A DNA stretch of 64,000 bases from Methanosarcina mazei S-6 (GTDB lineage Archaea > Halobacteriota > Methanosarcinia > Methanosarcinales > Methanosarcinaceae), in contig NZ_CP009512.1 of the NCBI RefSeq assembly GCF_000970205.1, positions 868,001 to 932,000 on the forward strand, in the 5' to 3' direction. Under the pieces are notes generated by a model. That model was not told where the DNA came from. It saw only the letters and a program-made list of their open reading frames with translations, and ran no database searches. Below, piece after piece: positions 1 through 64,000 of this stretch. Both the position numbers and the translations under genes were made by a program. Within the stretch, counting starts at the first letter, position 1, and each line of letters opens with the position of its first letter.

Positions 1-30
1 GCCGGGAAAAAGCTTTTCGGATAAGAGGCT

Positions 31-837
31 TCAGGCCTGCGAGCGAGGGCAGGCTTCGAATACCGAGGCTTTTGTTTTTGCGTAACAGTTTTCTATCAGG
101 TGTAAAGTCCCTTCAAGTTCCGTAACTTCAAACTCAAAGAGTGTTGAGAATTCTTTTACGCAGGCATCAAAATCTTTTTCATAAGCAAGTCCCGTGTCCA
201 GTCTTGCAACTCTTTTGTAGCCTGCGTAATCAAAGACGAACTTTGACATGGATATATCGTCAGGGTTCTGGCTCAGGCCTGAGGTTCTTATCATTTCCCT
301 CCAGTTTACAGCCCACATGGGTGTCAGGAAAAAGGTCCCCACTCCTTTGCAGCTTTTCAGGACTTCAAGGTATTGTTTCCTCCCACCCAGAACGGCGCCT
401 ATGCAGTCGTCAACGATTTCTCCGTTTTCTTCTTTCAGTATGCAGACCTGGCAGCCAAGGTCTTTGAAATCCTCTTCAATTTTCCCGAGCACGTTTCCGC
501 AGAGCCCGTAAAATAGCAGAATCCCGTCCGAACAGGAAGACATAAGCTCGACTTTTGAGTAAACGGTCTTTTTAAGGTTTTCAGGGATTGCGTGGAGGGC
601 AAGCTCAAGCATATAAACTATCAGGGTCAGGCCTTTTCCTGCCTCTGAAGACTTTTCGGGGATTTTCTCGGGGGAAAGAGCAGTATATACAAGTCCTGTT
701 TCAGCCATCTTTTTCATTATGCCCACGCAGTCTTCATTTTCAACTACAAGCACTTCTTCAATCTCGGGATCGTTTTCCAGAAGGTGCATTATCTCGTCTT
801 CGAACATCCTGCACCCTAATATGGTTATTACCGGCAT
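31..837 (-). CDS. DUF1638 family protein
   Basis: A 268-residue soluble protein that I place in the DUF1638 family. The visible family marks are an N-terminal GCRMFEDE segment, a central FYGLCGN motif, a DDCIGAVLGG motif and an FLTPMWAVNW segment, with conserved cysteines in the first three. The cysteines and acidic pairs suggest a metal or cofactor site, but no reaction is established that I know of. In methanogens the family often lies near methyltransferase genes; none is visible here. A closely similar paralogue lies just upstream on the same strand (1099-1893). Start is the ATG at 837. Nothing is truncated. Confidence 0.8.
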   Translation of the reverse strand: MPVITILGCRMFEDEIMHLLENDPEIEEVLVVENEDCVGIMKKMAETGLVYTALSPEKIPEKSSEAGKGLTLIVYMLELALHAIPENLKKTVYSKVELMSSCSDGILLFYGLCGNVLGKIEEDFKDLGCQVCILKEENGEIVDDCIGAVLGGRKQYLEVLKSCKGVGTFFLTPMWAVNWREMIRTSGLSQNPDDISMSKFVFDYAGYKRVARLDTGLAYEKDFDACVKEFSTLFEFEVTELEGTLHLIENCYAKTKASVFEACPRSQA

Positions 838-1098
838 TTAAGCTCCTCTGGCACGTGCAACTTACTATTTCTTTTTTAAAAACTGATAGGGAGGTCCCTG
901 AAACAATTCATGCAACCAGCATGTGTCCGGAATAATATTTTCCTATTTTTAATAGATATCTCTCTATGAGAAATATATTGCACTGCTTATATATCTGAGC
1001 GTTAAAAAAATACACTGATTAATCCTCAGGTATATTTCAATAACCCGGTATAATGCTTTCAGGACAATTTCTAATTTCAAAGCTGGCCTGAAACATTC

Positions 1099-1893
1099 TC
1101 AAGTTTTAAGCGGCCTGAGCAGCATATTCTGCATCATTTTGTATGATTTTTGTGCAATTTCAGTGCTGCCTTCAAGTTCTATAATCTCAAAACCGAAGTT
1201 AAGAGCAAATTCCTCTATCTTTTTTTCAAAATCAGGTTCGTAGGAGAGCCCTGTATTGACTCGTGCTACTCTTCGATACCCGAGTTCTCTCAGGTTTTCC
1301 GGGGTGAACTCAAAGCCCCCTATCATTCCTTCAAATGTCCCGAAAGCGCTTTTCCAGTTTACTGCCCACATCGGAGTTAAAAAAAAGGTATCACTATAGC
1401 TTTTAAGAATTTCCCGATAGCGGGAATTGCCTCCAAGGGCTGCTGCAATACAGTCGTCAAGAGGCCGGGCTGTTCCTCCTGTGCTTCTGTCCTGAAGAAG
1501 CTGTAGAGAGCACCCTGTATATGCAAAATCTTTCCGCATCTTTGAAAAAGCATGCCCACAGAGCCCGTAAAAAAGGAGAATTCCGTCCGTAAAACCTGAC
1601 ATAAGGCTCAGGTTTGTATATGTTTTGTTTTTGAGCCTGGAAGGGTCTGAATGAAGTCCTATCTCCTGAAGCTGGACGATGACACTGAACCCATCACTTT
1701 TCTTGAGGCAGGATTTTATTTCATGGACAGGCAGTGCCAGAGGTTTAAGACCCTGATTTTTAAGTTTGTCCTGTAAGCCTATATTTTCGTTGTTTTTTAC
1801 GAGGTAAACCCTTTCCACTTCAGGGTCACCTGAAAGCACGTGGACAATTTCGTCCTCGAATACCCTGCAGCCGATTATGCCCATTGCAGTCAT
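1099..1893 (-). CDS. DUF1638 family protein, paralogue of the neighbouring gene
   Basis: A 264-residue paralogue of the gene at 31-837. It shares the same motif order: GCRVFEDE near the N terminus, FYGLCGH, DDCIAAALGG and FFLTPMWAVNW. The two genes are tandem on the minus strand, about 260 bases apart, so they look like a local duplication that has diverged and may be separately transcribed. The ATG at 1893 makes the N terminus collinear with the paralogue; an internal ATG three codons later would also be possible. Function is unknown. Conservation of the cysteine-containing motifs in both copies argues that both are functional. Confidence 0.8.
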   Translation of the reverse strand: MTAMGIIGCRVFEDEIVHVLSGDPEVERVYLVKNNENIGLQDKLKNQGLKPLALPVHEIKSCLKKSDGFSVIVQLQEIGLHSDPSRLKNKTYTNLSLMSGFTDGILLFYGLCGHAFSKMRKDFAYTGCSLQLLQDRSTGGTARPLDDCIAAALGGNSRYREILKSYSDTFFLTPMWAVNWKSAFGTFEGMIGGFEFTPENLRELGYRRVARVNTGLSYEPDFEKKIEEFALNFGFEIIELEGSTEIAQKSYKMMQNMLLRPLKT

Positions 1894-1988
1894 AATACAG
1901 GCTCAACCAGGGACTATTAATAAATATCCTTACCGGGAGAGCTAATAACTCTTAGCTGAAAACAAGGTTTTTTAATTTCCTGTTCCTT

Positions 1989-2218
1989 TTAGCTCCGTGC
2001 CTGATAGTAGCCTTCTTTTTCAGGACTTTCACCGGTAAAGAAAAAAGCCCCGAGAGGTTTGCGTCTGTCAGGACCTCTTCCTTCTTTCCATCCCTGAAGA
2101 CTTTTCCTTCTTTTATAAGGACCATACGGCTTATTTCCGGGATAGCGTCCTGAAGGTTGTGAGTAACAAGGATTACATTTTTCCCCGAGCCGGCTATTTT
2201 CCGGACGCTTTTACGGAA
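1989..2218 (-). pseudogene. 3' fragment of an ABC-transporter ATPase gene
   Basis: Read on the minus strand, this stretch encodes a C-terminal piece very close to the last 75 or so residues of the intact ATPase at 17382-18200: FRKSVRKIAGSGKNVILVTH, then IPEISRMVLIKEGK and VLTDANLSGLFSLPVKVL. It keeps the H-loop histidine and the distal helical part but has no Walker A, signature motif or Walker B. Near the end one base is missing compared with the intact copy, which shifts the frame before the expected stop. Upstream of about 2218 the similarity ends abruptly. It is a gene relic, not a functional gene. Confidence 0.75.
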
Positions 2219-2299
2219 ATTTTTTCATTTTTCTTAATGTGTTTATTTCTATTTGCTTTTTTTTCAGGGCTTCTTCTTTCTCTGGTTTTTTTTCGCGGG

Positions 2300-3430
2300 T
2301 TACCCTCTATGTTTTTCTTCAAGAAATTTTCGGACTGCGGCAGGTCCGTCCAGAACTTCGGCAAGTTCCATTAGCCTTCGGGTTTTTTTACTGTAATTTT
2401 CATCTTCAAAGATTTCCCGGATACAGGCCAGGATAACCTCAGGGGGTGTCAGATAGCTCATCCTCTTTCCATACCCCGCCTCTTCGAGGACTGAGGCATT
2501 ATTCTCCTGCTCTGCATGTTTTTCGTCCGGAAAGGAAAGTATGGGAAGCCCAAAGGCAAGGCTCTCCATAATGGTTCCGTGCCCGCCTGCAGTAATAACA
2601 AGATCAGAGCCTTTATAATAAGGAAAAGGATTTTCTGTAAAACCCGTGAATTCAACGTTTTCCGGAACTTTTGAAAACTGCTCCGGATCTATTTCAGGCC
2701 CTGAGATAAAGGTATAATAGATACTGGGGTCCAGTTTTGCAGCCTCAAGTACGTTCCTGAATACGGCGGCCCTGTACCCGAAAGCCCCTATTGTTGAAAG
2801 TACATTCGGGCGCTTGAAAGCTTTTTCTCCAGCTTCCTGGTATCTGCACCGGATAAGAGGGCCGCTGAAAAATATATTATCATTGACAGCCCTGGAGATA
2901 GTGAAGTTTTTTCGGTTCACAGAGTAAGGGAGCGGGTAATCAGGGACTATTATCCCATCAACACTGCTGAATACGTAATTGTAAAACCTTTTGACAAATA
3001 TCCCTGCAATTCCTGCAAAGAGTCCCTTTTTCCAAAAAAATTCTTCCATATTGAACTGATGCCCTATGAAATAAACAGGGACTTTCCTTTTCTGCGCAGC
3101 AAGGATGCCTGTATAGTACCCATCCGAAAGCACTACATCTGGATCCAGTTTTTCTATCAACCTCAGGATTTTTCTGAACCCGGAAGGGGAAAGGTTATTC
3201 AGTGTTTCTTTAATGGATTTCCTTATGTCAAAGGTCCCTGCTTCTCCGGCCAATTTTATTTCCGAAGGAATTTCATAAGCCGAATAACCTGTTTTTTGCA
3301 CCAGACCCTTTGAGTAACCATAAGCTCCAAAATTAACCTCATGCCCTGCTGCCAGGAACTCTTTCCCCAGAGAGAGGCAACGCCCTGTGTGTCCAAGCCC
3401 TTCTCCGCATATGAACAGTAAGATTTTCAT
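2300..3430 (-). CDS. GT-B glycosyltransferase, MJ1255-like
   Basis: A 376-residue protein with the two-domain GT-B layout of MurG/GT28-like enzymes and the archaeal MJ1255 family. The N terminus has the glycine-rich FICGEGLGHTGR loop. The C-terminal half has FTGFTENPFPYY, the nucleotide-sugar segment VITAGGHGTIMESLAFGLP and then FPDEKHAEQENNA, typical of the donor-binding site. It probably transfers a sugar from a nucleotide donor in the cytoplasm; substrate and acceptor cannot be read from the sequence. The length is normal. It is monocistronic, and the ATG at 3430 follows an AT-rich upstream region. Confidence 0.8.
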   Translation of the reverse strand: MKILLFICGEGLGHTGRCLSLGKEFLAAGHEVNFGAYGYSKGLVQKTGYSAYEIPSEIKLAGEAGTFDIRKSIKETLNNLSPSGFRKILRLIEKLDPDVVLSDGYYTGILAAQKRKVPVYFIGHQFNMEEFFWKKGLFAGIAGIFVKRFYNYVFSSVDGIIVPDYPLPYSVNRKNFTISRAVNDNIFFSGPLIRCRYQEAGEKAFKRPNVLSTIGAFGYRAAVFRNVLEAAKLDPSIYYTFISGPEIDPEQFSKVPENVEFTGFTENPFPYYKGSDLVITAGGHGTIMESLAFGLPILSFPDEKHAEQENNASVLEEAGYGKRMSYLTPPEVILACIREIFEDENYSKKTRRLMELAEVLDGPAAVRKFLEEKHRG

Positions 3431-4110
3431 ATTCTTATCGCCCTTCCCTGGCGTAATCTCTAAAAATAAATATGTTTATTAAGTTAAACTTTCTTAAGTT
3501 AAACTTTCTTAAGTTAAACCCTTTCCTGTAGATTTATAGCAGCTTCGAAAATGAGCCTATAAGCTTCGAGCAGTCTGTCTAATTTGAAAAATAAAAAGAA
3601 GAGATTTGAGGTAAAATCCATCTAGAAGGAAGTAACATGGGAGATTTTTATAAGCTCTTCACTGATGGCACGTTTTCTGGTCTGTTCGTATATTTTGGGT
3701 GTTCGTTTTTCTGGTCCCACGCTACCAACTATTGATAGTCTTCTCCTGTATATATAGTTTTCTTCTTTCTATGTAATGATCGTTTTATCTACTGGTATTT
3801 GCTTCTTAACTACATACTTCTAATCTCAGCTTCTCAAATTTAAAGCATTTTTACAGGATATTCTGCCCTGAAAATACCTATTGTCTTCTTTTTTCTTACT
3901 TTTCCTTTCATATGCCCCTTCAATTTCATATTTTTCATATAATTATTTTTTGAAAATAAATTTATTTTACTCTGAATGTCTATATTTATTAAAAAAATAT
4001 ACTTTTTCAGCGAAATCTCTTTATATTTTTGTCTCCATTCTTTTCACTGGATAAGAATTTTTCTAGAAAATTTCGTACAAAAGAGCGGAATAAAATGGTC
4101 GTGTTTGTTA
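3431..4110. other. Intergenic region with a 15-bp tandem repeat
   Basis: About 680 bases between divergent genes. A 15-bp unit (TAAGTTAAACTTTCT) is repeated about three times at 3480-3524. A 32-codon ORF opens with ATG at 3637 behind a GAAGGAAG sequence, but nothing else supports it. From about 3900 the DNA is very AT-rich, with TATA-like sequence near 3950-3967 that may serve the downstream PHP gene. No other gene seen. Confidence 0.6.
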
Positions 4111-5109
4111 ATGCAAAAAACACCCGAAAACAATTCTAAGTCAACGGTAAGTTCTGAGCTTGCAGAAACTCTGCTCCTTGAGGGATGGAAAAAAGTAGAC
4201 CTGCATGTTCACTCGTCCTGTTCCTATGACGTCCCTCCGGCACAGGCAATGCACCCCGCAGTTCTTTTTGAAAAAGCGAAGTCTAAGGGGCTTGATTTTG
4301 TGACCTTTACAGATCATGATACTGTTGAAGCATATGATCTGCTGGGGTGGGATAAGGAGGGTCTTGTCCCAGGCGTTGAGATTTCAATCAAAGACCCTGA
4401 AAATGTAGGGCATACTATTCACGTTAATGTTTTTGAGCTTGACCCGGAAGAGTTCGGAGAACTTGAGGCTATCGCCAACCAGGAACATGATTTCAAAAGC
4501 TTTATTCGTTACCTCAGAGCTCACAATCTTCCGCACGTATACAACCATCCTTTCTGGTTTGCTCCAGGAGACCGACCCAATCTCCGGCCTGTGCCTGAAC
4601 TAATAAAACAGTTTCCTGTAGTAGAGTATAACATGCAGGACTTAACGGAAAAAAACCTCATTACGGCTGCACTTGCTCGAAAATATGGGAAAGGGCTTGC
4701 CGCCACCACGGACAGCCATACAGGCGGCATGGGAGCAGTCTACACTCTTGCAAAAGGGGATTCTTTCAGGGAATATTTTGATAATATCAAAAATGGTCGG
4801 TCATATATAGTAGTTGAAGGAGGAGCCCTGAGACACCTTACTAAGGAGCTGAACGCCTGGGTTGAACTGGTTTTCTCTATGGATAGAAATGCGCGGGAAG
4901 AAAAAAGTTTTACCACCAATGTAAGGACATTTGACAGGCTGATAGCTCTCTTTGCAAATGAAAGAATTAGAAAATTTCCCAGAGTTAACAGTCTGACAAT
5001 GAGCTTTTTTCAGAACTTTTCCAGATCCGGGCTGCCCGCTTATATGTATATGAGGTCTGAAAAGCCTCTTGTTTCTAGAATTGAAAAAATCGTTAATCTG
5101 ACAGTGTAA
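4111..5109 (+). CDS. PHP-domain metal-dependent phosphoesterase
   Basis: A PHP-domain hydrolase. Metal-binding motifs are clear: DLHVHSSCS near the N terminus, FTDHDTVEAY, a glutamate in PGVEIS, then VYNHPFW and TTDSHTGG further on. These histidines and acids form the trinuclear metal site in the family, which hydrolyses phosphoesters on nucleotides or small metabolites; the substrate here is unknown. The frame is open upstream to an ATG at 3976, but those 45 codons are AT-rich and unlike the rest, so I start at 4111. About 110 C-terminal residues after the PHP core match nothing I recognise. Confidence 0.8.
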   Translation: MQKTPENNSKSTVSSELAETLLLEGWKKVDLHVHSSCSYDVPPAQAMHPAVLFEKAKSKGLDFVTFTDHDTVEAYDLLGWDKEGLVPGVEISIKDPENVGHTIHVNVFELDPEEFGELEAIANQEHDFKSFIRYLRAHNLPHVYNHPFWFAPGDRPNLRPVPELIKQFPVVEYNMQDLTEKNLITAALARKYGKGLAATTDSHTGGMGAVYTLAKGDSFREYFDNIKNGRSYIVVEGGALRHLTKELNAWVELVFSMDRNAREEKSFTTNVRTFDRLIALFANERIRKFPRVNSLTMSFFQNFSRSGLPAYMYMRSEKPLVSRIEKIVNLTV

Positions 5110-5502
5110 GCTATTACCAAATTAAATCTCCTGAAAATAAGGTATGGAAACTGGTCAAGACCTATCTGACTAAAGCTATCTGATTAAAGTATTGAGCTAA
5201 AACCCTATATACATTTTTTATTTCTAAGAAAAGAAAGAAGTAAGTGCCTTGTAAGTCAGTGCCCGGTAAAATTGTTTACGATGGATGTTAAACAACTCTA
5301 TTAAGCTAAAACTTCTTTTTTCAACATTTTAATCCTTATTTTTCTTTTTGCCTATCCAGTTCTTAAATATATAGGGGTATATGTGTTAAATATAATATAT
5401 TGGCAAAATCTATATACTTAAGGGCTGATCTTTGTAGTAATGTAAGTTTCTTACATGCAAAAGTAACATCCATAAAATTTAAAAATAATATGGAGAATTT
5501 CC
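5110..5502. other. Intergenic region with promoter-like AT boxes
   Basis: No coding sequence seen in these 393 bases. AT-rich boxes at about 5390-5402 (ATATAATATATTGG) and about 5410-5420 (CTATATACTTA) are candidate TATA elements for the HAD hydrolase gene, which would give it a leader of roughly 70-90 bases. Confidence 0.5.
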
Positions 5503-6156
5503 ATGCTCCAAAATGGAAAAATTAAAGGTTTAATATTTGACTGTTATAAAACTCTCATTGATATTAGAACTGATGAGGGAAGCTGGGAAACAAACGAAAA
5601 AGTAAGCAAATGGTTACTCTATCAGGGAGTAAGAATCGAACCTGATAGGCTCAGAGAAGAATACAAGTGGAAGGTAATAGGTAGACTGGGCAACTCCGGG
5701 CAGAAATACCCTGATATCCGTATAGAAGAAATTTTTGCCGAAATTTGTGCAGAAAATGCTTTTAGAGAAATCAACCCATTCTGGCTCGGTATTGAAGCTG
5801 CAAAGGTTTTCAGGACTTCATCTTTAAAGAAACTTGAGGCTTACCCCCAGAGCCTTCGTCTGCTTGATAAATATCGGAACGTTCCTAAATGCATTGTTTC
5901 AAATGCTCAGAGAGTTTTTACTGAACAGGAACTCCACTTCCTGGGATTATATGATCGTTTTAATTTTATTATCATGTCCTCAGACCACAGAATTAAAAAA
6001 CCTGATACAAGGCTTTTCAAAATGGCTCTCGATGGTCTTAAACTGGAACCCTGGGAAGTGTTATCAATTGGAGACACTCCGGAAAATGATATCTACGCCC
6101 CTCAAAGTCTTGGAATTAATGCAATGCATATCCGTGATGCCTGGAGATGTGTATAA
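5503..6156 (+). CDS. HAD-superfamily hydrolase
   Basis: A 217-residue haloacid dehalogenase-superfamily protein. Motif I is FDCYKTL, with the D-x-Y-x-T pattern of the dehalogenase-like subgroup rather than the D-x-D of most phosphatases. Motif II is the serine in IVSNAQ, motif III the lysine in IKKPDT, and motif IV is SIGDTPENDIY. All catalytic positions are present, so the enzyme is probably active on a phosphorylated or halogenated small molecule that cannot be named here. A helical cap lies between motifs I and II. The ATG at 5503 follows GGAGA at a good distance. Single-gene unit. Confidence 0.8.
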   Translation: MLQNGKIKGLIFDCYKTLIDIRTDEGSWETNEKVSKWLLYQGVRIEPDRLREEYKWKVIGRLGNSGQKYPDIRIEEIFAEICAENAFREINPFWLGIEAAKVFRTSSLKKLEAYPQSLRLLDKYRNVPKCIVSNAQRVFTEQELHFLGLYDRFNFIIMSSDHRIKKPDTRLFKMALDGLKLEPWEVLSIGDTPENDIYAPQSLGINAMHIRDAWRCV

Positions 6157-6251
6157 TTTATTGCATAGCTCATTTCTTAAAATCTGAATGCCATAGTACT
6201 TACAAAATTGAAATATGAATAATAAATATTGACACTGGAGCAGTAGCCTGG

Positions 6252-7593
6252 ATGATACTGACCTATAAAGTCAAGCACAATCAAGATTTCTCAGAGGAAT
6301 TAAGAAAGGCGCAAAAGGTTGTTGAGTTCTGTATCAAACATCAAACTCAAAAAACCAGCCCGAATCCTTCCCCTGTACAAAACAATGCCTCCTCTGATCC
6401 TCAATTTCCCATTTATCCTCTTTCATCTCCGCTATCATCCTCGTTTTCTACTTCTTCTGAGTCTTTTCGTGAATTCTCAACTATTCTCTCTGTTCCTAAG
6501 TTTCTTGATTCTTTATCCATGCCTGATCCACTTACGGTTTCTGGATCTTTTTCGCCAGAAGATGTCAAGCACATAGGATTGAAATCAATAATATCCGGCC
6601 AGATCATCAAGAAATATTCCCAGAACCAGAACCTCAGATCCATAAAAAATGTGAAATTAATCATACCTTCGAAGGCTGTATCTGTCGACAGGAATGAAAG
6701 AACCCTTTTTATTCCCTGCTTGAAACTCCTGTTAAACTATCGTTTTTCTAACAACTTTAACAAAGTCTCCCAGATAGAAATTGACAATGTCTATGCTTAT
6801 GTAGCAGTGGTATTTCCAGATGAAGAACCAGAAAGTTTCGGGTACTATATAGGAGTCGATCGAAATACCATGGGGCATATAGCAGTTGTAGCAGACCCTG
6901 ATTCAGGTAAAGTCTGGAAGCTGGGAAAAATGCGTTACCATATACATCAAAAATACCAGAACATAATGAACCGTCTCAGTAATAGCGGTAAAAATAAACA
7001 ACTAAAAGCTGTCAAAAAACGCGAAAAGAACATTGTAAAGGATTTGAACCATAAAATAAGCCGGAAGATTGTGGACCTGGCTCTATATAATGGAAGTGGA
7101 ATTAAACTTGAAAACCTGAAAGGAATTCGGAAACTCAATAGCAAATCCAATGGTGCAGGAAAAGGTAAGCCTGATCAAAACAAAGACAAAAAACTTACTT
7201 GTTCAAATGAATATTCCCTGAACAACTGGTCTTTTCTCCAGCTCCAGCAGTTTATTGAATATAAGGCCAGGTTGCGGGGGGGTAGAGGTAGTCTATATTG
7301 ATCCCTATGCGACGAGCAAGAAGTGCAGCCGCTGCGGACATACAGGCAACCGACAGAGCAAGCGGTTTGAGTGCCCCTGCTGCGGGCACGTTGACCATGC
7401 CGATGTCAACGCTGCCTTTAATATAGCGTTGACGCCAAAAGATACTGGTCAATTCTCTGCAGAAAGAGATGCAGGGAAAGGGCGCACTGATACCCCTCAA
7501 AAAGTCCTGGCTCGTAACGCCTTCAGTAAGCGTGCAGCCAGGGAAAAAGCTTCTCCGCAGTTTGCATGGGAAGTATGTCAGTTTTTAACTTAA
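6252..7593 (+). pseudogene. tnpB: tnpB (IS605/IS1341-type RNA-guided nuclease), frameshifted
   Basis: A TnpB-family gene split over two frames. The first part (6252 to about 7280) holds the RuvC aspartate in YIGVDRNTMG and the glutamate in IKLENLKGI. The second (about 7280-7593) holds the four-cysteine zinc finger CSRCGHTG...CPCCGHVD and the last RuvC aspartate in DHADVNAAFN. The frames join at a run of seven Gs at 7276-7282; six would restore continuous reading. All catalytic residues survive, so the lesion is recent or a sequencing slip. Residues about 35-100 are serine/proline-rich, unusual for the family. I see no TnpA gene beside it. Confidence 0.8.
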
Positions 7594-8409
7594 GATCGCC
7601 TCCTGCAAATTGAAGCCTGTGAGCTTCTTGAGCCTTTAAGTTTTTAGTTCGAAGAAATCAGCGTCTACTAATCAGGTTCGAAAAATTCCTCTTCTTTTGG
7701 CGGAAATTTGCCTTCAAATTTTTTGTTATCAAAACTCTAACAACAGGTTACTATTATATCTTGATAAATATCTTGATAAAAAAAGCCCTGTTTGCGCCTA
7801 TTACTTAAAAGAAGATTATTATTTTAAGAAGAAAATTCTAAATGGTTTATGATGTGGTGAGGGTGATAATAGGCTAATTATTCTCTCTTATAACTGGATA
7901 GTTTTACTTATATTTGTATATTACTTAACTATCTATATGTTTTAATACTAGTACTTATTATGATTGGATATTTTATATGTTTTTACCAGGGTTGGTAAAG
8001 TGTAAACTCAAATCATAACGTTATATGGGAGTTATATTATAACTCTGGGTTTTGTAAGTTTATCCAAAACTCATAAACTATTTCTTTAAAGCTCCATTGG
8101 AAATGAACAGTAAAGCTACTTATCAGAAAAGTAGCTATGAAGCTTTTGTAGGTGCGATGTTAAGAAATGGGTTTTTGAATCTCTCATCCCGGACAGTATT
8201 AATTATTTTTTTATGCTGTACATCCATTGTTGATTTTTTATACAATTTCTATATGTTATATTGTTTTACTATATATGCCTATATCCATATTTAGTGCAAA
8301 ATAGATTATGTCGAGAATCTTTATATATGAACTTTCAATTGTGTAGTGTACTGTATCATTTAGGATGTAAATTGTTGATTTGTTGTATTTTTAATGGAGT
8401 ATGTGTAAC
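7594..8409. other. Long leader/intergenic region upstream of pstS
   Basis: About 815 bases without a convincing gene. It is AT-rich, with several TATA-like tracts (for example 7914-7922 and 8321-8328) and an almost exact palindrome at 8029-8045, annotated separately. A 65-codon ORF at 8097-8294 ends in AT-rich hydrophobic codons and has no ribosome site, so I do not call it. The region between tnpB and about 7680 may include the right end of the TnpB element. Confidence 0.5.
8029..8045. promoter_or_regulatory. Perfect 8-bp inverted repeat upstream of pstS
   Basis: GAGTTATA-T-TATAACTC is a perfect 17-bp dyad about 365 bases upstream of pstS. It has the size and symmetry of an operator for a dimeric regulator. 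Assignment to phosphate control is inference from position only, and chance in AT-rich DNA is possible. Confidence 0.3.
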
Positions 8410-9357
8410 ATGGTAAATAAATTAAAAACATACGCAGTCCTTACGTTACTGGTGTTTGGACTTGTATTTCTGGGAATTGGATGCACTGGAAATGATAGTG
8501 GTGAGTCCCAGGTTGAGGAAACCTCTTCCGCTGGAGCCACTGAAGCTGAAGTCACCTCAGACGAAGCCCCTGAAGCTGAAACCTCCTCAACCGAGTCACA
8601 GAGTATTTCTCTGAAAGGTTCAGATACGGTTCTCCCCCTTGCTCAGGCTGAAGCTGAAGAATTCATGCTTGAAAACCCTGACAAAAGTGTAACTGTCACC
8701 GGCGGCGGTTCAGGTGTTGGGATTACAGCTCTAATTGACGGTGAGGTTGACATTGCTACAGCGTCGCGAGAAATTAAAGCTGAAGAAATAGAAGCTGCTC
8801 AGTCTAACGGCATCACCCCTGTGGAGACAACAATTGCTTATGACGGCATTTCAGTTGTTGTAAACCCCGGGAACCTTGTTTCTGAACTTACCTTTGACCA
8901 GCTGCGCGGCATCTACAATGGAACAATTAGTAACTGGCAGGATGTAGGCGGAGAGGACGCAGAGATTGTGGTAATTTCCAGGGACAGCAGTTCAGGGACT
9001 TACGAATACTTCAAGGAAGAGGTTTTACAGGGAGATGAATACAGACCTGATGCACTTACCCAGCCTGCAACAGGGGGAATAGTCGGAGAGGTTTCTCAAA
9101 ACACCAATGCAATCGGTTACATAGGCATTGCATACCTTGATCAAAGTGTAAAAGCTCTGAACCTTGATGGTGGAAATGGTCCTGTAGTCCCGAGCTCTGA
9201 AAATGTGCTTAGCGGTGCATACCCTCTTTCAAGGTCTCTTTACTTCTACACCAATGGTGAACCCTCAGGCCTTACGAAGGAATTCGTTGACTTTGTACTC
9301 AGCGAAACAGGACAGAGCCTGGTAACTGAAGTAGGGTACTTCCCTGCAGATCAGTAA
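8410..9357 (+). CDS. pstS: Phosphate ABC transporter substrate-binding lipoprotein PstS
   Basis: Periplasmic-type phosphate-binding protein. A hydrophobic signal ends in a lipobox (LGIGCTG), so it should be a membrane-anchored lipoprotein. A Glu/Ser/Thr-rich linker follows, then the PstS fold with LKGSDTVLPL, TGGGSGVGI, DIATASREI and SRDSSSGTYEYF, where serine/threonine-rich loops bind phosphate. I start at 8410, which sits ten bases after GGAG; an ATG at 8401 in the same frame is too close to that site. Downstream, the permease and ATPase genes are reduced to a remnant, so PstS has no intact partner in this window. phoU genes follow. Confidence 0.9.
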   Translation: MVNKLKTYAVLTLLVFGLVFLGIGCTGNDSGESQVEETSSAGATEAEVTSDEAPEAETSSTESQSISLKGSDTVLPLAQAEAEEFMLENPDKSVTVTGGGSGVGITALIDGEVDIATASREIKAEEIEAAQSNGITPVETTIAYDGISVVVNPGNLVSELTFDQLRGIYNGTISNWQDVGGEDAEIVVISRDSSSGTYEYFKEEVLQGDEYRPDALTQPATGGIVGEVSQNTNAIGYIGIAYLDQSVKALNLDGGNGPVVPSSENVLSGAYPLSRSLYFYTNGEPSGLTKEFVDFVLSETGQSLVTEVGYFPADQ

Positions 9358-9402
9358 TAAAAACCTACAAGCTGTTACAATAAAACCACTTTAAGGTAAA
9401 AC

Positions 9403-9837
9403 ATGTTTAGCAGGAATTATAAGGAGAAGACGATTGAGTCGGCGCTTTTCTCAGTAAGCGCCCTTAAGGTCGTCATCCTTTTCCTTATATGCCTTTTTTT
9501 GTTCAGGAACAGTTTACTTCTCTTTAAAGAAACGTCCCTTCTTGACTTCCTCACAGGAAAATTCTGGTATCCAACGCCAGTTAACAGGCAGTTCGGATTA
9601 TTGCTTCTCTTCTTCGGTTCTCTTATAGGTCCTTCCGGCTGCGGTAAATCCACCTCCATCCGTTGTTTAAACAGGATGAATGATCTTATCAAAAATTGCA
9701 GGGTCGAAGGTGAAATTCCAATTGAAGGTTGCCTTCGTTCGGCCCCGACCTGGAATGAAACCTCAGATCGGCTCGAATCTTTTCAAAATCCCAGGGAAAA
9801 AAGCACTGAAGATTACATTACTGGCAGGTTCGGATGA
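9403..9837 (+). pseudogene. Collapsed pst operon remnant: pstC N terminus joined in frame to pieces of pstB
   Basis: One 144-codon frame that is a patchwork of Pst genes. Residues 1 to about 76 match the PstC N terminus (first membrane segment, then WYPT and FGSLI). The next about 30 match PstB around Walker [10 protein letters not shown] followed by [12 protein letters not shown]. After about residue 106 it jumps to PstB helical-domain sequence (TWNETSDRL), and it ends with the PstB C terminus [16 protein letters not shown]. The rest of pstC, all of pstA, and the PstB signature motif and Walker B are missing. At least three deletions, all in frame, explain it. It cannot work as a transporter part. 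phoU overlaps its stop. Confidence 0.8.
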
Positions 9838-10493
9838 TTAAAATGATTAGAGTACAATACTTTCAGCAGTTAGACCTCCTCAAAAGGTCCATACTTTCTT
9901 TAGGAGAAATGTCTGAACTGATCTTTAAAGACTCAATGGAAGCAGTTATGGACCTCAATGTTGTGCTTGCCAATAAGACTCTTGCCCTTGAGCCCGGAGT
10001 GGACAAACTTGAGGAAGGGATTGAGTCTTCTATTTTTGATCTTCTTGCGCTTCAGCAGCCTATGGCAAGTGACCTCCGCCTTGTCGTGTCCGCAATTAAG
10101 ATTGAAGCAGATCTTAAAAGAATCTTGGAACTCTCGATCAATATTGCCAGAATACCCGGAAAAATTGAAGGCGGCCATATAAAGCCTCTTATAGACACAA
10201 AAAAAATGGCAGATATTACAGCATATATGCTTGAGAATTCCATTAAGGCTTTTAAAAATCATGACCCCAGACTCGCAAGGGAAACAGCAGCCCGGGATGA
10301 TGAGGTAGACAAACTCTTTTATGCAGTCTGGGTTGAGCTGATAGAAATGATGGCAAAAGATACAAGCATTATTTCCAGAGCCACATATTTGCTTTTCCTG
10401 ATTCGCTATATTGAAAGGATTGCTGACCATTGCTGTAATATTTGTGAGAGCGTGGTTTACCTCACGACGGCTGAGCATGTCAAACTTAACTGA
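9834..10493 (+). CDS. phoU: Phosphate signalling protein PhoU
   Basis: A 219-residue all-helical protein with the duplicated three-helix PhoU repeat. Metal-binding acidic motifs are visible in each half: [10 protein letters not shown] in the first and [11 protein letters not shown] in the second, together with the [12 protein letters not shown] and [13 protein letters not shown] helices. PhoU couples the Pst transporter to phosphate-responsive regulation. The ATG at 9834 overlaps the stop of the pst remnant, as expected from an original pstB-phoU junction; an ATG at 9843 is an alternative start. Because the pst genes upstream are broken, this copy may now be regulated from the pstS promoter alone. 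Confidence 0.88.
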
Positions 10494-10722
10494 ACCGATT
10501 TTTTGGTTGCCCGATGTCTACTAATTCAATTATTTTTGGGATGAGTCAAAAAACTTTGTTAGTGCCTCAGCAAGGATTTCAGAAGTATTTCTCCTATCAG
10601 AAAATCGCGTGGTTAACTAAAAATCCAGGTTTAGGGACATAATTCTGTTTTTAAGAACGGCTCTTTATACATATTTACAAACCAGTTAAAACCTCTTCAG
10701 GGGGATTTTTATTACTAAAGAT

Positions 10723-11715
10723 ATGAGAAAAGTCCAGTTTACCGGAAATTCTTCTTATGTAGTCTCCCTCCCTATGAAATGGGTAAGGGATGTTGGGATT
10801 GAAGCCGGAGACACGCTTAATCTTATAACCATGCCTAATAGAACCATACTTGTTTCTCCCGGTGAGATCTCAAGAGAACAGACTACCCGCAAAGCAACAA
10901 TCGACTATATTCTCCCGGATAGTGTGGAAAACAATCTAAGGATTCTTATCTCTTATTATCTGGCGGGTTATGATTCTATTACACTGGCTACTGACAAAGG
11001 TTTCACTGCTTATGACCGCAAGTTTATCAAAGACTCTGTGCGCCAGAAACTCATAGGTCTCGAGCTTGTGGAAGAATCCAGTAATGAAATGGTCTTCCTG
11101 TGCTTGCTTAATTACAATGATCTTCCTCTTGGCAGAGTAATCAAAAATATGTATGGACTTGTAATTTCCATGCTTGTGGATTCAATGGCAGCTCTTCGGG
11201 ATCATAATGTGGAAATTGCTAAAGATGTGATCCAGAGAGATGATGGCGTAGATCGTTTTTATCTTCTTGCTGTCCGCCAGCTCAATATTTCACTTAATGA
11301 AGCCGAAATTGCTGAAAAAATTGAGATTGGGAATCCGCAAGATTGCCTGGGCTACAGGCTTATTACAAAGAGCATCGAGCGTATGGGAGATCACGCAGTC
11401 AAAATAGCTACAAATGCCCTGAAAATGGATGCAAATATAAACGCTGATGACCCAATTTTTAAAATGGCTGAACTCTCACGAAAGGTTTTCGAAAGGTCAA
11501 TACATTCGATGCAGGAAGAAGATCTCAGGGCTATAAACAAAATTGTTATGGATGCCAAAAATATTTCCCAGCTCGGTATTTCTCTAGAGTCCCGGGGTGA
11601 TGGAGGTTCCCGTAATATCGCACTTAGCATGATTCTGGAGAGCCTGCGCAGGGTAGCCGAATATAGTGCCGATATCGCAGAAGTTTCAATCAATATGAAT
11701 GTAAAGAAAATTTGA
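10723..11715 (+). CDS. AbrB-domain PhoU-like phosphate regulator
   Basis: A 330-residue fusion. Residues about 1-45 form an AbrB/SpoVT-type DNA-binding domain (KVQFTGNSSYVVSLPMKWV, then AGDTLNLI). The remainder is two PhoU repeats with QRDDGVDRFY and SIERMGDHAVKIA signatures. This architecture is common in archaea and suggests a DNA-binding regulator that senses phosphate status, replacing the bacterial PhoB/PhoR arrangement. It follows phoU on the same strand after about 230 bases, so it may have its own promoter. The ATG at 10723 agrees with the domain start. Target genes are not shown by the sequence. Confidence 0.82.
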   Translation: MRKVQFTGNSSYVVSLPMKWVRDVGIEAGDTLNLITMPNRTILVSPGEISREQTTRKATIDYILPDSVENNLRILISYYLAGYDSITLATDKGFTAYDRKFIKDSVRQKLIGLELVEESSNEMVFLCLLNYNDLPLGRVIKNMYGLVISMLVDSMAALRDHNVEIAKDVIQRDDGVDRFYLLAVRQLNISLNEAEIAEKIEIGNPQDCLGYRLITKSIERMGDHAVKIATNALKMDANINADDPIFKMAELSRKVFERSIHSMQEEDLRAINKIVMDAKNISQLGISLESRGDGGSRNIALSMILESLRRVAEYSADIAEVSINMNVKKI

Positions 11716-12557
11716 ACCTGAAAATTTTGGGATTCAATAATCTTTTTTATTCATATATTCGTTCTTTAGAACATCAAATATATTAAAAGATATTTTTCTC
11801 AAAGATGCTAACGAAAGTATATATTGCGTTTAAACCCAAATCACGCAATATGTTCTGAAAATCATTATCTTTAGTCTTCTCTTCTGTATTCTTAAATAAT
11901 TTACACAGTATTTTGTTTTCCTCAGTATTTGTTTTCCTCAGTATTTGTTTTCCTCAGTATTTGTTTTCCTCAGTATTTGTTTTCCTCAGTATTTGTTTTA
12001 AGAATATTTTCAATGCAAAGAAATATGATTTTTGTAAAAAGGATATTGGGCCAGTTCCTGATATTAAAGTAAATGGTTTACTTTAATAATTACAGTCAAG
12101 TTAGATCTTTTTCAATTTAGCTGATGATTATTATATTGTCTAATTATTTTCTGCCTACGCCAATAATATCTAAGAACAGATAATGTCCCTTAATATGATT
12201 TTTACATTGGGAGCTGGTATATATTATAATCAACAAACACGATCTATTGATGAAAGTATATAGGTAGTATTTATCAACTTCAAAACCCCTTCATTTCCAG
12301 TGGAAATTCTATAATCTTTTGCCATTTAATATATTTCCTGTAAAAAAGTTAAACGAGAAATGCATAAACATTCGATAGCATCAGTTAAATATTAAGCTAT
12401 TTTCTAGAGTTTGAAAAATAAAAAGCCATGTCATATTGATTAAGTTAAGATGCAAAAAATCAAGAAGTGTTATTTTTTATGCTGGATATTTAAAATCTTT
12501 TTGGGAGCACGTCATAGATATTATTCAAAGTTATTCCTATAATCCGTTAACTTCGGG
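11716..12557. other. AT-rich intergenic region
   Basis: About 840 bases between convergent genes. It contains the 16-bp tandem repeat annotated separately and no ORF with coding character. It is otherwise low-complexity AT-rich DNA with no recognisable element. Confidence 0.6.
11914..11999. repeat. 16-bp tandem repeat, about five copies
   Basis: The unit TTTTCCTCAGTATTTG is repeated head to tail about five times with almost no divergence, which implies recent expansion or ongoing slippage. It lies in noncoding DNA and shows no dyad. Confidence 0.85.
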
Positions 12558-13010
12558 TCATTTCCCAAATGTCTGAATAATCCAGTATTTTATCTCGTCT
12601 CTGACCTGACGGAAAACTTCGAGCTGCTCTTCTTCTGATCCCACGGCTGTGGCGGGGTCTTCAAAACTTTTGTGAATTACTTCTCTTGCTCTGGGAATTT
12701 CTGTCGGAAGGTCCAGATCCGTGCTGCATATCGGACATGACACTCTGGCACTATCACAGACTGTGACTTCAATGTCAAAAATGATATTCTGGAGTGTTTT
12801 GGGAGTTTTGGAGAGCTGACTGGATATATCGATGCCTATCTCCTTCATGACCATTACAGCACGAGGGTCAACATTTGTGGCCTTGATGCCGGCACTGTAA
12901 GCTTCGTATCTATCTCCATGAATAGCCCTCAAAAGGCCTTCCGCCATCTGGGACCTGGCTGAGTTATGGGTGCACAGAAAGAGGACCTTCTTCTTTTCTT
13001 GTGATGTCAT
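12558..13010 (-). CDS. ArsC-type arsenate reductase / low-molecular-weight protein tyrosine phosphatase
   Basis: A 150-residue LMW-phosphatase-fold protein. The phosphate-binding loop CTHNSARSQ lies near the N terminus, giving the CX5R(S) signature. Two further cysteines, CDSARVSCP, sit where thioredoxin-linked ArsC enzymes keep their redox relay, which favours arsenate reduction over tyrosine dephosphorylation. Start is the ATG at 13010, preceded by GGTGAT; an upstream ATG at 13022 is in frame but that site lies within it. Arsenate is a phosphate analogue taken up by Pst transporters, so placement in a phosphate-stress region makes sense. No arsenite exporter or ArsR is adjacent. Confidence 0.78.
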   Translation of the reverse strand: MTSQEKKKVLFLCTHNSARSQMAEGLLRAIHGDRYEAYSAGIKATNVDPRAVMVMKEIGIDISSQLSKTPKTLQNIIFDIEVTVCDSARVSCPICSTDLDLPTEIPRAREVIHKSFEDPATAVGSEEEQLEVFRQVRDEIKYWIIQTFGK

Positions 13011-13169
13011 GCTTATCACCATCTTATCATGTTCTATAAATTATTGGATTATTTGTTTTGATTTCTTTTTCTCCCGCGTTGTACCGGATAGAGCCGCGTT
13101 CATGTGTGGTCATCATTATGCAGGTTTAATACTACTTATTTCATATTTGGTTATAGCACATGCAAAAAA

Positions 13170-13670
13170 TTAATTATTGTCGTAAACAGGATTGAAGTTA
13201 TCAATTATGGTTTTCAAGTCTGCTTTTATAGGTTGCCTTTCTTCCGGTACAAATATATAAGGTGTATGAGGTTTTGACGGAGAATATTTTACAGCCAGTA
13301 CTCTCATTATACCCAGTACTAGCAGCAAGGTAGACAAACTTAATATAAATTCAGACCCTAATTCCTGGGAATAAAGGCCCACAGCGATCTCACGCAGGAC
13401 TATTAAAATTGTAGCATCTGTTATATCCGTGAGCTTGATTCTGTCATTTTCGTGATAATCAACAAAAGCTTTGAAAAGGTCAATAACAATGAAGACCGTT
13501 AGCACACTTGTTACCATGTGATTGAAGCCGCTTTCAAGAGACTCAAAAATAATAAAGCGAATGTCAAGTAAGGTTTTTGCCATTCCCACAATTAATGCCA
13601 GCAGCAATATATAAAGAAAGATTGTACTGATTGTATCTGTAGCTTTTTTGAATAATCGTATACTATCCAT
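13170..13670 (-). CDS. psiE: PsiE-family phosphate-starvation-inducible membrane protein
   Basis: A 166-residue membrane protein with four predicted hydrophobic segments. The family stretch runs from DIRFIIFESL through VIDLFKAFVDYHENDRIKL to ATILIVLREIAVGLYS. PsiE proteins are induced in phosphate starvation in bacteria, but their biochemical role is unknown. I place the start at the ATG at 13670, five bases after AGGTGG; an upstream GTG at 13679 overlaps that site. Neighbours are the ArsC-like gene in the same direction and the divergent alkaline phosphatase, consistent with shared phosphate control. Confidence 0.8.
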   Translation of the reverse strand: MDSIRLFKKATDTISTIFLYILLLALIVGMAKTLLDIRFIIFESLESGFNHMVTSVLTVFIVIDLFKAFVDYHENDRIKLTDITDATILIVLREIAVGLYSQELGSEFILSLSTLLLVLGIMRVLAVKYSPSKPHTPYIFVPEERQPIKADLKTIIDNFNPVYDNN

Positions 13671-14164
13671 ATCTTCCACCTAATATCAACTGCACTACTC
13701 ATCATTTTTCAAGTTATATAGAGTTTTTCGCACTATTCTATATACTTAATTTATAAATATATAGGCAATTCTGCTGGTGGACTTCTTTCTTCAATATATA
13801 CTCTGTGTGAAATCATTCTTTCTTTTACACAATTGTTTACTGTCATTTCATATTTTTAGTGACTATTTCTCAGTTATTGGACGAAATCCTTATCAGGCTA
13901 CAACATTATTTTGTGAACAGTTTGTATAGTTTATCCATGTATGGCTGGAAATATATAAGGTAAATATTCAGGAAAACGGCAGATACCGAACAATAGGGTT
14001 ATATAGCTTTACTTTTCCTCCATTACATACTGCCCAATATATATTTTATATGTGAAAAATTCAAATACGGCTGGCTACCTCTTCAAATTTGAGATAAAAA
14101 ATTTGAGTATAGTCCGAAATAGAGCCTGCTCTTAAAAGCATGTTCTCAATTTGAGGTAGTTTTA
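13671..14164. other. Divergent promoter region psiE / alkaline phosphatase
   Basis: About 490 bases between divergent genes. Candidate TATA elements lie at about 13745-13755 for psiE and about 14036-14050 for the phosphatase. The segment just before the phosphatase start can fold into a hairpin, described separately. No ORF seen. Confidence 0.5.
14075..14159 (+). promoter_or_regulatory. Long hairpin covering the alkaline phosphatase ribosome-binding site
   Basis: CTACCTCTTCAAATTTGAG at 14075-14093 is nearly complementary to CTCAATTTGAGGTAG at 14145-14159. The downstream arm contains GAGGT, the apparent Shine-Dalgarno of the gene starting at 14165. A TATA-like tract at about 14036-14050 would place the transcript start near the upstream arm, so the mRNA leader could mask its own ribosome site. 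The pairing is seen in the sequence; a regulatory role is inference. Confidence 0.4.
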
Positions 14165-15916
14165 ATGGATACTAAAGAAACAAATGTTCTACTAACCCTC
14201 CTCGTAGGGCTTCTGCTACTGGGAAATGCTGGTTCTGCAGCAGCTGTGGAAGATGATTCAAATAGCAAAGATTTTTCAGGTAATTATACCTGTCTCACTG
14301 ATTCCGTAAAATGTAAATCTTGTCCAGAATCGGAAGCTAAAATTAAAAACGTGATAATCCTGGTTCCAGATGGGTGTTCTCAGAGTGTCCAGACTCTTGC
14401 CAGATGGTACAGTGGAAGTCCTCTAATGCTTGATGAAATGGTCGCAGGAACGGTCTCTACTTACAGTACAGACTCAGTTATTACTGATTCTTCATCAGCT
14501 GCAAGTGCTTTTGCTACCGGATACAAGACAACCAACGGCTTTGTAAGTGTCGGACCGAGCAATGCTTCAGTTTTAAGTATACTGGAAAACCCTTCTGAAG
14601 ATATGCAATACAGACCGCTTGCAACAGTGCTTGAAGGGTCAAAGCTTGAAGGCAAGGCTACAGGGCTTGTAGCAACTTCCCGGGTCACCCATGCTACACC
14701 TGCAGCTTTTGCTTCTCACGTGGATAACAGGGATAACGAAAACGAGATCATGGAACAGATGGTCTATGAAAATGTTGATGTGGTTTTCGGAGGAGGTTCC
14801 CGCCATCTAGTGCCTGAAGAAGAAGGTGGAAAAAGGACAGATAGAGAAAACCTGACAGAAGTGCTTCTTGATAAGGGTTACCAGTATGTTGACAGCAGAG
14901 ATGAAATGTTGAATCTGTCATCCGGAAAAGCATGGGGCCTTTTTGCCAGCAGTCACATGGCACCGGATATTGATCGTACCGAACTTGTACCTGAAGAACC
15001 CTCTCTTTCAGAAATGACCGGAAAAGCCCTAGAACTGCTTTCACAGGACAAAGATGGCTTTTTCCTTATGGTGGAAGGTAGCCAGGTAGACTGGGCAAAT
15101 CACGCTAATGACCCTGTTTATGCTGTTACGGACTTCCTGGCTTTTGATGAAGCTGTTAAGGTTGCAGTTGAATTTGCAGAACAAGATGGACATACCCTTG
15201 TCCTCGCTTTCCCTGACCACAATACAGGCGGGATGACCATTGGTAGTGATTCTGATTCTAATTATACTTCTACAACCATAGAAGATGTCATTGATCCTCT
15301 CAAAAGCATGAAGCTCAGCTCTGCAGGTATTGCGGAAAAAATAGGAACAGATGTTTCCTCCGAAAATATTAAAGCTCAGCTAAAAACCTGGTGGGGAATT
15401 GATGCTACCGATGATGAAGTAACTGAAATACTTGAAATCTATAACAATGGAGAGGGCCTTTCCCTCGATTATTCAATCAGCGAAGTAATCAATCAAAATC
15501 ATACTGTTATCGGGTGGACTACTCATGGACATTGTGGTGAAGATGTCCCTCTCTGGGCTTATGGTCCTGACCACCCTGCAGGTCACCTGGATAACACAGA
15601 AATTGCAGGATATATCGCTGAAAAAGCCGGTTTCAACCTGGAGGAAACAAATAGGTACCTGTTTGTTGAAGTGAGTGAGGTATTCTCCAGAGACAACGGA
15701 GACGGGAAACTGGATGAAAATGAATATCTGCTGGACCTGACAAGCTCCTTAAACCCTGTGCTGAGGATAGGAGATGCCGAACTACCGGTAAGCACAAATA
15801 TTCTCATCAAACAAGGCGTAACTTATGAGCTCGAAGGAATAGTCGTTTATGCTCCGGCGACAGGTAAAGTTTACATCCCTTCCGAAGTGCTTTCACTGGT
15901 CAATGGGAAAAAGTAA
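14165..15916 (+). CDS. phoA: Secreted alkaline phosphatase
   Basis: A 583-residue alkaline phosphatase of the PhoA superfamily. An N-terminal hydrophobic signal ending near SAAAVEDD implies export. Catalytic and metal motifs are in order: IILVPDGCSQ (metal Asp), TDSSSAASAFATGYK (serine nucleophile), HATPAAFASHV, MVEGSQVDWANHAND, AFPDHNTGG, and WTTHGHCGEDVPLWAYGP near residue 450. After the core a short acidic segment, DNGDGKLDENEY, looks like an EF-hand-type calcium loop, and a small C-terminal region follows. It releases phosphate from organic esters outside the cell, fitting the neighbouring pstS, phoU and psiE genes. Single-gene unit with a possible terminator at 15961. Confidence 0.92.
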   Translation: MDTKETNVLLTLLVGLLLLGNAGSAAAVEDDSNSKDFSGNYTCLTDSVKCKSCPESEAKIKNVIILVPDGCSQSVQTLARWYSGSPLMLDEMVAGTVSTYSTDSVITDSSSAASAFATGYKTTNGFVSVGPSNASVLSILENPSEDMQYRPLATVLEGSKLEGKATGLVATSRVTHATPAAFASHVDNRDNENEIMEQMVYENVDVVFGGGSRHLVPEEEGGKRTDRENLTEVLLDKGYQYVDSRDEMLNLSSGKAWGLFASSHMAPDIDRTELVPEEPSLSEMTGKALELLSQDKDGFFLMVEGSQVDWANHANDPVYAVTDFLAFDEAVKVAVEFAEQDGHTLVLAFPDHNTGGMTIGSDSDSNYTSTTIEDVIDPLKSMKLSSAGIAEKIGTDVSSENIKAQLKTWWGIDATDDEVTEILEIYNNGEGLSLDYSISEVINQNHTVIGWTTHGHCGEDVPLWAYGPDHPAGHLDNTEIAGYIAEKAGFNLEETNRYLFVEVSEVFSRDNGDGKLDENEYLLDLTSSLNPVLRIGDAELPVSTNILIKQGVTYELEGIVVYAPATGKVYIPSEVLSLVNGKK

Positions 15917-15960
15917 ATAGAGCCGAAGTGAGAAGAGCCTGCCTGAAATTTGAATTAATT

Positions 15961-15991
15961 AAAGGGGATTATTTCCCTTTTCCTGTTTTTT
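15961..15991 (+). terminator. Hairpin plus T-run after the alkaline phosphatase gene
   Basis: AAAGGG and CCCTTT form a six-base stem around GATTATTT, with a T-rich tract ending in six or more Ts immediately after. It lies 45 bases downstream of the phosphatase stop, where a transcript end is expected. Archaeal termination depends mainly on the T-tract. Confidence 0.5.
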
Positions 15992-16235
15992 GGTCGTGAC
16001 TTATCAGGAGGCTTGTCCTTGAATTGCTGGCTAATTCTAAAAATGGGTGTGCCTATTGTTTTTGAGGAAAAGTATAGAAACTCTAATCATTGCATTTTTA
16101 TATAATTTCCTTTACCGCATAATTTTTTGGTTTTTGTATTAAGAAACAAGAAACCTGTTTGCACTAACTATATAGGTAATCTCCTAGTTCCTTATTTTCT
16201 GATATAAATATAGACTAAATCGAATAAACCTATAT

Positions 16236-17045
16236 ATGGCTCAATCCATTCTAATTTTGAGAAAAGTCAGAATAGCAAATGAGCAGACAGAGGAATCAGA
16301 TATTATAAAAATAGTACATCTTTCCGATATTCATTTCTCAGAAGCATACTATATGCCTGAGATTGCAGATTCCATGCTTCAAATCATAAACGAAAGTTCT
16401 CCGGATATAGTAATAATTACCGGCGACCTGACGGAAAACGGGTTTGCAGCCGAATATAATGGGGCAAAAAACTTTATTGATAAGATTGAATGCAAAAACA
16501 AAGTAATAGTTCCTGGAAATCATGACTCCAAAAATGCAGGTTATCTTTTCTTTGAGGATATTTTTAAGGCCAGGTCTTCTTCTGGGTACTTTGGTGATGT
16601 TACTGTAATAGGGCTTGATTCGTCTCAGCCGGAACTTGATGACGGACACATAGGAAGGGAAAACTACGGCTGGATAGAGAGTACTTTTTCAACAGGCAGT
16701 TTCAAGGTTTTCGCTCTACACCATCACCTTATTCCAATTCCAAAAACTGGCAGAGGAAATAATGTGCTTGTAGACGCAGGAGACGTCCTGGAACTTCTGG
16801 ACCGTTCGGGTGTAAACCTTGTACTCTGTGGGCACTGGCATATCCCCTGGGTGTGGAGATTAAACGATATGTTTATCATCAGTGCTGGAACGGTTTGCTC
16901 CTCCAAAATTCGAGGAAAGACTTCTCAGTGTTATAACCTGATTGAGCTTGAAACACCTGAATCCGAATGTACGCGCTGGCACCTGCGGATTACTAGAGTT
17001 TTCTCATCGGGAATAAAAGAGCTGGTCGTAGATAATATAGTATAA
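16236..17045 (+). CDS. Cytoplasmic metallophosphoesterase (CpdA-like)
   Basis: A 269-residue calcineurin-like phosphoesterase. All five family motifs are visible: HLSDIHFS, ITGDLTENG, VPGNHDS, a histidine pair in LHHHLIPIP and LCGHWHIPWVW. These bind two metal ions and support hydrolysis of phosphomonoesters or cyclic nucleotides. There is no signal peptide or membrane segment. The ATG at 16236 follows a TATA-like tract; the first motif begins about 30 residues in. Its place after the alkaline phosphatase suggests a phosphate-scavenging role, but the substrate cannot be named. It resembles the membrane-anchored paralogue at 47676-48527 only in motifs. Confidence 0.82.
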   Translation: MAQSILILRKVRIANEQTEESDIIKIVHLSDIHFSEAYYMPEIADSMLQIINESSPDIVIITGDLTENGFAAEYNGAKNFIDKIECKNKVIVPGNHDSKNAGYLFFEDIFKARSSSGYFGDVTVIGLDSSQPELDDGHIGRENYGWIESTFSTGSFKVFALHHHLIPIPKTGRGNNVLVDAGDVLELLDRSGVNLVLCGHWHIPWVWRLNDMFIISAGTVCSSKIRGKTSQCYNLIELETPESECTRWHLRITRVFSSGIKELVVDNIV

Positions 17046-17097
17046 AGAGTCTAAAGTAAGAGTCTAAAGTAAGAGTCTAAAGTAAGAGTCTAAAGTA
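17046..17097. repeat. 13-bp tandem repeat, four copies
   Basis: The unit AGAGTCTAAAGTA is repeated four times directly after the metallophosphoesterase stop codon. The copies are nearly identical. It lies between that gene and the hairpin segment at 17152. Confidence 0.85.
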
Positions 17098-17151
17098 CGA
17101 TAAAGTTAGTATACGCTTGACCGACAGTTTTTGTCCGTGAGTCCTTGATTT

Positions 17152-17213
17152 CCCTCAATGGAGGGAGGAATGAACCAAGAAGCCACTCAGCTAAAGACTG
17201 AGTGGTAGTTCAC
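17152..17213 (+). ncRNA. Orphan IS605-type right end / omega-RNA-like hairpins
   Basis: Two consecutive hairpins: CCCTC-AATG-GAGGG, then CACTCAG-CTAAAGA-CTGAGTG, followed by GTAGTTCAC. The layout resembles the right ends of IS605/IS1341 elements, which encode the scaffold of the guide RNA for TnpB. A second copy with the same flanking words lies at 45193-45253. No tnpA or tnpB is adjacent to either, and the tnpB at 6252 lacks this sequence downstream, so these look like solo remnants. Assignment rests on pattern recognition, not a database match. Confidence 0.5.
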
Positions 17214-17381
17214 ATGTCACATGCGTAATTATTAGCGAGATGCCATGTAAGGCCAATATGTAAATCTTAAATTCAGAAAAATTTAGTATCTGAATTTGAA
17301 GTTAGTATTGACCATCTCCAATTGTATAAATGGTTTAATTTTAATATAGCTTCTTAGATTAGCTTCTGAATAGATGATAAA

Positions 17382-18200
17382 ATGACTCGCCAAATAATCT
17401 CCCCAGGGAAGAACGATTCTTCTTTCCTGCTTGAACTAAAAAACGTAAATGTTATCAGGAGTGGAAAAAAGATCCTTGATTCGGTTTCTCTCTCAATTGA
17501 GCAGGGAGAGCATGTTGCAATTATTGGGCCCAATGGCTCCGGAAAATCTTCTCTCATCAAAACCTTTACAAAGGAATATCATCCTCTTGCATCAGTTGAC
17601 GGACTGGTTCTGAATATTATGGGCAAAGGAACCTGGAATGTTTTTGAGCTAAGGAAATTACTGGGAATTGTCTCCGGAGACCTTCAGCAAACATACTGCC
17701 GCGAGGTCAGTGTACTGGATGTCGTACTTTCCGGGTTTTTCAGCAGCATAGGCATCTACTACAATCATGAAGTTACTCCTGAAATGGAGACCAGAGCGAG
17801 GGAAGTTCTTGAGTTTCTTGAGATCTCCCACCTTGCAGACAGGCTGATGTCCGAACTCTCCTCAGGGGAAGCCAGGAGGGTACTTATAGGGAGAGCTCTT
17901 GTGCACGACCCTGAAGCCCTTATTTTAGATGAGCCAACAACCAGCCTTGACCTGAGAGCTCTCCACAGCTTCCGTGAAAGCGTCCGGAAAATTGCAGATT
18001 CAGGAAAAAGTGTTATCCTTGTCACACATGCCCTTGAAGATATTATTCCTGAAATTAACCGTGTGATCCTTATAAAAGATGGAAAAATCCTCAAAGACGG
18101 AAAAAAAGATGAAGTACTGACAGATGCCAACCTCTCAGAACTTTTCTCCCTTCCAGTAAAAGTTCTGGAAAAAGGGGATTACTATCAGGCTTTCATCTGA
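17382..18200 (+). CDS. ABC-transporter ATP-binding protein
   Basis: A 272-residue nucleotide-binding subunit. Walker A is GPNGSGKSS, the ABC signature is LSSGEARR, Walker B is ALILDEPTT and the H-loop is in LVTHALED. The Q-loop region differs from the usual (GIVSGDLQQ). It resembles stand-alone YlmA/ModF-like ATPases, with no permease or binding-protein gene next to it. The start at 17382 (ATG) has no strong ribosome site. Two degraded copies of the same family flank the wider region: a C-terminal piece at 1989-2218 and an N-terminal piece at 18417-18655, so this may be the surviving copy of a multiplied gene. Confidence 0.82.
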   Translation: MTRQIISPGKNDSSFLLELKNVNVIRSGKKILDSVSLSIEQGEHVAIIGPNGSGKSSLIKTFTKEYHPLASVDGLVLNIMGKGTWNVFELRKLLGIVSGDLQQTYCREVSVLDVVLSGFFSSIGIYYNHEVTPEMETRAREVLEFLEISHLADRLMSELSSGEARRVLIGRALVHDPEALILDEPTTSLDLRALHSFRESVRKIADSGKSVILVTHALEDIIPEINRVILIKDGKILKDGKKDEVLTDANLSELFSLPVKVLEKGDYYQAFI

Positions 18201-18416
18201 TGGAAATTCTTCTGCAGGCAGAGTCATGTTTCCGCGACTAGTAAACTGAGTCATAGAATCTGTCTGCAAAGTGTAAAAACCGTTTCAATCCGCTCGGCAA
18301 TCGTAGCAACAAATTTAACGAGATATATTTAATTCCTTATCCGGATACTTTAAGTCAATTAGTCTTACATGACTTACCAGGTGATTAAGGAATAGTTTCC
18401 TCTTTTCAATCACACT

Positions 18417-18655
18417 ATCCCGAGAAGTTTCCTGAGGTCAAAAACGTGCCATGTTTCTTTTCCCATGATTTTCAGCACAAGCCCTTCGGCTCCTGCCAGA
18501 GGGTGGTACTCTTTTGTCAGGGTTTTTATCAGGAAGACTTGCCCGAACCGTTGGGCCCTATGATTGCCACGTGTTCTCCTTTCTCTCTTGAAAGATATAC
18601 GGAGTCGAGGATCTTTTTCCCTCTCCTGACAACCGTAACGGCTCATATGTTTTCA
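18417..18655 (-). pseudogene. 5' fragment of an ABC-transporter ATPase gene
   Basis: On the minus strand this encodes a piece matching the N-terminal third of the intact ATPase just upstream: RRGKKILDSV, then GEHVAIIGPNGSGKSS, KTLTKEYHPLAG and DLRKLLGIV. One base is missing directly after the Walker A motif compared with the intact copy, so the frame breaks there. Similarity stops after LLGIV. It is inverted relative to the intact gene and about 220 bases from it, which suggests an inverted duplication followed by decay. Confidence 0.78.
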
Positions 18656-19233
18656 ACTCATATATCCGGCTTATATTTTTTCGGTTCATTAGTTTCCAGC
18701 TCATATGTTTTCGGCTTATATATTTCCGGTTAACATCAGTGATATTTCTGGATTTTTCGGGATTGTTAAATTTTTTGCCGGAGAGTTCCTTTTGGTTTAA
18801 GCTCCCCTTTTTAAACTTTTCTATCTCTCAGATAGTCCTTTTATCTTACATAAAATTCTGAATAGAAAAAAGCTTTAAAGTCTTTATTTAGTGAAAAAAA
18901 TATATATTTTAGCCAGCTTAGTTTATGTATTGGATATCATGTCTAAATTTTAACTATAAACGAGATTGAAAGCCATTAATTATCTCTTTTTTATAATATT
19001 TCTCAAAAATATCTGCCAAATTAATATTTTACTGTTTAATTGCTCATTTAAGTTTATTTATGTCTTTATTTCGTATTTGGCAGCTTATAAACACTTTAAA
19101 TATTATTAATCATCTTTACTCTTTCTTTACTAAAATTTCTAAGTCTCTATCTTAGTTTCTTATGTTTATATAACCCTAAAAAATAGAGTCGCATCTACTG
19201 AAAAACAGAAGGGTATTTTAGGGAGGACTTTTG
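18656..19233. other. AT-rich intergenic region
   Basis: Nearly 580 bases without an ORF of coding character. The first 80 bases repeat TCATATGTTTTC-like words three or four times. The rest is AT-rich, with a TATA-like tract at about 19163-19175 and GGGAGG at 19221-19226 serving the next gene. Confidence 0.55.
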
Positions 19234-19590
19234 TTGGAAGTTAGTTACACTAGGAATTCATTCTGGACGTATCTGTACGATATTCGTTTTATCATCCTTT
19301 TTTATGTGATAGGGGACTGGGCGTCTACCTTTTACGCACTGCCATTCGGTACGGAATATAACCCTGTTCCTGCAATGATTCTGGAAAATTACGGAATTTA
19401 CCATCTACTGCTCATAAAATTCGCATTCATTCTTCTGCTCTTTTACGTAGCTCCAATAATTAAGGCATCAAAAGGGCGGTGGGAGCTTACAAAACGAATA
19501 ATCGAATCCGTAGGCATTCTTGTCACTATAAATAACCTCATGGTGGTCTGGTACGGAAGCAGTCTTATAGAGTCTCTCGGGCTGATCTGA
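19234..19590 (+). CDS. Small integral membrane protein (DUF5658-like)
   Basis: A protein of about 118 residues with three predicted membrane segments (IRFIILFYVIGDWAST, a central LLLIKFAFILLLFYVAP and a C-terminal helix). The segment DWASTFYALPFGTEYNP resembles DUF5658 proteins, in which an Asp and a Glu-x-Asn-Pro motif are conserved; family placement is tentative. Two adjacent TTG codons, 19231 and 19234, could start it; 19234 is seven bases after GGGAGG and is preferred. Function unknown. Confidence 0.65.
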   Translation: MEVSYTRNSFWTYLYDIRFIILFYVIGDWASTFYALPFGTEYNPVPAMILENYGIYHLLLIKFAFILLLFYVAPIIKASKGRWELTKRIIESVGILVTINNLMVVWYGSSLIESLGLI

Positions 19591-19657
19591 CCCTTTCATC
19601 AATGGCAACAGTTCCTTCTAGCAGCTCTTCCGACAGCTCCTTTAATAGTTGTCTCCC

Positions 19658-19745
19658 AGTCCCTTTAAAAGTCCCTTTAAAAGTCCCTTTAAAAGTCCCT
19701 TTAAAAATCCCTTTAAAAATCCTTTTAAAAATCCTTTTAATTCTC
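19658..19745. repeat. 12-bp tandem repeat, about seven copies
   Basis: The unit GTCCCTTTAAAA, drifting to ATCCTTTTAAAA in the later copies, is repeated about seven times between convergent genes. The gradual drift along the array suggests expansion from one end. The forward-frame ORF across it is a by-product of the repeat. Confidence 0.8.
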
Positions 19746-19842
19746 TCTTACAGCCCTTTAAAAGTCCTTCTTACAGTCCTTAAAAATTCCTCCAATAGCT
19801 CCTCTTTTACCACTCTAATATCTTTTTCTGCGGCAGACCTCT

Positions 19843-20349
19843 CTACTCTGTTATTTGCCTGGTTTTTGCATACACAAAGCAGTCATAATACTCCTGCCCT
19901 ATCCTGTGGATCTTTTTTGCTATGCCTTCTTTTTCGTATCCGCATTTCACTGCAATCTTCTCGCTTGCAGTGTTCCTTACATCCATCAGGATAGTTATTC
20001 TCTGCAGTTTCAGTTCGTCAAAACCGATTTTCTCAAGCTGTCTTACAGCTTCGGTTGCAATGCCCATACCCTGGTAAGCCTTATCCACAAAATAGCCGAT
20101 TTCCCCTGTCCACGGCCTGTGCTGGTCAATCCTGATCCCGCAGCCTCCCACAAGTTTTTCTTCCAAAAGGATTGAATAGTTATGCTCAAAATTAGTTTTC
20201 CGTTTCGCTTCGTTAAGCTTCAGGAACCTTTTTTCGTCCTCAAGGGTTTTTATGGGGACTTCTATAAACTGGTAGTCCAGATGAGTGAATATTTCAAAAA
20301 AGCGTTCTGCGTCAAAAATCTCCTGAGGGCGAATTTTTACTTGAAGCAT
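19843..20349 (-). CDS. GNAT-family N-acetyltransferase (RimJ/RimL-like)
   Basis: An acetyltransferase of about 168 residues, RimJ/RimL type. The acetyl-CoA-binding core is visible as GEIGYFVDKAYQGMGIATEAV, with the Q/R-x-x-G-x-G/A loop, followed by LQRITILMDVRNTASEKIAVKCGYEKEG, which is the usual beta5-helix end. An N-terminal IRPQEIFDAERFFEIF segment starts the fold. The substrate, a protein N terminus or a small amine, is not predictable. I take the ATG at 20349 because it directly precedes the fold; the frame is open to a GTG at 20391. Confidence 0.78.
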   Translation of the reverse strand: MLQVKIRPQEIFDAERFFEIFTHLDYQFIEVPIKTLEDEKRFLKLNEAKRKTNFEHNYSILLEEKLVGGCGIRIDQHRPWTGEIGYFVDKAYQGMGIATEAVRQLEKIGFDELKLQRITILMDVRNTASEKIAVKCGYEKEGIAKKIHRIGQEYYDCFVYAKTRQITE

Positions 20350-20409
20350 GATGGAAAATTGAGCTTCCTTCCTGAATAAAGCTTTTGACACCTTTCCAAT
20401 TTTTTAGCC

Positions 20410-20490
20410 GGGGCTCTGTTAAACCCCTGGGAGCCCTGTTAAACCCCTGGGGGACTCTGTTAAACTTCTGGAGGCCCGGTTAAACTCCTG
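20410..20490. repeat. About 21-bp imperfect tandem repeat, four copies
   Basis: Four imperfect copies of a GGGGCTCTGTTAAACCCCTG-type unit lie between divergent genes, upstream of the acetyltransferase gene. The copies differ by a few substitutions each. Confidence 0.75.
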
Positions 20491-20565
20491 CCTCGTTATT
20501 TTACCTTTTTACTGCTTCCATCCGGACCAGCTAACGTGCCGAAAAATAAGATATAAGTAACACCT

Positions 20566-21303
20566 TTGATTAAATATAGAACTGTGCAAGCCGATATAAC
20601 ATCCAGGATTAGAAAGGACCTCAGCGAAAACGCTGATGAGAAAACCAAAAATAGCTCTTCCCGTTTTTTTAAAGAGGAAGTAAAGTGTCTCGGAATAAAG
20701 ACTTCTATTGTCGGAAAGATAGCAAAAGACTATTTTAAGGAGATGCAGAAGTCAGGCAGGGCGGATAAAAAGAACGTGTTCTCCCTTGCTGAAGAGCTCC
20801 TGAAATCGGACTACTGCGAGGAAGCCTATATCGCCTTCGACTGGGCATACCAGGTAAGAGACCAGTACACAGAAGACGACTTTCCTGTTTTTGAGCGCTG
20901 GATCGAAAATTACGTTAACAACTGGGCAAAATGCGATACCCTCTGCAACCACGCGGTTGGCTCTTTTATAGAAGAATTCCCTGAATTTGTTGATAACCTC
21001 AAGACATGGGCGAAGTCTGACAACCGCTGGTTCAGGCGGGCAGCAGCCGTAACCCTTGTCCTGCCTGCAAGAAAAGGCCTGTTTCTTCCCGAAGTCTTTG
21101 CGATTGCAAACATCCTCCTGACAGATAAAGACGACCTGGTCAGGAAAGGCTACGGCTGGATGCTGAAAGAAGCCAGCAAGCCCCACCAGCAGGAAGTCTT
21201 CGAATACGTCATGAGAAACAAAAAAGAAATGCCCAGGACCTCCCTGAGGTACGCTATCGAAAAATTCCCTCCTGACCTCCGGGCTGAAGCTATGAAAAAA
21301 TGA
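20566..21303 (+). CDS. AlkD-like DNA alkylation repair / HEAT-repeat protein
   Basis: A 245-residue all-helical protein resembling the AlkD family of HEAT-like DNA glycosylases. Typical stretches are IAFDWAYQVRDQY, a WIENYVNNWAKCDTLCNHAVG segment, WAKSDNRWFRRAAAV and DDLVRKGYGWMLKEAS. AlkD-type proteins remove bulky alkylated bases; the key Trp/Asp/Arg cluster appears to be present (NWAKCD, RWFRRA). The start is uncertain: TTG at 20566 gives the longest frame, without a visible ribosome site, and GTG at 20584 is an alternative. Single gene. Confidence 0.8.
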   Translation: MIKYRTVQADITSRIRKDLSENADEKTKNSSSRFFKEEVKCLGIKTSIVGKIAKDYFKEMQKSGRADKKNVFSLAEELLKSDYCEEAYIAFDWAYQVRDQYTEDDFPVFERWIENYVNNWAKCDTLCNHAVGSFIEEFPEFVDNLKTWAKSDNRWFRRAAAVTLVLPARKGLFLPEVFAIANILLTDKDDLVRKGYGWMLKEASKPHQQEVFEYVMRNKKEMPRTSLRYAIEKFPPDLRAEAMKK

Positions 21304-21925
21304 AAAAAAAATAAAAAAGGAAACAATAAAATCTTAACAACCCTGTGAAGGGAGATATTGCAGCGTTTTAAAGAAAGGGTTAAATGGTTGAATTTTTGAT
21401 GGCTGAAAACTGAACTTAGGGTATTTTAGCTTACGGCAGGTATAGTTTACAGCAGGTCACTGTTTTAAAGGAAGTTAAGGGAGCAGGAGTTTTTCCGATG
21501 CAGTATCCCCATAGAGCATCTTGAGCCCCTTTCTCCCCCGTGTTCCCTGGTTTTTATTCCCATATATTTTTGCCAGCAGTCTTGTCTGCGGGCGGATCCA
21601 ACTGTGAAAGCTTTGTCTGTCTGCCAATTAAATGAATGTCTTCACAAGTATTTTTTTCTTTTTACCCAGACATGATAAATATTTATCACTGTCTAATTTT
21701 TAGTAAGAACATTGAGCCTTTATTTGAATTTTCTTTGCCTTCTCCGATGGCGAGGTATGGATGAGATTATCTGTTTTAAATTATTAATCAAATGTGAATA
21801 TTTAGTAAGTTTGAAGGGGAAGGTAAAAAACGTCATTTTGATGATCAGGGTTTCGATAATCTGATTATAAAATTTATTTAGAGGTAGCAACATGCTAACC
21901 GTCAGCACTGAAATAATATTTTATT
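21304..21925. other. Intergenic region upstream of the cas locus
   Basis: About 620 bases. On the minus strand, 21475-21612 can be read as a protein-like tail (AKIYGNKNQGTRGRKGLKML, then a stop) with no start, perhaps a gene relic I cannot identify. The remainder is AT-rich and shows nothing else. Confidence 0.35.
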
Positions 21926-22567
21926 TCAATTTTTTATTTTTAAAAAGATCTTTCCCGTTGTTGTGGTTGAGATATATCTTGTTTTCCCTTGATTATCAAC
22001 GTCAATTGCTCTCAAGCCTTTCAATTTATTTACATTCCTGGAAATCGTACTTTCAGAAATCTGCAAACGATCAGCTATTTCTGATGCTATAGTGGGTTCA
22101 TGTTTAACAATATCTTCCAGCAATATGTTTAGTTTTTCATCCAGAGCATTTACGATGTGAGGCAATTGAATTTCTCGAAGTTCACGGTCTACATCACTAT
22201 AGTTAGTAACCTTGCTTATTTTTCCAGTTTGGGTCAGGCACGCAATTGAAAATGCTAAAAATATGTCTCTTGAGCCTCCGGAAATATTGGCAATTATTTC
22301 TGTCTCAATGCTTTCAAGTAGATCGATTATCGACAACAACATGGAGTTAAAATCAAGGTGATTAACTCTATGGACGTCGACTTTGATAGACTTGTCAATT
22401 TTATTCGCAATATCTTCAATTTCTCGTACCGATTTTTTTCCCTGCCCATCACTTTCTTCCTGGGGTCTTATTAAAACAATTCTGTCGTTTTTCTCAATAC
22501 CGTATTTTACGATAAGTGAATAAAATTGTGATGTATCATATCCGAGTAAAGAAACATAGGTCTTCAT
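21926..22567 (-). CDS. csa3: Csa3-type CRISPR transcriptional regulator (CARF-wHTH)
   Basis: A 213-residue regulator. The N-terminal CARF domain carries the ligand-site motif ANISGGSRDIFLAF. The C-terminal part (about residues 150-213) is a winged helix with IADRLQISESTISRNVNKL. Csa3 proteins bind cyclic oligoadenylate or other ligands and control cas or adaptation genes. It is transcribed divergently from cas6 across a 140-base gap, so it probably controls the type I-D operon, itself, or both. The start ATG at 22567 lies close to a TATA-like sequence. Confidence 0.85.
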   Translation of the reverse strand: MKTYVSLLGYDTSQFYSLIVKYGIEKNDRIVLIRPQEESDGQGKKSVREIEDIANKIDKSIKVDVHRVNHLDFNSMLLSIIDLLESIETEIIANISGGSRDIFLAFSIACLTQTGKISKVTNYSDVDRELREIQLPHIVNALDEKLNILLEDIVKHEPTIASEIADRLQISESTISRNVNKLKGLRAIDVDNQGKTRYISTTTTGKIFLKIKN

Positions 22568-22707
22568 CTTTCTTTTATATGATATTATTTCATATGAATA
22601 GTTTTTGCATCAATTATCTGCAAATACTTCATATATTTTGCATTATTTTGCAACTATTGCATTTTATAGAAAGGCTTATATCTGTTAAATGTTAATAAGT
22701 ACAATAG
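22568..22707. promoter_or_regulatory. csa3-cas6 divergent promoter
   Basis: A 140-base AT-rich gap with near-repeats of TTTGCAT/TTTGCAA at about 22612-22665 that could be regulator sites. A TTATATCTG box at 22676-22684 lies about 25 bases before the cas6 ATG, so the cas6 transcript may be nearly leaderless. Assignment of the repeats as Csa3 sites is inference. Confidence 0.45.
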
Positions 22708-23580
22708 ATGCCTCAGAAGATATCCCTAAAATTTAAGCCAAAAGCAAAATTTGAGATTCCTGCAAGCAATGGCTATCAGATATACTCAGCTCTCTTGGCC
22801 AAAATTGAGTCTAATAATGAGGAGATCAGTAAACACGTACATGATTCATCCATAGGTTCAATTTCAATAAGTGGGCTAAACGGCAGATTTCGAAACGGTG
22901 AAAGACCAAACTACAGAATAATTACCCCTGAAAACTTATATGAAACCAGAATAGGGATCATTGACCCAAAGGAATCTGACATTTTTAAATCTTTAATAAG
23001 TCAACTTATTTTCTCAATTTCTGAAGAGAGCATTTCAATCGAATTAGATGGTGGGGATCTAGAAGTAGTCGAATGCCAATCTCAGGATGAAAGTTTTGAG
23101 GAAATTTTAAGAAAAGTTTCGGAATTGATTGGTAAAGCAATTTCAATAAATATAAACTTCAAGACGCCCACCTGTATCCAGTATAAAAACAGCAAGTCTT
23201 TTGAAATGTTCCCTCACCGGACAGCAGTTTTTAATTCTTTACTTTCGAAGTGGAATTCTGTCTGTCCAGGTGAATTAAAAATGGATCTTGAAAGGGACGA
23301 AATTTCAAGGTATATTCTGGAAATGCCGGATGCAAACTCTTACCAGACGCATAATGTGATGGTTAATACCATTTTTGACAAAAATAAGGGTCATTTCAGA
23401 CCTATTTTCAATCTCGGATTTACAGGAAAATGTACTTACGCCTTTTCCAAAAATGTTCCTCAAGATATAAGAAATGCGATTTTGATGCTATCTATTTTTG
23501 CAGGATACAGTGGAGTTGGAAGTGCTGTGAGCCGTGGATGTGGATGTGTGGATGTTGAATTATCAGAGGTGAATAAATGA
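22708..23580 (+). CDS. cas6: CRISPR pre-crRNA endoribonuclease Cas6
   Basis: A 290-residue RAMP-fold protein. The diagnostic glycine-rich loop lies at the C terminus: FAGYSGVGSAVSRGCGCVDV. Cas6 cuts repeats in the precursor transcript to leave an eight-base 5' handle; the array downstream ends its repeats in ATTGAAAC, the standard handle. This is the first gene of the type I-D operon, and its TGA overlaps the cas10d ATG. The start at 22708 has little ribosome-site signal, consistent with a leaderless transcript. Catalytic histidines cannot be assigned with certainty by eye. Confidence 0.88.
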   Translation: MPQKISLKFKPKAKFEIPASNGYQIYSALLAKIESNNEEISKHVHDSSIGSISISGLNGRFRNGERPNYRIITPENLYETRIGIIDPKESDIFKSLISQLIFSISEESISIELDGGDLEVVECQSQDESFEEILRKVSELIGKAISININFKTPTCIQYKNSKSFEMFPHRTAVFNSLLSKWNSVCPGELKMDLERDEISRYILEMPDANSYQTHNVMVNTIFDKNKGHFRPIFNLGFTGKCTYAFSKNVPQDIRNAILMLSIFAGYSGVGSAVSRGCGCVDVELSEVNK

Positions 23581-26500
23581 GCATAAGAAAACCTACACCT
23601 TTAATTTCAGCAGAGGAAATACATGAGGCAATAGAAAAAAATTTTGCTTTAAAGAACTCTGATTCATATTCTATTCTAGAAGAGTATTACTTACAGGTTG
23701 ATCCTTTCTTCCAAGAGTCAGGTGTAGCATATGGCCCTGCAAAAAGTATTGAATTTGGAAAAGTAGACCAGATGATGATCGGCCATATAAGAAATGGTGT
23801 ATGGGCAATAATAGAACTTAACGAAGCACTCAAAAAGCTTGGATTTCAAAATAGTTGTCTAAATAGAGATGCATTAAAAGAAACAGTGGCTCTTTTTGTT
23901 GCTCATGAGCTTCATAAACTAAACAATAAAGACTGGAAAGATCAATTTGACATTTCAGAAATAGAAGCTCTTGAATGGGCGAAAAAATTTGGACTTTTGG
24001 AATTTGCCCCTGGAATAAATGGAAGAGATTATCAGTCTGTAGCAGTTGCAAACCATCAAAAAACGGGCTATCATTCAAATCTTTCACCAAAATATACATT
24101 GTATAAACCGTGGACTTATCTCGCAGACACACTTGCAAGTATAGAAACCCCGCAAACTTCGGAATCAATGCAAAAACAGTTAGATAGTATCAATGAAGAA
24201 TTGGATTTTTATTACCATACTTTTGAGGAGTCCACAGGAATACTATCAAATCTTGTTAATAGTGGAGTTGCATCGTGGGCAGAAACCAAGGGTTTAATTC
24301 CCCTTTTAATTTTTGAAAAAGGAATCTTATATATTGGGAAATATGGTATTGAGTGTAAACTCAGCAACGTGCACGATATTGAAGAAATATATGATCAATT
24401 TAAGAACAAATTGGAAGAGGCACATCCGGCAATTTCAGACCCTCTGGAACTTTATAAAAGTAAAAATGTTGATGGGAGTAAAGGCTTATACAAATATGAT
24501 GATGTTTATTTCTTTTACTCTGGCTTAAAAAACGTATTAAGAGGCCTGATTACAGCTGCTGTTTTAGAAAAGGATAATAAAAATCGAAAAATCACTCTGG
24601 ACCTCAAAGACCATGCTATTTATGTAGACGGTAAAGAGCCGGATATGAAGTATCCACCAGCAACTGTAATTGATGTCCCTTCAAAATATATCTCAAGCAT
24701 CAAAGCTGATGACAAAGATACAAGTATTGAAGACATTTCAATTCTATGCAAAAATGAGGAGCGTAAAGAAGGAAAATACACTTTAATACCTGAATCAGTT
24801 GAAATCAATGGAAAAAAGCCAGAATGTTCTAAAATTGAGATCAATGGCACAGGGTTGATGACAAGTCAAGTAGGGTATAGACTTCATATTAAACAGGATT
24901 TTGATATTGACATTGGCTGGAGTTCTGAAATTATTTCATATTCTAGAGCTATTTCAGGCATAAGAATGCTATTTATTGACCCTCTTATTCGTCTGAAAGC
25001 TCTTGAATCAAAGAATTCTGTAATTGAGACATGTAAAATGTTTGGTGTAAATCCAGAACTTGCCCAAAATTTAGCAAAACATTCATTAAACAAAGATGAT
25101 CATCATGTTGTTGGGGGTTTCTGGAATTATTCATATGTTATAGCACATGATATCCTTGAGAGAAACATCGATGGTGTTTTGTTTAAGAATATCTCTACTG
25201 ATCTTGAAAAAGTTAGATATCTCGAAAAATTAGTATTTGAATATCTAAACGGAATACCTGCTGAAAAATTATATGAACTTGAATCCAATTATTCATACCC
25301 ATATAGAGATAAAATGCTCGTATGGATTTGTGAAAACCTTGATTTTAATAATTCAATGCTTTATGGAGCATTTAAGAATAGGTCCACTAAGTTTGAATCT
25401 TATTTGAAAGGTCATGGAGTATGTAAATTAACAAATGATACTCTTTATGACTTAAAATCATTAAATGCTCCATCTCAGGCAATGAGCATGCTGAAATATA
25501 CTTTCTCAAATCGTCTACCAATAGGTCCGCCTCAAACAAAGCCAAAACTTGAAGTTTCAGTGCCTGTAATGATTGAATTGGGTCTTAGGAGAATTGGCCA
25601 CTCTATAAAAAGTGGTGAGGATAAATTATACTATAAACTGATTCCAGACCACTTTTATACACCAATACTGAGTGAGATATTTTCTCAATTGCTTGGGATG
25701 TTTGATGAAAATACACAAACCAGTGTAGGAAGTATTTCAAAAAGTGTATTGTCATCGAACGAACCCAATTATCATCACCTAGCAAAACATCTTGTTTCGG
25801 ACCAAGGCCAAAAAATGTTAAGGTATACTGCAAAGGGTTTTAAAAGTCTGTTTTCAACTTATGATATCGTATTTAACAAATCAAGAGAAAACGATACCGA
25901 GTACTGGTTTATGGGTACTTACATAGGAATGATCTTAGCTGCAACAACAGGATGCCGTCTGGTAATCAGTGAAAACCCAATTTGTATGACCAAGGGTGAG
26001 GAATTCAAAGAACTCATAAAATTAGAATCACCATATGCACCTGTAAAAAAAATATTTGGAGACAGAATCCCCTTATCTAAACTTTATACTTCTATAGAAA
26101 TTGCTTCACTTGTTATCAATATGGGATACGAGTACAAATTAGACGACGGCTTAATGCCAAAATATCTTCAAAAAATTAGGAACCATATGTTTCCTGGGAG
26201 TTCTCTGCTAAAAGATATCCAGCGCCAGTATCAGGGTCATACTGGTATTTTTGTCAATAAAGCGCGTGGTTATTCCAAAAGTGGAGATGAAATTGTATAT
26301 GATGATTCAATAGGACTAATAGAACAAGCAATAAAATTAGACAAGTTTGGAGGAAATATGACTGCAGTAAGTTCGATTCATGAACTTGCAAATCTTGGAT
26401 TGAAAGTTGCAATTCCCAAGGGATATGAACCATACCGCATGGAAAAACTATTTCGTGAATCAGTGAAGGCAATTTTAGCTAAAAAACAAGATAAGTATGA

Positions 26501-26813
26501 AAAAGATGATTATGTTGATGCAGTTGCTGGTAGACTACTAAAAATGATGAGAAGAGCTGGAAATGACCAGTTCTATTATGTTTCAGGGCTTTATGATTCA
26601 CAAAAAACTCAGATGTTTGCAGAAGCGTTCGTAGATCTGGTATTTTATAAAATTGCTGACGGTCATCCAGGAAAGCTCAAACAAAAGGCGAATGATTTAT
26701 CTGATGGATTCTATGCAGCAACCCTATACCAGTGGGATGATGCATTTAAATCCACAAAAGAAGAAATTGAAAAAGCAAAATTAGAAAAGAAATTACAGGA
26801 GCCAAAATTATGA
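23577..26813 (+). CDS. cas10d: Type I-D CRISPR large subunit Cas10d (Csc3)
   Basis: A 1078-residue protein filling the cas10d position of a type I-D operon, between cas6 and csc2. An N-terminal HD-like nuclease region is indicated by H70 in MMIGHIRNG and by LFVAHELHKL, where the usual His-Asp pair reads H110-E111. The rest is the large Csc3 body, including LFDENTQTSVGSI and a helical C-terminal part (DDAFKSTKEEIEKAK). In this subtype Cas10d, not Cas3, carries the nuclease that cuts target DNA. The ATG overlaps the cas6 stop and follows GAGGTG. Length is normal for the family. Confidence 0.85.
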   Translation: MSIRKPTPLISAEEIHEAIEKNFALKNSDSYSILEEYYLQVDPFFQESGVAYGPAKSIEFGKVDQMMIGHIRNGVWAIIELNEALKKLGFQNSCLNRDALKETVALFVAHELHKLNNKDWKDQFDISEIEALEWAKKFGLLEFAPGINGRDYQSVAVANHQKTGYHSNLSPKYTLYKPWTYLADTLASIETPQTSESMQKQLDSINEELDFYYHTFEESTGILSNLVNSGVASWAETKGLIPLLIFEKGILYIGKYGIECKLSNVHDIEEIYDQFKNKLEEAHPAISDPLELYKSKNVDGSKGLYKYDDVYFFYSGLKNVLRGLITAAVLEKDNKNRKITLDLKDHAIYVDGKEPDMKYPPATVIDVPSKYISSIKADDKDTSIEDISILCKNEERKEGKYTLIPESVEINGKKPECSKIEINGTGLMTSQVGYRLHIKQDFDIDIGWSSEIISYSRAISGIRMLFIDPLIRLKALESKNSVIETCKMFGVNPELAQNLAKHSLNKDDHHVVGGFWNYSYVIAHDILERNIDGVLFKNISTDLEKVRYLEKLVFEYLNGIPAEKLYELESNYSYPYRDKMLVWICENLDFNNSMLYGAFKNRSTKFESYLKGHGVCKLTNDTLYDLKSLNAPSQAMSMLKYTFSNRLPIGPPQTKPKLEVSVPVMIELGLRRIGHSIKSGEDKLYYKLIPDHFYTPILSEIFSQLLGMFDENTQTSVGSISKSVLSSNEPNYHHLAKHLVSDQGQKMLRYTAKGFKSLFSTYDIVFNKSRENDTEYWFMGTYIGMILAATTGCRLVISENPICMTKGEEFKELIKLESPYAPVKKIFGDRIPLSKLYTSIEIASLVINMGYEYKLDDGLMPKYLQKIRNHMFPGSSLLKDIQRQYQGHTGIFVNKARGYSKSGDEIVYDDSIGLIEQAIKLDKFGGNMTAVSSIHELANLGLKVAIPKGYEPYRMEKLFRESVKAILAKKQDKYEKDDYVDAVAGRLLKMMRRAGNDQFYYVSGLYDSQKTQMFAEAFVDLVFYKIADGHPGKLKQKANDLSDGFYAATLYQWDDAFKSTKEEIEKAKLEKKLQEPKL

Positions 26814-27814
26814 GTGGAGAATATGGCATTACTGCATTTAAAAAAGATTTGGAGAATTATGTGGTAGAAACATTAGAAAAAAAGCCAAAAGAAAACTACG
26901 TAAATATACTGGTACTGAGAGAACTAAAAAGCGCAGCTCGTTTTACTACTGATGGAACCCAAGCAAACTCCGCAACCATAAGAATTGGAAACACCGAGGA
27001 AACTGTGGGGAAACTGTTTGGCCGAAAACAGGTCGCAAGTGATAGAAGAAAAGCTAAAGCACTTCAGCGTACTCTTATCACAGAGGAAATGAAAAAAGCT
27101 GTAAAAGATTGGAACGGCTGCACTATGAAAGTAAATGAGATGTGCCAGAAGTGTCCGGAATGCGCTTTATTTGGAAGTGCGGCTTCTGAAGAAAGTGTTA
27201 GTATAACTTCAAGGGTAATGTATGATGAAGCTTATACTATCAGGGCAGTAAGTGCAATTGTAGAAGAATTTTTTCAGAATGCTCCTGGTGACGATTATAC
27301 AAAGGAACCAACTTCTGCAATTCGTGAACCAGATTTCTTTAAGGAGGGCACTCTGTTTCCCTGTGCAGTTACATTGAAGGATGCAACTATTGAAGAAGTA
27401 ATGTTTTTCTTGAATGTAACAGATCGAAATTCACGATACGGTGCTACAGGTACTCGTTTTGGAAAAGTCCAAAATCACATTCTTGGAGTTTATGCAAGTC
27501 ATAGAGAGGGCCCTTCAAGCTTAGAGATAACCAGAGAGATTGCACTTAAGCTTGCAGGAAGAAAAGCTGAACAGAATGGTACGAAAATTGAAGAAGAACT
27601 CAAAAATGTGATGTATAGTGATACTTTAGATACTAATGAAATAAAAGGTCTCAGTATTAAGGTATACGAAGAACTGTCAACGAAACATAGAATAGAATGT
27701 AATAAAGTTGGAGAGGCTGAAGTTTCGAAGGTACTCAGCGAATTAACAGATGATGTTGTGAAAGAGGCACTCACAGCACAAATTGGTAAGATAAAAACAT
27801 TTGTAAACGCTTAA
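26810..27814 (+). CDS. csc2: Type I-D backbone subunit Csc2 (Cas7)
   Basis: A 334-residue Cas7-family backbone protein that would line the crRNA in the interference complex. Family features include a cysteine-rich insertion, MCQKCPECALFGS, probably zinc-binding, and DRNSRYGATGTRFGKVQNHI in the middle. Its ATG overlaps the cas10d TGA, and CAGGAG precedes it, so translation is coupled. csc1 follows after a nine-base gap. Codon use matches the rest of the operon. Confidence 0.88.
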   Translation: MSGEYGITAFKKDLENYVVETLEKKPKENYVNILVLRELKSAARFTTDGTQANSATIRIGNTEETVGKLFGRKQVASDRRKAKALQRTLITEEMKKAVKDWNGCTMKVNEMCQKCPECALFGSAASEESVSITSRVMYDEAYTIRAVSAIVEEFFQNAPGDDYTKEPTSAIREPDFFKEGTLFPCAVTLKDATIEEVMFFLNVTDRNSRYGATGTRFGKVQNHILGVYASHREGPSSLEITREIALKLAGRKAEQNGTKIEEELKNVMYSDTLDTNEIKGLSIKVYEELSTKHRIECNKVGEAEVSKVLSELTDDVVKEALTAQIGKIKTFVNA

Positions 27815-27823
27815 AGGGTCACA

Positions 27824-28591
27824 ATGTCCAGAAATGCTCAAGCAAATTTAGTAGGTAGTCTTCAAAAGCTACCTTCCCAAGTTCAGGTTCGAGCGTTTAA
27901 GGGAATAATAGAACTGATGAGTGAACTGTTCTTTGCTTCCCTGGAACCTGGAGATAATTATACCACTGAACCTGTAATATTAAACACTGCACTTTACTAT
28001 GCCCTTGGTTATGCAAAAGGAAATTATATAAATCGTCCTATAAAAAAAGGTAAGGGTTCAGCAAAGCAAAATCCAGATTATATTGAAGACACCGAAGAAC
28101 TCGTTAATAGTGTATATGTTACACCTGCTAAGCTGATAAACTTTGCAGAACTTACTACTGAAATTTATAATTCACGTTCAGATGATTATGTCCAATCAAA
28201 CGTGCCTACTAAAATTGATAGTGATGCCAATATCCCTAGGTACGGTGCGAGAAAACAAATTCAACCCGGTGCAAGATTTTTATTTTACGTACTAACGTTT
28301 GATGGCACTGAACCGGATATGCCTCCATATATCAGGTTAGGCAAAAAACGTTGCAAAGCCTTAGTTGAATGGAGTGAGGTTGATGTTTCAGTTTCAAATG
28401 GAACTTACACAACTACACACCCAATTTTAGCTGAGGATACTAATTTGATACCATTGGGAGATATTTCTTTTAAGAGAATGCAGCCGTTTGATATAATTAA
28501 GAAATCTAGGTTCTCAGGGGATTACTTAAAAATAGATAGTAATGAAATACTCCCATTTGAAGTGCGCTTCTTAAGGAGGATAAGGAATTGA
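27824..28591 (+). CDS. csc1: Type I-D subunit Csc1 (Cas5)
   Basis: A 255-residue Cas5-family protein expected to cap the crRNA 5' handle and start the Cas7 filament. The call rests on position (directly after csc2), length and Csc1-like stretches such as NTALYYALGYAKGNY, VTPAKLINFAE and RKQIQPGARFLFYVL. The start ATG at 27824 follows AGGGT. Its last codons overlap the TTG start of cas3'. No interruption is visible. Confidence 0.82.
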   Translation: MSRNAQANLVGSLQKLPSQVQVRAFKGIIELMSELFFASLEPGDNYTTEPVILNTALYYALGYAKGNYINRPIKKGKGSAKQNPDYIEDTEELVNSVYVTPAKLINFAELTTEIYNSRSDDYVQSNVPTKIDSDANIPRYGARKQIQPGARFLFYVLTFDGTEPDMPPYIRLGKKRCKALVEWSEVDVSVSNGTYTTTHPILAEDTNLIPLGDISFKRMQPFDIIKKSRFSGDYLKIDSNEILPFEVRFLRRIRN

Positions 28592-29439
28592 TTGTTGAGG
28601 AGCTCAGTATTCCGAGGTATAATGCGGAACCTCTATACAATGATCGTTATCCTTATGCTCATCAAATAATTGCAAGAGATTCAATTCGCAATTTTGATGA
28701 ATTTTTTCTTTTCCTTACATCTCCTACTGGGTCTGGAAAAACAGATTCATGGGCAGTACCCTCATTAAATGGAAATGATTTGGGAGTAGTTGTAGCTTTA
28801 TATCCTACAAATGCACTTGCAAAAGATCAGTATTTGTCCATAAATAATCTGAAAAAATCATTGAATTCGAATAAAAGAATTGAGTTTGTGACAGCTGAAA
28901 CCCTTGGGCTGAAACAGGAAAAGTATTCGTACAGAATAACAAAAGGTGAAATTTTAGAAGACATGGTTCGTAAAATGGCACTCGATGGTGGAGGCATAAT
29001 TGTTACAAATCCTGATATATTTGTTTATGCACTTAAAGGATATTTTTTCAATGAGTATCTGAAATCTGTATTCAAAAATCATATAAATACTGTTGTTTTT
29101 GATGAATTTCATTTATATGATTTAAAGCAGTCAGATATTATTTTGTTTCTTTTGCACGATATTTTGATCACCGAGGATACTGCACTGAGAAAATTTGTAT
29201 TTCTCAGTGCAACACCGAATGAAAATATTTCCTATAAAATAAAAAAGGTGATTGGTGGCAATTTCATTGACTCTGCTCAAACCAATATCAATAGTTTAAT
29301 TATTGATGAGCGTCCCATCATGCCAGAAGTTGAGCTTGAGTTTAAACATGCACCGCGTTTTATGGCTGGAGAATTTTTATTAAAGGATTTAGAGTGGATA
29401 AAGGATTTTAAGGGCAATGAAAGGCTGGCGATTATACTA

Positions 29440-30641
29440 GTGTCGCGTCAATCCTCAATAGTCGGATAAAGACGTGACAATTTTATCCTTGCATCATCTG
29501 TTGTAAATTGCCATTTAACCTTTGAATTTTTGTTGTTTCTGTAATTTTGCCATGCCAAAACTTCTTTTCTGACAAACTCGATGTTATCCATTCTCCTTTT
29601 TAAACATTGACCTGTAAGTACATTCAGTTCAATCTCTGCCATGTTCAACCAGCTTCCATGTTTTGGCGTGTAGACGAACTCAAATCTGTCCCATAGCGCC
29701 TTTGCTTTTGGTGGTGGAAATGTTTCGTAGAGAGATCCAGGTATGTGCGTGTTTAGATTGTCCATTACTAACGTAATTTTATCTGCATTTTCATGTTGAA
29801 CTTCTATTTCTTCGAGAAAATAAGCCCAATCTCTCTTTGTTTTTCTTTCAGTGATCTTTACCATTCTTTTCCCTGTCAACGGTTCACAGGCAAGGAATAT
29901 ATTGCACATTCCATTTCGCTTGTATTCATAATCGTACTTTTCTGGCTTCCCTGTTGAGCAGGGGATAGGGATCCGGGTTTCTGCAATCAATTGTTTTGGG
30001 GATTCGTCCATACACACAACAGGATTTCGTGGATCAAATGGACGTTTATAAACGTCCAGAACCATTTCCATATTCGCAACAAAGCTACTGTTTTGTTCTG
30101 GAGGAATTACCCATTGTTTCCTTTGCCAGGGTTTGATTTCGTTTTTTTAAAGTACGGCGTACTGTTTCGTGAGAAATTTCCTCGAAATAACCAAGTTCTA
30201 CAGCCTTATCGGCTAATAATCTTAACGACCATCTTGCAAAACCTTCAGGGGGTTGACTGCAACTAAGGGCGACTAAATGGGCTTCAAGATCACCATCAAC
30301 TTTTTTATTATAAATGCGCTCGCTTTCTTTCCCGTTAAGGGCAACTTCAAGACCTTCTTCAACAAATCTCTTCTTAACACGGTCAATTTTTTTCATACTA
30401 ATATTCAGGACACGTGAGATTTCTTCATTGGTTGAATGGCTAACATTCAATTCACTTTTATCGCAATTAAGCAAAATCAGAGCATTGAGAATTTGTTGAG
30501 AGTTATGTTTTCCCTTTGAAGCAAGTTCACAAAGAGATCTACGTTCATCTTCGGTAAGTGTCACAGTATATTTAATCATGAATGATACTTATGAAGATCA
30601 TTCAATATAACGCTTAAGACTTCCCATCGGTGACACGACAC
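29440..30641 (-). mobile_element. IS630-family insertion element inside cas3'
   Basis: A 1202-bp element. Left end GTGTCGCGTCA and right end TGACACGACAC are inverted repeats, and both are flanked by TA (29438-29439 and 30642-30643), the target duplication typical of IS630/mariner elements. It carries a transposase on the strand opposite to cas3'. The exactness of both ends and the clean reading frame of the split gene indicate a recent insertion. Confidence 0.92.
29448..30579 (-). CDS. IS630-family transposase in two overlapping frames
   Basis: The N-terminal frame (30579-30085) holds helix-turn-helix domains (TNEEISRVLNISMKKIDRV, then GFARWSLRLLADKA). The second (about 30140-29448) holds the DDE catalytic core: VVCMDESPKQL, VMDNLNTHIPG and HGSWLNMAEIELNVL. 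Reading shifts between frames at a run of seven As (about 30148), after which the reading LKKNEIKPWQRKQW continues to the second part. Such an A-run is a classic slippage site, so a full-length product may come from programmed frameshifting. An inactivating one-base change is the alternative. The short product alone would lack catalytic residues. Confidence 0.82.
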
Positions 30642-31851
30642 TAGATAGTGCTCATGAAGTTGCAGTTCTAGCCGAAGCCCTTCGAAATCAAACTAACTGG
30701 AAGATTTGTGAAGTTAGTGGTTTTAGAAAGGACTCAATGGAAGATTCATTTGATATTCTTGTAGGGAACAAAGCCATTGAAGTTGGAATTGATTTTAAGG
30801 GAGAGTCTGCAATATCAAGATTGATATTTTCAGCACACAGTATAAGTGAGTTTTTACAACGTTTCGGTAGACTCAGAAATCCAATTAGTGGGGTAAAATA
30901 TAGGTCAGTTTGTTTTGCAGCTTCTGAGGTAGTAAATCACTTCGGCAGTTTTGAGAACTTATCAAGAGCCGAATTAGAAGAAAACATAAAATCTTCAATG
31001 CATGATCCAAAAATTATTGAGAACTTTAGATGGAGGTATGGTTACCTTGAAGCTTATGAGTATATATACAAAAATGCTTTTGGAATTGGTGTAAAAGAGG
31101 CAAGAATTAGTCAAAATGGATGTCAATTTCAACCACAGAAAGGAGGTTTACCATCAGATAAGAACGAAAATTATTTCCGCCAAGGTCTTGAGTTGATTAA
31201 AGAACATTTTTTTATTCATACAGGTCGGACTTCTCACGAGATTCTAGAATCTGTAGGATTTCTTGAGAAAACGACTAAATCTGAAATTCTGGATATTATC
31301 GAAGAACTCGGGAGTTTTAGAGGCAGCTCTCTAGACATAGCGTACTATGATCCTGAAAATGATCAATTTGGTCTTTACGATGTCTTTTTTCTTTTAAGAT
31401 GGGCTGAAATGGATATTCTCCCAAAAAAACAATTCAAGCGATCTGTCCCTGATAAATACCACAAAAAAATAGATGATGTCTCTGAACGAGTTGCAGGCTA
31501 TGTTATTATTAAGAATATTCTTGAAAAACCAAGATATGTGAAAATTGCTGGTAGAAACCTAAGTCAAATAGATTTTGGGGAATCTGAAAGGAAACCTGAA
31601 AAAGCTTATGGATTGCTGCCGGTTGTTGGAAAAAACAACTCTGAAGATTCTTTAGACATGTCTACAATAGTGAACAAAATTAAGTCAAAAGGATTTTTTT
31701 GTAGATACATGTCAAATACCTCTAAAATTTCAAAGAATTATTACAATATTGACGACTACACTGTACTTTTAAACTATAAGGATGGATGCTTGGCAATTGG
31801 TCTTGATGCGATTTATGTAGACTGCGTTATTCATAATTTACTTTCTACAAA

Positions 31852-32421
31852 GTGAGTGATTCTATGGATGAAGACTCTTTGGTCAATGTTTCCGACCTTA
31901 ACCAGTACCTTTACTGTGCTAGACGCCTTTATTATCTCATGTTTTATGATACACAGGAAATAAATTTTTACCTTGCAGATGGCCGTTCAAAACATAAAAA
32001 CAAAGGTAGGAGAGGCGGTTGGTATAAGGAAATTTACCTTAGATCTGAAAAACTCCAATTACATGGTAAAATTGACTTACTGGAAGGAAAAACAACTTTA
32101 ACTCCAGTAGAAAGTAAGCATGGCGATTCCTACTATGAAAATGATGAGGTTCAGTTGGCTGCTTACTGTATGCTCTTGGAAGATTATCTGGAAGAGCCAG
32201 TAACTTTTGGATATTTACATCTTTTTGGCACTAACGAACGCTATGCAATTCAGATAACAGATTGGCACAGAGAAGCGGTTCTGGATACAATTTCAGCAAT
32301 CCAGAATATGAAATTAAATAATATTCCTGATTTTGCAGATAATTTGAATAAGTGTAAAAAGTGCAGTGTGATTCAGTACTGCATGCCATTTGAAACAAAA
32401 ATACTGGAGAAGATAAAGTGA
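31852..32421 (+). CDS. cas4: CRISPR adaptation nuclease Cas4
   Basis: A 189-residue RecB-family exonuclease. An N-terminal cysteine lies in LNQYLYCARRLYY, the nuclease core is in KIDLLEGKTTLTPVESKHG (D and E-x-K), then DEVQLAAYCMLLE, and a C-terminal cysteine cluster KCKKCSVIQYCMP completes the iron-sulfur site. Cas4 helps Cas1-Cas2 choose protospacers beside a PAM. The GTG start at 31852 overlaps the cas3' stop, and the stop overlaps the cas1 start, so the genes form one operon. An internal promoter is not obvious, so the IS element upstream may reduce its expression. Confidence 0.9.
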   Translation: MSDSMDEDSLVNVSDLNQYLYCARRLYYLMFYDTQEINFYLADGRSKHKNKGRRGGWYKEIYLRSEKLQLHGKIDLLEGKTTLTPVESKHGDSYYENDEVQLAAYCMLLEDYLEEPVTFGYLHLFGTNERYAIQITDWHREAVLDTISAIQNMKLNNIPDFADNLNKCKKCSVIQYCMPFETKILEKIK

Positions 32422-33407
32422 AAGCGAGTGAGGGGATTCTGGACGACGATGTAATCTATGTGACAAAGCAGGGGTCAACTGTTGGAATTGACGGAGGGCG
32501 CATTTCTGTTTACCAGAAAGAAGAGGGAGAACTGGCTTCCTATCCAATAGGAAAGGTAAATACAATCAATATTTTCGGGAATGTTAATTTCACCACTCCT
32601 TTTGTTTCCCAGGCAAACGAACACGGGGTTACACTGAATTACTTTAATTTTTACGGGAAATACAGGGGCAGCTTTATACCTGAGCGTAATACCATTGCTG
32701 AAGTTCGAAGAAAGCAATACGCACTTACAGATTTCCAGAGCCTTGCAATCTCCCAGAGGATAATATCCGGAAAAATCCGAAATTCAAGAACTCTTTTGAG
32801 TCGGAAAGGTATCAAAGAACTTAAAATATTAGATGAGATCGAATCAAAAACTGCTGAAGTTAAGACTTCTGATGAACTGAGAGGCTACGAAGGTGAAGCT
32901 GCTGAATTCTATTTTAGGCATCTTAACAATTGCCTGATCGACGGCTGGACTTTTGAGAAAAGAACGAAAAGACCTCCTGAAGACCATATCAATGCTCTCA
33001 TGTCACTCACTTATACAATGATGAAAAATGAGGTTTTGAGTGCACTTAGACAGTACAATCTCGATCCTTACCTGGGAATTTTTCACGCTGACAGACATGG
33101 AAGGCCGGCTCTTGCACTCGATTTGATGGAGGAGTTTAGACCCGTTTTCTGTGATGCATTTGTGTTAAGGTTAATTAACCGTAAGGAATTGACACATGAT
33201 GATTTCCAGGTGGATAACCATCTGAAAGAACATCCGTTTAAAACATATCTCGCTAAGTTTGATGAATATATGCAAGAAGAATTTATGCATCCTCATTTTA
33301 AGTATCAGGTTTCCCGAAGAAAAGCGGTCAGGATGCAGGCAATATTACTACGAAAAGCTATCACAAACGAACTTCCTATGTATTATCCTCTGGTGTTTAA
33401 AAGATGA
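32418..33407 (+). CDS. cas1: CRISPR integrase Cas1
   Basis: A 329-residue Cas1. Catalytic positions are visible: the glutamate in YEGEAAEFYFRHL, the histidine in GIFHADRHGRPALALDLMEEFRP and the acidic pair near its end. An N-terminal beta-rich domain precedes the helical catalytic domain. With Cas2 it integrates new spacers at the leader end of the array that begins 380 bases downstream. The GTG start overlaps the cas4 stop and the stop overlaps the cas2 ATG. Full length. Confidence 0.93.
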   Translation: MKASEGILDDDVIYVTKQGSTVGIDGGRISVYQKEEGELASYPIGKVNTINIFGNVNFTTPFVSQANEHGVTLNYFNFYGKYRGSFIPERNTIAEVRRKQYALTDFQSLAISQRIISGKIRNSRTLLSRKGIKELKILDEIESKTAEVKTSDELRGYEGEAAEFYFRHLNNCLIDGWTFEKRTKRPPEDHINALMSLTYTMMKNEVLSALRQYNLDPYLGIFHADRHGRPALALDLMEEFRPVFCDAFVLRLINRKELTHDDFQVDNHLKEHPFKTYLAKFDEYMQEEFMHPHFKYQVSRRKAVRMQAILLRKAITNELPMYYPLVFKR

Positions 33408-33670
33408 GGCTAGTAGTTACATATGATATAAGCGACAATAAGATTCGTAACAGGGTTTATAGAATCCTTGAAAAATACGGTGCATGGAAACAGTACAGCG
33501 TATTCGAACTTGATATTACTGCAGTGCAACGTGTAGAAATGGAAGATGAAATCAAAACAGAAATTGAGTCTACTGATAAAGTACGCATCTATAGCCTTTG
33601 TGACCGTTGCGTAAAAAATATTGTAGACATCGGCCAAAAGACTCCAGATAAAAAGTCAAACATTGTTTAA
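33404..33670 (+). CDS. cas2: CRISPR adaptation protein Cas2
   Basis: An 88-residue ferredoxin-fold protein with the typical opening MRLVVTYDISDNKIRNRVYR, containing the conserved aspartate after the first strand, and the WKQYSVFELD strand. It dimerises between two Cas1 dimers in the integration complex. It is the last gene of the operon; the ATGA overlap with cas1 implies translational coupling. The CRISPR leader starts directly after its stop. Confidence 0.92.
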   Translation: MRLVVTYDISDNKIRNRVYRILEKYGAWKQYSVFELDITAVQRVEMEDEIKTEIESTDKVRIYSLCDRCVKNIVDIGQKTPDKKSNIV

Positions 33671-33786
33671 CAGCTTTTTACATTGATGTTTATATATTCT
33701 CTGTACGCAAGAGGTTTGGGAATTAATGATTATTTTTTGAGGTTTTAGAAAGGGTTATTACGAAAAAAAACCCTTATTTTCATGCC
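33671..33786 (+). promoter_or_regulatory. CRISPR leader
   Basis: A 116-base AT-rich segment between cas2 and the first repeat, with a TATA-like GTTTATATATTC at 33690-33701 and several A/T runs. Its place next to cas1-cas2, with the degenerate repeat at the far end of the array, marks this as the leader: transcription should run rightwards and new spacers should enter here. Confidence 0.75.
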
Positions 33787-36700
33787 ATCGCAATCGGTTA
33801 GAAAACTCGTTAGAGATTGAAACCTAAATTTCATACTCTTCTTGATTTTGGGAAAGTAAATCGCAATCGGTTAGAAAACTCGTTAGAGATTGAAACATAC
33901 AAATAGAGATAGATTAGATAAGTATAATGATATCGCAATCGGTTAGAAAACTCGTTAGAGATTGAAACATTTGCATACTTCTCCTACAGTACCGCTTCCG
34001 GCAAAATCGCAATCGGTTAGAAAACTCGTTAGAGATTGAAACAAATTGAAACCGCGATAGGCTACGGGTGGATTGAAAAATCGCAATCGGTTAGAAAACT
34101 CGTTAGAGATTGAAACGTTATTTTCAGGAGTGGTTTTCGCTGTCCATGTATCATCGCAATCGGTTAGAAAACTCGTTAGAGATTGAAACTATTATATATT
34201 ACTTTCACGTAGGTAAAATTAGTTATATCGCAATCGGTTAGAAAACTCGTTAGAGATTGAAACAAAGGAAAAAATTAGTATTGTCTAGGAACTCAATTAA
34301 TCGCAATCGGTTAGAAAACTCGTTAGAGATTGAAACTTATCCTTCTGAGGATTAGGCTTGTCCCGTATCACATCGCAATCGGTTAGAAAACTCGTTAGAG
34401 ATTGAAACATAATGAAGAAGCACACACGAAAAGGTGTAAGCCATATCGCAATCGGTTAGAAAACTCGTTAGAGATTGAAACTTAACTTGCCAGACTGAAC
34501 GCTTATTTCTAGTTCCATCGCAATCGGTTAGAAAACTCGTTAGAGATTGAAACAAAATAGTGCCTACCGTACCGCCCATTGCAGAATCGCAATCGGTTAG
34601 AAAACTCGTTAGAGATTGAAACTTAAGATGTGATGGGAACCTGTGATAATTTATTACTATCGCAATCGGTTAGAAAACTCGTTAGAGATTGAAACCTTGA
34701 TTTTGATCAGGTTGAAGAACCCCATAACGGGTATCGCAATCGGTTAGAAAACTCGTTAGAGATTGAAACTACCTGTCGTGGAATCTGGGAATTCCTGGAT
34801 TATCATCGCAATCGGTTAGAAAACTCGTTAGAGATTGAAACAATTCCTCGCATAGTGTAGAAAGTGGATTTACTATTACTGTATCGCAATCGGTTAGAAA
34901 ACTCGTTAGAGATTGAAACTTTTATATATAACGATGTTTTGTCTGGATATTCAGAATCGCAATCGGTTAGAAAACTCGTTAGAGATTGAAACAATAGATA
35001 CTGTCTTGCTGTGCCTCCTGTAGCTGTATCGCAATCGGTTAGAAAACTCGTTAGAGATTGAAACATAGATATCGCACGGTATTATGTTAATGGGGAAAAA
35101 TCGCAATCGGTTAGAAAACTCGTTAGAGATTGAAACATGGCCGATGTTGGAATGGCAACCGCCGACATGACAGATCGCAATCGGTTAGAAAACTCGTTAG
35201 AGATTGAAACGGAGATATTAGCCCAGGTTGGCGAAATGTACGCGTGGATCGCAATCGGTTAGAAAACTCGTTAGAGATTGAAACCGTAATGATTCCGATC
35301 TTCAGGCTATTATTTCGGCTGTATCGCAATCGGTTAGAAAACTCGTTAGAGATTGAAACTATTGGAGGGATAAGTGGGGGCATGGTTATTATTCCATCGC
35401 AATCGGTTAGAAAACTCGTTAGAGATTGAAACACCCTCTCAACGCTAACTACTTCCAGGATCTTATCAAGATCGCAATCGGTTAGAAAACTCGTTAGAGA
35501 TTGAAACCAATCAGGTTATTATTCAGGAGTCGCAGGGAGAAGAATCGCAATCGGTTAGAAAACTCGTTAGAGATTGAAACGAGAATTAACAGACTTTCAT
35601 ATCTATGAATCAGAAAATCGCAATCGGTTAGAAAACTCGTTAGAGATTGAAACCCAAAATCTGAACATTATTATTCTGCTCTGCTGCATATCGCAATCGG
35701 TTAGAAAACTCGTTAGAGATTGAAACTATGGCAGTCTTGCCATCAAACTGCCTCCTTCGGGCATCGCAATCGGTTAGAAAACTCGTTAGAGATTGAAACT
35801 TTCATCTGACCACATTTATAAAAAGTATTATTTCTTATCGCAATCGGTTAGAAAACTCGTTAGAGATTGAAACATTCAGTTGAGGATTCTACAGAACAAA
35901 ACCCAGTTTGATCGCAATCGGTTAGAAAACTCGTTAGAGATTGAAACACCCTCTCAACGCTAACTACTTCCAGGATCTTATCAAGATCGCAATCGGTTAG
36001 AAAACTCGTTAGAGATTGAAACGTCAATCTCAATGTTGGCACACATTCCGTAGTGATATCGCAATCGGTTAGAAAACTCGTTAGAGATTGAAACAATGAA
36101 ACGTCCTTATCTATAGTCTCAACGTCACCATCGCAATCGGTTAGAAAACTCGTTAGAGATTGAAACAAATTGTGACCCCGGTAACAGGAATTGCCCTTGT
36201 TTATCGCAATCGGTTAGAAAACTCGTTAGAGATTGAAACTCATTCTCGGGGAAGTCTTCAAGCGAAGCGGGCTTAATCGCAATCGGTTAGAAAACTCGTT
36301 AGAGATTGAAACATATCATGATCAGGATTGTAAACGTCCGGCTTGTAGATCGCAATCGGTTAGAAAACTCGTTAGAGATTGAAACTAAAACATGGTATAA
36401 TAAAGATCTCAAATTAAGCGAATCGCAATCGGTTAGAAAACTCGTTAGAGATTGAAACTTTTGTATTGTCCTCGTCTCGCGGATCGAATGCGTAATCGCA
36501 ATCGGTTAGAAAACTCGTTAGAGATTGAAACTTTTCCCTATGTTCTTAAAAAAGTGAGTTGTCAAATCGCAATCGGTTAGAAAACTCGTTAGAGATTGAA
36601 ACTTAATTTTGCCACGTCATTATATGACTCGGTTCATCGCAATCGGTTAGAAAACTCGTTAGAGATTGAAACGAAACTGACAATAACTACGGAAAGGGCC

Positions 36701-38212
36701 TGAAAGATCGCAATCGGTTAGAAAACTCGTTAGAGATTGAAACCTGTCCTCCCTCGACTTGTCGAAAACGGCGCAGAGGATCGCAATCGGTTAGAAAACT
36801 CGTTAGAGATTGAAACTTTCGGATGTTGAACATAACAAAAGCATTACAGGAAAATCGCAATCGGTTAGAAAACTCGTTAGAGATTGAAACGAACAATAAG
36901 TTATGACAGTTTCGATCAAAAAATTATATCGCAATCGGTTAGAAAACTCGTTAGAGATTGAAACTCCGTAAAAATGGATAGAACTGAAAAAACTGTATGG
37001 ATCGCAATCGGTTAGAAAACTCGTTAGAGATTGAAACACATCTACGATTAACTCATCATCTGAAAGCAGCCGCATCGCAATCGGTTAGAAAACTCGTTAG
37101 AGATTGAAACTTTCTCCTGGCAGTCTTTTGAACAGTATACATCTGCCATCGCAATCGGTTAGAAAACTCGTTAGAGATTGAAACCAATTTGAAACTACAC
37201 AGTTCTTAGAACCATCATACATCGCAATCGGTTAGAAAACTCGTTAGAGATTGAAACTCCATGGTTGAGGATGGGCAGATTAGAAACATAATAATCGCAA
37301 TCGGTTAGAAAACTCGTTAGAGATTGAAACTTCTCCGACAATTTCAAAGATATCTGAATTTCTGAGATCGCAATCGGTTAGAAAACTCGTTAGAGATTGA
37401 AACAGTAAAGGGGTGCTGTACGAGAGGGTAAACGGGAAAATCGCAATCGGTTAGAAAACTCGTTAGAGATTGAAACCCTTGATACTCGGCCTCTTGATCC
37501 AAAAAGAAAACAATCGCAATCGGTTAGAAAACTCGTTAGAGATTGAAACTATTTTATTGTAAGGGGTACGGATTCATAAGGGGTATATCGCAATCGGTTA
37601 GAAAACTCGTTAGAGATTGAAACGAATAAACCAAACGTTGTAATCCCCGCATACCAGTACATCGCAATCGGTTAGAAAACTCGTTAGAGATTGAAACTTG
37701 CAATATCCGCGAGAAGAGAGGAATATACTAGGATCGCAATCGGTTAGAAAACTCGTTAGAGATTGAAACCTCTGGAGTCCTCATGGCCACTTACAAGGGA
37801 GAATAATCGCAATCGGTTAGAAAACTCGTTAGAGATTGAAACTACAATTCCTTTCCCTAGCGCCGTCTGTATATCCAAATCGCAATCGGTTAGAAAACTC
37901 GTTAGAGATTGAAACACAGGAATTTCAAATAAGCCCTGCCCTCCTACTACATAATCGCAATCGGTTAGAAAACTCGTTAGAGATTGAAACTATATGGTAA
38001 TGTAGTTTTAGAAACCACAGGAGGAAATCGCAATCGGTTAGAAAACTCGTTAGAGATTGAAACTTGAATTTACTGAAAACTACGAACCGATTGTTTTTAA
38101 AATCGCAATCGGTTAGAAAACTCGTTAGAGATTGAAACATTAAAGTAAAACACGAACGCATGAATGCACTAATAGATTGCAATTGATTAGAAAACTCGTT
38201 AGAGATTAAGAG
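33787..38212 (+). CRISPR. Type I-D CRISPR array, 61 repeats and 60 spacers
   Basis: I count 60 apparently identical 37-base repeats (starting ATCGCAATCGG, ending GAGATTGAAAC) plus a degenerate last copy at 38176-38212. The repeat-to-repeat period is 69-78 bases, so spacers run about 32-41 bases. The final eight bases ATTGAAAC form the usual crRNA handle, and CAATC/GATTG inside the repeat can pair. One spacer occurs twice, at 35433-35470 and 35948-35985. The terminal repeat differs at several positions and loses its GAAAC end, marking the leader-distal end. ORFs drawn across the array are artefacts of the repeat. Confidence 0.97.
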
Positions 38213-38489
38213 CCTATCCGAAAAGTGTTGTGACCTGTGTAGATGTCCGACACTAATATTTATCGAAACTTCTATAACAGCCAATAGTATATCCTAAGTG
38301 TGGTAAAGAGTCTTAGAGACATCCGGAAGAGAAAAGGGGAGAGCTGAAAAAAGATAAGTCACTCTTTTCCTGATCTTGAGCGTAATAACATCCTGAAAGG
38401 AAGTGTGAAGATACAAGACATACAGGAAGAGACCTAAACTGTATTATAGCAGAATAAGAAAAGAACTTCTGGAAGGAGGAATAAAAACC

Positions 38490-38738
38490 ATGACAGAAAT
38501 GACTCTAATAGAAGCACTGAAAAAACTTGCATTAATCACGAAAAAAGGACTGGATGAACTGATTCATATCCCGGATAATGCAAGTGGACCTATTACAATT
38601 GGTGAGGCAATTAAAGAAATACAAGATCACGATTCTGACATTTCTGAAACTGATGATTATATAATAGGTAGTGACGGTATCTGGAAAACAGGGGAAGATG
38701 GAAGCGAAATTGTATATCAGATTAAAGAAAGTGAGTGA
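38490..38738 (+). CDS. Small protein of unknown function carried by the 976-bp element
   Basis: An 82-residue acidic protein with a helical N terminus (TLIEALKKLALITKKGLDELIH), a middle segment SGPITIGEAIKEIQDHD and an acidic C terminus. The ATG is preceded by GGAAGGAGG, one of the strongest ribosome sites in the window, so it is probably translated. I recognise no family. It is the first of two small genes inside the mobile element, which suggests cargo, but no function can be assigned. Confidence 0.6.
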   Translation: MTEMTLIEALKKLALITKKGLDELIHIPDNASGPITIGEAIKEIQDHDSDISETDDYIIGSDGIWKTGEDGSEIVYQIKESE

Positions 38739-38783
38739 CAGCCTTTACTCTTCATTCAAAAAAGATATAGCTTCGGTGTCGCT

Positions 38784-39008
38784 ATGCATAAAACTTTCAG
38801 GAACTTTAACGGTAAAACCTACATGCTCGACGAACTCAGTTATTTTGGGCTTGATAAATCCGATGCCGAGAAAAGAAAAGCCATGATAAAGAAGAGTGGG
38901 CTTGGGGTTAGATGCATAAAGAAAGCAAATGGCAAGTACGTAATATACCGTGAGTATATTGGGGATATAAATAAAGAAGATGGCTCTTCATTTTTTAGAG
39001 TGGGTTGA
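38784..39008 (+). CDS. Small basic protein of unknown function carried by the 976-bp element
   Basis: A 74-residue protein, 45 bases after the first cargo ORF and in the same direction. Visible features are an N-terminal FNGKTYMLDELSYFGLDKSDA segment and a basic middle (AEKRKAMIKKSGLGVRCIKKA) ending in YVIYREYI, which could be a small nucleic-acid-binding domain. No family recognised and only a weak ribosome site. It may be translated together with its neighbour. Confidence 0.5.
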   Translation: MHKTFRNFNGKTYMLDELSYFGLDKSDAEKRKAMIKKSGLGVRCIKKANGKYVIYREYIGDINKEDGSSFFRVG

Positions 39009-39021
39009 GAGTCTACCCAAA

Positions 39022-39093
39022 AAATGTTTGATCCATTGTATCATTAAATGTTTGATCCATTGTATCATTAAATGTTTGATCCATTGTACCATT
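39022..39093. repeat. 24-bp tandem repeat, three copies
   Basis: The unit AAATGTTTGATCCATTGTAT plus CATT is repeated three times, almost perfectly, inside the 976-bp element after the second cargo ORF. Confidence 0.85.
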
Positions 39094-39185
39094 CACAGTA
39101 AGGGATATACACATAGAGTAAATACTTAGACATTTTAAGCCTGTCATAGCTTTTCAACGTGTATTCTGACTTTTCGGATAGGTTC

Positions 39186-39275
39186 TAAAACAAGGATTGA
39201 AACTCTCCGAAACTCAGATATTTTTGAAATTCGGAGATATTCCCGAACAAGATCCACTAAAACAAGGATTGAAAC
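39186..39275 (+). CRISPR. Remnant of a second CRISPR array: truncated repeat, spacer, full repeat
   Basis: TAAAACAAGGATTGAAAC (to 39203) is the right half of a repeat whose left half is replaced by the end of the 976-bp element. A 35-base spacer (39204-39238) follows, then a full 37-base repeat at 39239-39275 (ATTCCCGAACAAGATCCACT, ending GGATTGAAAC). This repeat type is unlike the type I-D one except for the shared ATTGAAAC handle. It resembles the ATTCGCGAGCAAGATCC repeats I recall from Methanosarcina mazei. Confidence 0.85.
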
Positions 39276-39333
39276 CAGTTTTCCGGTGATGCCTTTCAGG
39301 CCTGAATAGAATCAACATTAGCAAACTTTAATG

Positions 39334-39728
39334 TATATCCCACATTCCGCGGTATTTTTTTCAAAAATCAATGATTTTCCCGACAGCGTTTTTCAAACAG
39401 AGTAAAGTAATTTTGGCCCATGATGGAACTTGGCGAATATTGAATGATATCGTTTTTTGGTCTCTAAATACACCATATTATTACTTCTGGGCAATGTCGC
39501 GAATTTGCTGTAATTCCAAGTTAATTTTTAGGAGACTGTATGCAAAACCAATCTATCGGTCTCGAATTTTTGACTCAAAAACTTCTTAAATTTGTAATTT
39601 TACAGAAAAATTGACACACTACCTGCTTTTGCCTACTGCATAAAAGTCCAATAAATCCACTTTTAATTGAAAATCGATAGCAAGAACAATTGTGAATATT
39701 CTAAACTTTACTGCGGAATGTGGGTATA
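39334..39728. mobile_element. Small inverted-repeat element (MITE-like), 395 bp
   Basis: Left end TATATCCCACATTCCGCGGT at 39334-39353 and right end TACTGCGGAATGTGGGTATA at 39709-39728 are inverted copies with two or three differences. The interior has no credible gene; a 72-codon ORF there shows no family features. It could be a non-autonomous element or the shell of a decayed insertion sequence. I could not define a target duplication. Confidence 0.55.
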
Positions 39729-39760
39729 TTTATTTATTCTATTATAACATATTATAATAC

Positions 39761-40012
39761 ATGTCTACTATAGCTATAGATCCGGATGTAAAGGAATCAC
39801 TTAAAGAGTTAAAGTTAGCTCCCGAAGAGTCTTATAATTCAGTAGTTAAGAGACTTATTGGGGAAGTTAAAAAGAAAGAAGATTACAGTCCTATGTTTCC
39901 AAAAGAAGAAAAACAAGGACATAAGGAATCTCATATAAATGATTTTGATGCCTGGTTAGAAAAGAAGCTGGTAGAAGATAAAAACATTTTAGATGCACTT
40001 GGAAGAAAGTGA
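39761..40012 (+). CDS. Antitoxin of a Doc-type toxin-antitoxin pair
   Basis: An 83-residue protein opening with STIAIDPDVKESLKELKLAPEESYNSVVKRLIGE, a ribbon-helix-helix/VapB-like layout seen in many archaeal antitoxins, followed by a charged tail ending AWLEKKLVEDKNILDALGRK. It overlaps the downstream Doc-like gene by about 20 bases, the usual antitoxin-first arrangement. The start ATG lies just after the small inverted-repeat element, whose AT-rich edge (39730-39757) probably contains the promoter. Confidence 0.7.
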   Translation: MSTIAIDPDVKESLKELKLAPEESYNSVVKRLIGEVKKKEDYSPMFPKEEKQGHKESHINDFDAWLEKKLVEDKNILDALGRK

Positions 40013-40403
40013 TGTTTTGATCAGCTTAATTGAGATTTTGAAAATTCATCAAAAGGTTATAGATTACGATAAATTTAAAGATCCGGATGATTATACACCC
40101 GCAATACGTTCTTTAGCTACTTTAGAATTAATGTTTGAATATTTGATAAAAGAATCCAATACTATTTTCGAAAATGCCGCTGTAATAGTCTACACTATTG
40201 TTGCAAAACATCCGTTTTTCAATGGAAATAAAAGAACTGGTTATGAAGCCATGAATTTTATTATTGAAGATGGAGGATACAGGTTTACGTCTACAGATGA
40301 AGAGATGATAGAATTCATAATTAGAGTGGCTACAACAGAAAATGAGATGTCAATTGAAGAAATAAAAGAATGGATAATTCGACATACGGAAAAAATACTA
40401 TAA
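39993..40403 (+). CDS. doc: Doc/Fic-family toxin
   Basis: A 136-residue Fic-fold toxin of the Doc type. The signature is VAKHPFFNGNKRTGYEAMNFI, close to the Doc motif HxFx(D/N)GNKR. Doc kinases phosphorylate elongation factor Tu in bacteria; related Fic enzymes add AMP. The histidine, asparagine and arginine needed are all present, so the toxin looks intact. A TTG at 40017 behind GAAAGTGAT is an alternative start and would remove the overlap with the antitoxin. The gene ends 36 bases before a solo CRISPR repeat. Confidence 0.82.
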   Translation: MHLEESDVLISLIEILKIHQKVIDYDKFKDPDDYTPAIRSLATLELMFEYLIKESNTIFENAAVIVYTIVAKHPFFNGNKRTGYEAMNFIIEDGGYRFTSTDEEMIEFIIRVATTENEMSIEEIKEWIIRHTEKIL

Positions 40404-40439
40404 CCTCGAATCAAAGAGATTTACAGGGTACAAGTAATA

Positions 40440-40476
40440 ATTCGCGAGCAAGATCCACTAAAATAAGGATTGAAAC
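40440..40476 (+). CRISPR. Solo repeat of the second CRISPR type
   Basis: A single 37-base repeat (ATTCGCGAGCAAGATCCACT, ending AAATAAGGATTGAAAC) with no partner within spacer distance. The 36 bases between the Doc stop codon and this repeat are spacer-sized, so a spacer may survive there. Confidence 0.85.
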
Positions 40477-40753
40477 GTGACCTGAATCTGATAGTTGCTC
40501 CAAAACGGCTCTTCAATGTTTCGAATGGTTAACTTAAATTTTCCTGGTATAGAAGTAGCATGCACAAAATATAGGAACAGATGTTGTTGAAAATCACATT
40601 CAAGCTTGATGTTCTCAATTTGATCTGAACATATTTTAACCAGGCAATTATTTTCAACCCACACAAAACAGTGAAGAGCCACAAACCTACCAGGGCAACT
40701 ACAAAAAAGGAAATAATGGCGATAATAATGGTTTTTGTTTTTGGTTTATTCAA
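40477..40753 (-). pseudogene. Broken gene for a membrane-anchored or exported small protein
   Basis: Minus-strand reading begins with TTG at 40753 and gives MNKPKTKTIIIAIISFFVVALVGLW as an N-terminal membrane segment. It then loses frame near 40672; the adjoining frame continues with a protein-like CFVWVENNCLVKICSDQIE and PGKFKLTIRNIEEPFWS. A one-base change explains the split. The reading then runs into the CRISPR repeat, so the 3' end is missing. Family not recognised. Confidence 0.45.
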
Positions 40754-40825
40754 TTGTTAATTTTTTATAGATCTCAACCGCTTTTTGAAATAAAACACGT
40801 TCAGTCCGACAACGCAGACGAGCGT

Positions 40826-41479
40826 CTAGGCGATCAGGAGTTCGGTCTGCTCCCTCGAAAAAAGTCCCACGAGAATCCCGACAAAGGCCCACCAGTGGGT
40901 GGCGAACACCACGGCGTTGCGCTTGCTTTGATAGAGTGCGTAGCCCGCAGAGAGCGCCGCGAGAAGCACGAGGAGCATTTGAAGATAGATTCCGAGCTGG
41001 GAGCTACTCTGGATGCCAAAGGAAAAAGCATACACGCCGATATTAGCTAGCACCGCAACGCTTGACCACCCCAGATACATCCCGACTCCGCCCTGCAGGA
41101 ATAGCTTCTCCTGGATATTCGCAAAACCCTGTTCCAATAGTTGGGGAAACGCCTTGAGCAAAGCGAAGTACATAAAGAGGAAAATGAGCACCGTCAACAG
41201 CAGCAATTCCCGCTCAGCCGCCATGAGCCAGAGGGTAAAACAGACGTATACCGACGAGAGCCAGAGATACACCGGCCTTGAAAATGTCCGTGTGCCAAAG
41301 AGATGCAGCAGCGCGTAGATGCTTGAAAACATGGTTATCACTCCCCAAATGGCAAAAGTATACCCGGCTGGGGTGATGAGCAGTTCATTGAAATTACTGC
41401 CTCCGCTAAAAGACGAGAAAAAAATGCTGAAAATCTGCGAAACCGCTGTGACAAAAAAGATGATTTTATAGATTCGCAT
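40826..41479 (-). CDS. TspO/MBR-like (tryptophan-rich sensory) membrane protein
   Basis: A 217-residue membrane protein with six or so hydrophobic segments. The segment LLITPAGYTFAIWGVIT resembles the conserved region of the TspO family, which binds porphyrins and other hydrophobic ligands; the later WSSVAVLANIGVYAF and ATHWWAFVGILVG segments fit as well. It is longer than classical TspO. The gene is visibly richer in G and C than its neighbours and sits alone between CRISPR fragments, suggesting horizontal acquisition from a different lineage. Role unknown. Confidence 0.62.
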   Translation of the reverse strand: MRIYKIIFFVTAVSQIFSIFFSSFSGGSNFNELLITPAGYTFAIWGVITMFSSIYALLHLFGTRTFSRPVYLWLSSVYVCFTLWLMAAERELLLLTVLIFLFMYFALLKAFPQLLEQGFANIQEKLFLQGGVGMYLGWSSVAVLANIGVYAFSFGIQSSSQLGIYLQMLLVLLAALSAGYALYQSKRNAVVFATHWWAFVGILVGLFSREQTELLIA

Positions 41480-41511
41480 ATTGTTATGGTTGGATGTTCA
41501 TAGCATTTTAA

Positions 41512-41735
41512 TTATTCTGCCCAAAGTTTGGCGATGTTCTTTTGAGTTTTTTGCCCGTAAATTTCAATCAGCATTTTGGCGTACTCGACGAGCATCCGCC
41601 CGGCTTCGATATCCTCCCCAATTTTTTTAGGATGGTGAGAGGCTGGAGAGGGATTTCATATTCATTAATCTTATTTGGCGAAATATTACCTTGGTCTCCG
41701 CCATCTGAAGCTACCTGAAAATAGTCGTAAATTCA
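41512..41735 (-). pseudogene. 3' remnant of a type I restriction specificity gene (hsdS)
   Basis: On the minus strand this reads YFQVASDGGDQGNIS, NKINEYEIPLQPL and, after a one-base frame change near 41640, PKKIGEDIEAG, AKMLIEIYGQKTQKNIAKLW and a stop. The middle piece matches the usual end of a target-recognition domain (ipLPpL), and the tail matches the terminal coiled coil of HsdS. No hsdM or hsdR is nearby. It is a relic in a defence-rich stretch. Confidence 0.5.
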
Positions 41736-41838
41736 TTAGAAAATAATATGACTTCAAAAAACTTTTGAAGTTTTTGTTCATTTGGTCTTACGAGACCAAC
41801 GCGCTGATTGAGAAGCAAACTATTAATTTGAGAAACAG

Positions 41839-41946
41839 ATTCGAGAGCATATCCACTAAAACAAGGATTGAAACTTGAGAGGATTCAAGCTCTCGCAGAT
41901 GGACGGGTTATTCGCGAGCAAAATCCATTAAAACAAGGATTGAAAC
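41839..41946 (+). CRISPR. Second-type CRISPR remnant: two repeats and one spacer
   Basis: A 36-base repeat (41839-41874, ATTCGAGAGCATATCCACT...) with several changes, a 35-base spacer (41875-41909) and a 37-base repeat (41910-41946, ATTCGCGAGCAAAATCCATT...). Same orientation as the other remnants. No leader or cas gene is nearby. Confidence 0.85.
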
Positions 41947-42082
41947 AGTCTCATTAATCCAAACCCAAAAAAGTACCTTTCGCCGGGTCAGAGCCCAAAC
42001 AAGGAACCTTTTTTTCCTTGTGGCTTTACCCTGCTATGTGTCTTCATGGAGCGGATCCGAAGGACGGCAGAAAAGGAAAAAC

Positions 42083-42433
42083 TTACTTCTTGTAACCAAA
42101 TACTTTATCGTATTTTTTATGATCGATTATATCAATCACTATTACGAGAGTTTCAACGCCCGAATTACCAGCTGTAAGTGTGTAAAGCATTCTCCAGAAG
42201 CCTGGGAGTTCCACTCTAAACAGGTTATTTACTCCATATTTGGTTTTATATTCTGAAGGAATTAATCTTTTAGCAACTGGATTTCCATAATGAACATCGT
42301 TTTTTATTAACTCTATTTTCTGATGAAAAGCATTAAGAATTGTCTCTTCCTGCTTTGAGTCCGAAGCCTTACTTATCAGATATTCGTATGCCTCCTCAGC
42401 TTCGGGAGTTAATCTTACACTTACACGCTCCAT
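42083..42433 (-). CDS. RelE/ParE-superfamily toxin
   Basis: A protein of about 116 residues with the RelE/ParE fold. The C-terminal strand pattern is clear: NNLFRVELPGFWRMLYTL, then VETLVIVIDIIDHKKYDKVFGYKK. Toxins of this group cut mRNA on the ribosome or poison gyrase; the basic and tyrosine residues near the end suit the mRNA-cutting type. I start at ATG 42433, preceded by GTGA; a GTG at 42442 is also in frame. It follows the 42446-42724 gene by a few bases on the same strand, giving an antitoxin-toxin pair. Confidence 0.72.
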   Translation of the reverse strand: MERVSVRLTPEAEEAYEYLISKASDSKQEETILNAFHQKIELIKNDVHYGNPVAKRLIPSEYKTKYGVNNLFRVELPGFWRMLYTLTAGNSGVETLVIVIDIIDHKKYDKVFGYKK

Positions 42434-42445
42434 GCTATTCACGTT

Positions 42446-42724
42446 TTATAGCTCGCGTCCGTAAATCGCAACATTCCTTAAATTATGATTTGTGTTGTGA
42501 ATCCAGGTTATCCCTCTTAACCCAACAGCTATTTTATTACTTTTTTCCAGGTATTCCAAAATAGTCATTAAAGTATTGTGGTTTACCTGCCGAGGAAGCG
42601 CTTTTTTTAGTTCCGGAATAGTTATAACACTATTTGGGCTGTTTTGTATAGCATCTTCTACCATAATAATAGTGTTAAGAGTTGGAGAAGGTTTTATCTT
42701 ATCAGAATTTAATGCCTCTGCCAT
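42446..42724 (-). CDS. Probable helix-turn-helix antitoxin
   Basis: A 92-residue protein that looks like a small winged-helix domain: TIIMVEDAIQNSPNSVITIPELKKALPRQVNHNTLMTILEYLEKSNKIAVGLRGITWI. This fits a DNA-binding antitoxin that represses its own operon. It lies immediately upstream of the RelE-like gene and is probably co-transcribed. I know of similar pairs in methanogens but cannot name the family. ATG at 42724. Confidence 0.65.
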   Translation of the reverse strand: MAEALNSDKIKPSPTLNTIIMVEDAIQNSPNSVITIPELKKALPRQVNHNTLMTILEYLEKSNKIAVGLRGITWIHNTNHNLRNVAIYGREL

Positions 42725-42945
42725 TTATTCACTTCCATAGATTTGAAATCATTATGTAAGAAATCATTATTAGTTAATAACTTATTTGCATCAATAAATA
42801 CCTGTGGTTTACGGTGACATCTGGCAGAAGAGACATTCCTTATTTTAAGAGGTGGATATGGCTTAATTCATTTCCGCTTTTTGCAGATCTCAACGGCTCT
42901 TACTATTTTTGCTCTTCCGTAGATCAAGATCTCTTCTCTATTCCT

Positions 42946-43062
42946 ATTCCCGATCAAGATCCACAAAAACAAGGATTGAAACTGTAATCTGTTCCGTGAA
43001 TCAATACAAACTGCTGAGACTTTTTATTCGCGAGCAAGATCCACTAAAACAAGGATTGAAAC
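42946..43062 (+). CRISPR. Second-type CRISPR remnant: two repeats and one spacer
   Basis: Repeats at 42946-42982 (ATTCCCGATCAAGATCCAC...) and 43026-43062 (ATTCGCGAGCAAGATCCACT...) enclose a 43-base spacer, longer than the others. The second matches what looks like the consensus. The end of the RNB gene lies 42 bases further on, which leaves room for one more spacer. Confidence 0.87.
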
Positions 43063-43104
43063 TAAAAAACCATGGCAGTTTTCACTACAACCTCGAGACC
43101 GGCA

Positions 43105-44904
43105 TCAACTTCCTGTCACTAAAGTGTATATCATTGCTCTGGCTGCTAGCCTTTTGGCCCTTTGCTTTTTTCCTGCCTGGCCGGTGCTGGTCGAGGAGCC
43201 AAAAGTACAGGTACAGGTGAAGATTGGCCTGTTGGTTGCGCCTTCCATCTCAAAGGAATAAGCTGGCAAGGGAAGTTTTTTTGCCTGACAGTATTCTTGC
43301 AGGGCAAAGATCGGGTCTTTTGACGTGTTAATTGTTGGGTCTTTTGACGCATTAATTGTTATTTCTTCCTGACTGGCTGGCGAATCTTCTATCCTGATCT
43401 TCAAGTTCGGAGCAGGTAAGCCCAGAATAGTTGCTAGAAGGCCTGCGGACGCTTGCTGCATGGCACCTTTTTTTGTCAGGTCTTCGTATGCAGCGGACCG
43501 GTACTCTCTGTCACCGATTCTAATTGCACTTATGGCGGTGAATGCAGGCAGGTTGCTTCGCGTAGTTTCTGTCACTTCGTATACTGGCATCTGCCAGCCC
43601 GATATATGTTGTGCGATGTCGAAGACCGAGACGGCTTTCTGAGGCGCGGTTGCGATATCCTCCAGCAGCGCTATTTTAAGCTCAGTCCATTTTTCGCCAT
43701 CAGGAGCTTGCAGGAGTACCAGCCCTGCGCAGATAACCGGCAGCTTGGCAAGGCGTTTCAGAAAGGCATCGAAATAAGCCTCGGGGCAGTCTTTACCCTC
43801 CCGGATCAGTACTTTGGTGATGCGCTCGAAGTCTGTATCGTTTGCATCTTCGATCCGATTACCCCGGATAGCCAACTCAGCTTCTTTATATGCCTTTTCC
43901 TTCATGTATTCGCTTTTAGCCCTGTCGTTTTCGATGTGCCTCATGTTGATATGCGATGCAATTGCCTGAATCTCTTCTTTAGAATGGGGCAAGGGCTCTT
44001 TTCGGATGTATGCACGGATCTGCTGGTGATTCACGAGATCAGCATACCTTCGGATGGGTGAGGTGAAGTGTGTATACGCTCCGAGGTTCAGTCCGAAATG
44101 GCCCATGATTACGGGGCCGTATTCCGCTCTATTGAGCATCATGTACGTGGTATGCCTGACGGCAGCTATGTTTACCTCAGGAATAAAAGCCATGCTTTCG
44201 AGCAACTTCAGCAAGTTCTCCCGCTCAGGGGTGGCACTCCGGGCTGTATGGTTACGGAAAAGAATAGGGATGTCATTTCTGACCGCATACTCTGCTATGG
44301 CCATGTTAGCGAGAATCATCAGCTCCTGGATGATAACGTAGCCTATGGTATCCCCTCTGCATCTCAACTGCCGCACCGACCCTTCTTCACTCGTCACCAG
44401 CCCCCTCCCCAGGTCGTAGAATGCGAGCGCTCCATGGCTACGGCGTTGCATTAAAAGGCCGCTTGTGAGCTGGCTTATGAGCTTGATGAGAGCATGCTGT
44501 GGGTGCTCTCTATCAGAGAGAATACGGGGGACGTCAGAGAATGCTAGCCGGGCTTCGCTTGTCATTATAGTCCGTAAAAGCCCTGTTTCGAGGATCGACA
44601 AATCTCTATTGAGGATAATATCCACGGCAAGGACATACTTCTCCTCTCCCGGCCATAGGGATAGCTTCCCGTCTGCGAGCCGCCTGGGTAACATCGGGCT
44701 GTTGCCGTTTGCATAATACCTGGTCTCGACCCGAGACATTGCAAATCTATCAAGCTCTGAATTTTTCGGAACGACCTTTGCGACGTCCGCAATCATGACC
44801 ACGACGTGCCAGCCCCCATTTTCCGTGACTTCCACCCAGATTGCATCATCCATGTCCCGTGTTGTCACGTCATCAATCGTAATACCTCTGAGCATATCCA
44901 GCAT
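43105..44904 (-). CDS. RNB-domain (RNase II/R-like) 3'-5' exonuclease with two C-terminal dsRNA-binding domains
   Basis: A protein of about 599 residues. The RNB catalytic domain starts at once: TIDDVTTRDMDDAI carries four aspartates (residues 11, 17, 19, 20 from the start used) with the spacing of the RNase II active site, and HFTSPIRRYADLVNHQ lies near residue 285. There is no cold-shock domain in front and no S1 domain behind. Instead two dsRNA-binding folds follow: one with PVYEVTETTR, PAFTAISAIR and TKKGAMQQASAGLL, and a terminal one with DPIFALQEYCQ, PAYSFEMEG and KKQRAKRLAARA, separated by a short SKDPTIN repeat. The gene is GC-rich. ATG 44904 lies about 30 bases past a TATA-like tract; an upstream TTG at 44922 is possible. 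Confidence 0.8.
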   Translation of the reverse strand: MLDMLRGITIDDVTTRDMDDAIWVEVTENGGWHVVVMIADVAKVVPKNSELDRFAMSRVETRYYANGNSPMLPRRLADGKLSLWPGEEKYVLAVDIILNRDLSILETGLLRTIMTSEARLAFSDVPRILSDREHPQHALIKLISQLTSGLLMQRRSHGALAFYDLGRGLVTSEEGSVRQLRCRGDTIGYVIIQELMILANMAIAEYAVRNDIPILFRNHTARSATPERENLLKLLESMAFIPEVNIAAVRHTTYMMLNRAEYGPVIMGHFGLNLGAYTHFTSPIRRYADLVNHQQIRAYIRKEPLPHSKEEIQAIASHINMRHIENDRAKSEYMKEKAYKEAELAIRGNRIEDANDTDFERITKVLIREGKDCPEAYFDAFLKRLAKLPVICAGLVLLQAPDGEKWTELKIALLEDIATAPQKAVSVFDIAQHISGWQMPVYEVTETTRSNLPAFTAISAIRIGDREYRSAAYEDLTKKGAMQQASAGLLATILGLPAPNLKIRIEDSPASQEEITINASKDPTINTSKDPIFALQEYCQAKKLPLPAYSFEMEGATNRPIFTCTCTFGSSTSTGQAGKKQRAKRLAARAMIYTLVTGS

Positions 44905-45192
44905 AATACCACTTAGGTGCAAAATTTGGTATGCTTTCCTTATATGTATATTGGTAGGTAAAAAAGTGGTAAGGGGTTCTTATTTTTATGAAAAATTGTT
45001 TCACAGATTTTGCTCATATTTATGTGAAGACGCGTAAAATCACTGAGCCTTTAGCTCACGGGATATAAGCTTCAACTTAAACCCTGATTCCGTATATAAT
45101 ATTCTGCTGGTTCCTTTGACATTTCCTATGCTAGACGAAAAATGTCCATCACTCAATAACGTATTTTCTCCCCAATAGAGCCTGTAGACTTA

Positions 45193-45253
45193 CCCTCGAT
45201 AGAGGGAGGAATGAAACAGGAAGCTTTCAGTCTTTAGCTGAGTGGTAGTTCAC
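45193..45253 (+). ncRNA. Second orphan IS605-type right end / omega-RNA-like segment
   Basis: It shares with 17152-17213 the CCCTC-GATA-GAGGG hairpin, the GAGGGAGGAATGAA stretch and the terminal GAGTGGTAGTTCAC. The second stem is weaker, and its loop TCTTTAG is the reverse complement of the loop CTAAAGA in the other copy. No transposase or tnpB is adjacent. Probably a solo element end; a functional guide RNA cannot be excluded. Confidence 0.45.
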
Positions 45254-45281
45254 GGACGTGAACTATAAAACGTGAATAAGC

Positions 45282-45479
45282 ATGAACATAAAAAGGACAG
45301 GTTATCCAGAAGAAATAAATGTTAGCTGGTATACAATGGACCCATTACATTACCCTGTGTTCAATCAAAATGATGGATATCTCGGTGCAGTTCTCAGCCA
45401 GAGTGGTTTCCTGAGCATGGAAAGGCTGGCAGAAGCTGTAAGAAAGGCAAAAGCAAAAATGGCCAGATATCCATGGTGA
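45282..45479 (+). CDS. Small hypothetical protein
   Basis: A 65-residue ORF with an ordinary amino-acid mix (EEINVSWYTMDPLHYPVFN, then GYLGAVLSQSGFLSMERLAEAVRKAKAKMARYPW). There is no clear ribosome site before the ATG, and no family is recognised. It begins about 30 bases after the omega-RNA-like segment and ends before a solo CRISPR repeat, so it may be a gene fragment caught in the patchwork. Confidence 0.35.
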   Translation: MNIKRTGYPEEINVSWYTMDPLHYPVFNQNDGYLGAVLSQSGFLSMERLAEAVRKAKAKMARYPW

Positions 45480-45536
45480 TTGATACGCATCAGGGGGTCC
45501 ATTCACACTCAACGAAATAATTACTCGTCCCCAAAT

Positions 45537-45573
45537 TTTCGCGAGCAAGATCCATTAAAACAAGGATTGAAAG
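45537..45573 (+). CRISPR. Solo repeat of the second CRISPR type, degenerate end
   Basis: A 37-base repeat starting TTTCGCGAGCAAGATCCATT and ending GGATTGAAAG, with both terminal bases altered. It is the last copy found in the window, 6.3 kb from the first. Terminal degeneration is what the distal end of an array usually shows. Confidence 0.8.
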
Positions 45574-45816
45574 TAAACAACATACTGATATACTAAGACT
45601 AATCGATAGTGGTTCTCAAACAAAACAACTAACATCAAAAATCTAACTGAGAAATTTACAGTTTTTTCATCCATTAAGACTATAAACTGAAGCGTTTTTT
45701 ACATACCACTGGAAGTGAAAATCCATGTAGTGGAACCAGCGGTTATATGAGGAAAAAATAAATATTAATTTATATAGTGCGAACATAACGGAATTCAAAA
45801 ATATAGGGGTGTTATT

Positions 45817-47247
45817 CTGACTGCAAAAAGAATATTCTCCATTTTATTTACAGTAGCCATTGCACTTCAGGTTATTGCCGTCGGTGCGGTTGCTGCAGCT
45901 TTTTATGCTGATAACGGGCCTCTGGCGGTTTCAGATGATGACACCGCGCCTGCTCCTGAACCTTCTTCAGAACCTGCGCCCGAGACAGATCCTGAGCCGA
46001 CTCTCGAACCAGATCCCGAACCGGCTCCTGAGCAAGACCCCGCTCCAGACCCTGAGCCGGCTCCCACCCCGGATCCCGAGCCCACTCCGGCTCCTGAACC
46101 CACGCCTGAGCCGACCCCCACTCCGGATCCCGAGCCTACTCCCGAGCCGACCCCTACTCCGGATCCTGAGCCCACTCCGGATCCCGAGCCTACTCCCGAG
46201 CCGACCCCTACTCCGGATCCCGAGCCCACTCCTACTCCGGACCCTGAACCCACTCCTACTCCGGACCCTGAACCTACTCCCACTCCGGGTCCTGAGCCCA
46301 CTCCCACTCCCGAACCAACCCCTACACCAACTCCCGAACCAACCCCTACACCAACTCCTACACCAACTCCTACACCAACTCCTACACCAACTCCTACACC
46401 AACCCCTACACCAACCCCCACGCCAACCCCCACGCCAACCCCTATACCAACTCCCACCCCGGATCCTAGTCCCTCTCTGACACCTGATGACAATAAAAGC
46501 AGCAGTGGTGGTAGCAGTGGAGGTAGTAGTGGAGGTAGTAGTGGTGGAAGCAGCGGAGGTAGCAGCGGTGGAGGCGGAGGCGGCGTCTCTCCGGAACCTC
46601 CGAGAAATGTTGAAGCAAAAGAGATTTCCCGGGCAACCATTTCAGGCGGTGAAACTGTCAGGTTTGAATTTAAAAACAATGCAACCTGTGTTGTTTATGT
46701 TGCCTTCCATGCAGTTGAAAACGCAGGCAGGACCACAACCATTGTTGAGCAGTTAAAGGAAAAATCCGTCCTTGTATCGGAACTGCCTGATGACGAAGTT
46801 TACAAATCCTTTAATGTCTGGGTAGGAAACGCAGGATATTCGACCTCAAACAAAATAGATAACCGTGCCCTGGGCTTCAGGGTAAATAAAGAATGGGTCC
46901 GGGAAATGGACATAGTCCCGGCTTCCATAACGCTTAACAGATATGAGAAAAAGGTCTGGGTTCCCCTATCCACCGAACTGACAGGAGAGAGCGATGAATA
47001 TCTCTACTTCACTTCAGAAGTTCCAGGGTATGCTTCGTTTGTGATAACGGGCAATACCACCCAGGAGGTACTGGAAGAAGAGAGCGATCAGGTCCCCTCT
47101 GAAAGCAGGTCCACTGACGGATTTCAACTGGGGGATTTCGCAAAAAAAGCCGGGTCTGATAAGAACAGAAATACCATACTGAGCATCGTGATAGTGGTTG
47201 TAGCCCTATCGGTAGTGGTTGTTCTGTTAAAAGGCATGAAAGAATAA
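45817..47247 (+). CDS. Proline-rich surface protein with PGF-pre-PGF domain
   Basis: A continuous 477-codon frame. No ATG, GTG or TTG lies between the upstream in-frame stop (45775) and the signal sequence, so the best start is CTG at 45817, a few bases after AGGGGTG. It encodes a hydrophobic export signal ([18 protein letters not shown]), a long Pro-Thr/Glu/Asp stalk (about residues 45-220), a Ser-Gly linker (229-260), a PGF-pre-PGF domain (about 265-415: [39 protein letters not shown]) and a C-terminal membrane helix before a short basic tail. It is probably a cell-surface adhesin or S-layer-associated protein. Confidence 0.75.
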
Positions 47248-47675
47248 AACATTAAATGATAAAGAATGCGTGAATAAAGCATTGGAGCTGGCATAATCAA
47301 CGTCTGGCATAATCAACGTCTGGCATAATCAATGGTTTTGCTCAAAATAATCCCGTATTTCGAGGGTGAACCGGGCAAAACCATTGAGAATTATTATGCA
47401 AGGGATCGTTTCACCTTCCAGTTCAGGATTATTTAACAGCACTGGCAGGGTGTTTTTGCTTTTCCCATAACTTCCGGTCTTCTTTCCGCTTTCTTTCCAT
47501 TTTCTTTCCATTTTCTTTTCGTCTTCTTCCCGCTTTCTTTCCATCTTTCCCGTTTTCTCTCTGTCTTCTTTCCGCCTTTCCACCTTATTTCCTTTTTCTT
47601 TCCGTCTTCTTTCTGTCTTCTGAATGTTGTTACAAATTCTTTCTTTCAAACAGGCAAAAGGGTACGTGTTATATT
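47248..47675. other. Pyrimidine-rich intergenic region
   Basis: Three close copies of CATAATCAACGTCTGG-type words at about 47294-47332, then a long tract of TTTCC/TCTTC words (47470-47610). The minus-strand ORF through it is Lys/Glu/Arg-rich because of that tract, so I do not call it a gene. Confidence 0.55.
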
Positions 47676-48527
47676 ATGAAAAATTTAAAAAAGAAACTTC
47701 TGAAACTTGTAAAAATCTTCGTAATAATTTTTGTATGTCTTGCAGCATTTTTCGTTTATATTTTTATTGAGCCTTACTGGATAAACGAAAAAACAACCAC
47801 AATTAGCGACAGTGATGTGCCGCAAAATTTCGAGGACAAGAAAATAGTCTTCATTTCCGATATCCATCACGGCCCGTATTTCGAAAGGGAAAGAGTTGCA
47901 GACCTGGTAAGAAAAGTAAATGATCTGGAACCGGATATTATTATTCTGGGCGGCGATTATGTTTCCGGTGATGTGGGGTATATTGGTCCCTGTTTTGAAG
48001 AGCTTTCGAGACTCAAAGCAGATATGGGGATTTTCGGAGTTACGGGAAACCACGATGAATGGACAGATTACAATCTCACGGTAAAATGCATGGAAAATGC
48101 AGGGATCACTGTTTTGAGCAACAGAGCGGAATGGCTTGAGATTGGGGAAGATAAGATCAAAATTGCAGGCGTAGACTGGAGTACGGACTGGTATTTTAAC
48201 TCTGAGCCTTATGTTGACCCGCTGGTAAAAGATGCTGAAGAAAATGATTTCGTGATTCTTGTTTCACATACACCCGATCTGGCTGAAGAATTAACTACAG
48301 ATAAAGTCGATCTTGTCCTCTCCGGTCACACTCATGGCGGGCAGATTACATTTTTCGGGTTATGGGCGCCGTATGTGCCTTCTTATTACGGGCAAAAATA
48401 CAGGACAGGAATTGTGAAAACCGATAAGACCATGGCTCTGGTCTCAAACGGCGTAGGAAACACATTTTTACCAATCCGCTTTTTTGCCAGGCCACAAATC
48501 AATATAATTATCCTTGATCATCCCTGA
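47676..48527 (+). CDS. Membrane-anchored metallophosphoesterase (YkuE-like)
   Basis: A 283-residue calcineurin-like phosphoesterase with an N-terminal membrane anchor (FVIIFVCLAAFFVYIFIEPYW). Motifs run FISDIHHGPY, ILGGDYVSGD, VTGNHDEW, VSHTPDLAE and LSGHTHGGQ, so both metal sites are complete. The catalytic domain would face the exterior. Relatives act on lipids or cell-envelope phosphoesters; the substrate here is not known. The ATG at 47676 agrees with the signal-anchor start. Single gene, after a pyrimidine-rich region. Confidence 0.85.
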   Translation: MKNLKKKLLKLVKIFVIIFVCLAAFFVYIFIEPYWINEKTTTISDSDVPQNFEDKKIVFISDIHHGPYFERERVADLVRKVNDLEPDIIILGGDYVSGDVGYIGPCFEELSRLKADMGIFGVTGNHDEWTDYNLTVKCMENAGITVLSNRAEWLEIGEDKIKIAGVDWSTDWYFNSEPYVDPLVKDAEENDFVILVSHTPDLAEELTTDKVDLVLSGHTHGGQITFFGLWAPYVPSYYGQKYRTGIVKTDKTMALVSNGVGNTFLPIRFFARPQINIIILDHP

Positions 48528-48571
48528 AAAATTCCAGCGCAAAATTATGGATTATTTCTTTAATTTCTTCC

Positions 48572-48655
48572 ATTTTTTCTTCTTTTTCTTTTTCTTCTTT
48601 TTCTTTTTCTTCTTTTTCTTTTTCTTCTTCTTCTTCTTCTTCTTCTTTTTCAAAT
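48572..48655. repeat. TTCTTTTTC/TTC microsatellite
   Basis: A pure pyrimidine tract built from CTTCTTTTTCTTTTT and then TTC triplets. The Glu/Lys-rich ORF on the other strand (48508-48702) is a translation of this tract. Confidence 0.85.
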
Positions 48656-48704
48656 GATTCAAAGTGTGCTTGCCCTGTAATTTCCCTGTATCCGTAAAAC
48701 AATT

Positions 48705-48950
48705 TCAGTAATCGTGCTTTTCTTTTTCCGGCTTAACTTTTTTGTTTTCTATTGATGATTTTTTTACATATTCTACAGCATCGGCTATTACAGATACACC
48801 AAAGTCATTTCCATATTCTTTAAACCTTAGACAGAAAGCTTGAGAAATAATTAAGGAGTGTGGCAGAGAATGATGAAAATTCGTATAATTTGTACGTATA
48901 AACTCATTAATATCATCCAGAACGTGTTCTGGAACTATTAAATGTGACAT
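48705..48950 (-). CDS. Small hypothetical protein
   Basis: An 81-residue protein with a non-repetitive, protein-like composition (LIVPEHVLDDINEFIRTNY, then SLIISQAFCLRFKEYG and ADAVEYVKKS) and a charged C terminus. GGGAG lies about ten bases before the ATG at 48950. No family recognised. Downstream is the pyrimidine microsatellite. Confidence 0.5.
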   Translation of the reverse strand: MSHLIVPEHVLDDINEFIRTNYTNFHHSLPHSLIISQAFCLRFKEYGNDFGVSVIADAVEYVKKSSIENKKVKPEKEKHDY

Positions 48951-49495
48951 ATTGGGTAATCTCCCAACAATAGAGTTATTTATTTCTGGCTATTTTCTTC
49001 TTATTATATAACTATGTTTTCACTTTTACTTGTTTTATTTTTCTTATTTTCTATCTAAATTCTCTACTATATGCGAAATATTTATGTATAAAAACGTATT
49101 TTTATTAAATAGCAAATCAAATTTACTTGATTTGTTCGCAAAACGGCATTTTCCTCCCCGAATCATTTTGCCATTCTAAACCTTTCCGTATCTGCAGTTT
49201 TCTGGAGCAGTTTGCCATTTTTACTCTCCTGAAATCTGCAGTTTTTCGGGATTCGGGAGCTAGATCTACTAGCACAGTGATTAATACAATTCCCAAAAAC
49301 AGGCTTTTTTGCAAGCCCTGGCGCAACTGCAATTGCAGGGATGGCGCTTGAGAACGGGTCTGACTTCTTCTTTTTACGGAAAAAGCTTGAAGAAATATAT
49401 AAATAAAAAATCTAAATAAAAAAGGTAAAAACGCTTTATTTTTAGAAAGCGTTTTATTCTGTGTATTTAATGCTTAAAAAATTCTAATTTAAGCC
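48951..49495. other. Intergenic region, nothing identified
   Basis: About 545 bases with AT-rich ends. The middle (49127-49351) is open in several frames but shows no protein family on either strand and no ribosome site. Nothing else seen. Confidence 0.45.
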
Positions 49496-49894
49496 TTATT
49501 CTGTGGTCACGCCGTCGAAGTCTGCTTCATTTGCTTCTGCTTCTTCTTTTGTGGCGCGCACGATCCCGTCTTTGTGGTGTGCCGGGGAATAGATTGTGTA
49601 GAGCTTCAGTTCTTCAGTGTTTGAGGTATTGATGACATTGTGCTCAGCACCTGCGGGTACGATAACTGCGACTCCGTCACTGAGTTCGTATTCGTTGCCG
49701 TCAATTATGCACTTGCCCTGTCCTGCCTCAAAACGGAAGAACTGGTCGTTTTCTTCGTGGACTTCCATTCCAATGTCTTCCCCTGGCTTAAGGGTCATTA
49801 ATACCAGCTGGCTGTGCTTTGAGGTGTAGAGAACCTTGCGGAAATTTTCATTTTCCAGAGTAGCATCTTCGATATTGATAGAAAATCCTTTCAT
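49496..49894 (-). CDS. Cupin-domain protein
   Basis: A 132-residue single-domain cupin. Motif 1 is seen around PGEDIGMEVHEENDQFFRFEAGQG and motif 2 around VIVPAGAEHNVINTS, giving two histidines and glutamates for a metal site. Such small cupins bind a metal and act as isomerases, dioxygenases or sensors; nothing here decides which. ATG 49894 is preferred over the in-frame TTG at 49903. The acidic C terminus (EEAEANEADFDG) is common in methanogen copies. Confidence 0.85.
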   Translation of the reverse strand: MKGFSINIEDATLENENFRKVLYTSKHSQLVLMTLKPGEDIGMEVHEENDQFFRFEAGQGKCIIDGNEYELSDGVAVIVPAGAEHNVINTSNTEELKLYTIYSPAHHKDGIVRATKEEAEANEADFDGVTTE

Positions 49895-50111
49895 GTTTTT
49901 CAATTAACGGTAATTGTATATAGAACTTTTGTGTGCTACAGCAGTTATTATATAAATTGAAACACAATATTTCCTTATTATGGGAAGGCTGATTATTTAT
50001 TGAAATGGGGGCAGGATCACTTTATATAAAAAATTAATTTTTCTAGCCAGAATAATAAAAATAATTCTTAATTACAGCCTATCTTTCTTTATCTAACAGG
50101 AGAGTACTTGC

Positions 50112-50168
50112 ATGTGGAGGGGAACTTCGTCAATAACTTTAAATTGTAGCCCATCTTTCTTTATTTAA
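50112..50168 (+). other. Short upstream ORF created by a duplicated leader
   Basis: The sequence CTTTCTTTAT(C/T)TAACAGGAGAGTACTT occurs twice, ending at 50110 and about 50181. The first copy is followed by an 18-codon ORF (ATG 50112) whose stop lies within the second copy, just before the ribosome site of the beta-helix gene. It is either a simple duplication scar or a small upstream ORF that affects translation of the next gene. Confidence 0.4.
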
Positions 50169-50184
50169 CAGGAGAGTACTTAAC

Positions 50185-50823
50185 ATGTTGAGAAAACTAA
50201 TTTTAGCGATCTTAATAACAACCCTGCTAATAGGGACAGCCTCTGCTGCAACCCTTTATGTAGGCAGTACAGCCAAATACAAGACTATCCAGAGCGCTGT
50301 GAATGCAGCAAGCGACGGAGATACGATCAAAGTAGCAAGTGGAACCTATAATGAATATGTTTCCATCTCCGGGAAATTCATCAACGTATATGGGACAGGG
50401 TACCCAAAAATGAACGGGTTCAGGGTAACCCAGGGGGGAGCGGTTATCAACGGATTCAATATCCAGAAGAATGGGGTCGATTTCCAGGGTGCAGGCAATA
50501 ATAATACTGTCCGTAATAATTATTTCTATAACTGTGGTGTCAGCATCACAGGGCTAACCTGCAGCCAGAATACTATTATGAATAATCAGATAACTAACGG
50601 AACGGTAACCCTGTGTGAAACCTGGGATAACGTGGTCAAGGGCAATACAATTACAAAAGCCAGAATCGGACTCTATATTTACGAGGGTGCGACCTGCCCG
50701 ACCATTACAGGAAATACATTCTCTTACTGTGATATTGGTGTGAAGCTTCCAGCAGTTCCTCCGGGGATGATAGGAAATAAGTACATCGGAAACAGGATAA
50801 ACATAAAAATAGCTGATTATTAA
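50185..50823 (+). CDS. Secreted right-handed beta-helix protein
   Basis: A 212-residue exported protein. The signal peptide is LRKLILAILITTLLIGTASA. The start of the mature domain, TLYVGSTAKYKTIQSAVNAASDGDTIKVASGTYNEY, is the classic opening of parallel beta-helix surface proteins, followed by four or five PbH1 coils rich in asparagine (NNNTVRNNYFYNCG, NTIMNNQITNG, GNTITKARIG). Related proteins bind or cleave polysaccharides; it is short for the class, so it may be one helical module only. AGGAGAG precedes the ATG. Confidence 0.82.
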   Translation: MLRKLILAILITTLLIGTASAATLYVGSTAKYKTIQSAVNAASDGDTIKVASGTYNEYVSISGKFINVYGTGYPKMNGFRVTQGGAVINGFNIQKNGVDFQGAGNNNTVRNNYFYNCGVSITGLTCSQNTIMNNQITNGTVTLCETWDNVVKGNTITKARIGLYIYEGATCPTITGNTFSYCDIGVKLPAVPPGMIGNKYIGNRINIKIADY

Positions 50824-51459
50824 ATAAATGGGTCGGGGGGGCCATTTATTTAAGATAATAGTTATTTTTTCAGTTACCTGTTTACTTACATGTTTATTTA
50901 AATGTTCAGCTACTTATTTAGTTTCTTTTAGATACTGTTTAGTAATGATCTTAGTTGCTTTTTAGTCACTTATTTAGTTTCTTTTAGTTACTAGTTTGGT
51001 TGCTATCTCAGTTACTTTTTAATTACTTTTTAATTACTTTTTAATTATCTGTTTAGTTACACGTTTAGTTATTATTTTAGTTCTTTTTTAGTTGCTCTTC
51101 TCCTTTTTCCTTTTAGTAAACATATTGATTAAATTTTATGCTTCCTCAATTTTATATTAATCATATCTGTTGTCTGCACATTATGCTGGTCGAATAAAAA
51201 TCAGGATTAGACGGGTTGAAACTTATTATTATCTTTTGGTCTGCTGCGTTTTAAGTGCTATAAGGATAATAAAAAAGGTTGTTCTATCTCCCTAAATAGA
51301 ACTCCCCTAAATAATAAAACCCTGTGCACGAAGCTGAAAGTGTGAGCCGGACAAGCACATTGAAAAAAATGGCTGAAAAAACAGATTGATAAAGATGGTT
51401 ACAGATGGCTAAAAAAGCAGGTCGTGCAGCAGTTTAACAGTTAAAATGTGTGATCCAAC
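50824..51459. other. Intergenic region with degenerate TTTAGTTAC-type repeats
   Basis: From about 50860 to 51095 the DNA repeats variants of TTTAGTTAC/TTTTTAATTAC many times, a low-complexity block probably grown by slippage. The remainder has no gene. Confidence 0.6.
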
Positions 51460-51747
51460 ATGTCCAGAAAATACAGCAATAAAACAACCCATTTCGTCCT
51501 CCATGATGACGGTACATTCGACGTTTATATGAATAAAAAATTCAAAGAATGCGGGATATACGAGGAAACCCCTGATATTGTAAAACTCGACTATTACAAA
51601 CACACTTCAATCTTCCAGAAAGAGGAAGGATGTTTAATTTCTGAGAACTGCAGAATCTGGGTAGAAGACAGAATAATGAACGTCCCTGGCGGTATTCTAA
51701 ATAACGGGGTTTTTATAGCCAACAATGACAGCGGGAATACTACCTAA
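51460..51747 (+). CDS. Hypothetical protein
   Basis: A 95-residue protein with no hydrophobic segment (THFVLHDDGTFDVYMNKKFKECGIYEE, then IVKLDYYKHTSIFQKEEGC). Amino-acid use is normal, so it is probably a real gene, but the ribosome site before ATG 51460 is weak and no family is recognised. Stand-alone. Confidence 0.55.
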   Translation: MSRKYSNKTTHFVLHDDGTFDVYMNKKFKECGIYEETPDIVKLDYYKHTSIFQKEEGCLISENCRIWVEDRIMNVPGGILNNGVFIANNDSGNTT

Positions 51748-52028
51748 GGGTGCGGAAAAATAAGAAGAAACTGAAAGCCAAAGCCAGGTCTTAAAGGGAT
51801 GAAAGTAATCCCGGAGCTTTTTTAATATCTAATTTTTGTCTTCTCTTATTCTTATTTATTACAAATTTTTTATATGTCTGCTTTGGCCCGGAGCACCGTC
51901 CATTAACACGCATTAATAAAGTACTGAAGCAAATGGAAAGACTTATTTTATCTGTGGCTCTCGTTATTCAGGAGCAGAATCTATCTAATAATAATACTCC
52001 TGATCCCCTTATATCATGAGTGATAAAA

Positions 52029-53204
52029 ATGACCGGGAAAATAACCTATCTTGACGGACTGCGAGGTATAGCTGCAATAAATGTCATGATAATGCACTTT
52101 TTTGTTGCATTAGCCCCGGCTATGGTTTATGGCGATAAGTATCCTTCACACTTCGGAAGCCTGGACCATATTTTTTCTACCACGCCGCTCGGTCTGATCG
52201 GTGCAGGTAACTTTTCGGTCTGTATCTTCTTTGTCCTGAGCGGTTATGTTTTAACCCGGAAGTTTTTTCAAACGAAGGAAAACAGTATTGTCATAAGCAG
52301 TGCAGCACGTCGGTACCTGAGGTTGTTTGTTCCTGTATTTGCAGCAGTGATGTTCTCGTACTTATTGGCATCAACCGGGTTGTATCGTTACTACATTGAA
52401 ACCATGACGTTTGCTGCAGGCAGTAACTACCGGGACTACTGGACTTTTACGCCCGGCATTCTTGATGCAGTCAGGCAGGCAGCATGGAATTCTTTTTTTG
52501 TGGGAGGGGCAATTCCGTATAACCCGGTTCTATGGACAATGTCAATAGAATTTTACGGGTCCATGCTCGTCTTCACAATGGCATTATTATTCGGGTCTCT
52601 TCGAAACCGCTGGACTTTCTACCTTGCAGCAGTTCTGGCTTTAATTAATTTTTACTACCTTGCTTTTATAATAGGAATGGTCTTTGCAGACATATTCAGC
52701 AGTAAGAAATCGATATTTAAAACAGATAACAGGATAGTATTGTTTATCATACTGATCTCAGGGCTCTTTCTGGGTTCATATCCCATAAGCCCTCTGGCAG
52801 AGAATTCTGTGTACGGATTCCTGAATAATGGCTTTTTCAGAGATCCAAAAATGACCTATCATATCATAGGCGCAGGGATGGTAATGTATGTCTTATTGAA
52901 CAGCATCGACCTGCAGAAGGTTTTTTCTTCCCGTGTGCCTGTATTCCTCGGAAAAATATCCTATTCCCTGTACCTTGTGCATTTCCCCGTGATAAGCACT
53001 TTTAGCTGTGCATTGTTCCTTCTCCTGTATCCTGTATTCTCTTATGTGCAGGCTGTTTTAATTTCATTTGTTCTGTCTTTACTCCTTATTATACCGTTGA
53101 GCTATCTATTTTATAAGTACATTGATGTGGCAGGCGTAAAATTATCAAAGGAGTTTTATAGCCGGTTGTCCCGTCCTTTGATCCCGACAGTACAGGATAC
53201 ATAA
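52029..53204 (+). CDS. Acyltransferase 3 family membrane protein
   Basis: A protein of about 391 residues with ten or so membrane segments. The N-terminal signature ITYLDGLRGIAAINVMIMHFF contains the conserved arginine and histidine of acyltransferase 3 (OatA/NodX-like) enzymes, and FFVLSGYVLTRKFF follows. They move acyl groups across or at the membrane onto sugars of surface polymers. ATG 52029 follows GTGAT; an in-frame GTG at 52020 is the longer option. The substrate is unknown. Confidence 0.85.
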   Translation: MTGKITYLDGLRGIAAINVMIMHFFVALAPAMVYGDKYPSHFGSLDHIFSTTPLGLIGAGNFSVCIFFVLSGYVLTRKFFQTKENSIVISSAARRYLRLFVPVFAAVMFSYLLASTGLYRYYIETMTFAAGSNYRDYWTFTPGILDAVRQAAWNSFFVGGAIPYNPVLWTMSIEFYGSMLVFTMALLFGSLRNRWTFYLAAVLALINFYYLAFIIGMVFADIFSSKKSIFKTDNRIVLFIILISGLFLGSYPISPLAENSVYGFLNNGFFRDPKMTYHIIGAGMVMYVLLNSIDLQKVFSSRVPVFLGKISYSLYLVHFPVISTFSCALFLLLYPVFSYVQAVLISFVLSLLLIIPLSYLFYKYIDVAGVKLSKEFYSRLSRPLIPTVQDT

Positions 53205-53237
53205 ATGCTTACCTGAAAGATTCAACTACTTTTAAAG

Positions 53238-53365
53238 GATTAAACTACTCTCAAATATTCAACTACTCTTAAAATATTCAGCTACTCTTAAAATATTCAG
53301 CTACTCTTAAAATATTCAGCTACTCTTAAAATATTCAGCTACTCTTAAAATATTCAGCTACTTCC
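53238..53365. repeat. 19-bp tandem repeat, about six copies
   Basis: The unit CTACTCTTAAAATATTCAG is repeated about six times just after the acyltransferase gene; the central copies appear identical and the outer ones diverged. Confidence 0.87.
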
Positions 53366-53605
53366 AATTTTTATTCTATAGCTTAATATATCTGTAAATA
53401 CTATTTTTCTATATCTGCTTTTATTTTAATGCGGCGAGATTTTATATAAGTAAATATTTCCAGCTTTGGAGTGAAATTTTTAATAGCAACTAATAATTTA
53501 AAGCTCCTGAACCCAAAATTCAGGTTCTTTAGCCTGGAGGTGGTTGAAAAACACCTGGAGCCCATTCTCCTGGCGAAGGTCACTTAAAAAAGGAAGTGAA
53601 GGATT

Positions 53606-53959
53606 TTGACCACAGAAATAATTAACAGTCCTGTTAAAAAATTCAGACGTTATATTGAAATGAATAAGGATCATCAGGCTTATTCAGACTTTAAAGAAGG
53701 AATAAATAAAGGTCTGGACATAGCCAGATATACCTTCGAAGAAAACGTAGATAAGTTCTCTTTATCCTTTTCGGATGAGGCTGGGGTTGTAAAGGCAAAA
53801 AACTTACAGGATGAATTTAGCCAGCTTCTGGATGAGATTGTCCTTACAAAAAAGCCAAATTGCTCTGAAGAGTGTTTAGATGGGATATATATGGGATTTG
53901 AAAGGTCTAAAAAAATATTTGAGGATTTCCTGCAGGAGGCTTTACCAGTTGAGAATTAA
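53606..53959 (+). CDS. Small helical protein of unknown family, paralogue of 56381-56740
   Basis: A 117-residue, charged, probably all-helical protein. It shares with the gene at 56381 the blocks AYSDFKEGINKGLDIA, YTFEENVDKF and LDGIYMGFERSKKIFEDF. The TTG start at 53606 follows GGAAGTGAAGG. No known domain is recognised. The repeated GFE/GIN-x-GL pattern suggests two related helical hairpins in each protein. It is flanked by tandem-repeat DNA. Confidence 0.65.
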   Translation: MTTEIINSPVKKFRRYIEMNKDHQAYSDFKEGINKGLDIARYTFEENVDKFSLSFSDEAGVVKAKNLQDEFSQLLDEIVLTKKPNCSEECLDGIYMGFERSKKIFEDFLQEALPVEN

Positions 53960-54505
53960 AGAAAATCCTCTTAATTTATTATAATTAATCGAGCTTTAAA
54001 TCTCCATTCTTAAAGATTCTATTCTTAAACATCCGGTTTTTAACCCTCATTTCTCGTTTAACCTCGATTGGTATAGTCTTCAGGTTATTGATTCCTCCAT
54101 TTGCCTGGGAGGGACAAATCTGGGTTTCGGTCTCTTTTTATGGCTATACAATCTCTTTTTATGATTAATTTCCGTCTTTTTTATGGTTATATAGTCTCTC
54201 TTTATGATTATGTAGTCTATTTTATGGTTATTATTTCCTTACACGTCCTGAAATCTGAATCTCAAAGGATAACCGGGTTTTGTGAGTTCATGAATTAAAT
54301 AGTAAATTTTATGTAAATGATTCCAGGAAAAAGAGTCTGATAAGGGCTCTGGAAAATACACACCATGACAGTAAAGACCAGTTGATAGCTAAAAGAATTG
54401 ATCACTGGCAGTCGAATTAAAGGAATTAGATGGATTTTACCAGGGAAATCAAATTAAAGGAATTTAGTGGTCTAACCAGGAAATCAAATTAAGGAGGTTA
54501 AGTGG
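53960..54505. other. Intergenic region with imperfect repeats
   Basis: The first half repeats TCTTTTTATGATTA-type words. The second half (about 54413-54503) has an about 40-bp imperfect unit, three copies of CAGG(G)AAATCAAATTAA-like sequence, the last of which forms the AAGGAGG ribosome site of the next gene. No other gene seen. Confidence 0.5.
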
Positions 54506-55180
54506 ATGAAAGTATCCTTTGAAGAGCTGGACGGGAAGGTAGTGTTCAGGATTTCGGAATTTGACTCCAGATACGAAAGTGTTCTGAAAATGTGTTATTA
54601 TGAAAACGATGGTAGAGGATACGTAAAAGTCTACCCTCAGAACGCCAAATACATGGACAAAATAAAAAAAAGATATTCTGAGAATGCGAAACTGATGTTT
54701 GACCAGCTCGGGTATTTTGCTCCTGTTCCGTGGGAACAGGCTTTAACAGAATTTTGCCGGAAAGCTCAGGGTACGGATATTGACTGGTGGCTGACAGGGA
54801 GCTGTGCCGCCTGCATCCGCGGCATTAAAATGAACCCACATGATGTTGATATTATGGTTGATTCCAGGTGTATCGATGAAATCACTGAAGTTTTCTCAGA
54901 CTGCCTGATCGAGCCGATTATTGATACTAACGGATGGCTGACAAAGGACTTCGGTGTTATTTTCCTGCATGCAAGAATAGATATTGCATCTGATCCCCAG
55001 GAGATCCTGGATATTCCTGAGCCAGTAGACTGCGGTCCTTACGCAAGGCAAAACCTTGAGACCGTAAAATGGAATGGGTATGAAATAAAGGTCCCACCCC
55101 TGGAATTGCAGCTAAATGTAAACAGAAGGAGGGAAAGGCTTGACAGGGTAAAGCTTATCGAGGAATTTATGAATAAATAG
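54506..55180 (+). CDS. Nucleotidyltransferase-superfamily protein
   Basis: A 224-residue protein with a Pol-beta-type nucleotidyltransferase core in the middle: WWLTGSCAACIRGIKMNPHDVDIMVD, giving the Gly-Ser motif and the D-x-D metal pair. It resembles MNT/AbiEii-like enzymes, often linked to antitoxin or defence roles. The N-terminal 80 residues form a separate domain (VSFEELDGKVVFRISEFD). The start at ATG 54506 has a strong AAGGAGG. No HEPN or toxin partner is adjacent, so it may act alone. Confidence 0.7.
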   Translation: MKVSFEELDGKVVFRISEFDSRYESVLKMCYYENDGRGYVKVYPQNAKYMDKIKKRYSENAKLMFDQLGYFAPVPWEQALTEFCRKAQGTDIDWWLTGSCAACIRGIKMNPHDVDIMVDSRCIDEITEVFSDCLIEPIIDTNGWLTKDFGVIFLHARIDIASDPQEILDIPEPVDCGPYARQNLETVKWNGYEIKVPPLELQLNVNRRRERLDRVKLIEEFMNK

Positions 55181-56380
55181 ATTCCCTCGTTTTGACGGGC
55201 AATTAATTCATGCAAGGCAGGGTTAGCAAACAGGTGCAGTTTACTCCATTGTTACCGGAAACATGTAAACAGGCTTCCTGGCGCAACGGTTAATGCGTAA
55301 AAGCCTTCTGCGGGCTTACATAAAAATCAGTTCTCTTTCTTTTTCTACTGGTCCCAATACTTTATTTCCTACCAGCTTTTATAAACCGGATCTGGAAAGT
55401 ATATGCAGTTTTCCCTGCGGGACTGAAGGGCAAGTTCGGTGACGGTGGCAACACCATTATAGGTTTCCGGGAACGGTCTGGAGGCGGATACACTGCGGTC
55501 ATAGCCCGCGTCAAAAATAAACGATCGAATAAATAAATTCTACAGCTAGATGTTAACAAAATTCTAACTGACAGGTGGATTTCCGGTTAAATTTTCTTTG
55601 CGGCTGGTTATCCCATTAAGGATAAATTCGGGAGAGAGACAGGGCTGCAGCCTGACCTCCAGGAAATGAATGCCTCCAGTAGAATGACTCCAGCAGTCGG
55701 TGTCATCCCAGTAATTTGTTTCCTGAATCTATATTCCTCAGTATCCCTATTCTTTATTATGTTCATTTCGAACTATTTAATACCAATATATTATAAATAT
55801 CTCTAAATATATCTGTTATCTGGAAACGGATCTTTTAAAACCGTGATTCATGAGGATATGGATGCCCTGGAACCAGGATTAAGGTACTATCCTATGTTGC
55901 AGTCCGTATGTTGGAATCTGTTAAAGTCTTACTTTCAGTTATAATGTAATATATGCCTTTAATTGCTTATTTGAAGATACGGACAGAATATTTTCAGTCA
56001 GATACGCTCAATCAGATGTGTTAAATTAGATACGCTTAATCCGATGTGTTTAATCAAGATACGCTCAATCAGATCTGTTAAATCAGATACGCTCAATCAG
56101 ATGTGTTAAATTAGATACGCTTAATCCGATGTGTTAATGCAGGGATGAAGTTCCAGTAAAACTCCAGCTTATTCCTGGTTATATTCAAAATTTCCAGGCT
56201 TAAGATCATCCCGGTGTCAAGAAATAATTATGATAAAAAGAAGCCTGTAGATTGGGAAGGATTTATGTCCATTATATATATAAATAATGGAAAATAAATG
56301 CTCTAACCAGATTCCACCAGTACAGGATTTGATTTTTTCTTTTGTTGCTCAGTTTATGTTTTTGTCAGGGAGGGAGGAGT
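55181..56380. other. Long intergenic region with a gene relic and a tandem repeat
   Basis: 1.2 kb. At 55324-55536 a 70-codon frame without a start codon has a membrane-like beginning and a protein-like tail (VYAVFPAGLKGKFGDGGN, GGGYTAVIARVKNK), probably the end of a decayed gene. An about 27-bp tandem repeat lies at 55998-56139. The rest is AT-rich. Confidence 0.4.
55998..56139. repeat. About 27-bp tandem repeat, five copies
   Basis: The unit AGATACGCTCAATCAGATGT plus GTTAAAT is repeated five times with a few substitutions (CGCTTAATCCG variants alternate with CGCTCAATCAG), suggesting a duplicated dimer. Confidence 0.85.
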
Positions 56381-56740
56381 TTGAAACAGAAGCGAATTAA
56401 AAAGACAGTTAGAAAGTTCAGTGATTTAATTGAAAGAAATAAGGATAGACGAGCTTATTCTGATTATAAAGAAGGGATAAATGAAGGCCTGGAAATAGCT
56501 AAAGACACTTTTGAAGACAACGTAGAAAAGTTTCTTTCTACGTCTACAGATGAAGATCCTCAAACAAAGATACGCAGCCTTCAGGATAGATTTAACCTGA
56601 TTATAGATACGATCGTTGTTAAAGAAAAACCAAATTATTCTCAGGACCATCTGGACGGAATATACGAAGGGTTCGAAAAATCCAAAAAGATATTTGAAAA
56701 TTGTATACAGGAATACTATCATTCTGATTCGGAATCCTGA
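56381..56740 (+). CDS. Small helical protein of unknown family, paralogue of 53606-53959
   Basis: A 119-residue protein with AYSDYKEGINEGLEIAKDTFEDNVEKF and LDGIYEGFEKSKKIFEN, matching the gene at 53606 along its whole length. The TTG at 56381 sits behind GGGAGGGAGGAG and gives an N terminus collinear with the paralogue; the ATG at 56342 would add residues over the ribosome site. Both copies have kept the same start codon type and size, which suggests selection on a small unknown family. Confidence 0.68.
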   Translation: MKQKRIKKTVRKFSDLIERNKDRRAYSDYKEGINEGLEIAKDTFEDNVEKFLSTSTDEDPQTKIRSLQDRFNLIIDTIVVKEKPNYSQDHLDGIYEGFEKSKKIFENCIQEYYHSDSES

Positions 56741-57529
56741 TCTCACTTCTGCCAGCGTTCATTTCGACAAAGAAAGTTTGCCTCAATTATTTTAATCGAT
56801 AGTTCTGCTTGATCCTGATGCTGAGGAACTATCAGATAAAGCCCCCGGAAATAACCGGATTTACAACTGTTCAACAGGTTGAGGATAAGAAATCAAAAAG
56901 AGCATGTATTAATACGAAAGGCAAAGAGCATGTATTGATATAAAAGACACGTTTCTATATATTTTAATAAAACTTTTAATCTCCTGTATCCGGCAGGCGA
57001 AGTTTTATCCCTTGATCCTGAAAAAGGACGTCATACTGGCTTTGAACAGGAATTAGAAGTATCCGATTTTTTTATTCGAATTTTATCCACTCCTTTATAC
57101 GTCTCTGGTAAAGAGAAAAGGAAAAAGGTTGAAGGAAATTTAAGTAAAGTGTCCTGATCGGAACTGGCAGCGGGGGAACAAAAATAAATTGTATGCACAG
57201 AAGAATTAATTTGCAAACATATCCATAAAACGGAAGTTAAAACTCTAATTAGTCTCCAACGGATAATTATATGTACTATTTGAAAGCAAAAACAACCAGG
57301 ACAGAATAAGAGACTTATAACCATGGAAGGATGCCTTCTTCCTATTATTAATCCTAATGCATGATCCATTAGTTCGAATGCATAATCGGTTAGTTTGAAT
57401 GCATAATCCATTAGTTCAAATGCATAATCGGTTAGTTTGAATGCATAATCGGTTAGTTTGAATGCATAATCCATTAGTTCAAATGCATGATCCGCTAAAA
57501 CAGAAATTAAACTGTACTGCTGGAGGAAA
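56741..57529. other. Intergenic region
   Basis: Nearly 790 bases holding the tandem repeat at 57356-57497 and otherwise AT-rich sequence. No gene recognised. A minus-strand ORF here is a translation of the tandem repeat. Confidence 0.5.
57356..57497. repeat. 21-bp tandem repeat, six to seven copies
   Basis: The unit AATGCATAATCGGTTAGTTTG alternates with AATGCATAATCCATTAGTTCA. The two variants alternate irregularly, so the array probably grew by unequal exchange. The shared word AATCGGTTAG with the type I-D CRISPR repeat is probably chance. Confidence 0.85.
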
Positions 57530-57709
57530 ATGACGTTTTTTGGAGATTTTTATTCGAAAGCAGGCCCAATTAAGGGGTTTAAGCTTTTGTTGCCTTTCCG
57601 GATGCATAGTGCGGAAATGTGTGATCTGAATAATAAAGATAAGAGTAAGATCATGGTTATACGGAGCCCGGTTTATCTGACTGGGAGTTCCGACAAGATG
57701 GGGATGTAA
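57530..57709 (+). CDS. Small ORF (59 residues) directly upstream of the permease
   Basis: A 60-codon frame starting ATG at 57530 behind GGAGGAA, an excellent ribosome site, and ending TAA at 57707-57709, immediately before the permease ATG at 57710. The sequence (TFFGDFYSKAGPIKGFKLLL, then HSAEMCDLNNKDKSKIMVIR) has one mildly hydrophobic segment and no known family. The zero-base gap implies coupled translation. It could be a small transporter partner or a leader peptide. Confidence 0.6.
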   Translation: MTFFGDFYSKAGPIKGFKLLLPFRMHSAEMCDLNNKDKSKIMVIRSPVYLTGSSDKMGM

Positions 57710-59947
57710 ATGGCGCCAGTTGAAACAACGGAGAGGCTGGGGCGCAGCCTGGGTTTTTTCTCAACTTTTGCAATAGGCACCGGGACGATGATAGGAGCAG
57801 GCATATTTCTTCTTCCCGGAATTGCCATGGCAAACGCAGGTTCAGGAGCAATAATCTCATTCCTGCTGGGCGGGCTTATTACCATAGCCACATCCATAAG
57901 CATGGCAGAACTGGCAACAGGCATGCCTCTTGCGGGAGGCAGCTATTACTATATCAGCAGGACAATGGGAGCTGCATTCGGTGCGGTGATAGGTCTCGGC
58001 TCCTGGCTGGCACTGATATTTAAAGGCACATTTGCCCTCATAGGTCTGGCAGAATACGCTCAGATCTTTCATCCCATGCCAATATATCTGGTGGCGGCTG
58101 TTACGGGAGTGCTCCTCTTAATAATCAATTTCCGTGGGGCAAAAAGCAGTGGTTCCCTCCAGAACTTTATTGTTGTTATTTTGCTGCTAATACTGTTTGT
58201 ATTCATTGGAAAAGTGTCCTTCGAGGTCAGGCCTGAGAACCTTCTCCCGGTAGCTCCGCATGGGGTAGTATCCATATTCACCACGGCAGGTATGATTTTT
58301 ATCTCCTATCTCGGGCTGGCGGAAGCCGCTGCTGTTGCTGAAGAAGTGAAAAATCCGTCAAAGAACCTTCCCAGGGCATTTATCGCTTCAGCAGTTGTGG
58401 TAACACTTTTCTACGCAGGCATTATGGCTGTGGTTGCAGGTTTTTCAGGCCCTGAAGGGGGTGCGTCAACAGTGACCCCCCTGGCAGACATTGCAGGCTT
58501 TATTGCAGGTGATTCCGGGAAATTCTTTATTGCTTTTTCCGCCCTTCTTGCAACGCTTTCAACAGCTAATGGCGCCATACTGTCATCTTCAAGGTTCCCT
58601 TTCGCAATGAGCAGGGACGCATTGATGCCGAAATGGTTTGTCAGTATCCATAAAAAATATGAGACTCCTCATAATGCTATTCTGGTCACCGGGTCAGTAA
58701 TGGTTTTGCTCCTGTTTTTGTTTGACATAGAACAGCTGGCAAGACTTGGGGGGGCTTTCAACATTTTGATATTTATCCTGCTGAATATGGCAGTGATTAT
58801 CCTCAGGAAACGGACCCTGCCTGGCTATGAACCGACATTTCGGGACCCTTTTTTCCCTTTCACGCAGATCTTCGGGGTGGTCGGGAGTATGCTTCTGCTC
58901 CCTCTACTTGGTGGTTTGCCTTTACTTTTTTCCGTATTGATGATATTTGCCGGAGCCGGCTGGTACATGTTCTATGGAAAAGACAAAGCTATGCCTGCAT
59001 ATAACCTGTTTGACCTTCTGGAAAACAATGTAGAGAGGGTGAGCGCTGAACCGGAACCTGTTGGAAGGGTACTTGTGCCTGTTTCCAATCCCGGGCATGA
59101 AAGGGACCTCCTTAAACTGGCAGACCTTCTTGGAAATGAGATAATCTGTCTTCATGTTGTTGAGGTTCCAAGCCAGATCTCCCTTACAGTGGGTCAGGAA
59201 CTCTACCATGAGAAACAGATAGAAATAGACAGCCGTTTTCGGGATTATTTTGAGCAGTATCCTGCAAAATTCGGTAATAAAAGAGACTATATTGTTGCCT
59301 TTGACCACACAATCTCCAATTCGATTATAGAGCAGGCTGAAATAGAGAACGCTGACATAATTATAATGGGCTGGCACGATTCTAAGAGGTTCAAGTACTC
59401 TTTTGGAGACGTAACAAACGATGTTCTCCTTTCCTCGAAAAGCCAGATTGCACTTTTAAAAGGGCACCTGCCTGACAGCATCAAAAAGGTCCTTGTAGCC
59501 TATAACGGAAGAGAAAACTCCGTACACGGTCTTTCTCTGGCAAAAAAGATTGCTGAAAATACAGGGGCTTCAATAAGAATAATAAGCATTGTCAGCCCTG
59601 ATGAAGATCCGGAAAAGAAGGCAAAAATAGCTGAAGAACTTGAAGGGCTGGTTAAAAAGATCCCTTCCACACCTGCAAGCTTTAAACTTCTTGAAAGATA
59701 TTCTATCGAGGACGCAATACTTGAAGTCTCAAACGGTTACGACCTGACAATTATTGGGGATTCCAGTGAGAGATTCAAGATCTCTTTACTTGGAACACTA
59801 TCTCAGAGGATTGCCAGGCACGCGAGAAAGCCGGTAATGATAGTTAAAAAATCAAAGCCAATCTCAAAAGAAAGCCTGAATTATCTTCTGAAAAAATATG
59901 CCCGGAAAGCATATGCAAAGTTCAGGAAGGAAAAAGGCAGGGACTGA
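57710..59947 (+). CDS. APC-family permease fused to two UspA domains
   Basis: A 745-residue transporter. Residues about 10-430 are an amino acid/polyamine/organocation permease with some twelve membrane segments (GTGTMIGAGIFLLPG at the unwound substrate site of helix 1, then GSYYYISR). Residues about 450-595 and 600-730 are two universal-stress-protein domains (VGRVLVPVSNPGHERD, IIIMGWHDS; KVLVAYNGRENSVHGL, LTIIGDSSERFK, HARKPVMIVK). These cytosolic domains probably bind nucleotide and regulate transport. The substrate is unknown. It follows the 59-residue ORF without a gap. Confidence 0.9.
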   Translation: MAPVETTERLGRSLGFFSTFAIGTGTMIGAGIFLLPGIAMANAGSGAIISFLLGGLITIATSISMAELATGMPLAGGSYYYISRTMGAAFGAVIGLGSWLALIFKGTFALIGLAEYAQIFHPMPIYLVAAVTGVLLLIINFRGAKSSGSLQNFIVVILLLILFVFIGKVSFEVRPENLLPVAPHGVVSIFTTAGMIFISYLGLAEAAAVAEEVKNPSKNLPRAFIASAVVVTLFYAGIMAVVAGFSGPEGGASTVTPLADIAGFIAGDSGKFFIAFSALLATLSTANGAILSSSRFPFAMSRDALMPKWFVSIHKKYETPHNAILVTGSVMVLLLFLFDIEQLARLGGAFNILIFILLNMAVIILRKRTLPGYEPTFRDPFFPFTQIFGVVGSMLLLPLLGGLPLLFSVLMIFAGAGWYMFYGKDKAMPAYNLFDLLENNVERVSAEPEPVGRVLVPVSNPGHERDLLKLADLLGNEIICLHVVEVPSQISLTVGQELYHEKQIEIDSRFRDYFEQYPAKFGNKRDYIVAFDHTISNSIIEQAEIENADIIIMGWHDSKRFKYSFGDVTNDVLLSSKSQIALLKGHLPDSIKKVLVAYNGRENSVHGLSLAKKIAENTGASIRIISIVSPDEDPEKKAKIAEELEGLVKKIPSTPASFKLLERYSIEDAILEVSNGYDLTIIGDSSERFKISLLGTLSQRIARHARKPVMIVKKSKPISKESLNYLLKKYARKAYAKFRKEKGRD

Positions 59948-60001
59948 ACAGGCACTAATCAGGAAGATGATCGGGCTTAATTACACAGGAGACAACAGGA
60001 A

Positions 60002-60814
60002 ATGACCACCGGGTACGCAGACTCTGGAGACGGAAAGCTTTACTATGAAATCGAGGGAAAGGGCGAGGTTCTTGTGCTCATCCATGCCGGGTTTGTTGAC
60101 AGTGGCATGTGGGAAGAGCAGTGGGAGTCTTTTACCCGAAATTACAGGGTTCTTCGCTTTGATATGCGCGGGTTTGGAAAATCCGATCCTGTAACAGGAC
60201 CCGTTTCCCACCGACATGACCTGTACCACCTGCTTCAGGGCCTGGGAATTAAACATGCACATTTACTGGGCTGTTCCATGGGCGGAGAAACAGTTATTGA
60301 TTTTACGCTCGAACACCCTGAAATGGTTCTGTCTCTAACCGTTGTAAGCGGGATTCCGGGAAGTTTTGAAATGACAGGGGAGCCCCCATCTGAGATTCTG
60401 GAGATGCTTCAAGCTCTCGAAAAGGGGGATCTGGACCTTGTGAGTGACCTGCAAATCCGCCTCTGGGTTGATGGCACTTTCCGGCAGCCTGAACAGGTCA
60501 GCCCTTCAGTTCGTAAGCATGCAGCTGAAATGAACAGGGTTGCGGTTAAAAACGGCACATGGGCAATTGCCGATGCCAGCCCTCTTAACCCGCTCAGTCC
60601 ACCGGCTGCCGGGAGGCTGGATGAGATAAAAGTTCCTGTGCTTATTATTGTCGGGTCTCTTGATAATCCTGAAATCCTCAGGGCTGCTGATCTGCTTGAA
60701 AATAAAATCGAAAATGCAAAAAAAGTTATAATGCCAGATTGTGCTCATGTGCCAAATATGGAAAAACCTGAAGAATTCAACCGGAATGTACTTAATTTTC
60801 TTAGAAATTTATAA
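60002..60814 (+). CDS. Alpha/beta-hydrolase
   Basis: A 270-residue alpha/beta-hydrolase. The oxyanion strand is LVLIHAGFVDSGMW, the nucleophile elbow is LLGCSMGGETVI (serine), the acid is in IIVGSLDNPEI and the histidine is in PDCAHVPNMEKPEEF. The family contains esterases, haloperoxidase-like and C-C hydrolases; the substrate cannot be told. AGGAGACAACAGGA precedes the ATG, 54 bases after the permease stop, so the two may be co-transcribed. Confidence 0.85.
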   Translation: MTTGYADSGDGKLYYEIEGKGEVLVLIHAGFVDSGMWEEQWESFTRNYRVLRFDMRGFGKSDPVTGPVSHRHDLYHLLQGLGIKHAHLLGCSMGGETVIDFTLEHPEMVLSLTVVSGIPGSFEMTGEPPSEILEMLQALEKGDLDLVSDLQIRLWVDGTFRQPEQVSPSVRKHAAEMNRVAVKNGTWAIADASPLNPLSPPAAGRLDEIKVPVLIIVGSLDNPEILRAADLLENKIENAKKVIMPDCAHVPNMEKPEEFNRNVLNFLRNL

Positions 60815-61229
60815 GGTCATAAAACACAGAGATTTATAATAGAAAGCGGTGGATTTCTCCAGATCAACATTTTTTTAATACTTTTACAATACTTCTATAT
60901 TATTTTTATAATTTTTTATAATAATTTTTACAATACTTGTCTATTATTTATTTAATGTTTATCTAGTATTTATCTACTATTTTTATAATCTCCTAATAAT
61001 TCTTCTGTAATTTTAAAAGGTAATGGTCGTGTTTTCCTGACCATTTTGTAGTTTTCCCCTCCTGTTTTCCCTGAAAAGAATTTTAGATTCTGTATGGGAG
61101 ATATATAATTATAAGGATAATAAAAAGTTATAGACAGAAACATATAAAAATAATTAAGTCTGATTATCAGTGATTTATTTTTTTGGTATGTTGCGTAAAA
61201 GAATAAGTTTTCTCATGGGGAGGATACTA
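60815..61229. other. AT-rich intergenic region
   Basis: About 415 bases of low-complexity DNA rich in TATTTTTATAAT-like words (60870-61000). The GGGGAGG before 61230 is the ribosome site of the next gene. Nothing else found. Confidence 0.55.
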
Positions 61230-61484
61230 ATGTCTGTAAAAATAGAATGGAAAATTTTTACTGCTGAAACACAGAGTGACGGGACGTGGAAATCAAATAG
61301 CCCTAATCTTGAAGAACTGCTCAATGCCATAGCCAGTCCTGTAAAGATTAAGGGATATACCCCGGATATGGAATATTCAATGGCCCTTCTGGCAGTTAAA
61401 GGGTTACCGTACTTTAAAATCACCGAGATCAATTCAGGAAACTTAAGTATTTCCGGCATGAAAGCAGAGCAGGTCAAGGCGTGA
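61230..61484 (+). CDS. Small hypothetical protein
   Basis: An 84-residue protein (VKIEWKIFTAETQSDGTWKS, SPVKIKGYTPDMEYSMALLA, then YFKITEINSGNLSISG), predicted mixed alpha/beta. The ATG at 61230 follows GGGGAGG at a good distance; the frame is open 20 codons further upstream but that part is AT-rich. No family recognised. Confidence 0.6.
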   Translation: MSVKIEWKIFTAETQSDGTWKSNSPNLEELLNAIASPVKIKGYTPDMEYSMALLAVKGLPYFKITEINSGNLSISGMKAEQVKA

Positions 61485-61519
61485 AGGCCGATGCAATGTT
61501 TCATACCTGGGAACGTTAG

Positions 61520-61687
61520 ATTATATACGGATATGGGGGTATATCTATAGGGATACTATCCAGTATTTTCCATACTAAATGTAAATATTGTTCCTCATGT
61601 CCTCATTACGTTCCAGACAGTAAATATTGCGAAGGCCTGGACTATCCCAAGTGCGGAATCTTTTTAAAACGTAAAAGAGAAAAGTAA
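61520..61687 (+). pseudogene. Cysteine-rich mini-ORF without a normal start
   Basis: A 55-codon open stretch encoding a tail with CKYCSSCPHYVPDSKYCEGL and YPKCGIFLKRKREK: five cysteines and a basic end, like a small zinc- or cluster-binding protein. No ATG, GTG or TTG precedes the cysteines in this frame; an ATG at 61533 lies in another frame and soon stops. It is either a frameshifted gene or one with a non-standard start. Confidence 0.35.
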
Positions 61688-61817
61688 ATCTTGATATTGA
61701 ATTTAATATTCGGCCTATTGAATCTAATATTCGGCCCCCGAATTTGAAACCATTTTTGTTCTTTTAGAGAAGTTTATTTACTTCTCTTACCCATAAATTA
61801 TTTCCGGAGCTGATTTT

Positions 61818-62648
61818 GTGGCCCATAAAAAGGCTTTAACATTTATATTTCTCATTTTTTTTATATCCGTAACTTCCGGTTGTATAAACACTGGCAGCCT
61901 TAATAAGGGCCTCGTTACTGAATATTTAAATACGCAGCTTCCTGAAGATCCTGTCCGGGAAGAAAATTCCGAAACTCAGGAGAATAAGGTTGCTGAAAAA
62001 AATGAAAGTGATGAAAGTTTTACCCTCCCTGAGATTCCTGAAGTCCCGACATATATTGAAGAAGATCCAGCTTACTCTTATTCTGCAGAACGCAGGAGGA
62101 TGTCTCTGAGTTTCCAGAGAGCCATTAACTCAGATGAAGAAAGGATAAAGGAAGAAATTTTCAATATCACAGGAAAGTCTTCGGGATATAATATGGAAGA
62201 TGCATGTGCTGTGTATAACCATGTAAACAGGCAATGGAAGTACAGGTATGACAAAAATGCCGAGTTTTTCTTCAGGGCTTCACAGACTATAGACAGCGGA
62301 TATGTAGGAGACTGCGACGACTATTCCATTGTTATCTCTGCCCTTTTGAAGAATATGGGGTTTAACACAAGGGTGGTTACCACATATAACGGGTCATACG
62401 GGCATGCTTTTCCCGAAATCTATATCGGGGATGACCTTGATACTGTTTACAGAATAACGGACTATATAGCAGAAAGGTACCCTTTTGCTGAAAGCGTCTG
62501 GTATTGCGAAAGAGAACTGGACGACGGGAAGAAACAGTACTGGCTCAACTTCGACTGGAGCGGGTCAAATGGATATATGCACCCGGGAGGCGTGTATTTT
62601 GATGGGAAGAGTGTCATATATTACCCGAATGGCCTTGTAGAGTATTAA
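61818..62648 (+). CDS. Lipoprotein with a transglutaminase-like domain
   Basis: A 276-residue exported protein. The signal ends in a lipobox (SVTSGCIN), and a Glu/Asn-rich linker follows. The C-terminal half is a transglutaminase-like cysteine-protease fold with the triad cysteine in YVGDCDDYSIVISALL, histidine in GSYGHAFPEIYI and aspartate in YWLNFDWSG. In archaea such proteins probably act as peptidases or crosslinkers on the cell surface. The GTG start at 61818 follows GGAGCTGATT. No neighbour suggests a partner. Confidence 0.8.
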   Translation: MAHKKALTFIFLIFFISVTSGCINTGSLNKGLVTEYLNTQLPEDPVREENSETQENKVAEKNESDESFTLPEIPEVPTYIEEDPAYSYSAERRRMSLSFQRAINSDEERIKEEIFNITGKSSGYNMEDACAVYNHVNRQWKYRYDKNAEFFFRASQTIDSGYVGDCDDYSIVISALLKNMGFNTRVVTTYNGSYGHAFPEIYIGDDLDTVYRITDYIAERYPFAESVWYCERELDDGKKQYWLNFDWSGSNGYMHPGGVYFDGKSVIYYPNGLVEY

Positions 62649-62919
62649 CGTTTACAGGGAGGCTGTACTCCCTTTTTATGCCCGGCCCCTGTCAATACCG
62701 GCTGGTTCTGGAGTTCAGATCTATTTTATGTGCTCTTGCGTGAAGAAATTAATACTGTTTTAATCTTTTTTTCGTTATGGGTGTAAGTATTGAAACTAAA
62801 TTTTTATGATTAACTTTATATGATCATATCTCCACCCTATTTTAGTGGAGGGTATTCCGGTTCAGGGCATCAGGGGAAAGTAAAGCCTGAAGATCTGTTT
62901 GATTAAGAGGGGGATTTTT

Positions 62920-63393
62920 GTGATTGCTGATTTTAGGGAGATTATAAAGGGAGACAGGGTGAGGGCTAATACGCCTCCTGAAATTAATGAAGCAATTGAC
63001 CGTGAAATCGCTGCAAGCGTACGGTTCTATGCGGGCAAGACCGACTATGAGATTTCCAGGAGGATAGAAGAGCTTTGCAGTGAATGGGATATAGGGCGCC
63101 ATGTTGAAACTCGTGCGGCTGTGATTTCCATTGTCGGGCTGGTGCTTGGTTTTAAAAGGGGCAGAAAATGGTTTGTCCTGCCTTTAATAGCCACAACTTT
63201 CCTGCTTCTTTATGCTGTACTGGGATGGGCTCCTCCTGTACCTTTTCTCAGAAAAGCCGGTATTCGTACCAGGCAGGAAATTGATGTCGAAAAATATGCC
63301 TTGAGGGTTTTGCGCGGCGATTTCGATGATCTTTTTTACCAGGAAAACAGGACAGAAAACGCAGAGAATTTTTCTGAAATTGATGATGTTTAA
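62920..63393 (+). CDS. DUF2892-like membrane protein
   Basis: A protein of about 157 residues. A soluble N-terminal part (GDRVRANTPPEINEAIDREIAASVRFY) is followed by a DUF2892/YgaP-like region with two membrane segments (VISIVGLVLGF and FVLPLIATTFLLLYAVLGWAPPVPFLRK) and a conserved C-terminal EIDVEKYALRVLRGDF. GTG at 62920 behind GAGGGGGA is preferred over the upstream TTG at 62899. Function unknown. It is the first of a tandem paralogous pair. Confidence 0.7.
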   Translation: MIADFREIIKGDRVRANTPPEINEAIDREIAASVRFYAGKTDYEISRRIEELCSEWDIGRHVETRAAVISIVGLVLGFKRGRKWFVLPLIATTFLLLYAVLGWAPPVPFLRKAGIRTRQEIDVEKYALRVLRGDFDDLFYQENRTENAENFSEIDDV

Positions 63394-63474
63394 GGGGCAG
63401 AAACTTTAAAGATAAATTTTTGATTTTTATTAATTTTTAAATTTATCTGGAACGTATTTTTTGCCAGGGGGAAT

Positions 63475-63954
63475 ATGCCGGTGGTTGAATTTGGAGAACT
63501 TGTGAGGGGAGACAGGGTAAGAGCCAACACTCCCCGCGAAATTAATGAAGCTATCGATGCTGAAATTGCAGCAACTGTCCGTTTTTATTCGGACAGGACC
63601 GCCTACGAGATTTCTGAAAGAATTGAAGAACTTGATCATGAATGGGATATTGAACGATATATTGAAGCCAATGCAGCTATGCTTTCTTTTACTGGAGCGG
63701 TGCTTGGCTTAAAAGAGAGCAGAAAATGGTTAATCCTGCCTGTTGTGGTTTCAACTTTCCTGCTTCAACATGCCATACAGGGCTGGTGTCCTCCTGTATC
63801 TTTATTCAGACGGCTTTTTATCCGGACCAGAAAAGAAATAGAAGCTGAAAAATACGCCCTGAAAGCCCTTAGAGGAGACTTTGATGTCGTTTCCTTCCAG
63901 GAAAGTGGAAGGGACAGTGCAAAAGAAGCCGTCAGCAGCAGTGGAGGCATTTAA
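63475..63954 (+). CDS. DUF2892-like membrane protein, tandem paralogue
   Basis: A 159-residue paralogue of the gene just upstream, matching it along the full length: GDRVRANTPREINEAID, EWDIERYIEANAAMLSF, LPVVVSTFLLQHAIQGWCPPVSLFRRL and EIEAEKYALKALRGDF. ATG 63475 follows AGGGGGAA. The 80-base gap suggests a two-gene unit. The copies differ mainly at the C-terminal tail, so they may form a hetero-oligomer. Confidence 0.72.
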   Translation: MPVVEFGELVRGDRVRANTPREINEAIDAEIAATVRFYSDRTAYEISERIEELDHEWDIERYIEANAAMLSFTGAVLGLKESRKWLILPVVVSTFLLQHAIQGWCPPVSLFRRLFIRTRKEIEAEKYALKALRGDFDVVSFQESGRDSAKEAVSSSGGI

Positions 63955-64000
63955 GATTCCGGTTAAATTACCGGTCATTTATTTTTAGCGTTTATTGTTT

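Follow-up and report, generated by a model that had tools for sequence, protein, structure and literature searches.

Genes between solitary CRISPR repeats in Methanosarcina mazei S-6: a probable trailer of an ancestral CRISPR locus

The DNA analyzed here, referred to as the window, is a stretch of 64,000 nucleotides of the Methanosarcina mazei S-6 genome (NZ_CP009512.1, positions 868,001 to 932,000). Eight copies of a 37-nt CRISPR repeat of the Rfam family CRISPR-DR7, direct and all on the + strand, start at positions 39185, 39239, 40440, 41839, 41910, 42946, 43026 and 45537. Seven of the eight reach the Rfam gathering score, and the first (R1, 39185..39203, +) comprises the 3' half of the repeat only (profile positions 19-37, 19.9 bits). 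The others are full repeats (R2, 39239..39275, with 52.6 bits in Rfam; R3, 40440..40476; R5, 41910..41946; R6, 42946..42982; R7, 43026..43062; R8, 45537..45573; all +), except for R4 (41839..41874, +), which is 36 nt long owing to one deletion. With a profile built from the repeats of the genus, the window copies scored 20-51 bits, compared with 11.2 bits for the best chance match in a control of 784 kb of reversed sequence. By the same measure, a degenerate ninth copy is present far downstream (R9, 57485..57511, +; 15.7 bits), and a repeat-like stretch at 49251-49281 (11.4 bits) is borderline. The count of eight repeats in one orientation over 6.4 kb, given in a preliminary description of this DNA, was thereby reproduced, with the qualification that R1 is a half and with R9 to be added. 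Three pairs enclose spacer-sized DNA, as had also been described, namely R1-R2 (39204..39238, +, 35 nt), R4-R5 (41875..41909, +, 35 nt) and R6-R7 (42983..43025, +, 43 nt); spacers in intact arrays mostly measure 33-39 nt. The remaining intervals extend over 1-2.5 kb instead of the regular unique spacers of about 36 nt that characterize a CRISPR array, and neither a matching cas operon nor a leader adjoins the repeats. The window repeats are a relic array, not a working one.

The long intervals contain genes. Between R2 and R3 lies a Doc module, in which a DUF7557/VapB-like antitoxin gene (39761..40012, +; Pfam VapB-type antitoxin, 1e-5) overlaps a Doc/Fic toxin gene (39993..40403, +; Pfam Fic/DOC, 2e-11), the arrangement of a type II toxin-antitoxin system; R3 starts 36 nt after the Doc stop codon. 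The same module includes a MITE-like element with terminal inverted repeats CCACATTCCGCGGTA (39340..39727), read from the sequence and multi-copy in the genus. The next interval holds a second MITE-like element (40503..40681), likewise recognized by reading and missing from the corresponding module of genome G011, as well as a membrane protein gene (40826..41479, -), whose module recurs inside a live array of G011 with 95% identity. Between R5 and R6, a ParE/RelE-like toxin gene (42083..42442, -; Pfam 0.0049, under the Pfam cut-off) is accompanied by a partner gene (42446..42724, -) that is, by its position, the probable antitoxin. The interval from R7 to R8 is occupied by an RNB-dsRBD exoribonuclease gene (43105..44922, -), whose RNB domain (Pfam RNB 7e-66, dsrm 1e-14) places the product in the RNase II/R family, with RNase R as its best solved structural relative, and by a further MITE-like stretch between this gene and R8 (45018..45177), found to be multi-copy in a DNA search of the genus. 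All of these MITE-like elements sit within intervals between repeats. Beyond R8 follow a cupin gene (49496..49903, -), an acyltransferase_3 gene (52020..53204, +) and an amino-acid permease gene (57710..59947, +), the last being chromosomal flank at which the trailer ends. From the cargo listed in the preliminary description, the Doc and RNB-dsRBD modules stand, and so does the RelE-type module at its weak Pfam match (0.005). The membrane protein is TspO-like by eye only and has no Pfam match, and in the Rfam search of the window no RNA family besides the repeats, omega-RNA included, attained its gathering score.

M. mazei has been reported to possess type I-B and type III-C CRISPR systems (PMC7465815). 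In the genome analyzed here (4.14 Mb; 4,142,816 bases, one contig), the repeat occurs at just two places, the window and an intact array of 73 copies at 1,620,230-1,625,486, 0.7 Mb from the window, with type III-C genes (Cas10c, Cmr, Cas6b) on its trailer side. Repeats occurring singly at random, which had been named in advance as an argument against a split array, were not seen in the source genome. Compared with the published arrays, the genus and the two types are the same, here with one repeat family; the window repeats differ in being solo or paired, without cas operon and leader, and in having genes between them. The earlier statement that no matching cas genes are near is right for the window, but in sister species a type I-B operon lies directly upstream of the array, and the source genome has its type III-C genes beside the intact array. 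The CRISPR system neighbouring the window repeats (26810-33670) is of a different type, with a Csc2 gene (a type I-D marker), Cas4, Cas1 and Cas2. Situated between genes of this system, a transposase pair (29448-30579) may have disrupted the cas3-like gene.

The locus was compared across the genus by a DNA search of 31 genomes, one per species, which returned 22 loci in 20 genomes; open reading frames were called in a simple manner, and related loci entered as counts. In many species, a type I-B cas operon is followed by an intact array of 40-121 repeats and then, on the trailer side, by a series of Doc toxin-antitoxin, repeat, variable genes, RNB-dsRBD, repeat, cupin, repeat, acyltransferase, repeat, small genes, repeat and permease, with individual genes absent in some species. 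Such trailers of decaying solo repeats on the same strand reach up to ~29 kb, with the solo repeats almost exclusively on the trailer side; there is no fossil trailer behind the arrays of G006 and G029, and next to none behind that of G018. The window keeps the series from Doc (39761) to the permease (57710), with R9 at the distal end of the trailer, but with the operon, the leader and the intact array gone. Its left flank occurs without repeats in G030, and the homology with this genome stops exactly where the half-repeat R1 starts. From this comparison of sequences, the window appears to be the trailer of the ancestral locus minus its operon and array, with the break inside R1, which would join the left flank to the place of the lost elements. 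The left border at 39185 was also considered as the end of a multi-copy IS; this was rejected, with just one weak second copy in the source genome. The earlier idea that one array was split is supported by sister species, in which this gene series is found next to an intact array with the same repeat, and by fossil spacers common to several species.

Two of these fossil spacers are 100% identical between G005 and G030 and one is common to G007 and G020 (97% over 38 nt), while weaker matches link G009 with G010, G009 with G023, G020 with G023 and G003 with G005. The shared fossil spacers are remains of arrays that were inherited from common ancestors or exchanged. Beside 13 arrays with equal flanks considered on both sides, the trailer sides contain 76 solo or degenerate repeats, compared with 2 for the leader sides, and none is on the opposite strand (binomial P = 2e-20 for trailer versus leader, an overstated value since the loci are related). 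The farther a repeat lies from the array, the lower its score tends to be (Spearman -0.42, n=87); the trend is clear in G007 and G023, but some loci do not show it. A variant repeat (GTCGAGAGGTAGCTTCCACTAAAACAAGGATTGAAAC-like) is interspersed with the fossil repeats of G005, G008, G030 and the G000 main array. The leader-distal repeats of CRISPR arrays are in general old and degenerate. For Sulfolobus, the trailer ends of arrays have been treated previously (PMC2946923). Unlike ordinary degenerate ends, the zone described here is about 29 kb long and contains conserved, selected genes in a fixed order across the genus.

This fixed order could in principle mean that the genes were there first and that repeats were added among them later. 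A conserved gene order predating the repeats had been named beforehand as an argument against a split array, and the order is indeed conserved in many species. However, those species carry repeats in the same series, together with the shared fossil spacers, and in the source genome no repeats are scattered elsewhere. In addition, homologues of the RNB gene were found in 11/112 genomes of the family, and all 11 are in this trailer. A late arrival of the repeats is therefore unsupported, and we assign it hardly any probability.

The borders of the modules carry further information. In five species, the RNB gene ends 43-44 nt from the adjoining repeat, homology reaches the repeat, and past it every species differs; in several species, R7 bounds the RNB module on the left. 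Similarly, a repeat follows Doc at 28-92 nt across species, and Doc homology extends as far as a repeat and ends at it. In G020, a single repeat closes Doc and opens RNB, at a place where the window has two further modules. In G009, the RNB gene sits between the array and the first fossil repeats. Repeat borders are thus common to several species on one side, but the position of the left Doc border varies between G007, G013 and G020, and the modules are therefore not fixed cassettes. From the earlier suggestion that the repeats serve as landing sites for cargo, the repeat-bounded, modular placement is retained, whereas active landing sites are plausible only.

One alternative explanation could be plain decay, in which unrelated elements (IS, MITEs, stray genes) inserted at random into an old array without any involvement of the repeats. 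A trailer is expected to be neutral ground, MITE-like elements are indeed present in the window, and other species show degenerate repeats and one IS-like interval. Random insertion should, however, split repeats about half the time, because repeat and spacer are about equally long. A half-repeat trace was seen in just 2/49 gene-length intervals (G007 and G023), and complementary halves of one split repeat flanked none of the 49. Moreover, 13 intervals of other species showed no convincing terminal inverted repeats at the module borders, as would be typical of transposons or MITEs, and the same gene families recur between repeats. These observations make random peppering doubtful, and we give it a rather small chance.

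Pfam analysis of 230 trailer genes revealed 10 Fic/Doc genes with 10 antitoxins, 9 RNB, 9 cupin and 6 acyltransferase genes. Among 230 leader-side genes, cas genes are prominent and Fic/Doc is not among the 25 commonest families listed per batch. Of the 12 close copies of Doc, 10 are flanked on both sides by repeats in trailers, and the other 2 are located on contigs without detected repeats. The first module behind the intact array is a toxin-antitoxin system in six species (Doc in G004, G007, G013, G020 and G030, and a RelE-type pair, read from the sequence, in G023) and RNB in G003 and G012. In one trailer, two closely similar Doc pairs (L042:10332-11050 and 13499-14217) enclose a HicAB-like and a RelE-type pair.

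Comparison with the window copies yielded dN/dS values of 0.07-0.12 for the Doc toxin (0.22 for one distant copy), 0.10-0.18 for its antitoxin (0.38 for one distant copy), 0.11-0.22 for the RelE-type pair (toxin 0.14-0.22, partner 0.11-0.13), 0.15-0.21 for RNB and 0.02-0.12 for the cupin. Judged by these ratios, which are well below 1, the trailer genes are under purifying selection while the repeats decay. Between the window and G020, dS increases stepwise along the series, with values of 0.24 for Doc, 0.37 for RNB, 0.75 for the cupin and 0.92 for the permease. This increase away from Doc fits younger or exchanged modules near the array, though codon usage could contribute.

Altogether, we consider it likely, at a probability of about 70%, that the window contains the trailer of an ancestral CRISPR locus that was orphaned and is turning into a fossil through repeat-respecting gene capture and repeat-repeat deletion, the genes being kept between the scars of former repeats either by selection or by addiction. 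As an array grows at its leader, the old end would no longer matter as memory. DNA entering this end between whole repeats might then be kept only if it pays or is addictive, as could apply to the Doc and RelE-type toxin-antitoxins, the RNB RNase and the cupin. Recombination between identical repeats would delete neighbouring spacers and could fuse modules, remove them or swap them, with single repeats remaining as scars, much as retroelements leave solo LTRs. Since a deletion that removes a toxin-antitoxin module would be selected against, these modules might mark where array turnover stops, and the stretch beyond them would drift into the fossil record. A counterpoint to anchoring by addiction is that RNB and the cupin are not addictive. 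Viewed across the genus, this single CRISPR locus offers a fossil record in layers, each of which allows genes, spacers and repeats to be compared. It is relevant to the open question of which factors restrict the turnover of CRISPR arrays and the length they reach. Should toxin-antitoxin modules be the limiting factor, array stability would partly be an effect of addiction.

For the entry of genes into the trailer, the most likely routes would be homologous exchange through the repeats, for which repeat-bearing viruses are a possible vehicle, or over-long inserts made by the adaptation machinery. The live G011 array contains five inserts of 179-483 bp between intact repeats, which hold small complete genes. 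One gene family of 70 aa is found with unlike right ends in three of these inserts and in one interval on another contig, giving four copies of this unknown family between the repeats of one genome (L047:4528-8576 and L058:14497-14679). In one of the G011 inserts, a second gene is truncated at the repeat. Judging by their sequence, the G011 inserts look like captured fragments. They would suit a process in which Cas1-Cas2 integrated foreign DNA of gene length at the leader, with one repeat duplication per event, and array growth then displaced the surviving inserts to the trailer; the absence of terminal inverted repeats agrees with this as well. On the other hand, normal spacers vary little in size (1129 spacers, 32-58 nt), no insert is located at a leader end and no PAM was found. 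A donor of the G011 inserts was also missing from IMG/VR, phages and the 112 family genomes, and over-long spacer capture is therefore indistinguishable from exchange through repeats. As an account of the trailer, we regard over-long spacers as unlikely.

With respect to possible vehicles, an IMG/VR contig with genes for the large and small terminase carries a mini-array of two full repeats around a 36-nt spacer (L183:2055-2164), and a second IMG/VR contig has the same mini-array stretch (L185:211-320). Related terminases are encoded in Methanosarcina genomes, reaching 60% identity in partial alignments and 56% in alignments that cover most of the length. Viruses of this kind may carry repeats through which exchange could run. 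Mini-CRISPR arrays borne by viruses are a known phenomenon. Solitary repeat units on viruses have been described before (PMC10651486); the IMG/VR contig resembles them in bearing host-type repeats on a virus, whereas the window copies are chromosomal and separated by genes. Matches of array spacers to the repeat-bearing virus were of chance length only, as in the reversed control. On a 93-kb viral contig from IMG/VR, a solitary partial repeat (L184:6310-6336, 33.6 bits) lies between genes.

A broader, tentative possibility is that Methanosarcina CRISPR repeats act as integron-like exchange sites, with viruses or the adaptation machinery bringing the genes and toxin-antitoxins anchoring the array against its own recombinational erosion. 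Integron cassettes are modules of one or two genes separated by repeats, with toxin-antitoxins among them and an exchangeable order. The trailer is alike in its modular, repeat-separated genes, but its borders are not fixed, recombination through the repeats is what we infer, and no integrase gene was seen among the 25 commonest Pfam families listed per batch for trailer genes. If modules do travel through repeats, CRISPR arrays would also be a route of gene gain. For toxin-antitoxins as stabilizing elements there is a precedent in Sulfolobales, in which vapBC pairs are interspersed among cas genes and a role in maintenance was proposed (PMC4390879). In both cases, toxin-antitoxin pairs are linked to a CRISPR locus, and maintenance is the role proposed for them; here, however, Doc, RelE-type and HicAB-like systems are placed between trailer repeats. 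Within the open-access literature, no paper on genes between repeats in this genus or on a genus-wide trailer was found, which is weak evidence, with subscription journals mostly outside its scope.

Finally, solo repeats might be regulatory, as in CreTA modules, in which degenerate ectopic repeats, possibly paired, accompany an RNA antitoxin (PMC9458426, PMC8501985). The repeat pairs would then make guide RNAs that control a toxin and thereby guard the CRISPR system. The window shares degenerate ectopic repeats near a toxin with these modules, and the pairs R1-R2, R4-R5 and R6-R7 adjoin toxin genes. However, the toxin pairs encode protein antitoxins, and no seed match of a fossil spacer to a nearby toxin promoter was found. 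Compared with shuffled spacers, 0/3 fossil spacers gave a better seed-anchored match nearby, leaving aside those of R1-R2 to a spacer of the other array and to its own inverted copy. There is also no sign of hairpin constraint in the fossil repeats: of 67 relics, 78-81% retain the stem pairs, and the mutation frequency of stem positions is close to that of the remaining positions. Regulation of this kind is accordingly very improbable in the window, and solo repeats need not be regulatory. The resemblance just mentioned connects spacer 37299-37333 (-) of the window's other array with the fossil spacer R1-R2 at 39204-39238 (+), with agreement at 27/35 positions compared with 21 for the best of the shuffled spacers; the two arrays, though unlike each other, may both have taken spacers from one family of invaders.

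Follow-up and report, generated by a model that had tools for sequence, protein, structure and literature searches.

A gene for a predicted RNB exoribonuclease with double-stranded RNA-binding domains (dsRBDs) lies between CRISPR repeats in the genome of Methanosarcina mazei S-6, which raises the question of whether the enzyme serves the CRISPR locus or only resides there. The gene was analyzed together with the window, that is, the whole stretch of 64,000 nucleotides of M. mazei S-6 DNA around it. The features of the locus are listed in Table 1.

Table 1. Positions in the window of the RNB-dsRBD gene, the domains of its product, and the surrounding repeats and gene pairs
Feature	Position	Strand	Basis
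RNB and tandem dsRBD exoribonuclease gene (predicted), 599 aa from ATG	43105..44904	-	Open reading frame, Pfam, alignment, AlphaFold model
RNB catalytic domain, aa 6-301	44002..44889	-	PF00773 E 7e-66; invariant columns; Foldseek RNase R E 3e-24
Helical region between RNB and dsRBDs, aa about 309-419	43648..43980	-	AlphaFold model, good confidence, no family match
dsRBD1, aa 422-494, alpha-beta-beta-beta-alpha	43423..43641	-	AlphaFold; Foldseek tandem dsRBDs; alignment with bacterial relatives
dsRBD2, aa 531-596, KKxxAK-type motif GKKQRAKRLAA	43117..43314	-	Pfam dsrm; model
TATA-like element, TATACATATAAGG context, about 40 bp before ATG	44936..44951	-	Conserved across 10 carriers; farther upstream sequence diverges
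CRISPR-DR7 repeat, 3' side, about 42 bp from stop codon	43026..43062	+	Rfam RF01320 E 5e-9
CRISPR-DR7 repeat, 80 bp from the 43026 repeat	42946..42982	+	Rfam
CRISPR-DR7 repeat, 5' side of gene	45537..45573	+	Rfam
Scattered DR7 repeats of the decayed array (39239, 40440, 41839, 41910)	39239..41946	+	Rfam; synteny with intact arrays
Phd-like/Doc pair between scattered repeats	39761..40403	+	Doc TIGR01550 E 5e-46; repeat-flanked in several genomes
HTH and HigB-like pair between scattered repeats	42083..42724	-	Function by appearance only; repeat-flanked also in G007

Architecture and maintenance of the gene

The gene starts at an ATG at 44904 and stops at 43105-43107. The mechanical open reading frame begins at an alternative upstream TTG at 44922; the ATG start is conserved and common to the orthologues. 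The preliminary description had recognized an RNB nuclease with the aspartate spacing of RNase II/R, and the Pfam search bore this out: the RNB match (E 6.7e-66) scored 223.2 bits against a curated cut-off of 29.3, which places the protein in the RNB superfamily. The spacing TIDD-x5-DxDD is kept in the window protein (D11, D17, D19, and D20), and these four residues, together with S282, P283, R285, R286, and D289, which include the TSPxRRxxDL region, were invariant across 22 aligned proteins.

The usual RNB exonuclease grips single-stranded RNA by means of cold-shock and S1 domains. No cold-shock domain was matched in the window protein by Pfam or in the AlphaFold model, where the RNB domain starts already at residue 6, and no S1 domain was found by Pfam, the model, or Foldseek; the C-terminus consists of two dsRBDs instead, as had been proposed. 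The Pfam dsrm match (E 1.3e-14, 54.9 bits, cut-off 23) had its best stretch in dsRBD2, the only clear pass in the window protein. The dsRBD1 alone was not clear in Pfam, and its support came from the AlphaFold fold, from Foldseek matches to tandem dsRBDs, and from the alignment with relatives, RNB and dsrm both being matched in 22 of the 22 aligned proteins. The AlphaFold model, which was built from 14 sequences, had a mean pLDDT of 84.9 and showed an RNB core, a helical region, and two alpha-beta-beta-beta-alpha modules joined by a linker of low confidence. Foldseek matched the core to RNase R/II and the tail to the tandem dsRBDs of TRBP, Loqs, R2D2, and DRB4. The domain search and structure prediction suggested earlier as a check on the dsRBDs supported them, and the profile search did not fail them. 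The domains and catalytic residues are established, both dsRBD folds by the model. It should be added that dsRBDs may also mediate protein-protein contacts.

The possibility of an ordinary RNase R whose S1 domain has diverged was ruled out by the fold, by the tree described below, and by the NCBIfam equivalog scores, which were 220.9 for RNase_R (cut-off 597.85) and 214.8 for 3_prime_RNase (cut-off 368.6). In the linker between the dsRBDs, a 24-bp tandem duplication at 43313-43360 adds 8 residues (INASKDPT), and the window copy alone among ten aligned orthologues has this insertion.

The GC content of the RNB-dsRBD gene was 50.6% (GC3 0.56), compared with 30-44% in six other measured window genes, in agreement with the earlier remark that it is GC-rich unlike its neighbours. 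When ten Methanosarcina orthologues were compared in all pairs, dN/dS had a mean of 0.17 and a range of 0.12-0.26; measured against the window gene it was low in every part of the protein and lowest in dsRBD2 (0.07-0.13). The gene is maintained under purifying selection, and a pseudogene was ruled out by the dN/dS of 0.17 and by the open frame in the carriers. It is the sole RNB gene in the window genome, and its product is the sole Pfam-detectable dsRBD protein there. Beyond the 5'-side repeat, the stretch 45860-46679 is GC-rich and of low complexity, with many 12-bp tandem units; it probably encodes a proline-rich repeat of a surface protein.

The CRISPR array around the gene

The repeats that had been noticed on both sides of the gene proved to be CRISPR-DR7, at 42946 and 43026 on the 3' side and at 45537 on the 5' side, and seven scattered copies are present in the window between 39239 and 45573. 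Chance repeats were ruled out by Rfam E values down to 3e-9 and by the occurrence of repeats at the same place in other genomes, since relatives carry real arrays of the same repeat at the corresponding place. Genome G012 has three repeats before the RNB-dsRBD gene and an array of 58 after it, and G003 has two before and 121 after. Repeats were also found on both sides of the gene in G010, G020, G025, G007, and G004, those on the 3' side in G007 and G004 being at least 2 kb away at the cut-off used. The exceptions were G009, without a repeat within 3 kb, and G024, with one repeat only, on the 5' side. A repeat at about the place of the 43026 copy was present in most carriers, and some of these copies were degenerate. 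In G012, G003, G004, and G020, cas4-cas2-cas1 lies next to the far end of the intact array, while in G010 and G025 a few repeats are followed by cas3-cas5 genes, and in G010 also by cas7-cas8b.

The position of the gene, at the array end beside an anchor cupin gene, is conserved in most carriers, and this location is established. It is presumably the leader-distal, decaying end of the array in most of them, because the layout of array and cas genes, together with the degeneration of repeats near the gene, would place the leader at the other end. The RNB-dsRBD gene runs opposite to the presumed crRNA strand, and read-through from either side would give RNA complementary to the repeats or to the mRNA. 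In the window, this end has decayed to isolated repeats, among which other cargo genes lie. These are the phd-doc pair and the HTH/HigB-like pair, of which the HTH protein gave a weak AbiEi match and its partner no NCBIfam match; the latter pair was repeat-flanked in two genomes. Phd-doc and HTH/HigB-like pairs were seen amid scattered repeats at the old array end in the window and in G007, G020, G004, G005, G030, and G028, with two phd-doc copies in G007. The dS of the window doc gene to those of G020 and G007 was 0.24-0.26, far below that of the anchor genes, and this divergence therefore suggests a recent movement of phd-doc.

The window genome also contains an intact array of the same DR7 repeat, with about 73 repeats, 0.7 Mb away and beside a Csx11-type III module. 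This module, at 1.606-1.640 Mb of the window genome (G000, loci L159/L160), encodes Csx11 (Cas10-like), Cmr1, and Cmr4. An I-B Cas7 orthologue was not detected in the window genome. In the window itself, a type I-D CRISPR-Cas operon occupies 22708-33407 (Cas6-like, Csc3, Csc2, Csc1, Cas3', Cas4-like, and Cas1d), an IS630-like insertion at about 29448-30579 interrupts its Cas3' gene, and an array built on a different repeat extends to about 38.2 kb.

Distribution and origin

The gene was found in 11 of the 31 Methanosarcina genomes, some of them fragmented, at 78-85% identity; these and the following presence counts take related genomes as independent and have descriptive value only. No remnants of it were found in the non-carrier Methanosarcina genomes, which also have the syntenic anchor cupin gene, with solitary repeats or phd-doc pairs nearby. 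Outside Methanosarcina, no carrier was found among 150 genomes of the order, and the other strong matches in the phylum sample aligned over the catalytic part only, both searches being samples. The statement that dsRBDs are rare in archaea was partly right. In Methanosarcina the protein is nearly the sole one: a dsRBD protein was detected in 11 of 31 genomes, exactly the 11 carriers, one of which has an extra one. In the phylum, dsRBDs occurred in 51 of the 295 genomes sampled, mostly as part of proteins of about 250 aa.

Relatives with the same layout were found on plasmids of Streptomyces, Rhodococcus, Gordonia, Mycolicibacterium, Mycobacterium, Pseudomonas, Variovorax, Methylorubrum, and Acaryochloris. 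The closest relatives, with 36-42% identity, were on contigs of a viral collection, most of them 137-536 kb long, and some of these adjoin dNMP kinase and gp88-type genes. In the RNB-domain tree, the dsRBD-type enzymes of plasmids, phage contigs, and Methanosarcina formed one clade (100/99) that includes neither ordinary RNase R nor the haloarchaeal RNase R; a common origin of the Methanosarcina enzymes with the latter was ruled out (p-AU 4e-5). Membership in this foreign clade is established, as the preliminary description had anticipated in assuming a foreign origin. The search for the donor by phylogeny succeeded as far as the clade, within which the tree singled out no exact sister of Methanosarcina. 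The source of the gene was likely a bacterial mobile element, a megaplasmid or a huge phage, because relatives of the whole layout occur on megaplasmids and huge phage contigs and the haloarchaeal sister was rejected; source and direction of transfer are read here from a sparse sample, in which bacterial chromosomes were scanned with a single protein, giving mostly close relatives.

The dS from the window copy was 0.4-0.8 for the RNB-dsRBD gene and 0.7-2.6 for the anchor cupin gene. The lower value of the former leaves room for exchange between Methanosarcina species or codon constraint, so that simple vertical descent is not proven.

No conserved partner gene was found across the bacterial relatives. 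PAPS-reductase-family (DndC-like) genes were located close upstream of the RNB-dsRBD gene on two plasmids only, one of Streptomyces (L038, 4491-6038) and one of Pseudomonas (L041, 7121-7921). On phage contig L050, a cupin homologue (11696-12412) with 42% identity to the Methanosarcina anchor cupin lies about 4 kb from the closest RNB-dsRBD relative. A meaningful link between this cupin and the one near the gene in Methanosarcina was rejected, and the resemblance was judged a coincidence, present in 1 of 10 phage contigs.

Function of the enzyme and comparison with known systems

With two dsRBDs joined to an RNB core that lacks the domains for channelling single-stranded RNA, the protein is best interpreted as an exonuclease that acts on duplex or structured RNA, and the activity on structured or double-stranded RNA proposed earlier is plausible from this architecture. 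We consider it probable, at roughly 65%, that the gene encodes a working, horizontally acquired 3'-to-5' RNB exoribonuclease for double-stranded or strongly structured RNA, for which the array is a residence. We infer the enzymatic activity, the preference for dsRNA, the cargo status, and the leader position. The two C-terminal dsRBDs would hold an RNA duplex, the RNB core, lacking the cold-shock/S1 channel, would take the 3' end and peel the duplex open, and the two-metal aspartate cluster would hydrolyse the RNA. The gene may have reached an ancestor or an early member of Methanosarcina from a megaplasmid or huge phage, and would then have become fixed among the repeats of the presumed leader-distal array end, which is seldom renewed and has also gathered phd-doc and HTH/HigB-like pairs. 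The array looks like a place of residence and not a demonstrated partner, cargo being the simpler reading. In the searched literature, which most subscription papers lie outside, we found no biochemical data on any member of the dsRBD-type RNB clade, and nothing relevant on RNB combined with dsRBD or on genes lodged in CRISPR arrays.

An anti-defence or antiviral RNase from mobile elements, which would destroy structured host defence RNAs or duplexes and was kept by Methanosarcina as a defence gene, is unlikely. Such a role would be consistent with the closest relatives lying on viral contigs and many others on large plasmids, with the zone that the gene shares with the toxin-antitoxin pair phd-doc, and with its product being the only dsRBD protein detected in the window genome. 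However, the protein matched none of the PADLOC families (0), its relatives lack a conserved partner gene, the PAPS-reductase-family neighbours being confined to two plasmids, and large phages carry RNases for ordinary RNA turnover too.

We also doubt that the protein is a general RNA-turnover enzyme which supplements the archaeal exosome for structured RNA and has no link to defence. RNase R decays structured RNA in bacteria, and Haloferax, which is without an exosome, has an RNB enzyme (PMC12320835; PMC10470531). These precedents, and the lack of any second RNB gene in the genome, would suit such a function, but its patchy spread in one genus (11/31) is ill suited to a core housekeeping task, and the distribution of its relatives on mobile elements is unlike that of core RNase R.

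The array-end location in most carriers of this one genus, with repeats on both sides, and the antisense orientation would also suit a CRISPR accessory nuclease that trims crRNAs or clears duplexes of pre-crRNA and antisense RNA at the array end. A precedent comes from Staphylococcus epidermidis, where RNase R carries out the final step of crRNA maturation for a type III-A system (PMC9762709), and in the window genome the intact array of the same repeat adjoins the Csx11-type III module. We regard this role as quite improbable: the gene is missing from 20 of the 31 Methanosarcina genomes, yet the repeat is present in 30 of 31, and the window genome keeps the gene although no I-B Cas7 orthologue was found there. 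The presence of the gene tracks neither Csm1, above the cut-off in 3 genomes of which 1 is a carrier, nor the Csx11-type protein, present in 6 genomes with 2 carriers, and a type III link was ruled out on this lack of correlation. No CRISPR-Cas was seen beside the bacterial and phage relatives in the records examined; a crude repeat scan of loci L038-L059 gave one signal, in L051, 3.7 kb from the gene. The antiviral or crRNA-related role offered in the preliminary description thus gained no support, with no PADLOC match, no tracking of type III, and relatives beside no CRISPR-Cas. Its strongest form, in which a dsRNA-specific exoribonuclease has become a permanent component of the CRISPR loci of a single genus and, encoded antisense at the far array end, removes duplexes of pre-crRNA and antisense repeat RNA (or of invaders), is very improbable; if true, the array, the antisense transcript, and the nuclease would form one self-regulating unit.

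With the array read as a residence, foreign genes can find shelter among the repeats at the old end of a CRISPR array across the divergence of a genus. In Methanosarcina, the RNB-dsRBD protein would be almost the sole dedicated dsRNA-binding enzyme. In the clade as a whole, over phages, megaplasmids, and one archaeal genus, tandem dsRBDs replace the domains that grip single-stranded RNA, which predicts a duplex-RNA exonuclease that is easily assayed.

Among known systems, the nearest in layout are the plasmid proteins annotated as 'RNB domain-containing ribonuclease' of actinobacteria, proteobacteria, and Acaryochloris, which belong to the same clade and likewise consist of RNB, a helical region, and 2-3 dsRBDs. 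They differ by their 27-32% identity, by a third dsRBD in some, by an N-terminal extension in Acaryochloris, and by lying outside CRISPR arrays in the records examined; they are annotated but uncharacterized. The haloarchaeal (Haloferax-type) RNase R is similarly archaeal, with RNB and few accessory domains, but it forms a separate clade, aligns over the RNB part only, and ends in a short S1-like stretch (by eye) and not in dsRBDs. Bacterial RNase R and RNase II have the RNB core and the catalytic aspartate cluster in common with the window protein, and 3'-to-5' two-metal hydrolysis is predicted likewise, whereas the window protein lacks their HTH, cold-shock, and S1 domains and has two dsRBDs. 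RNase III resembles it in the order of a catalytic domain followed by a C-terminal dsRBD and in the predicted action on dsRNA; however, RNase III is an endonuclease of unrelated fold, while the catalytic part of the window protein is a predicted RNB exonuclease.
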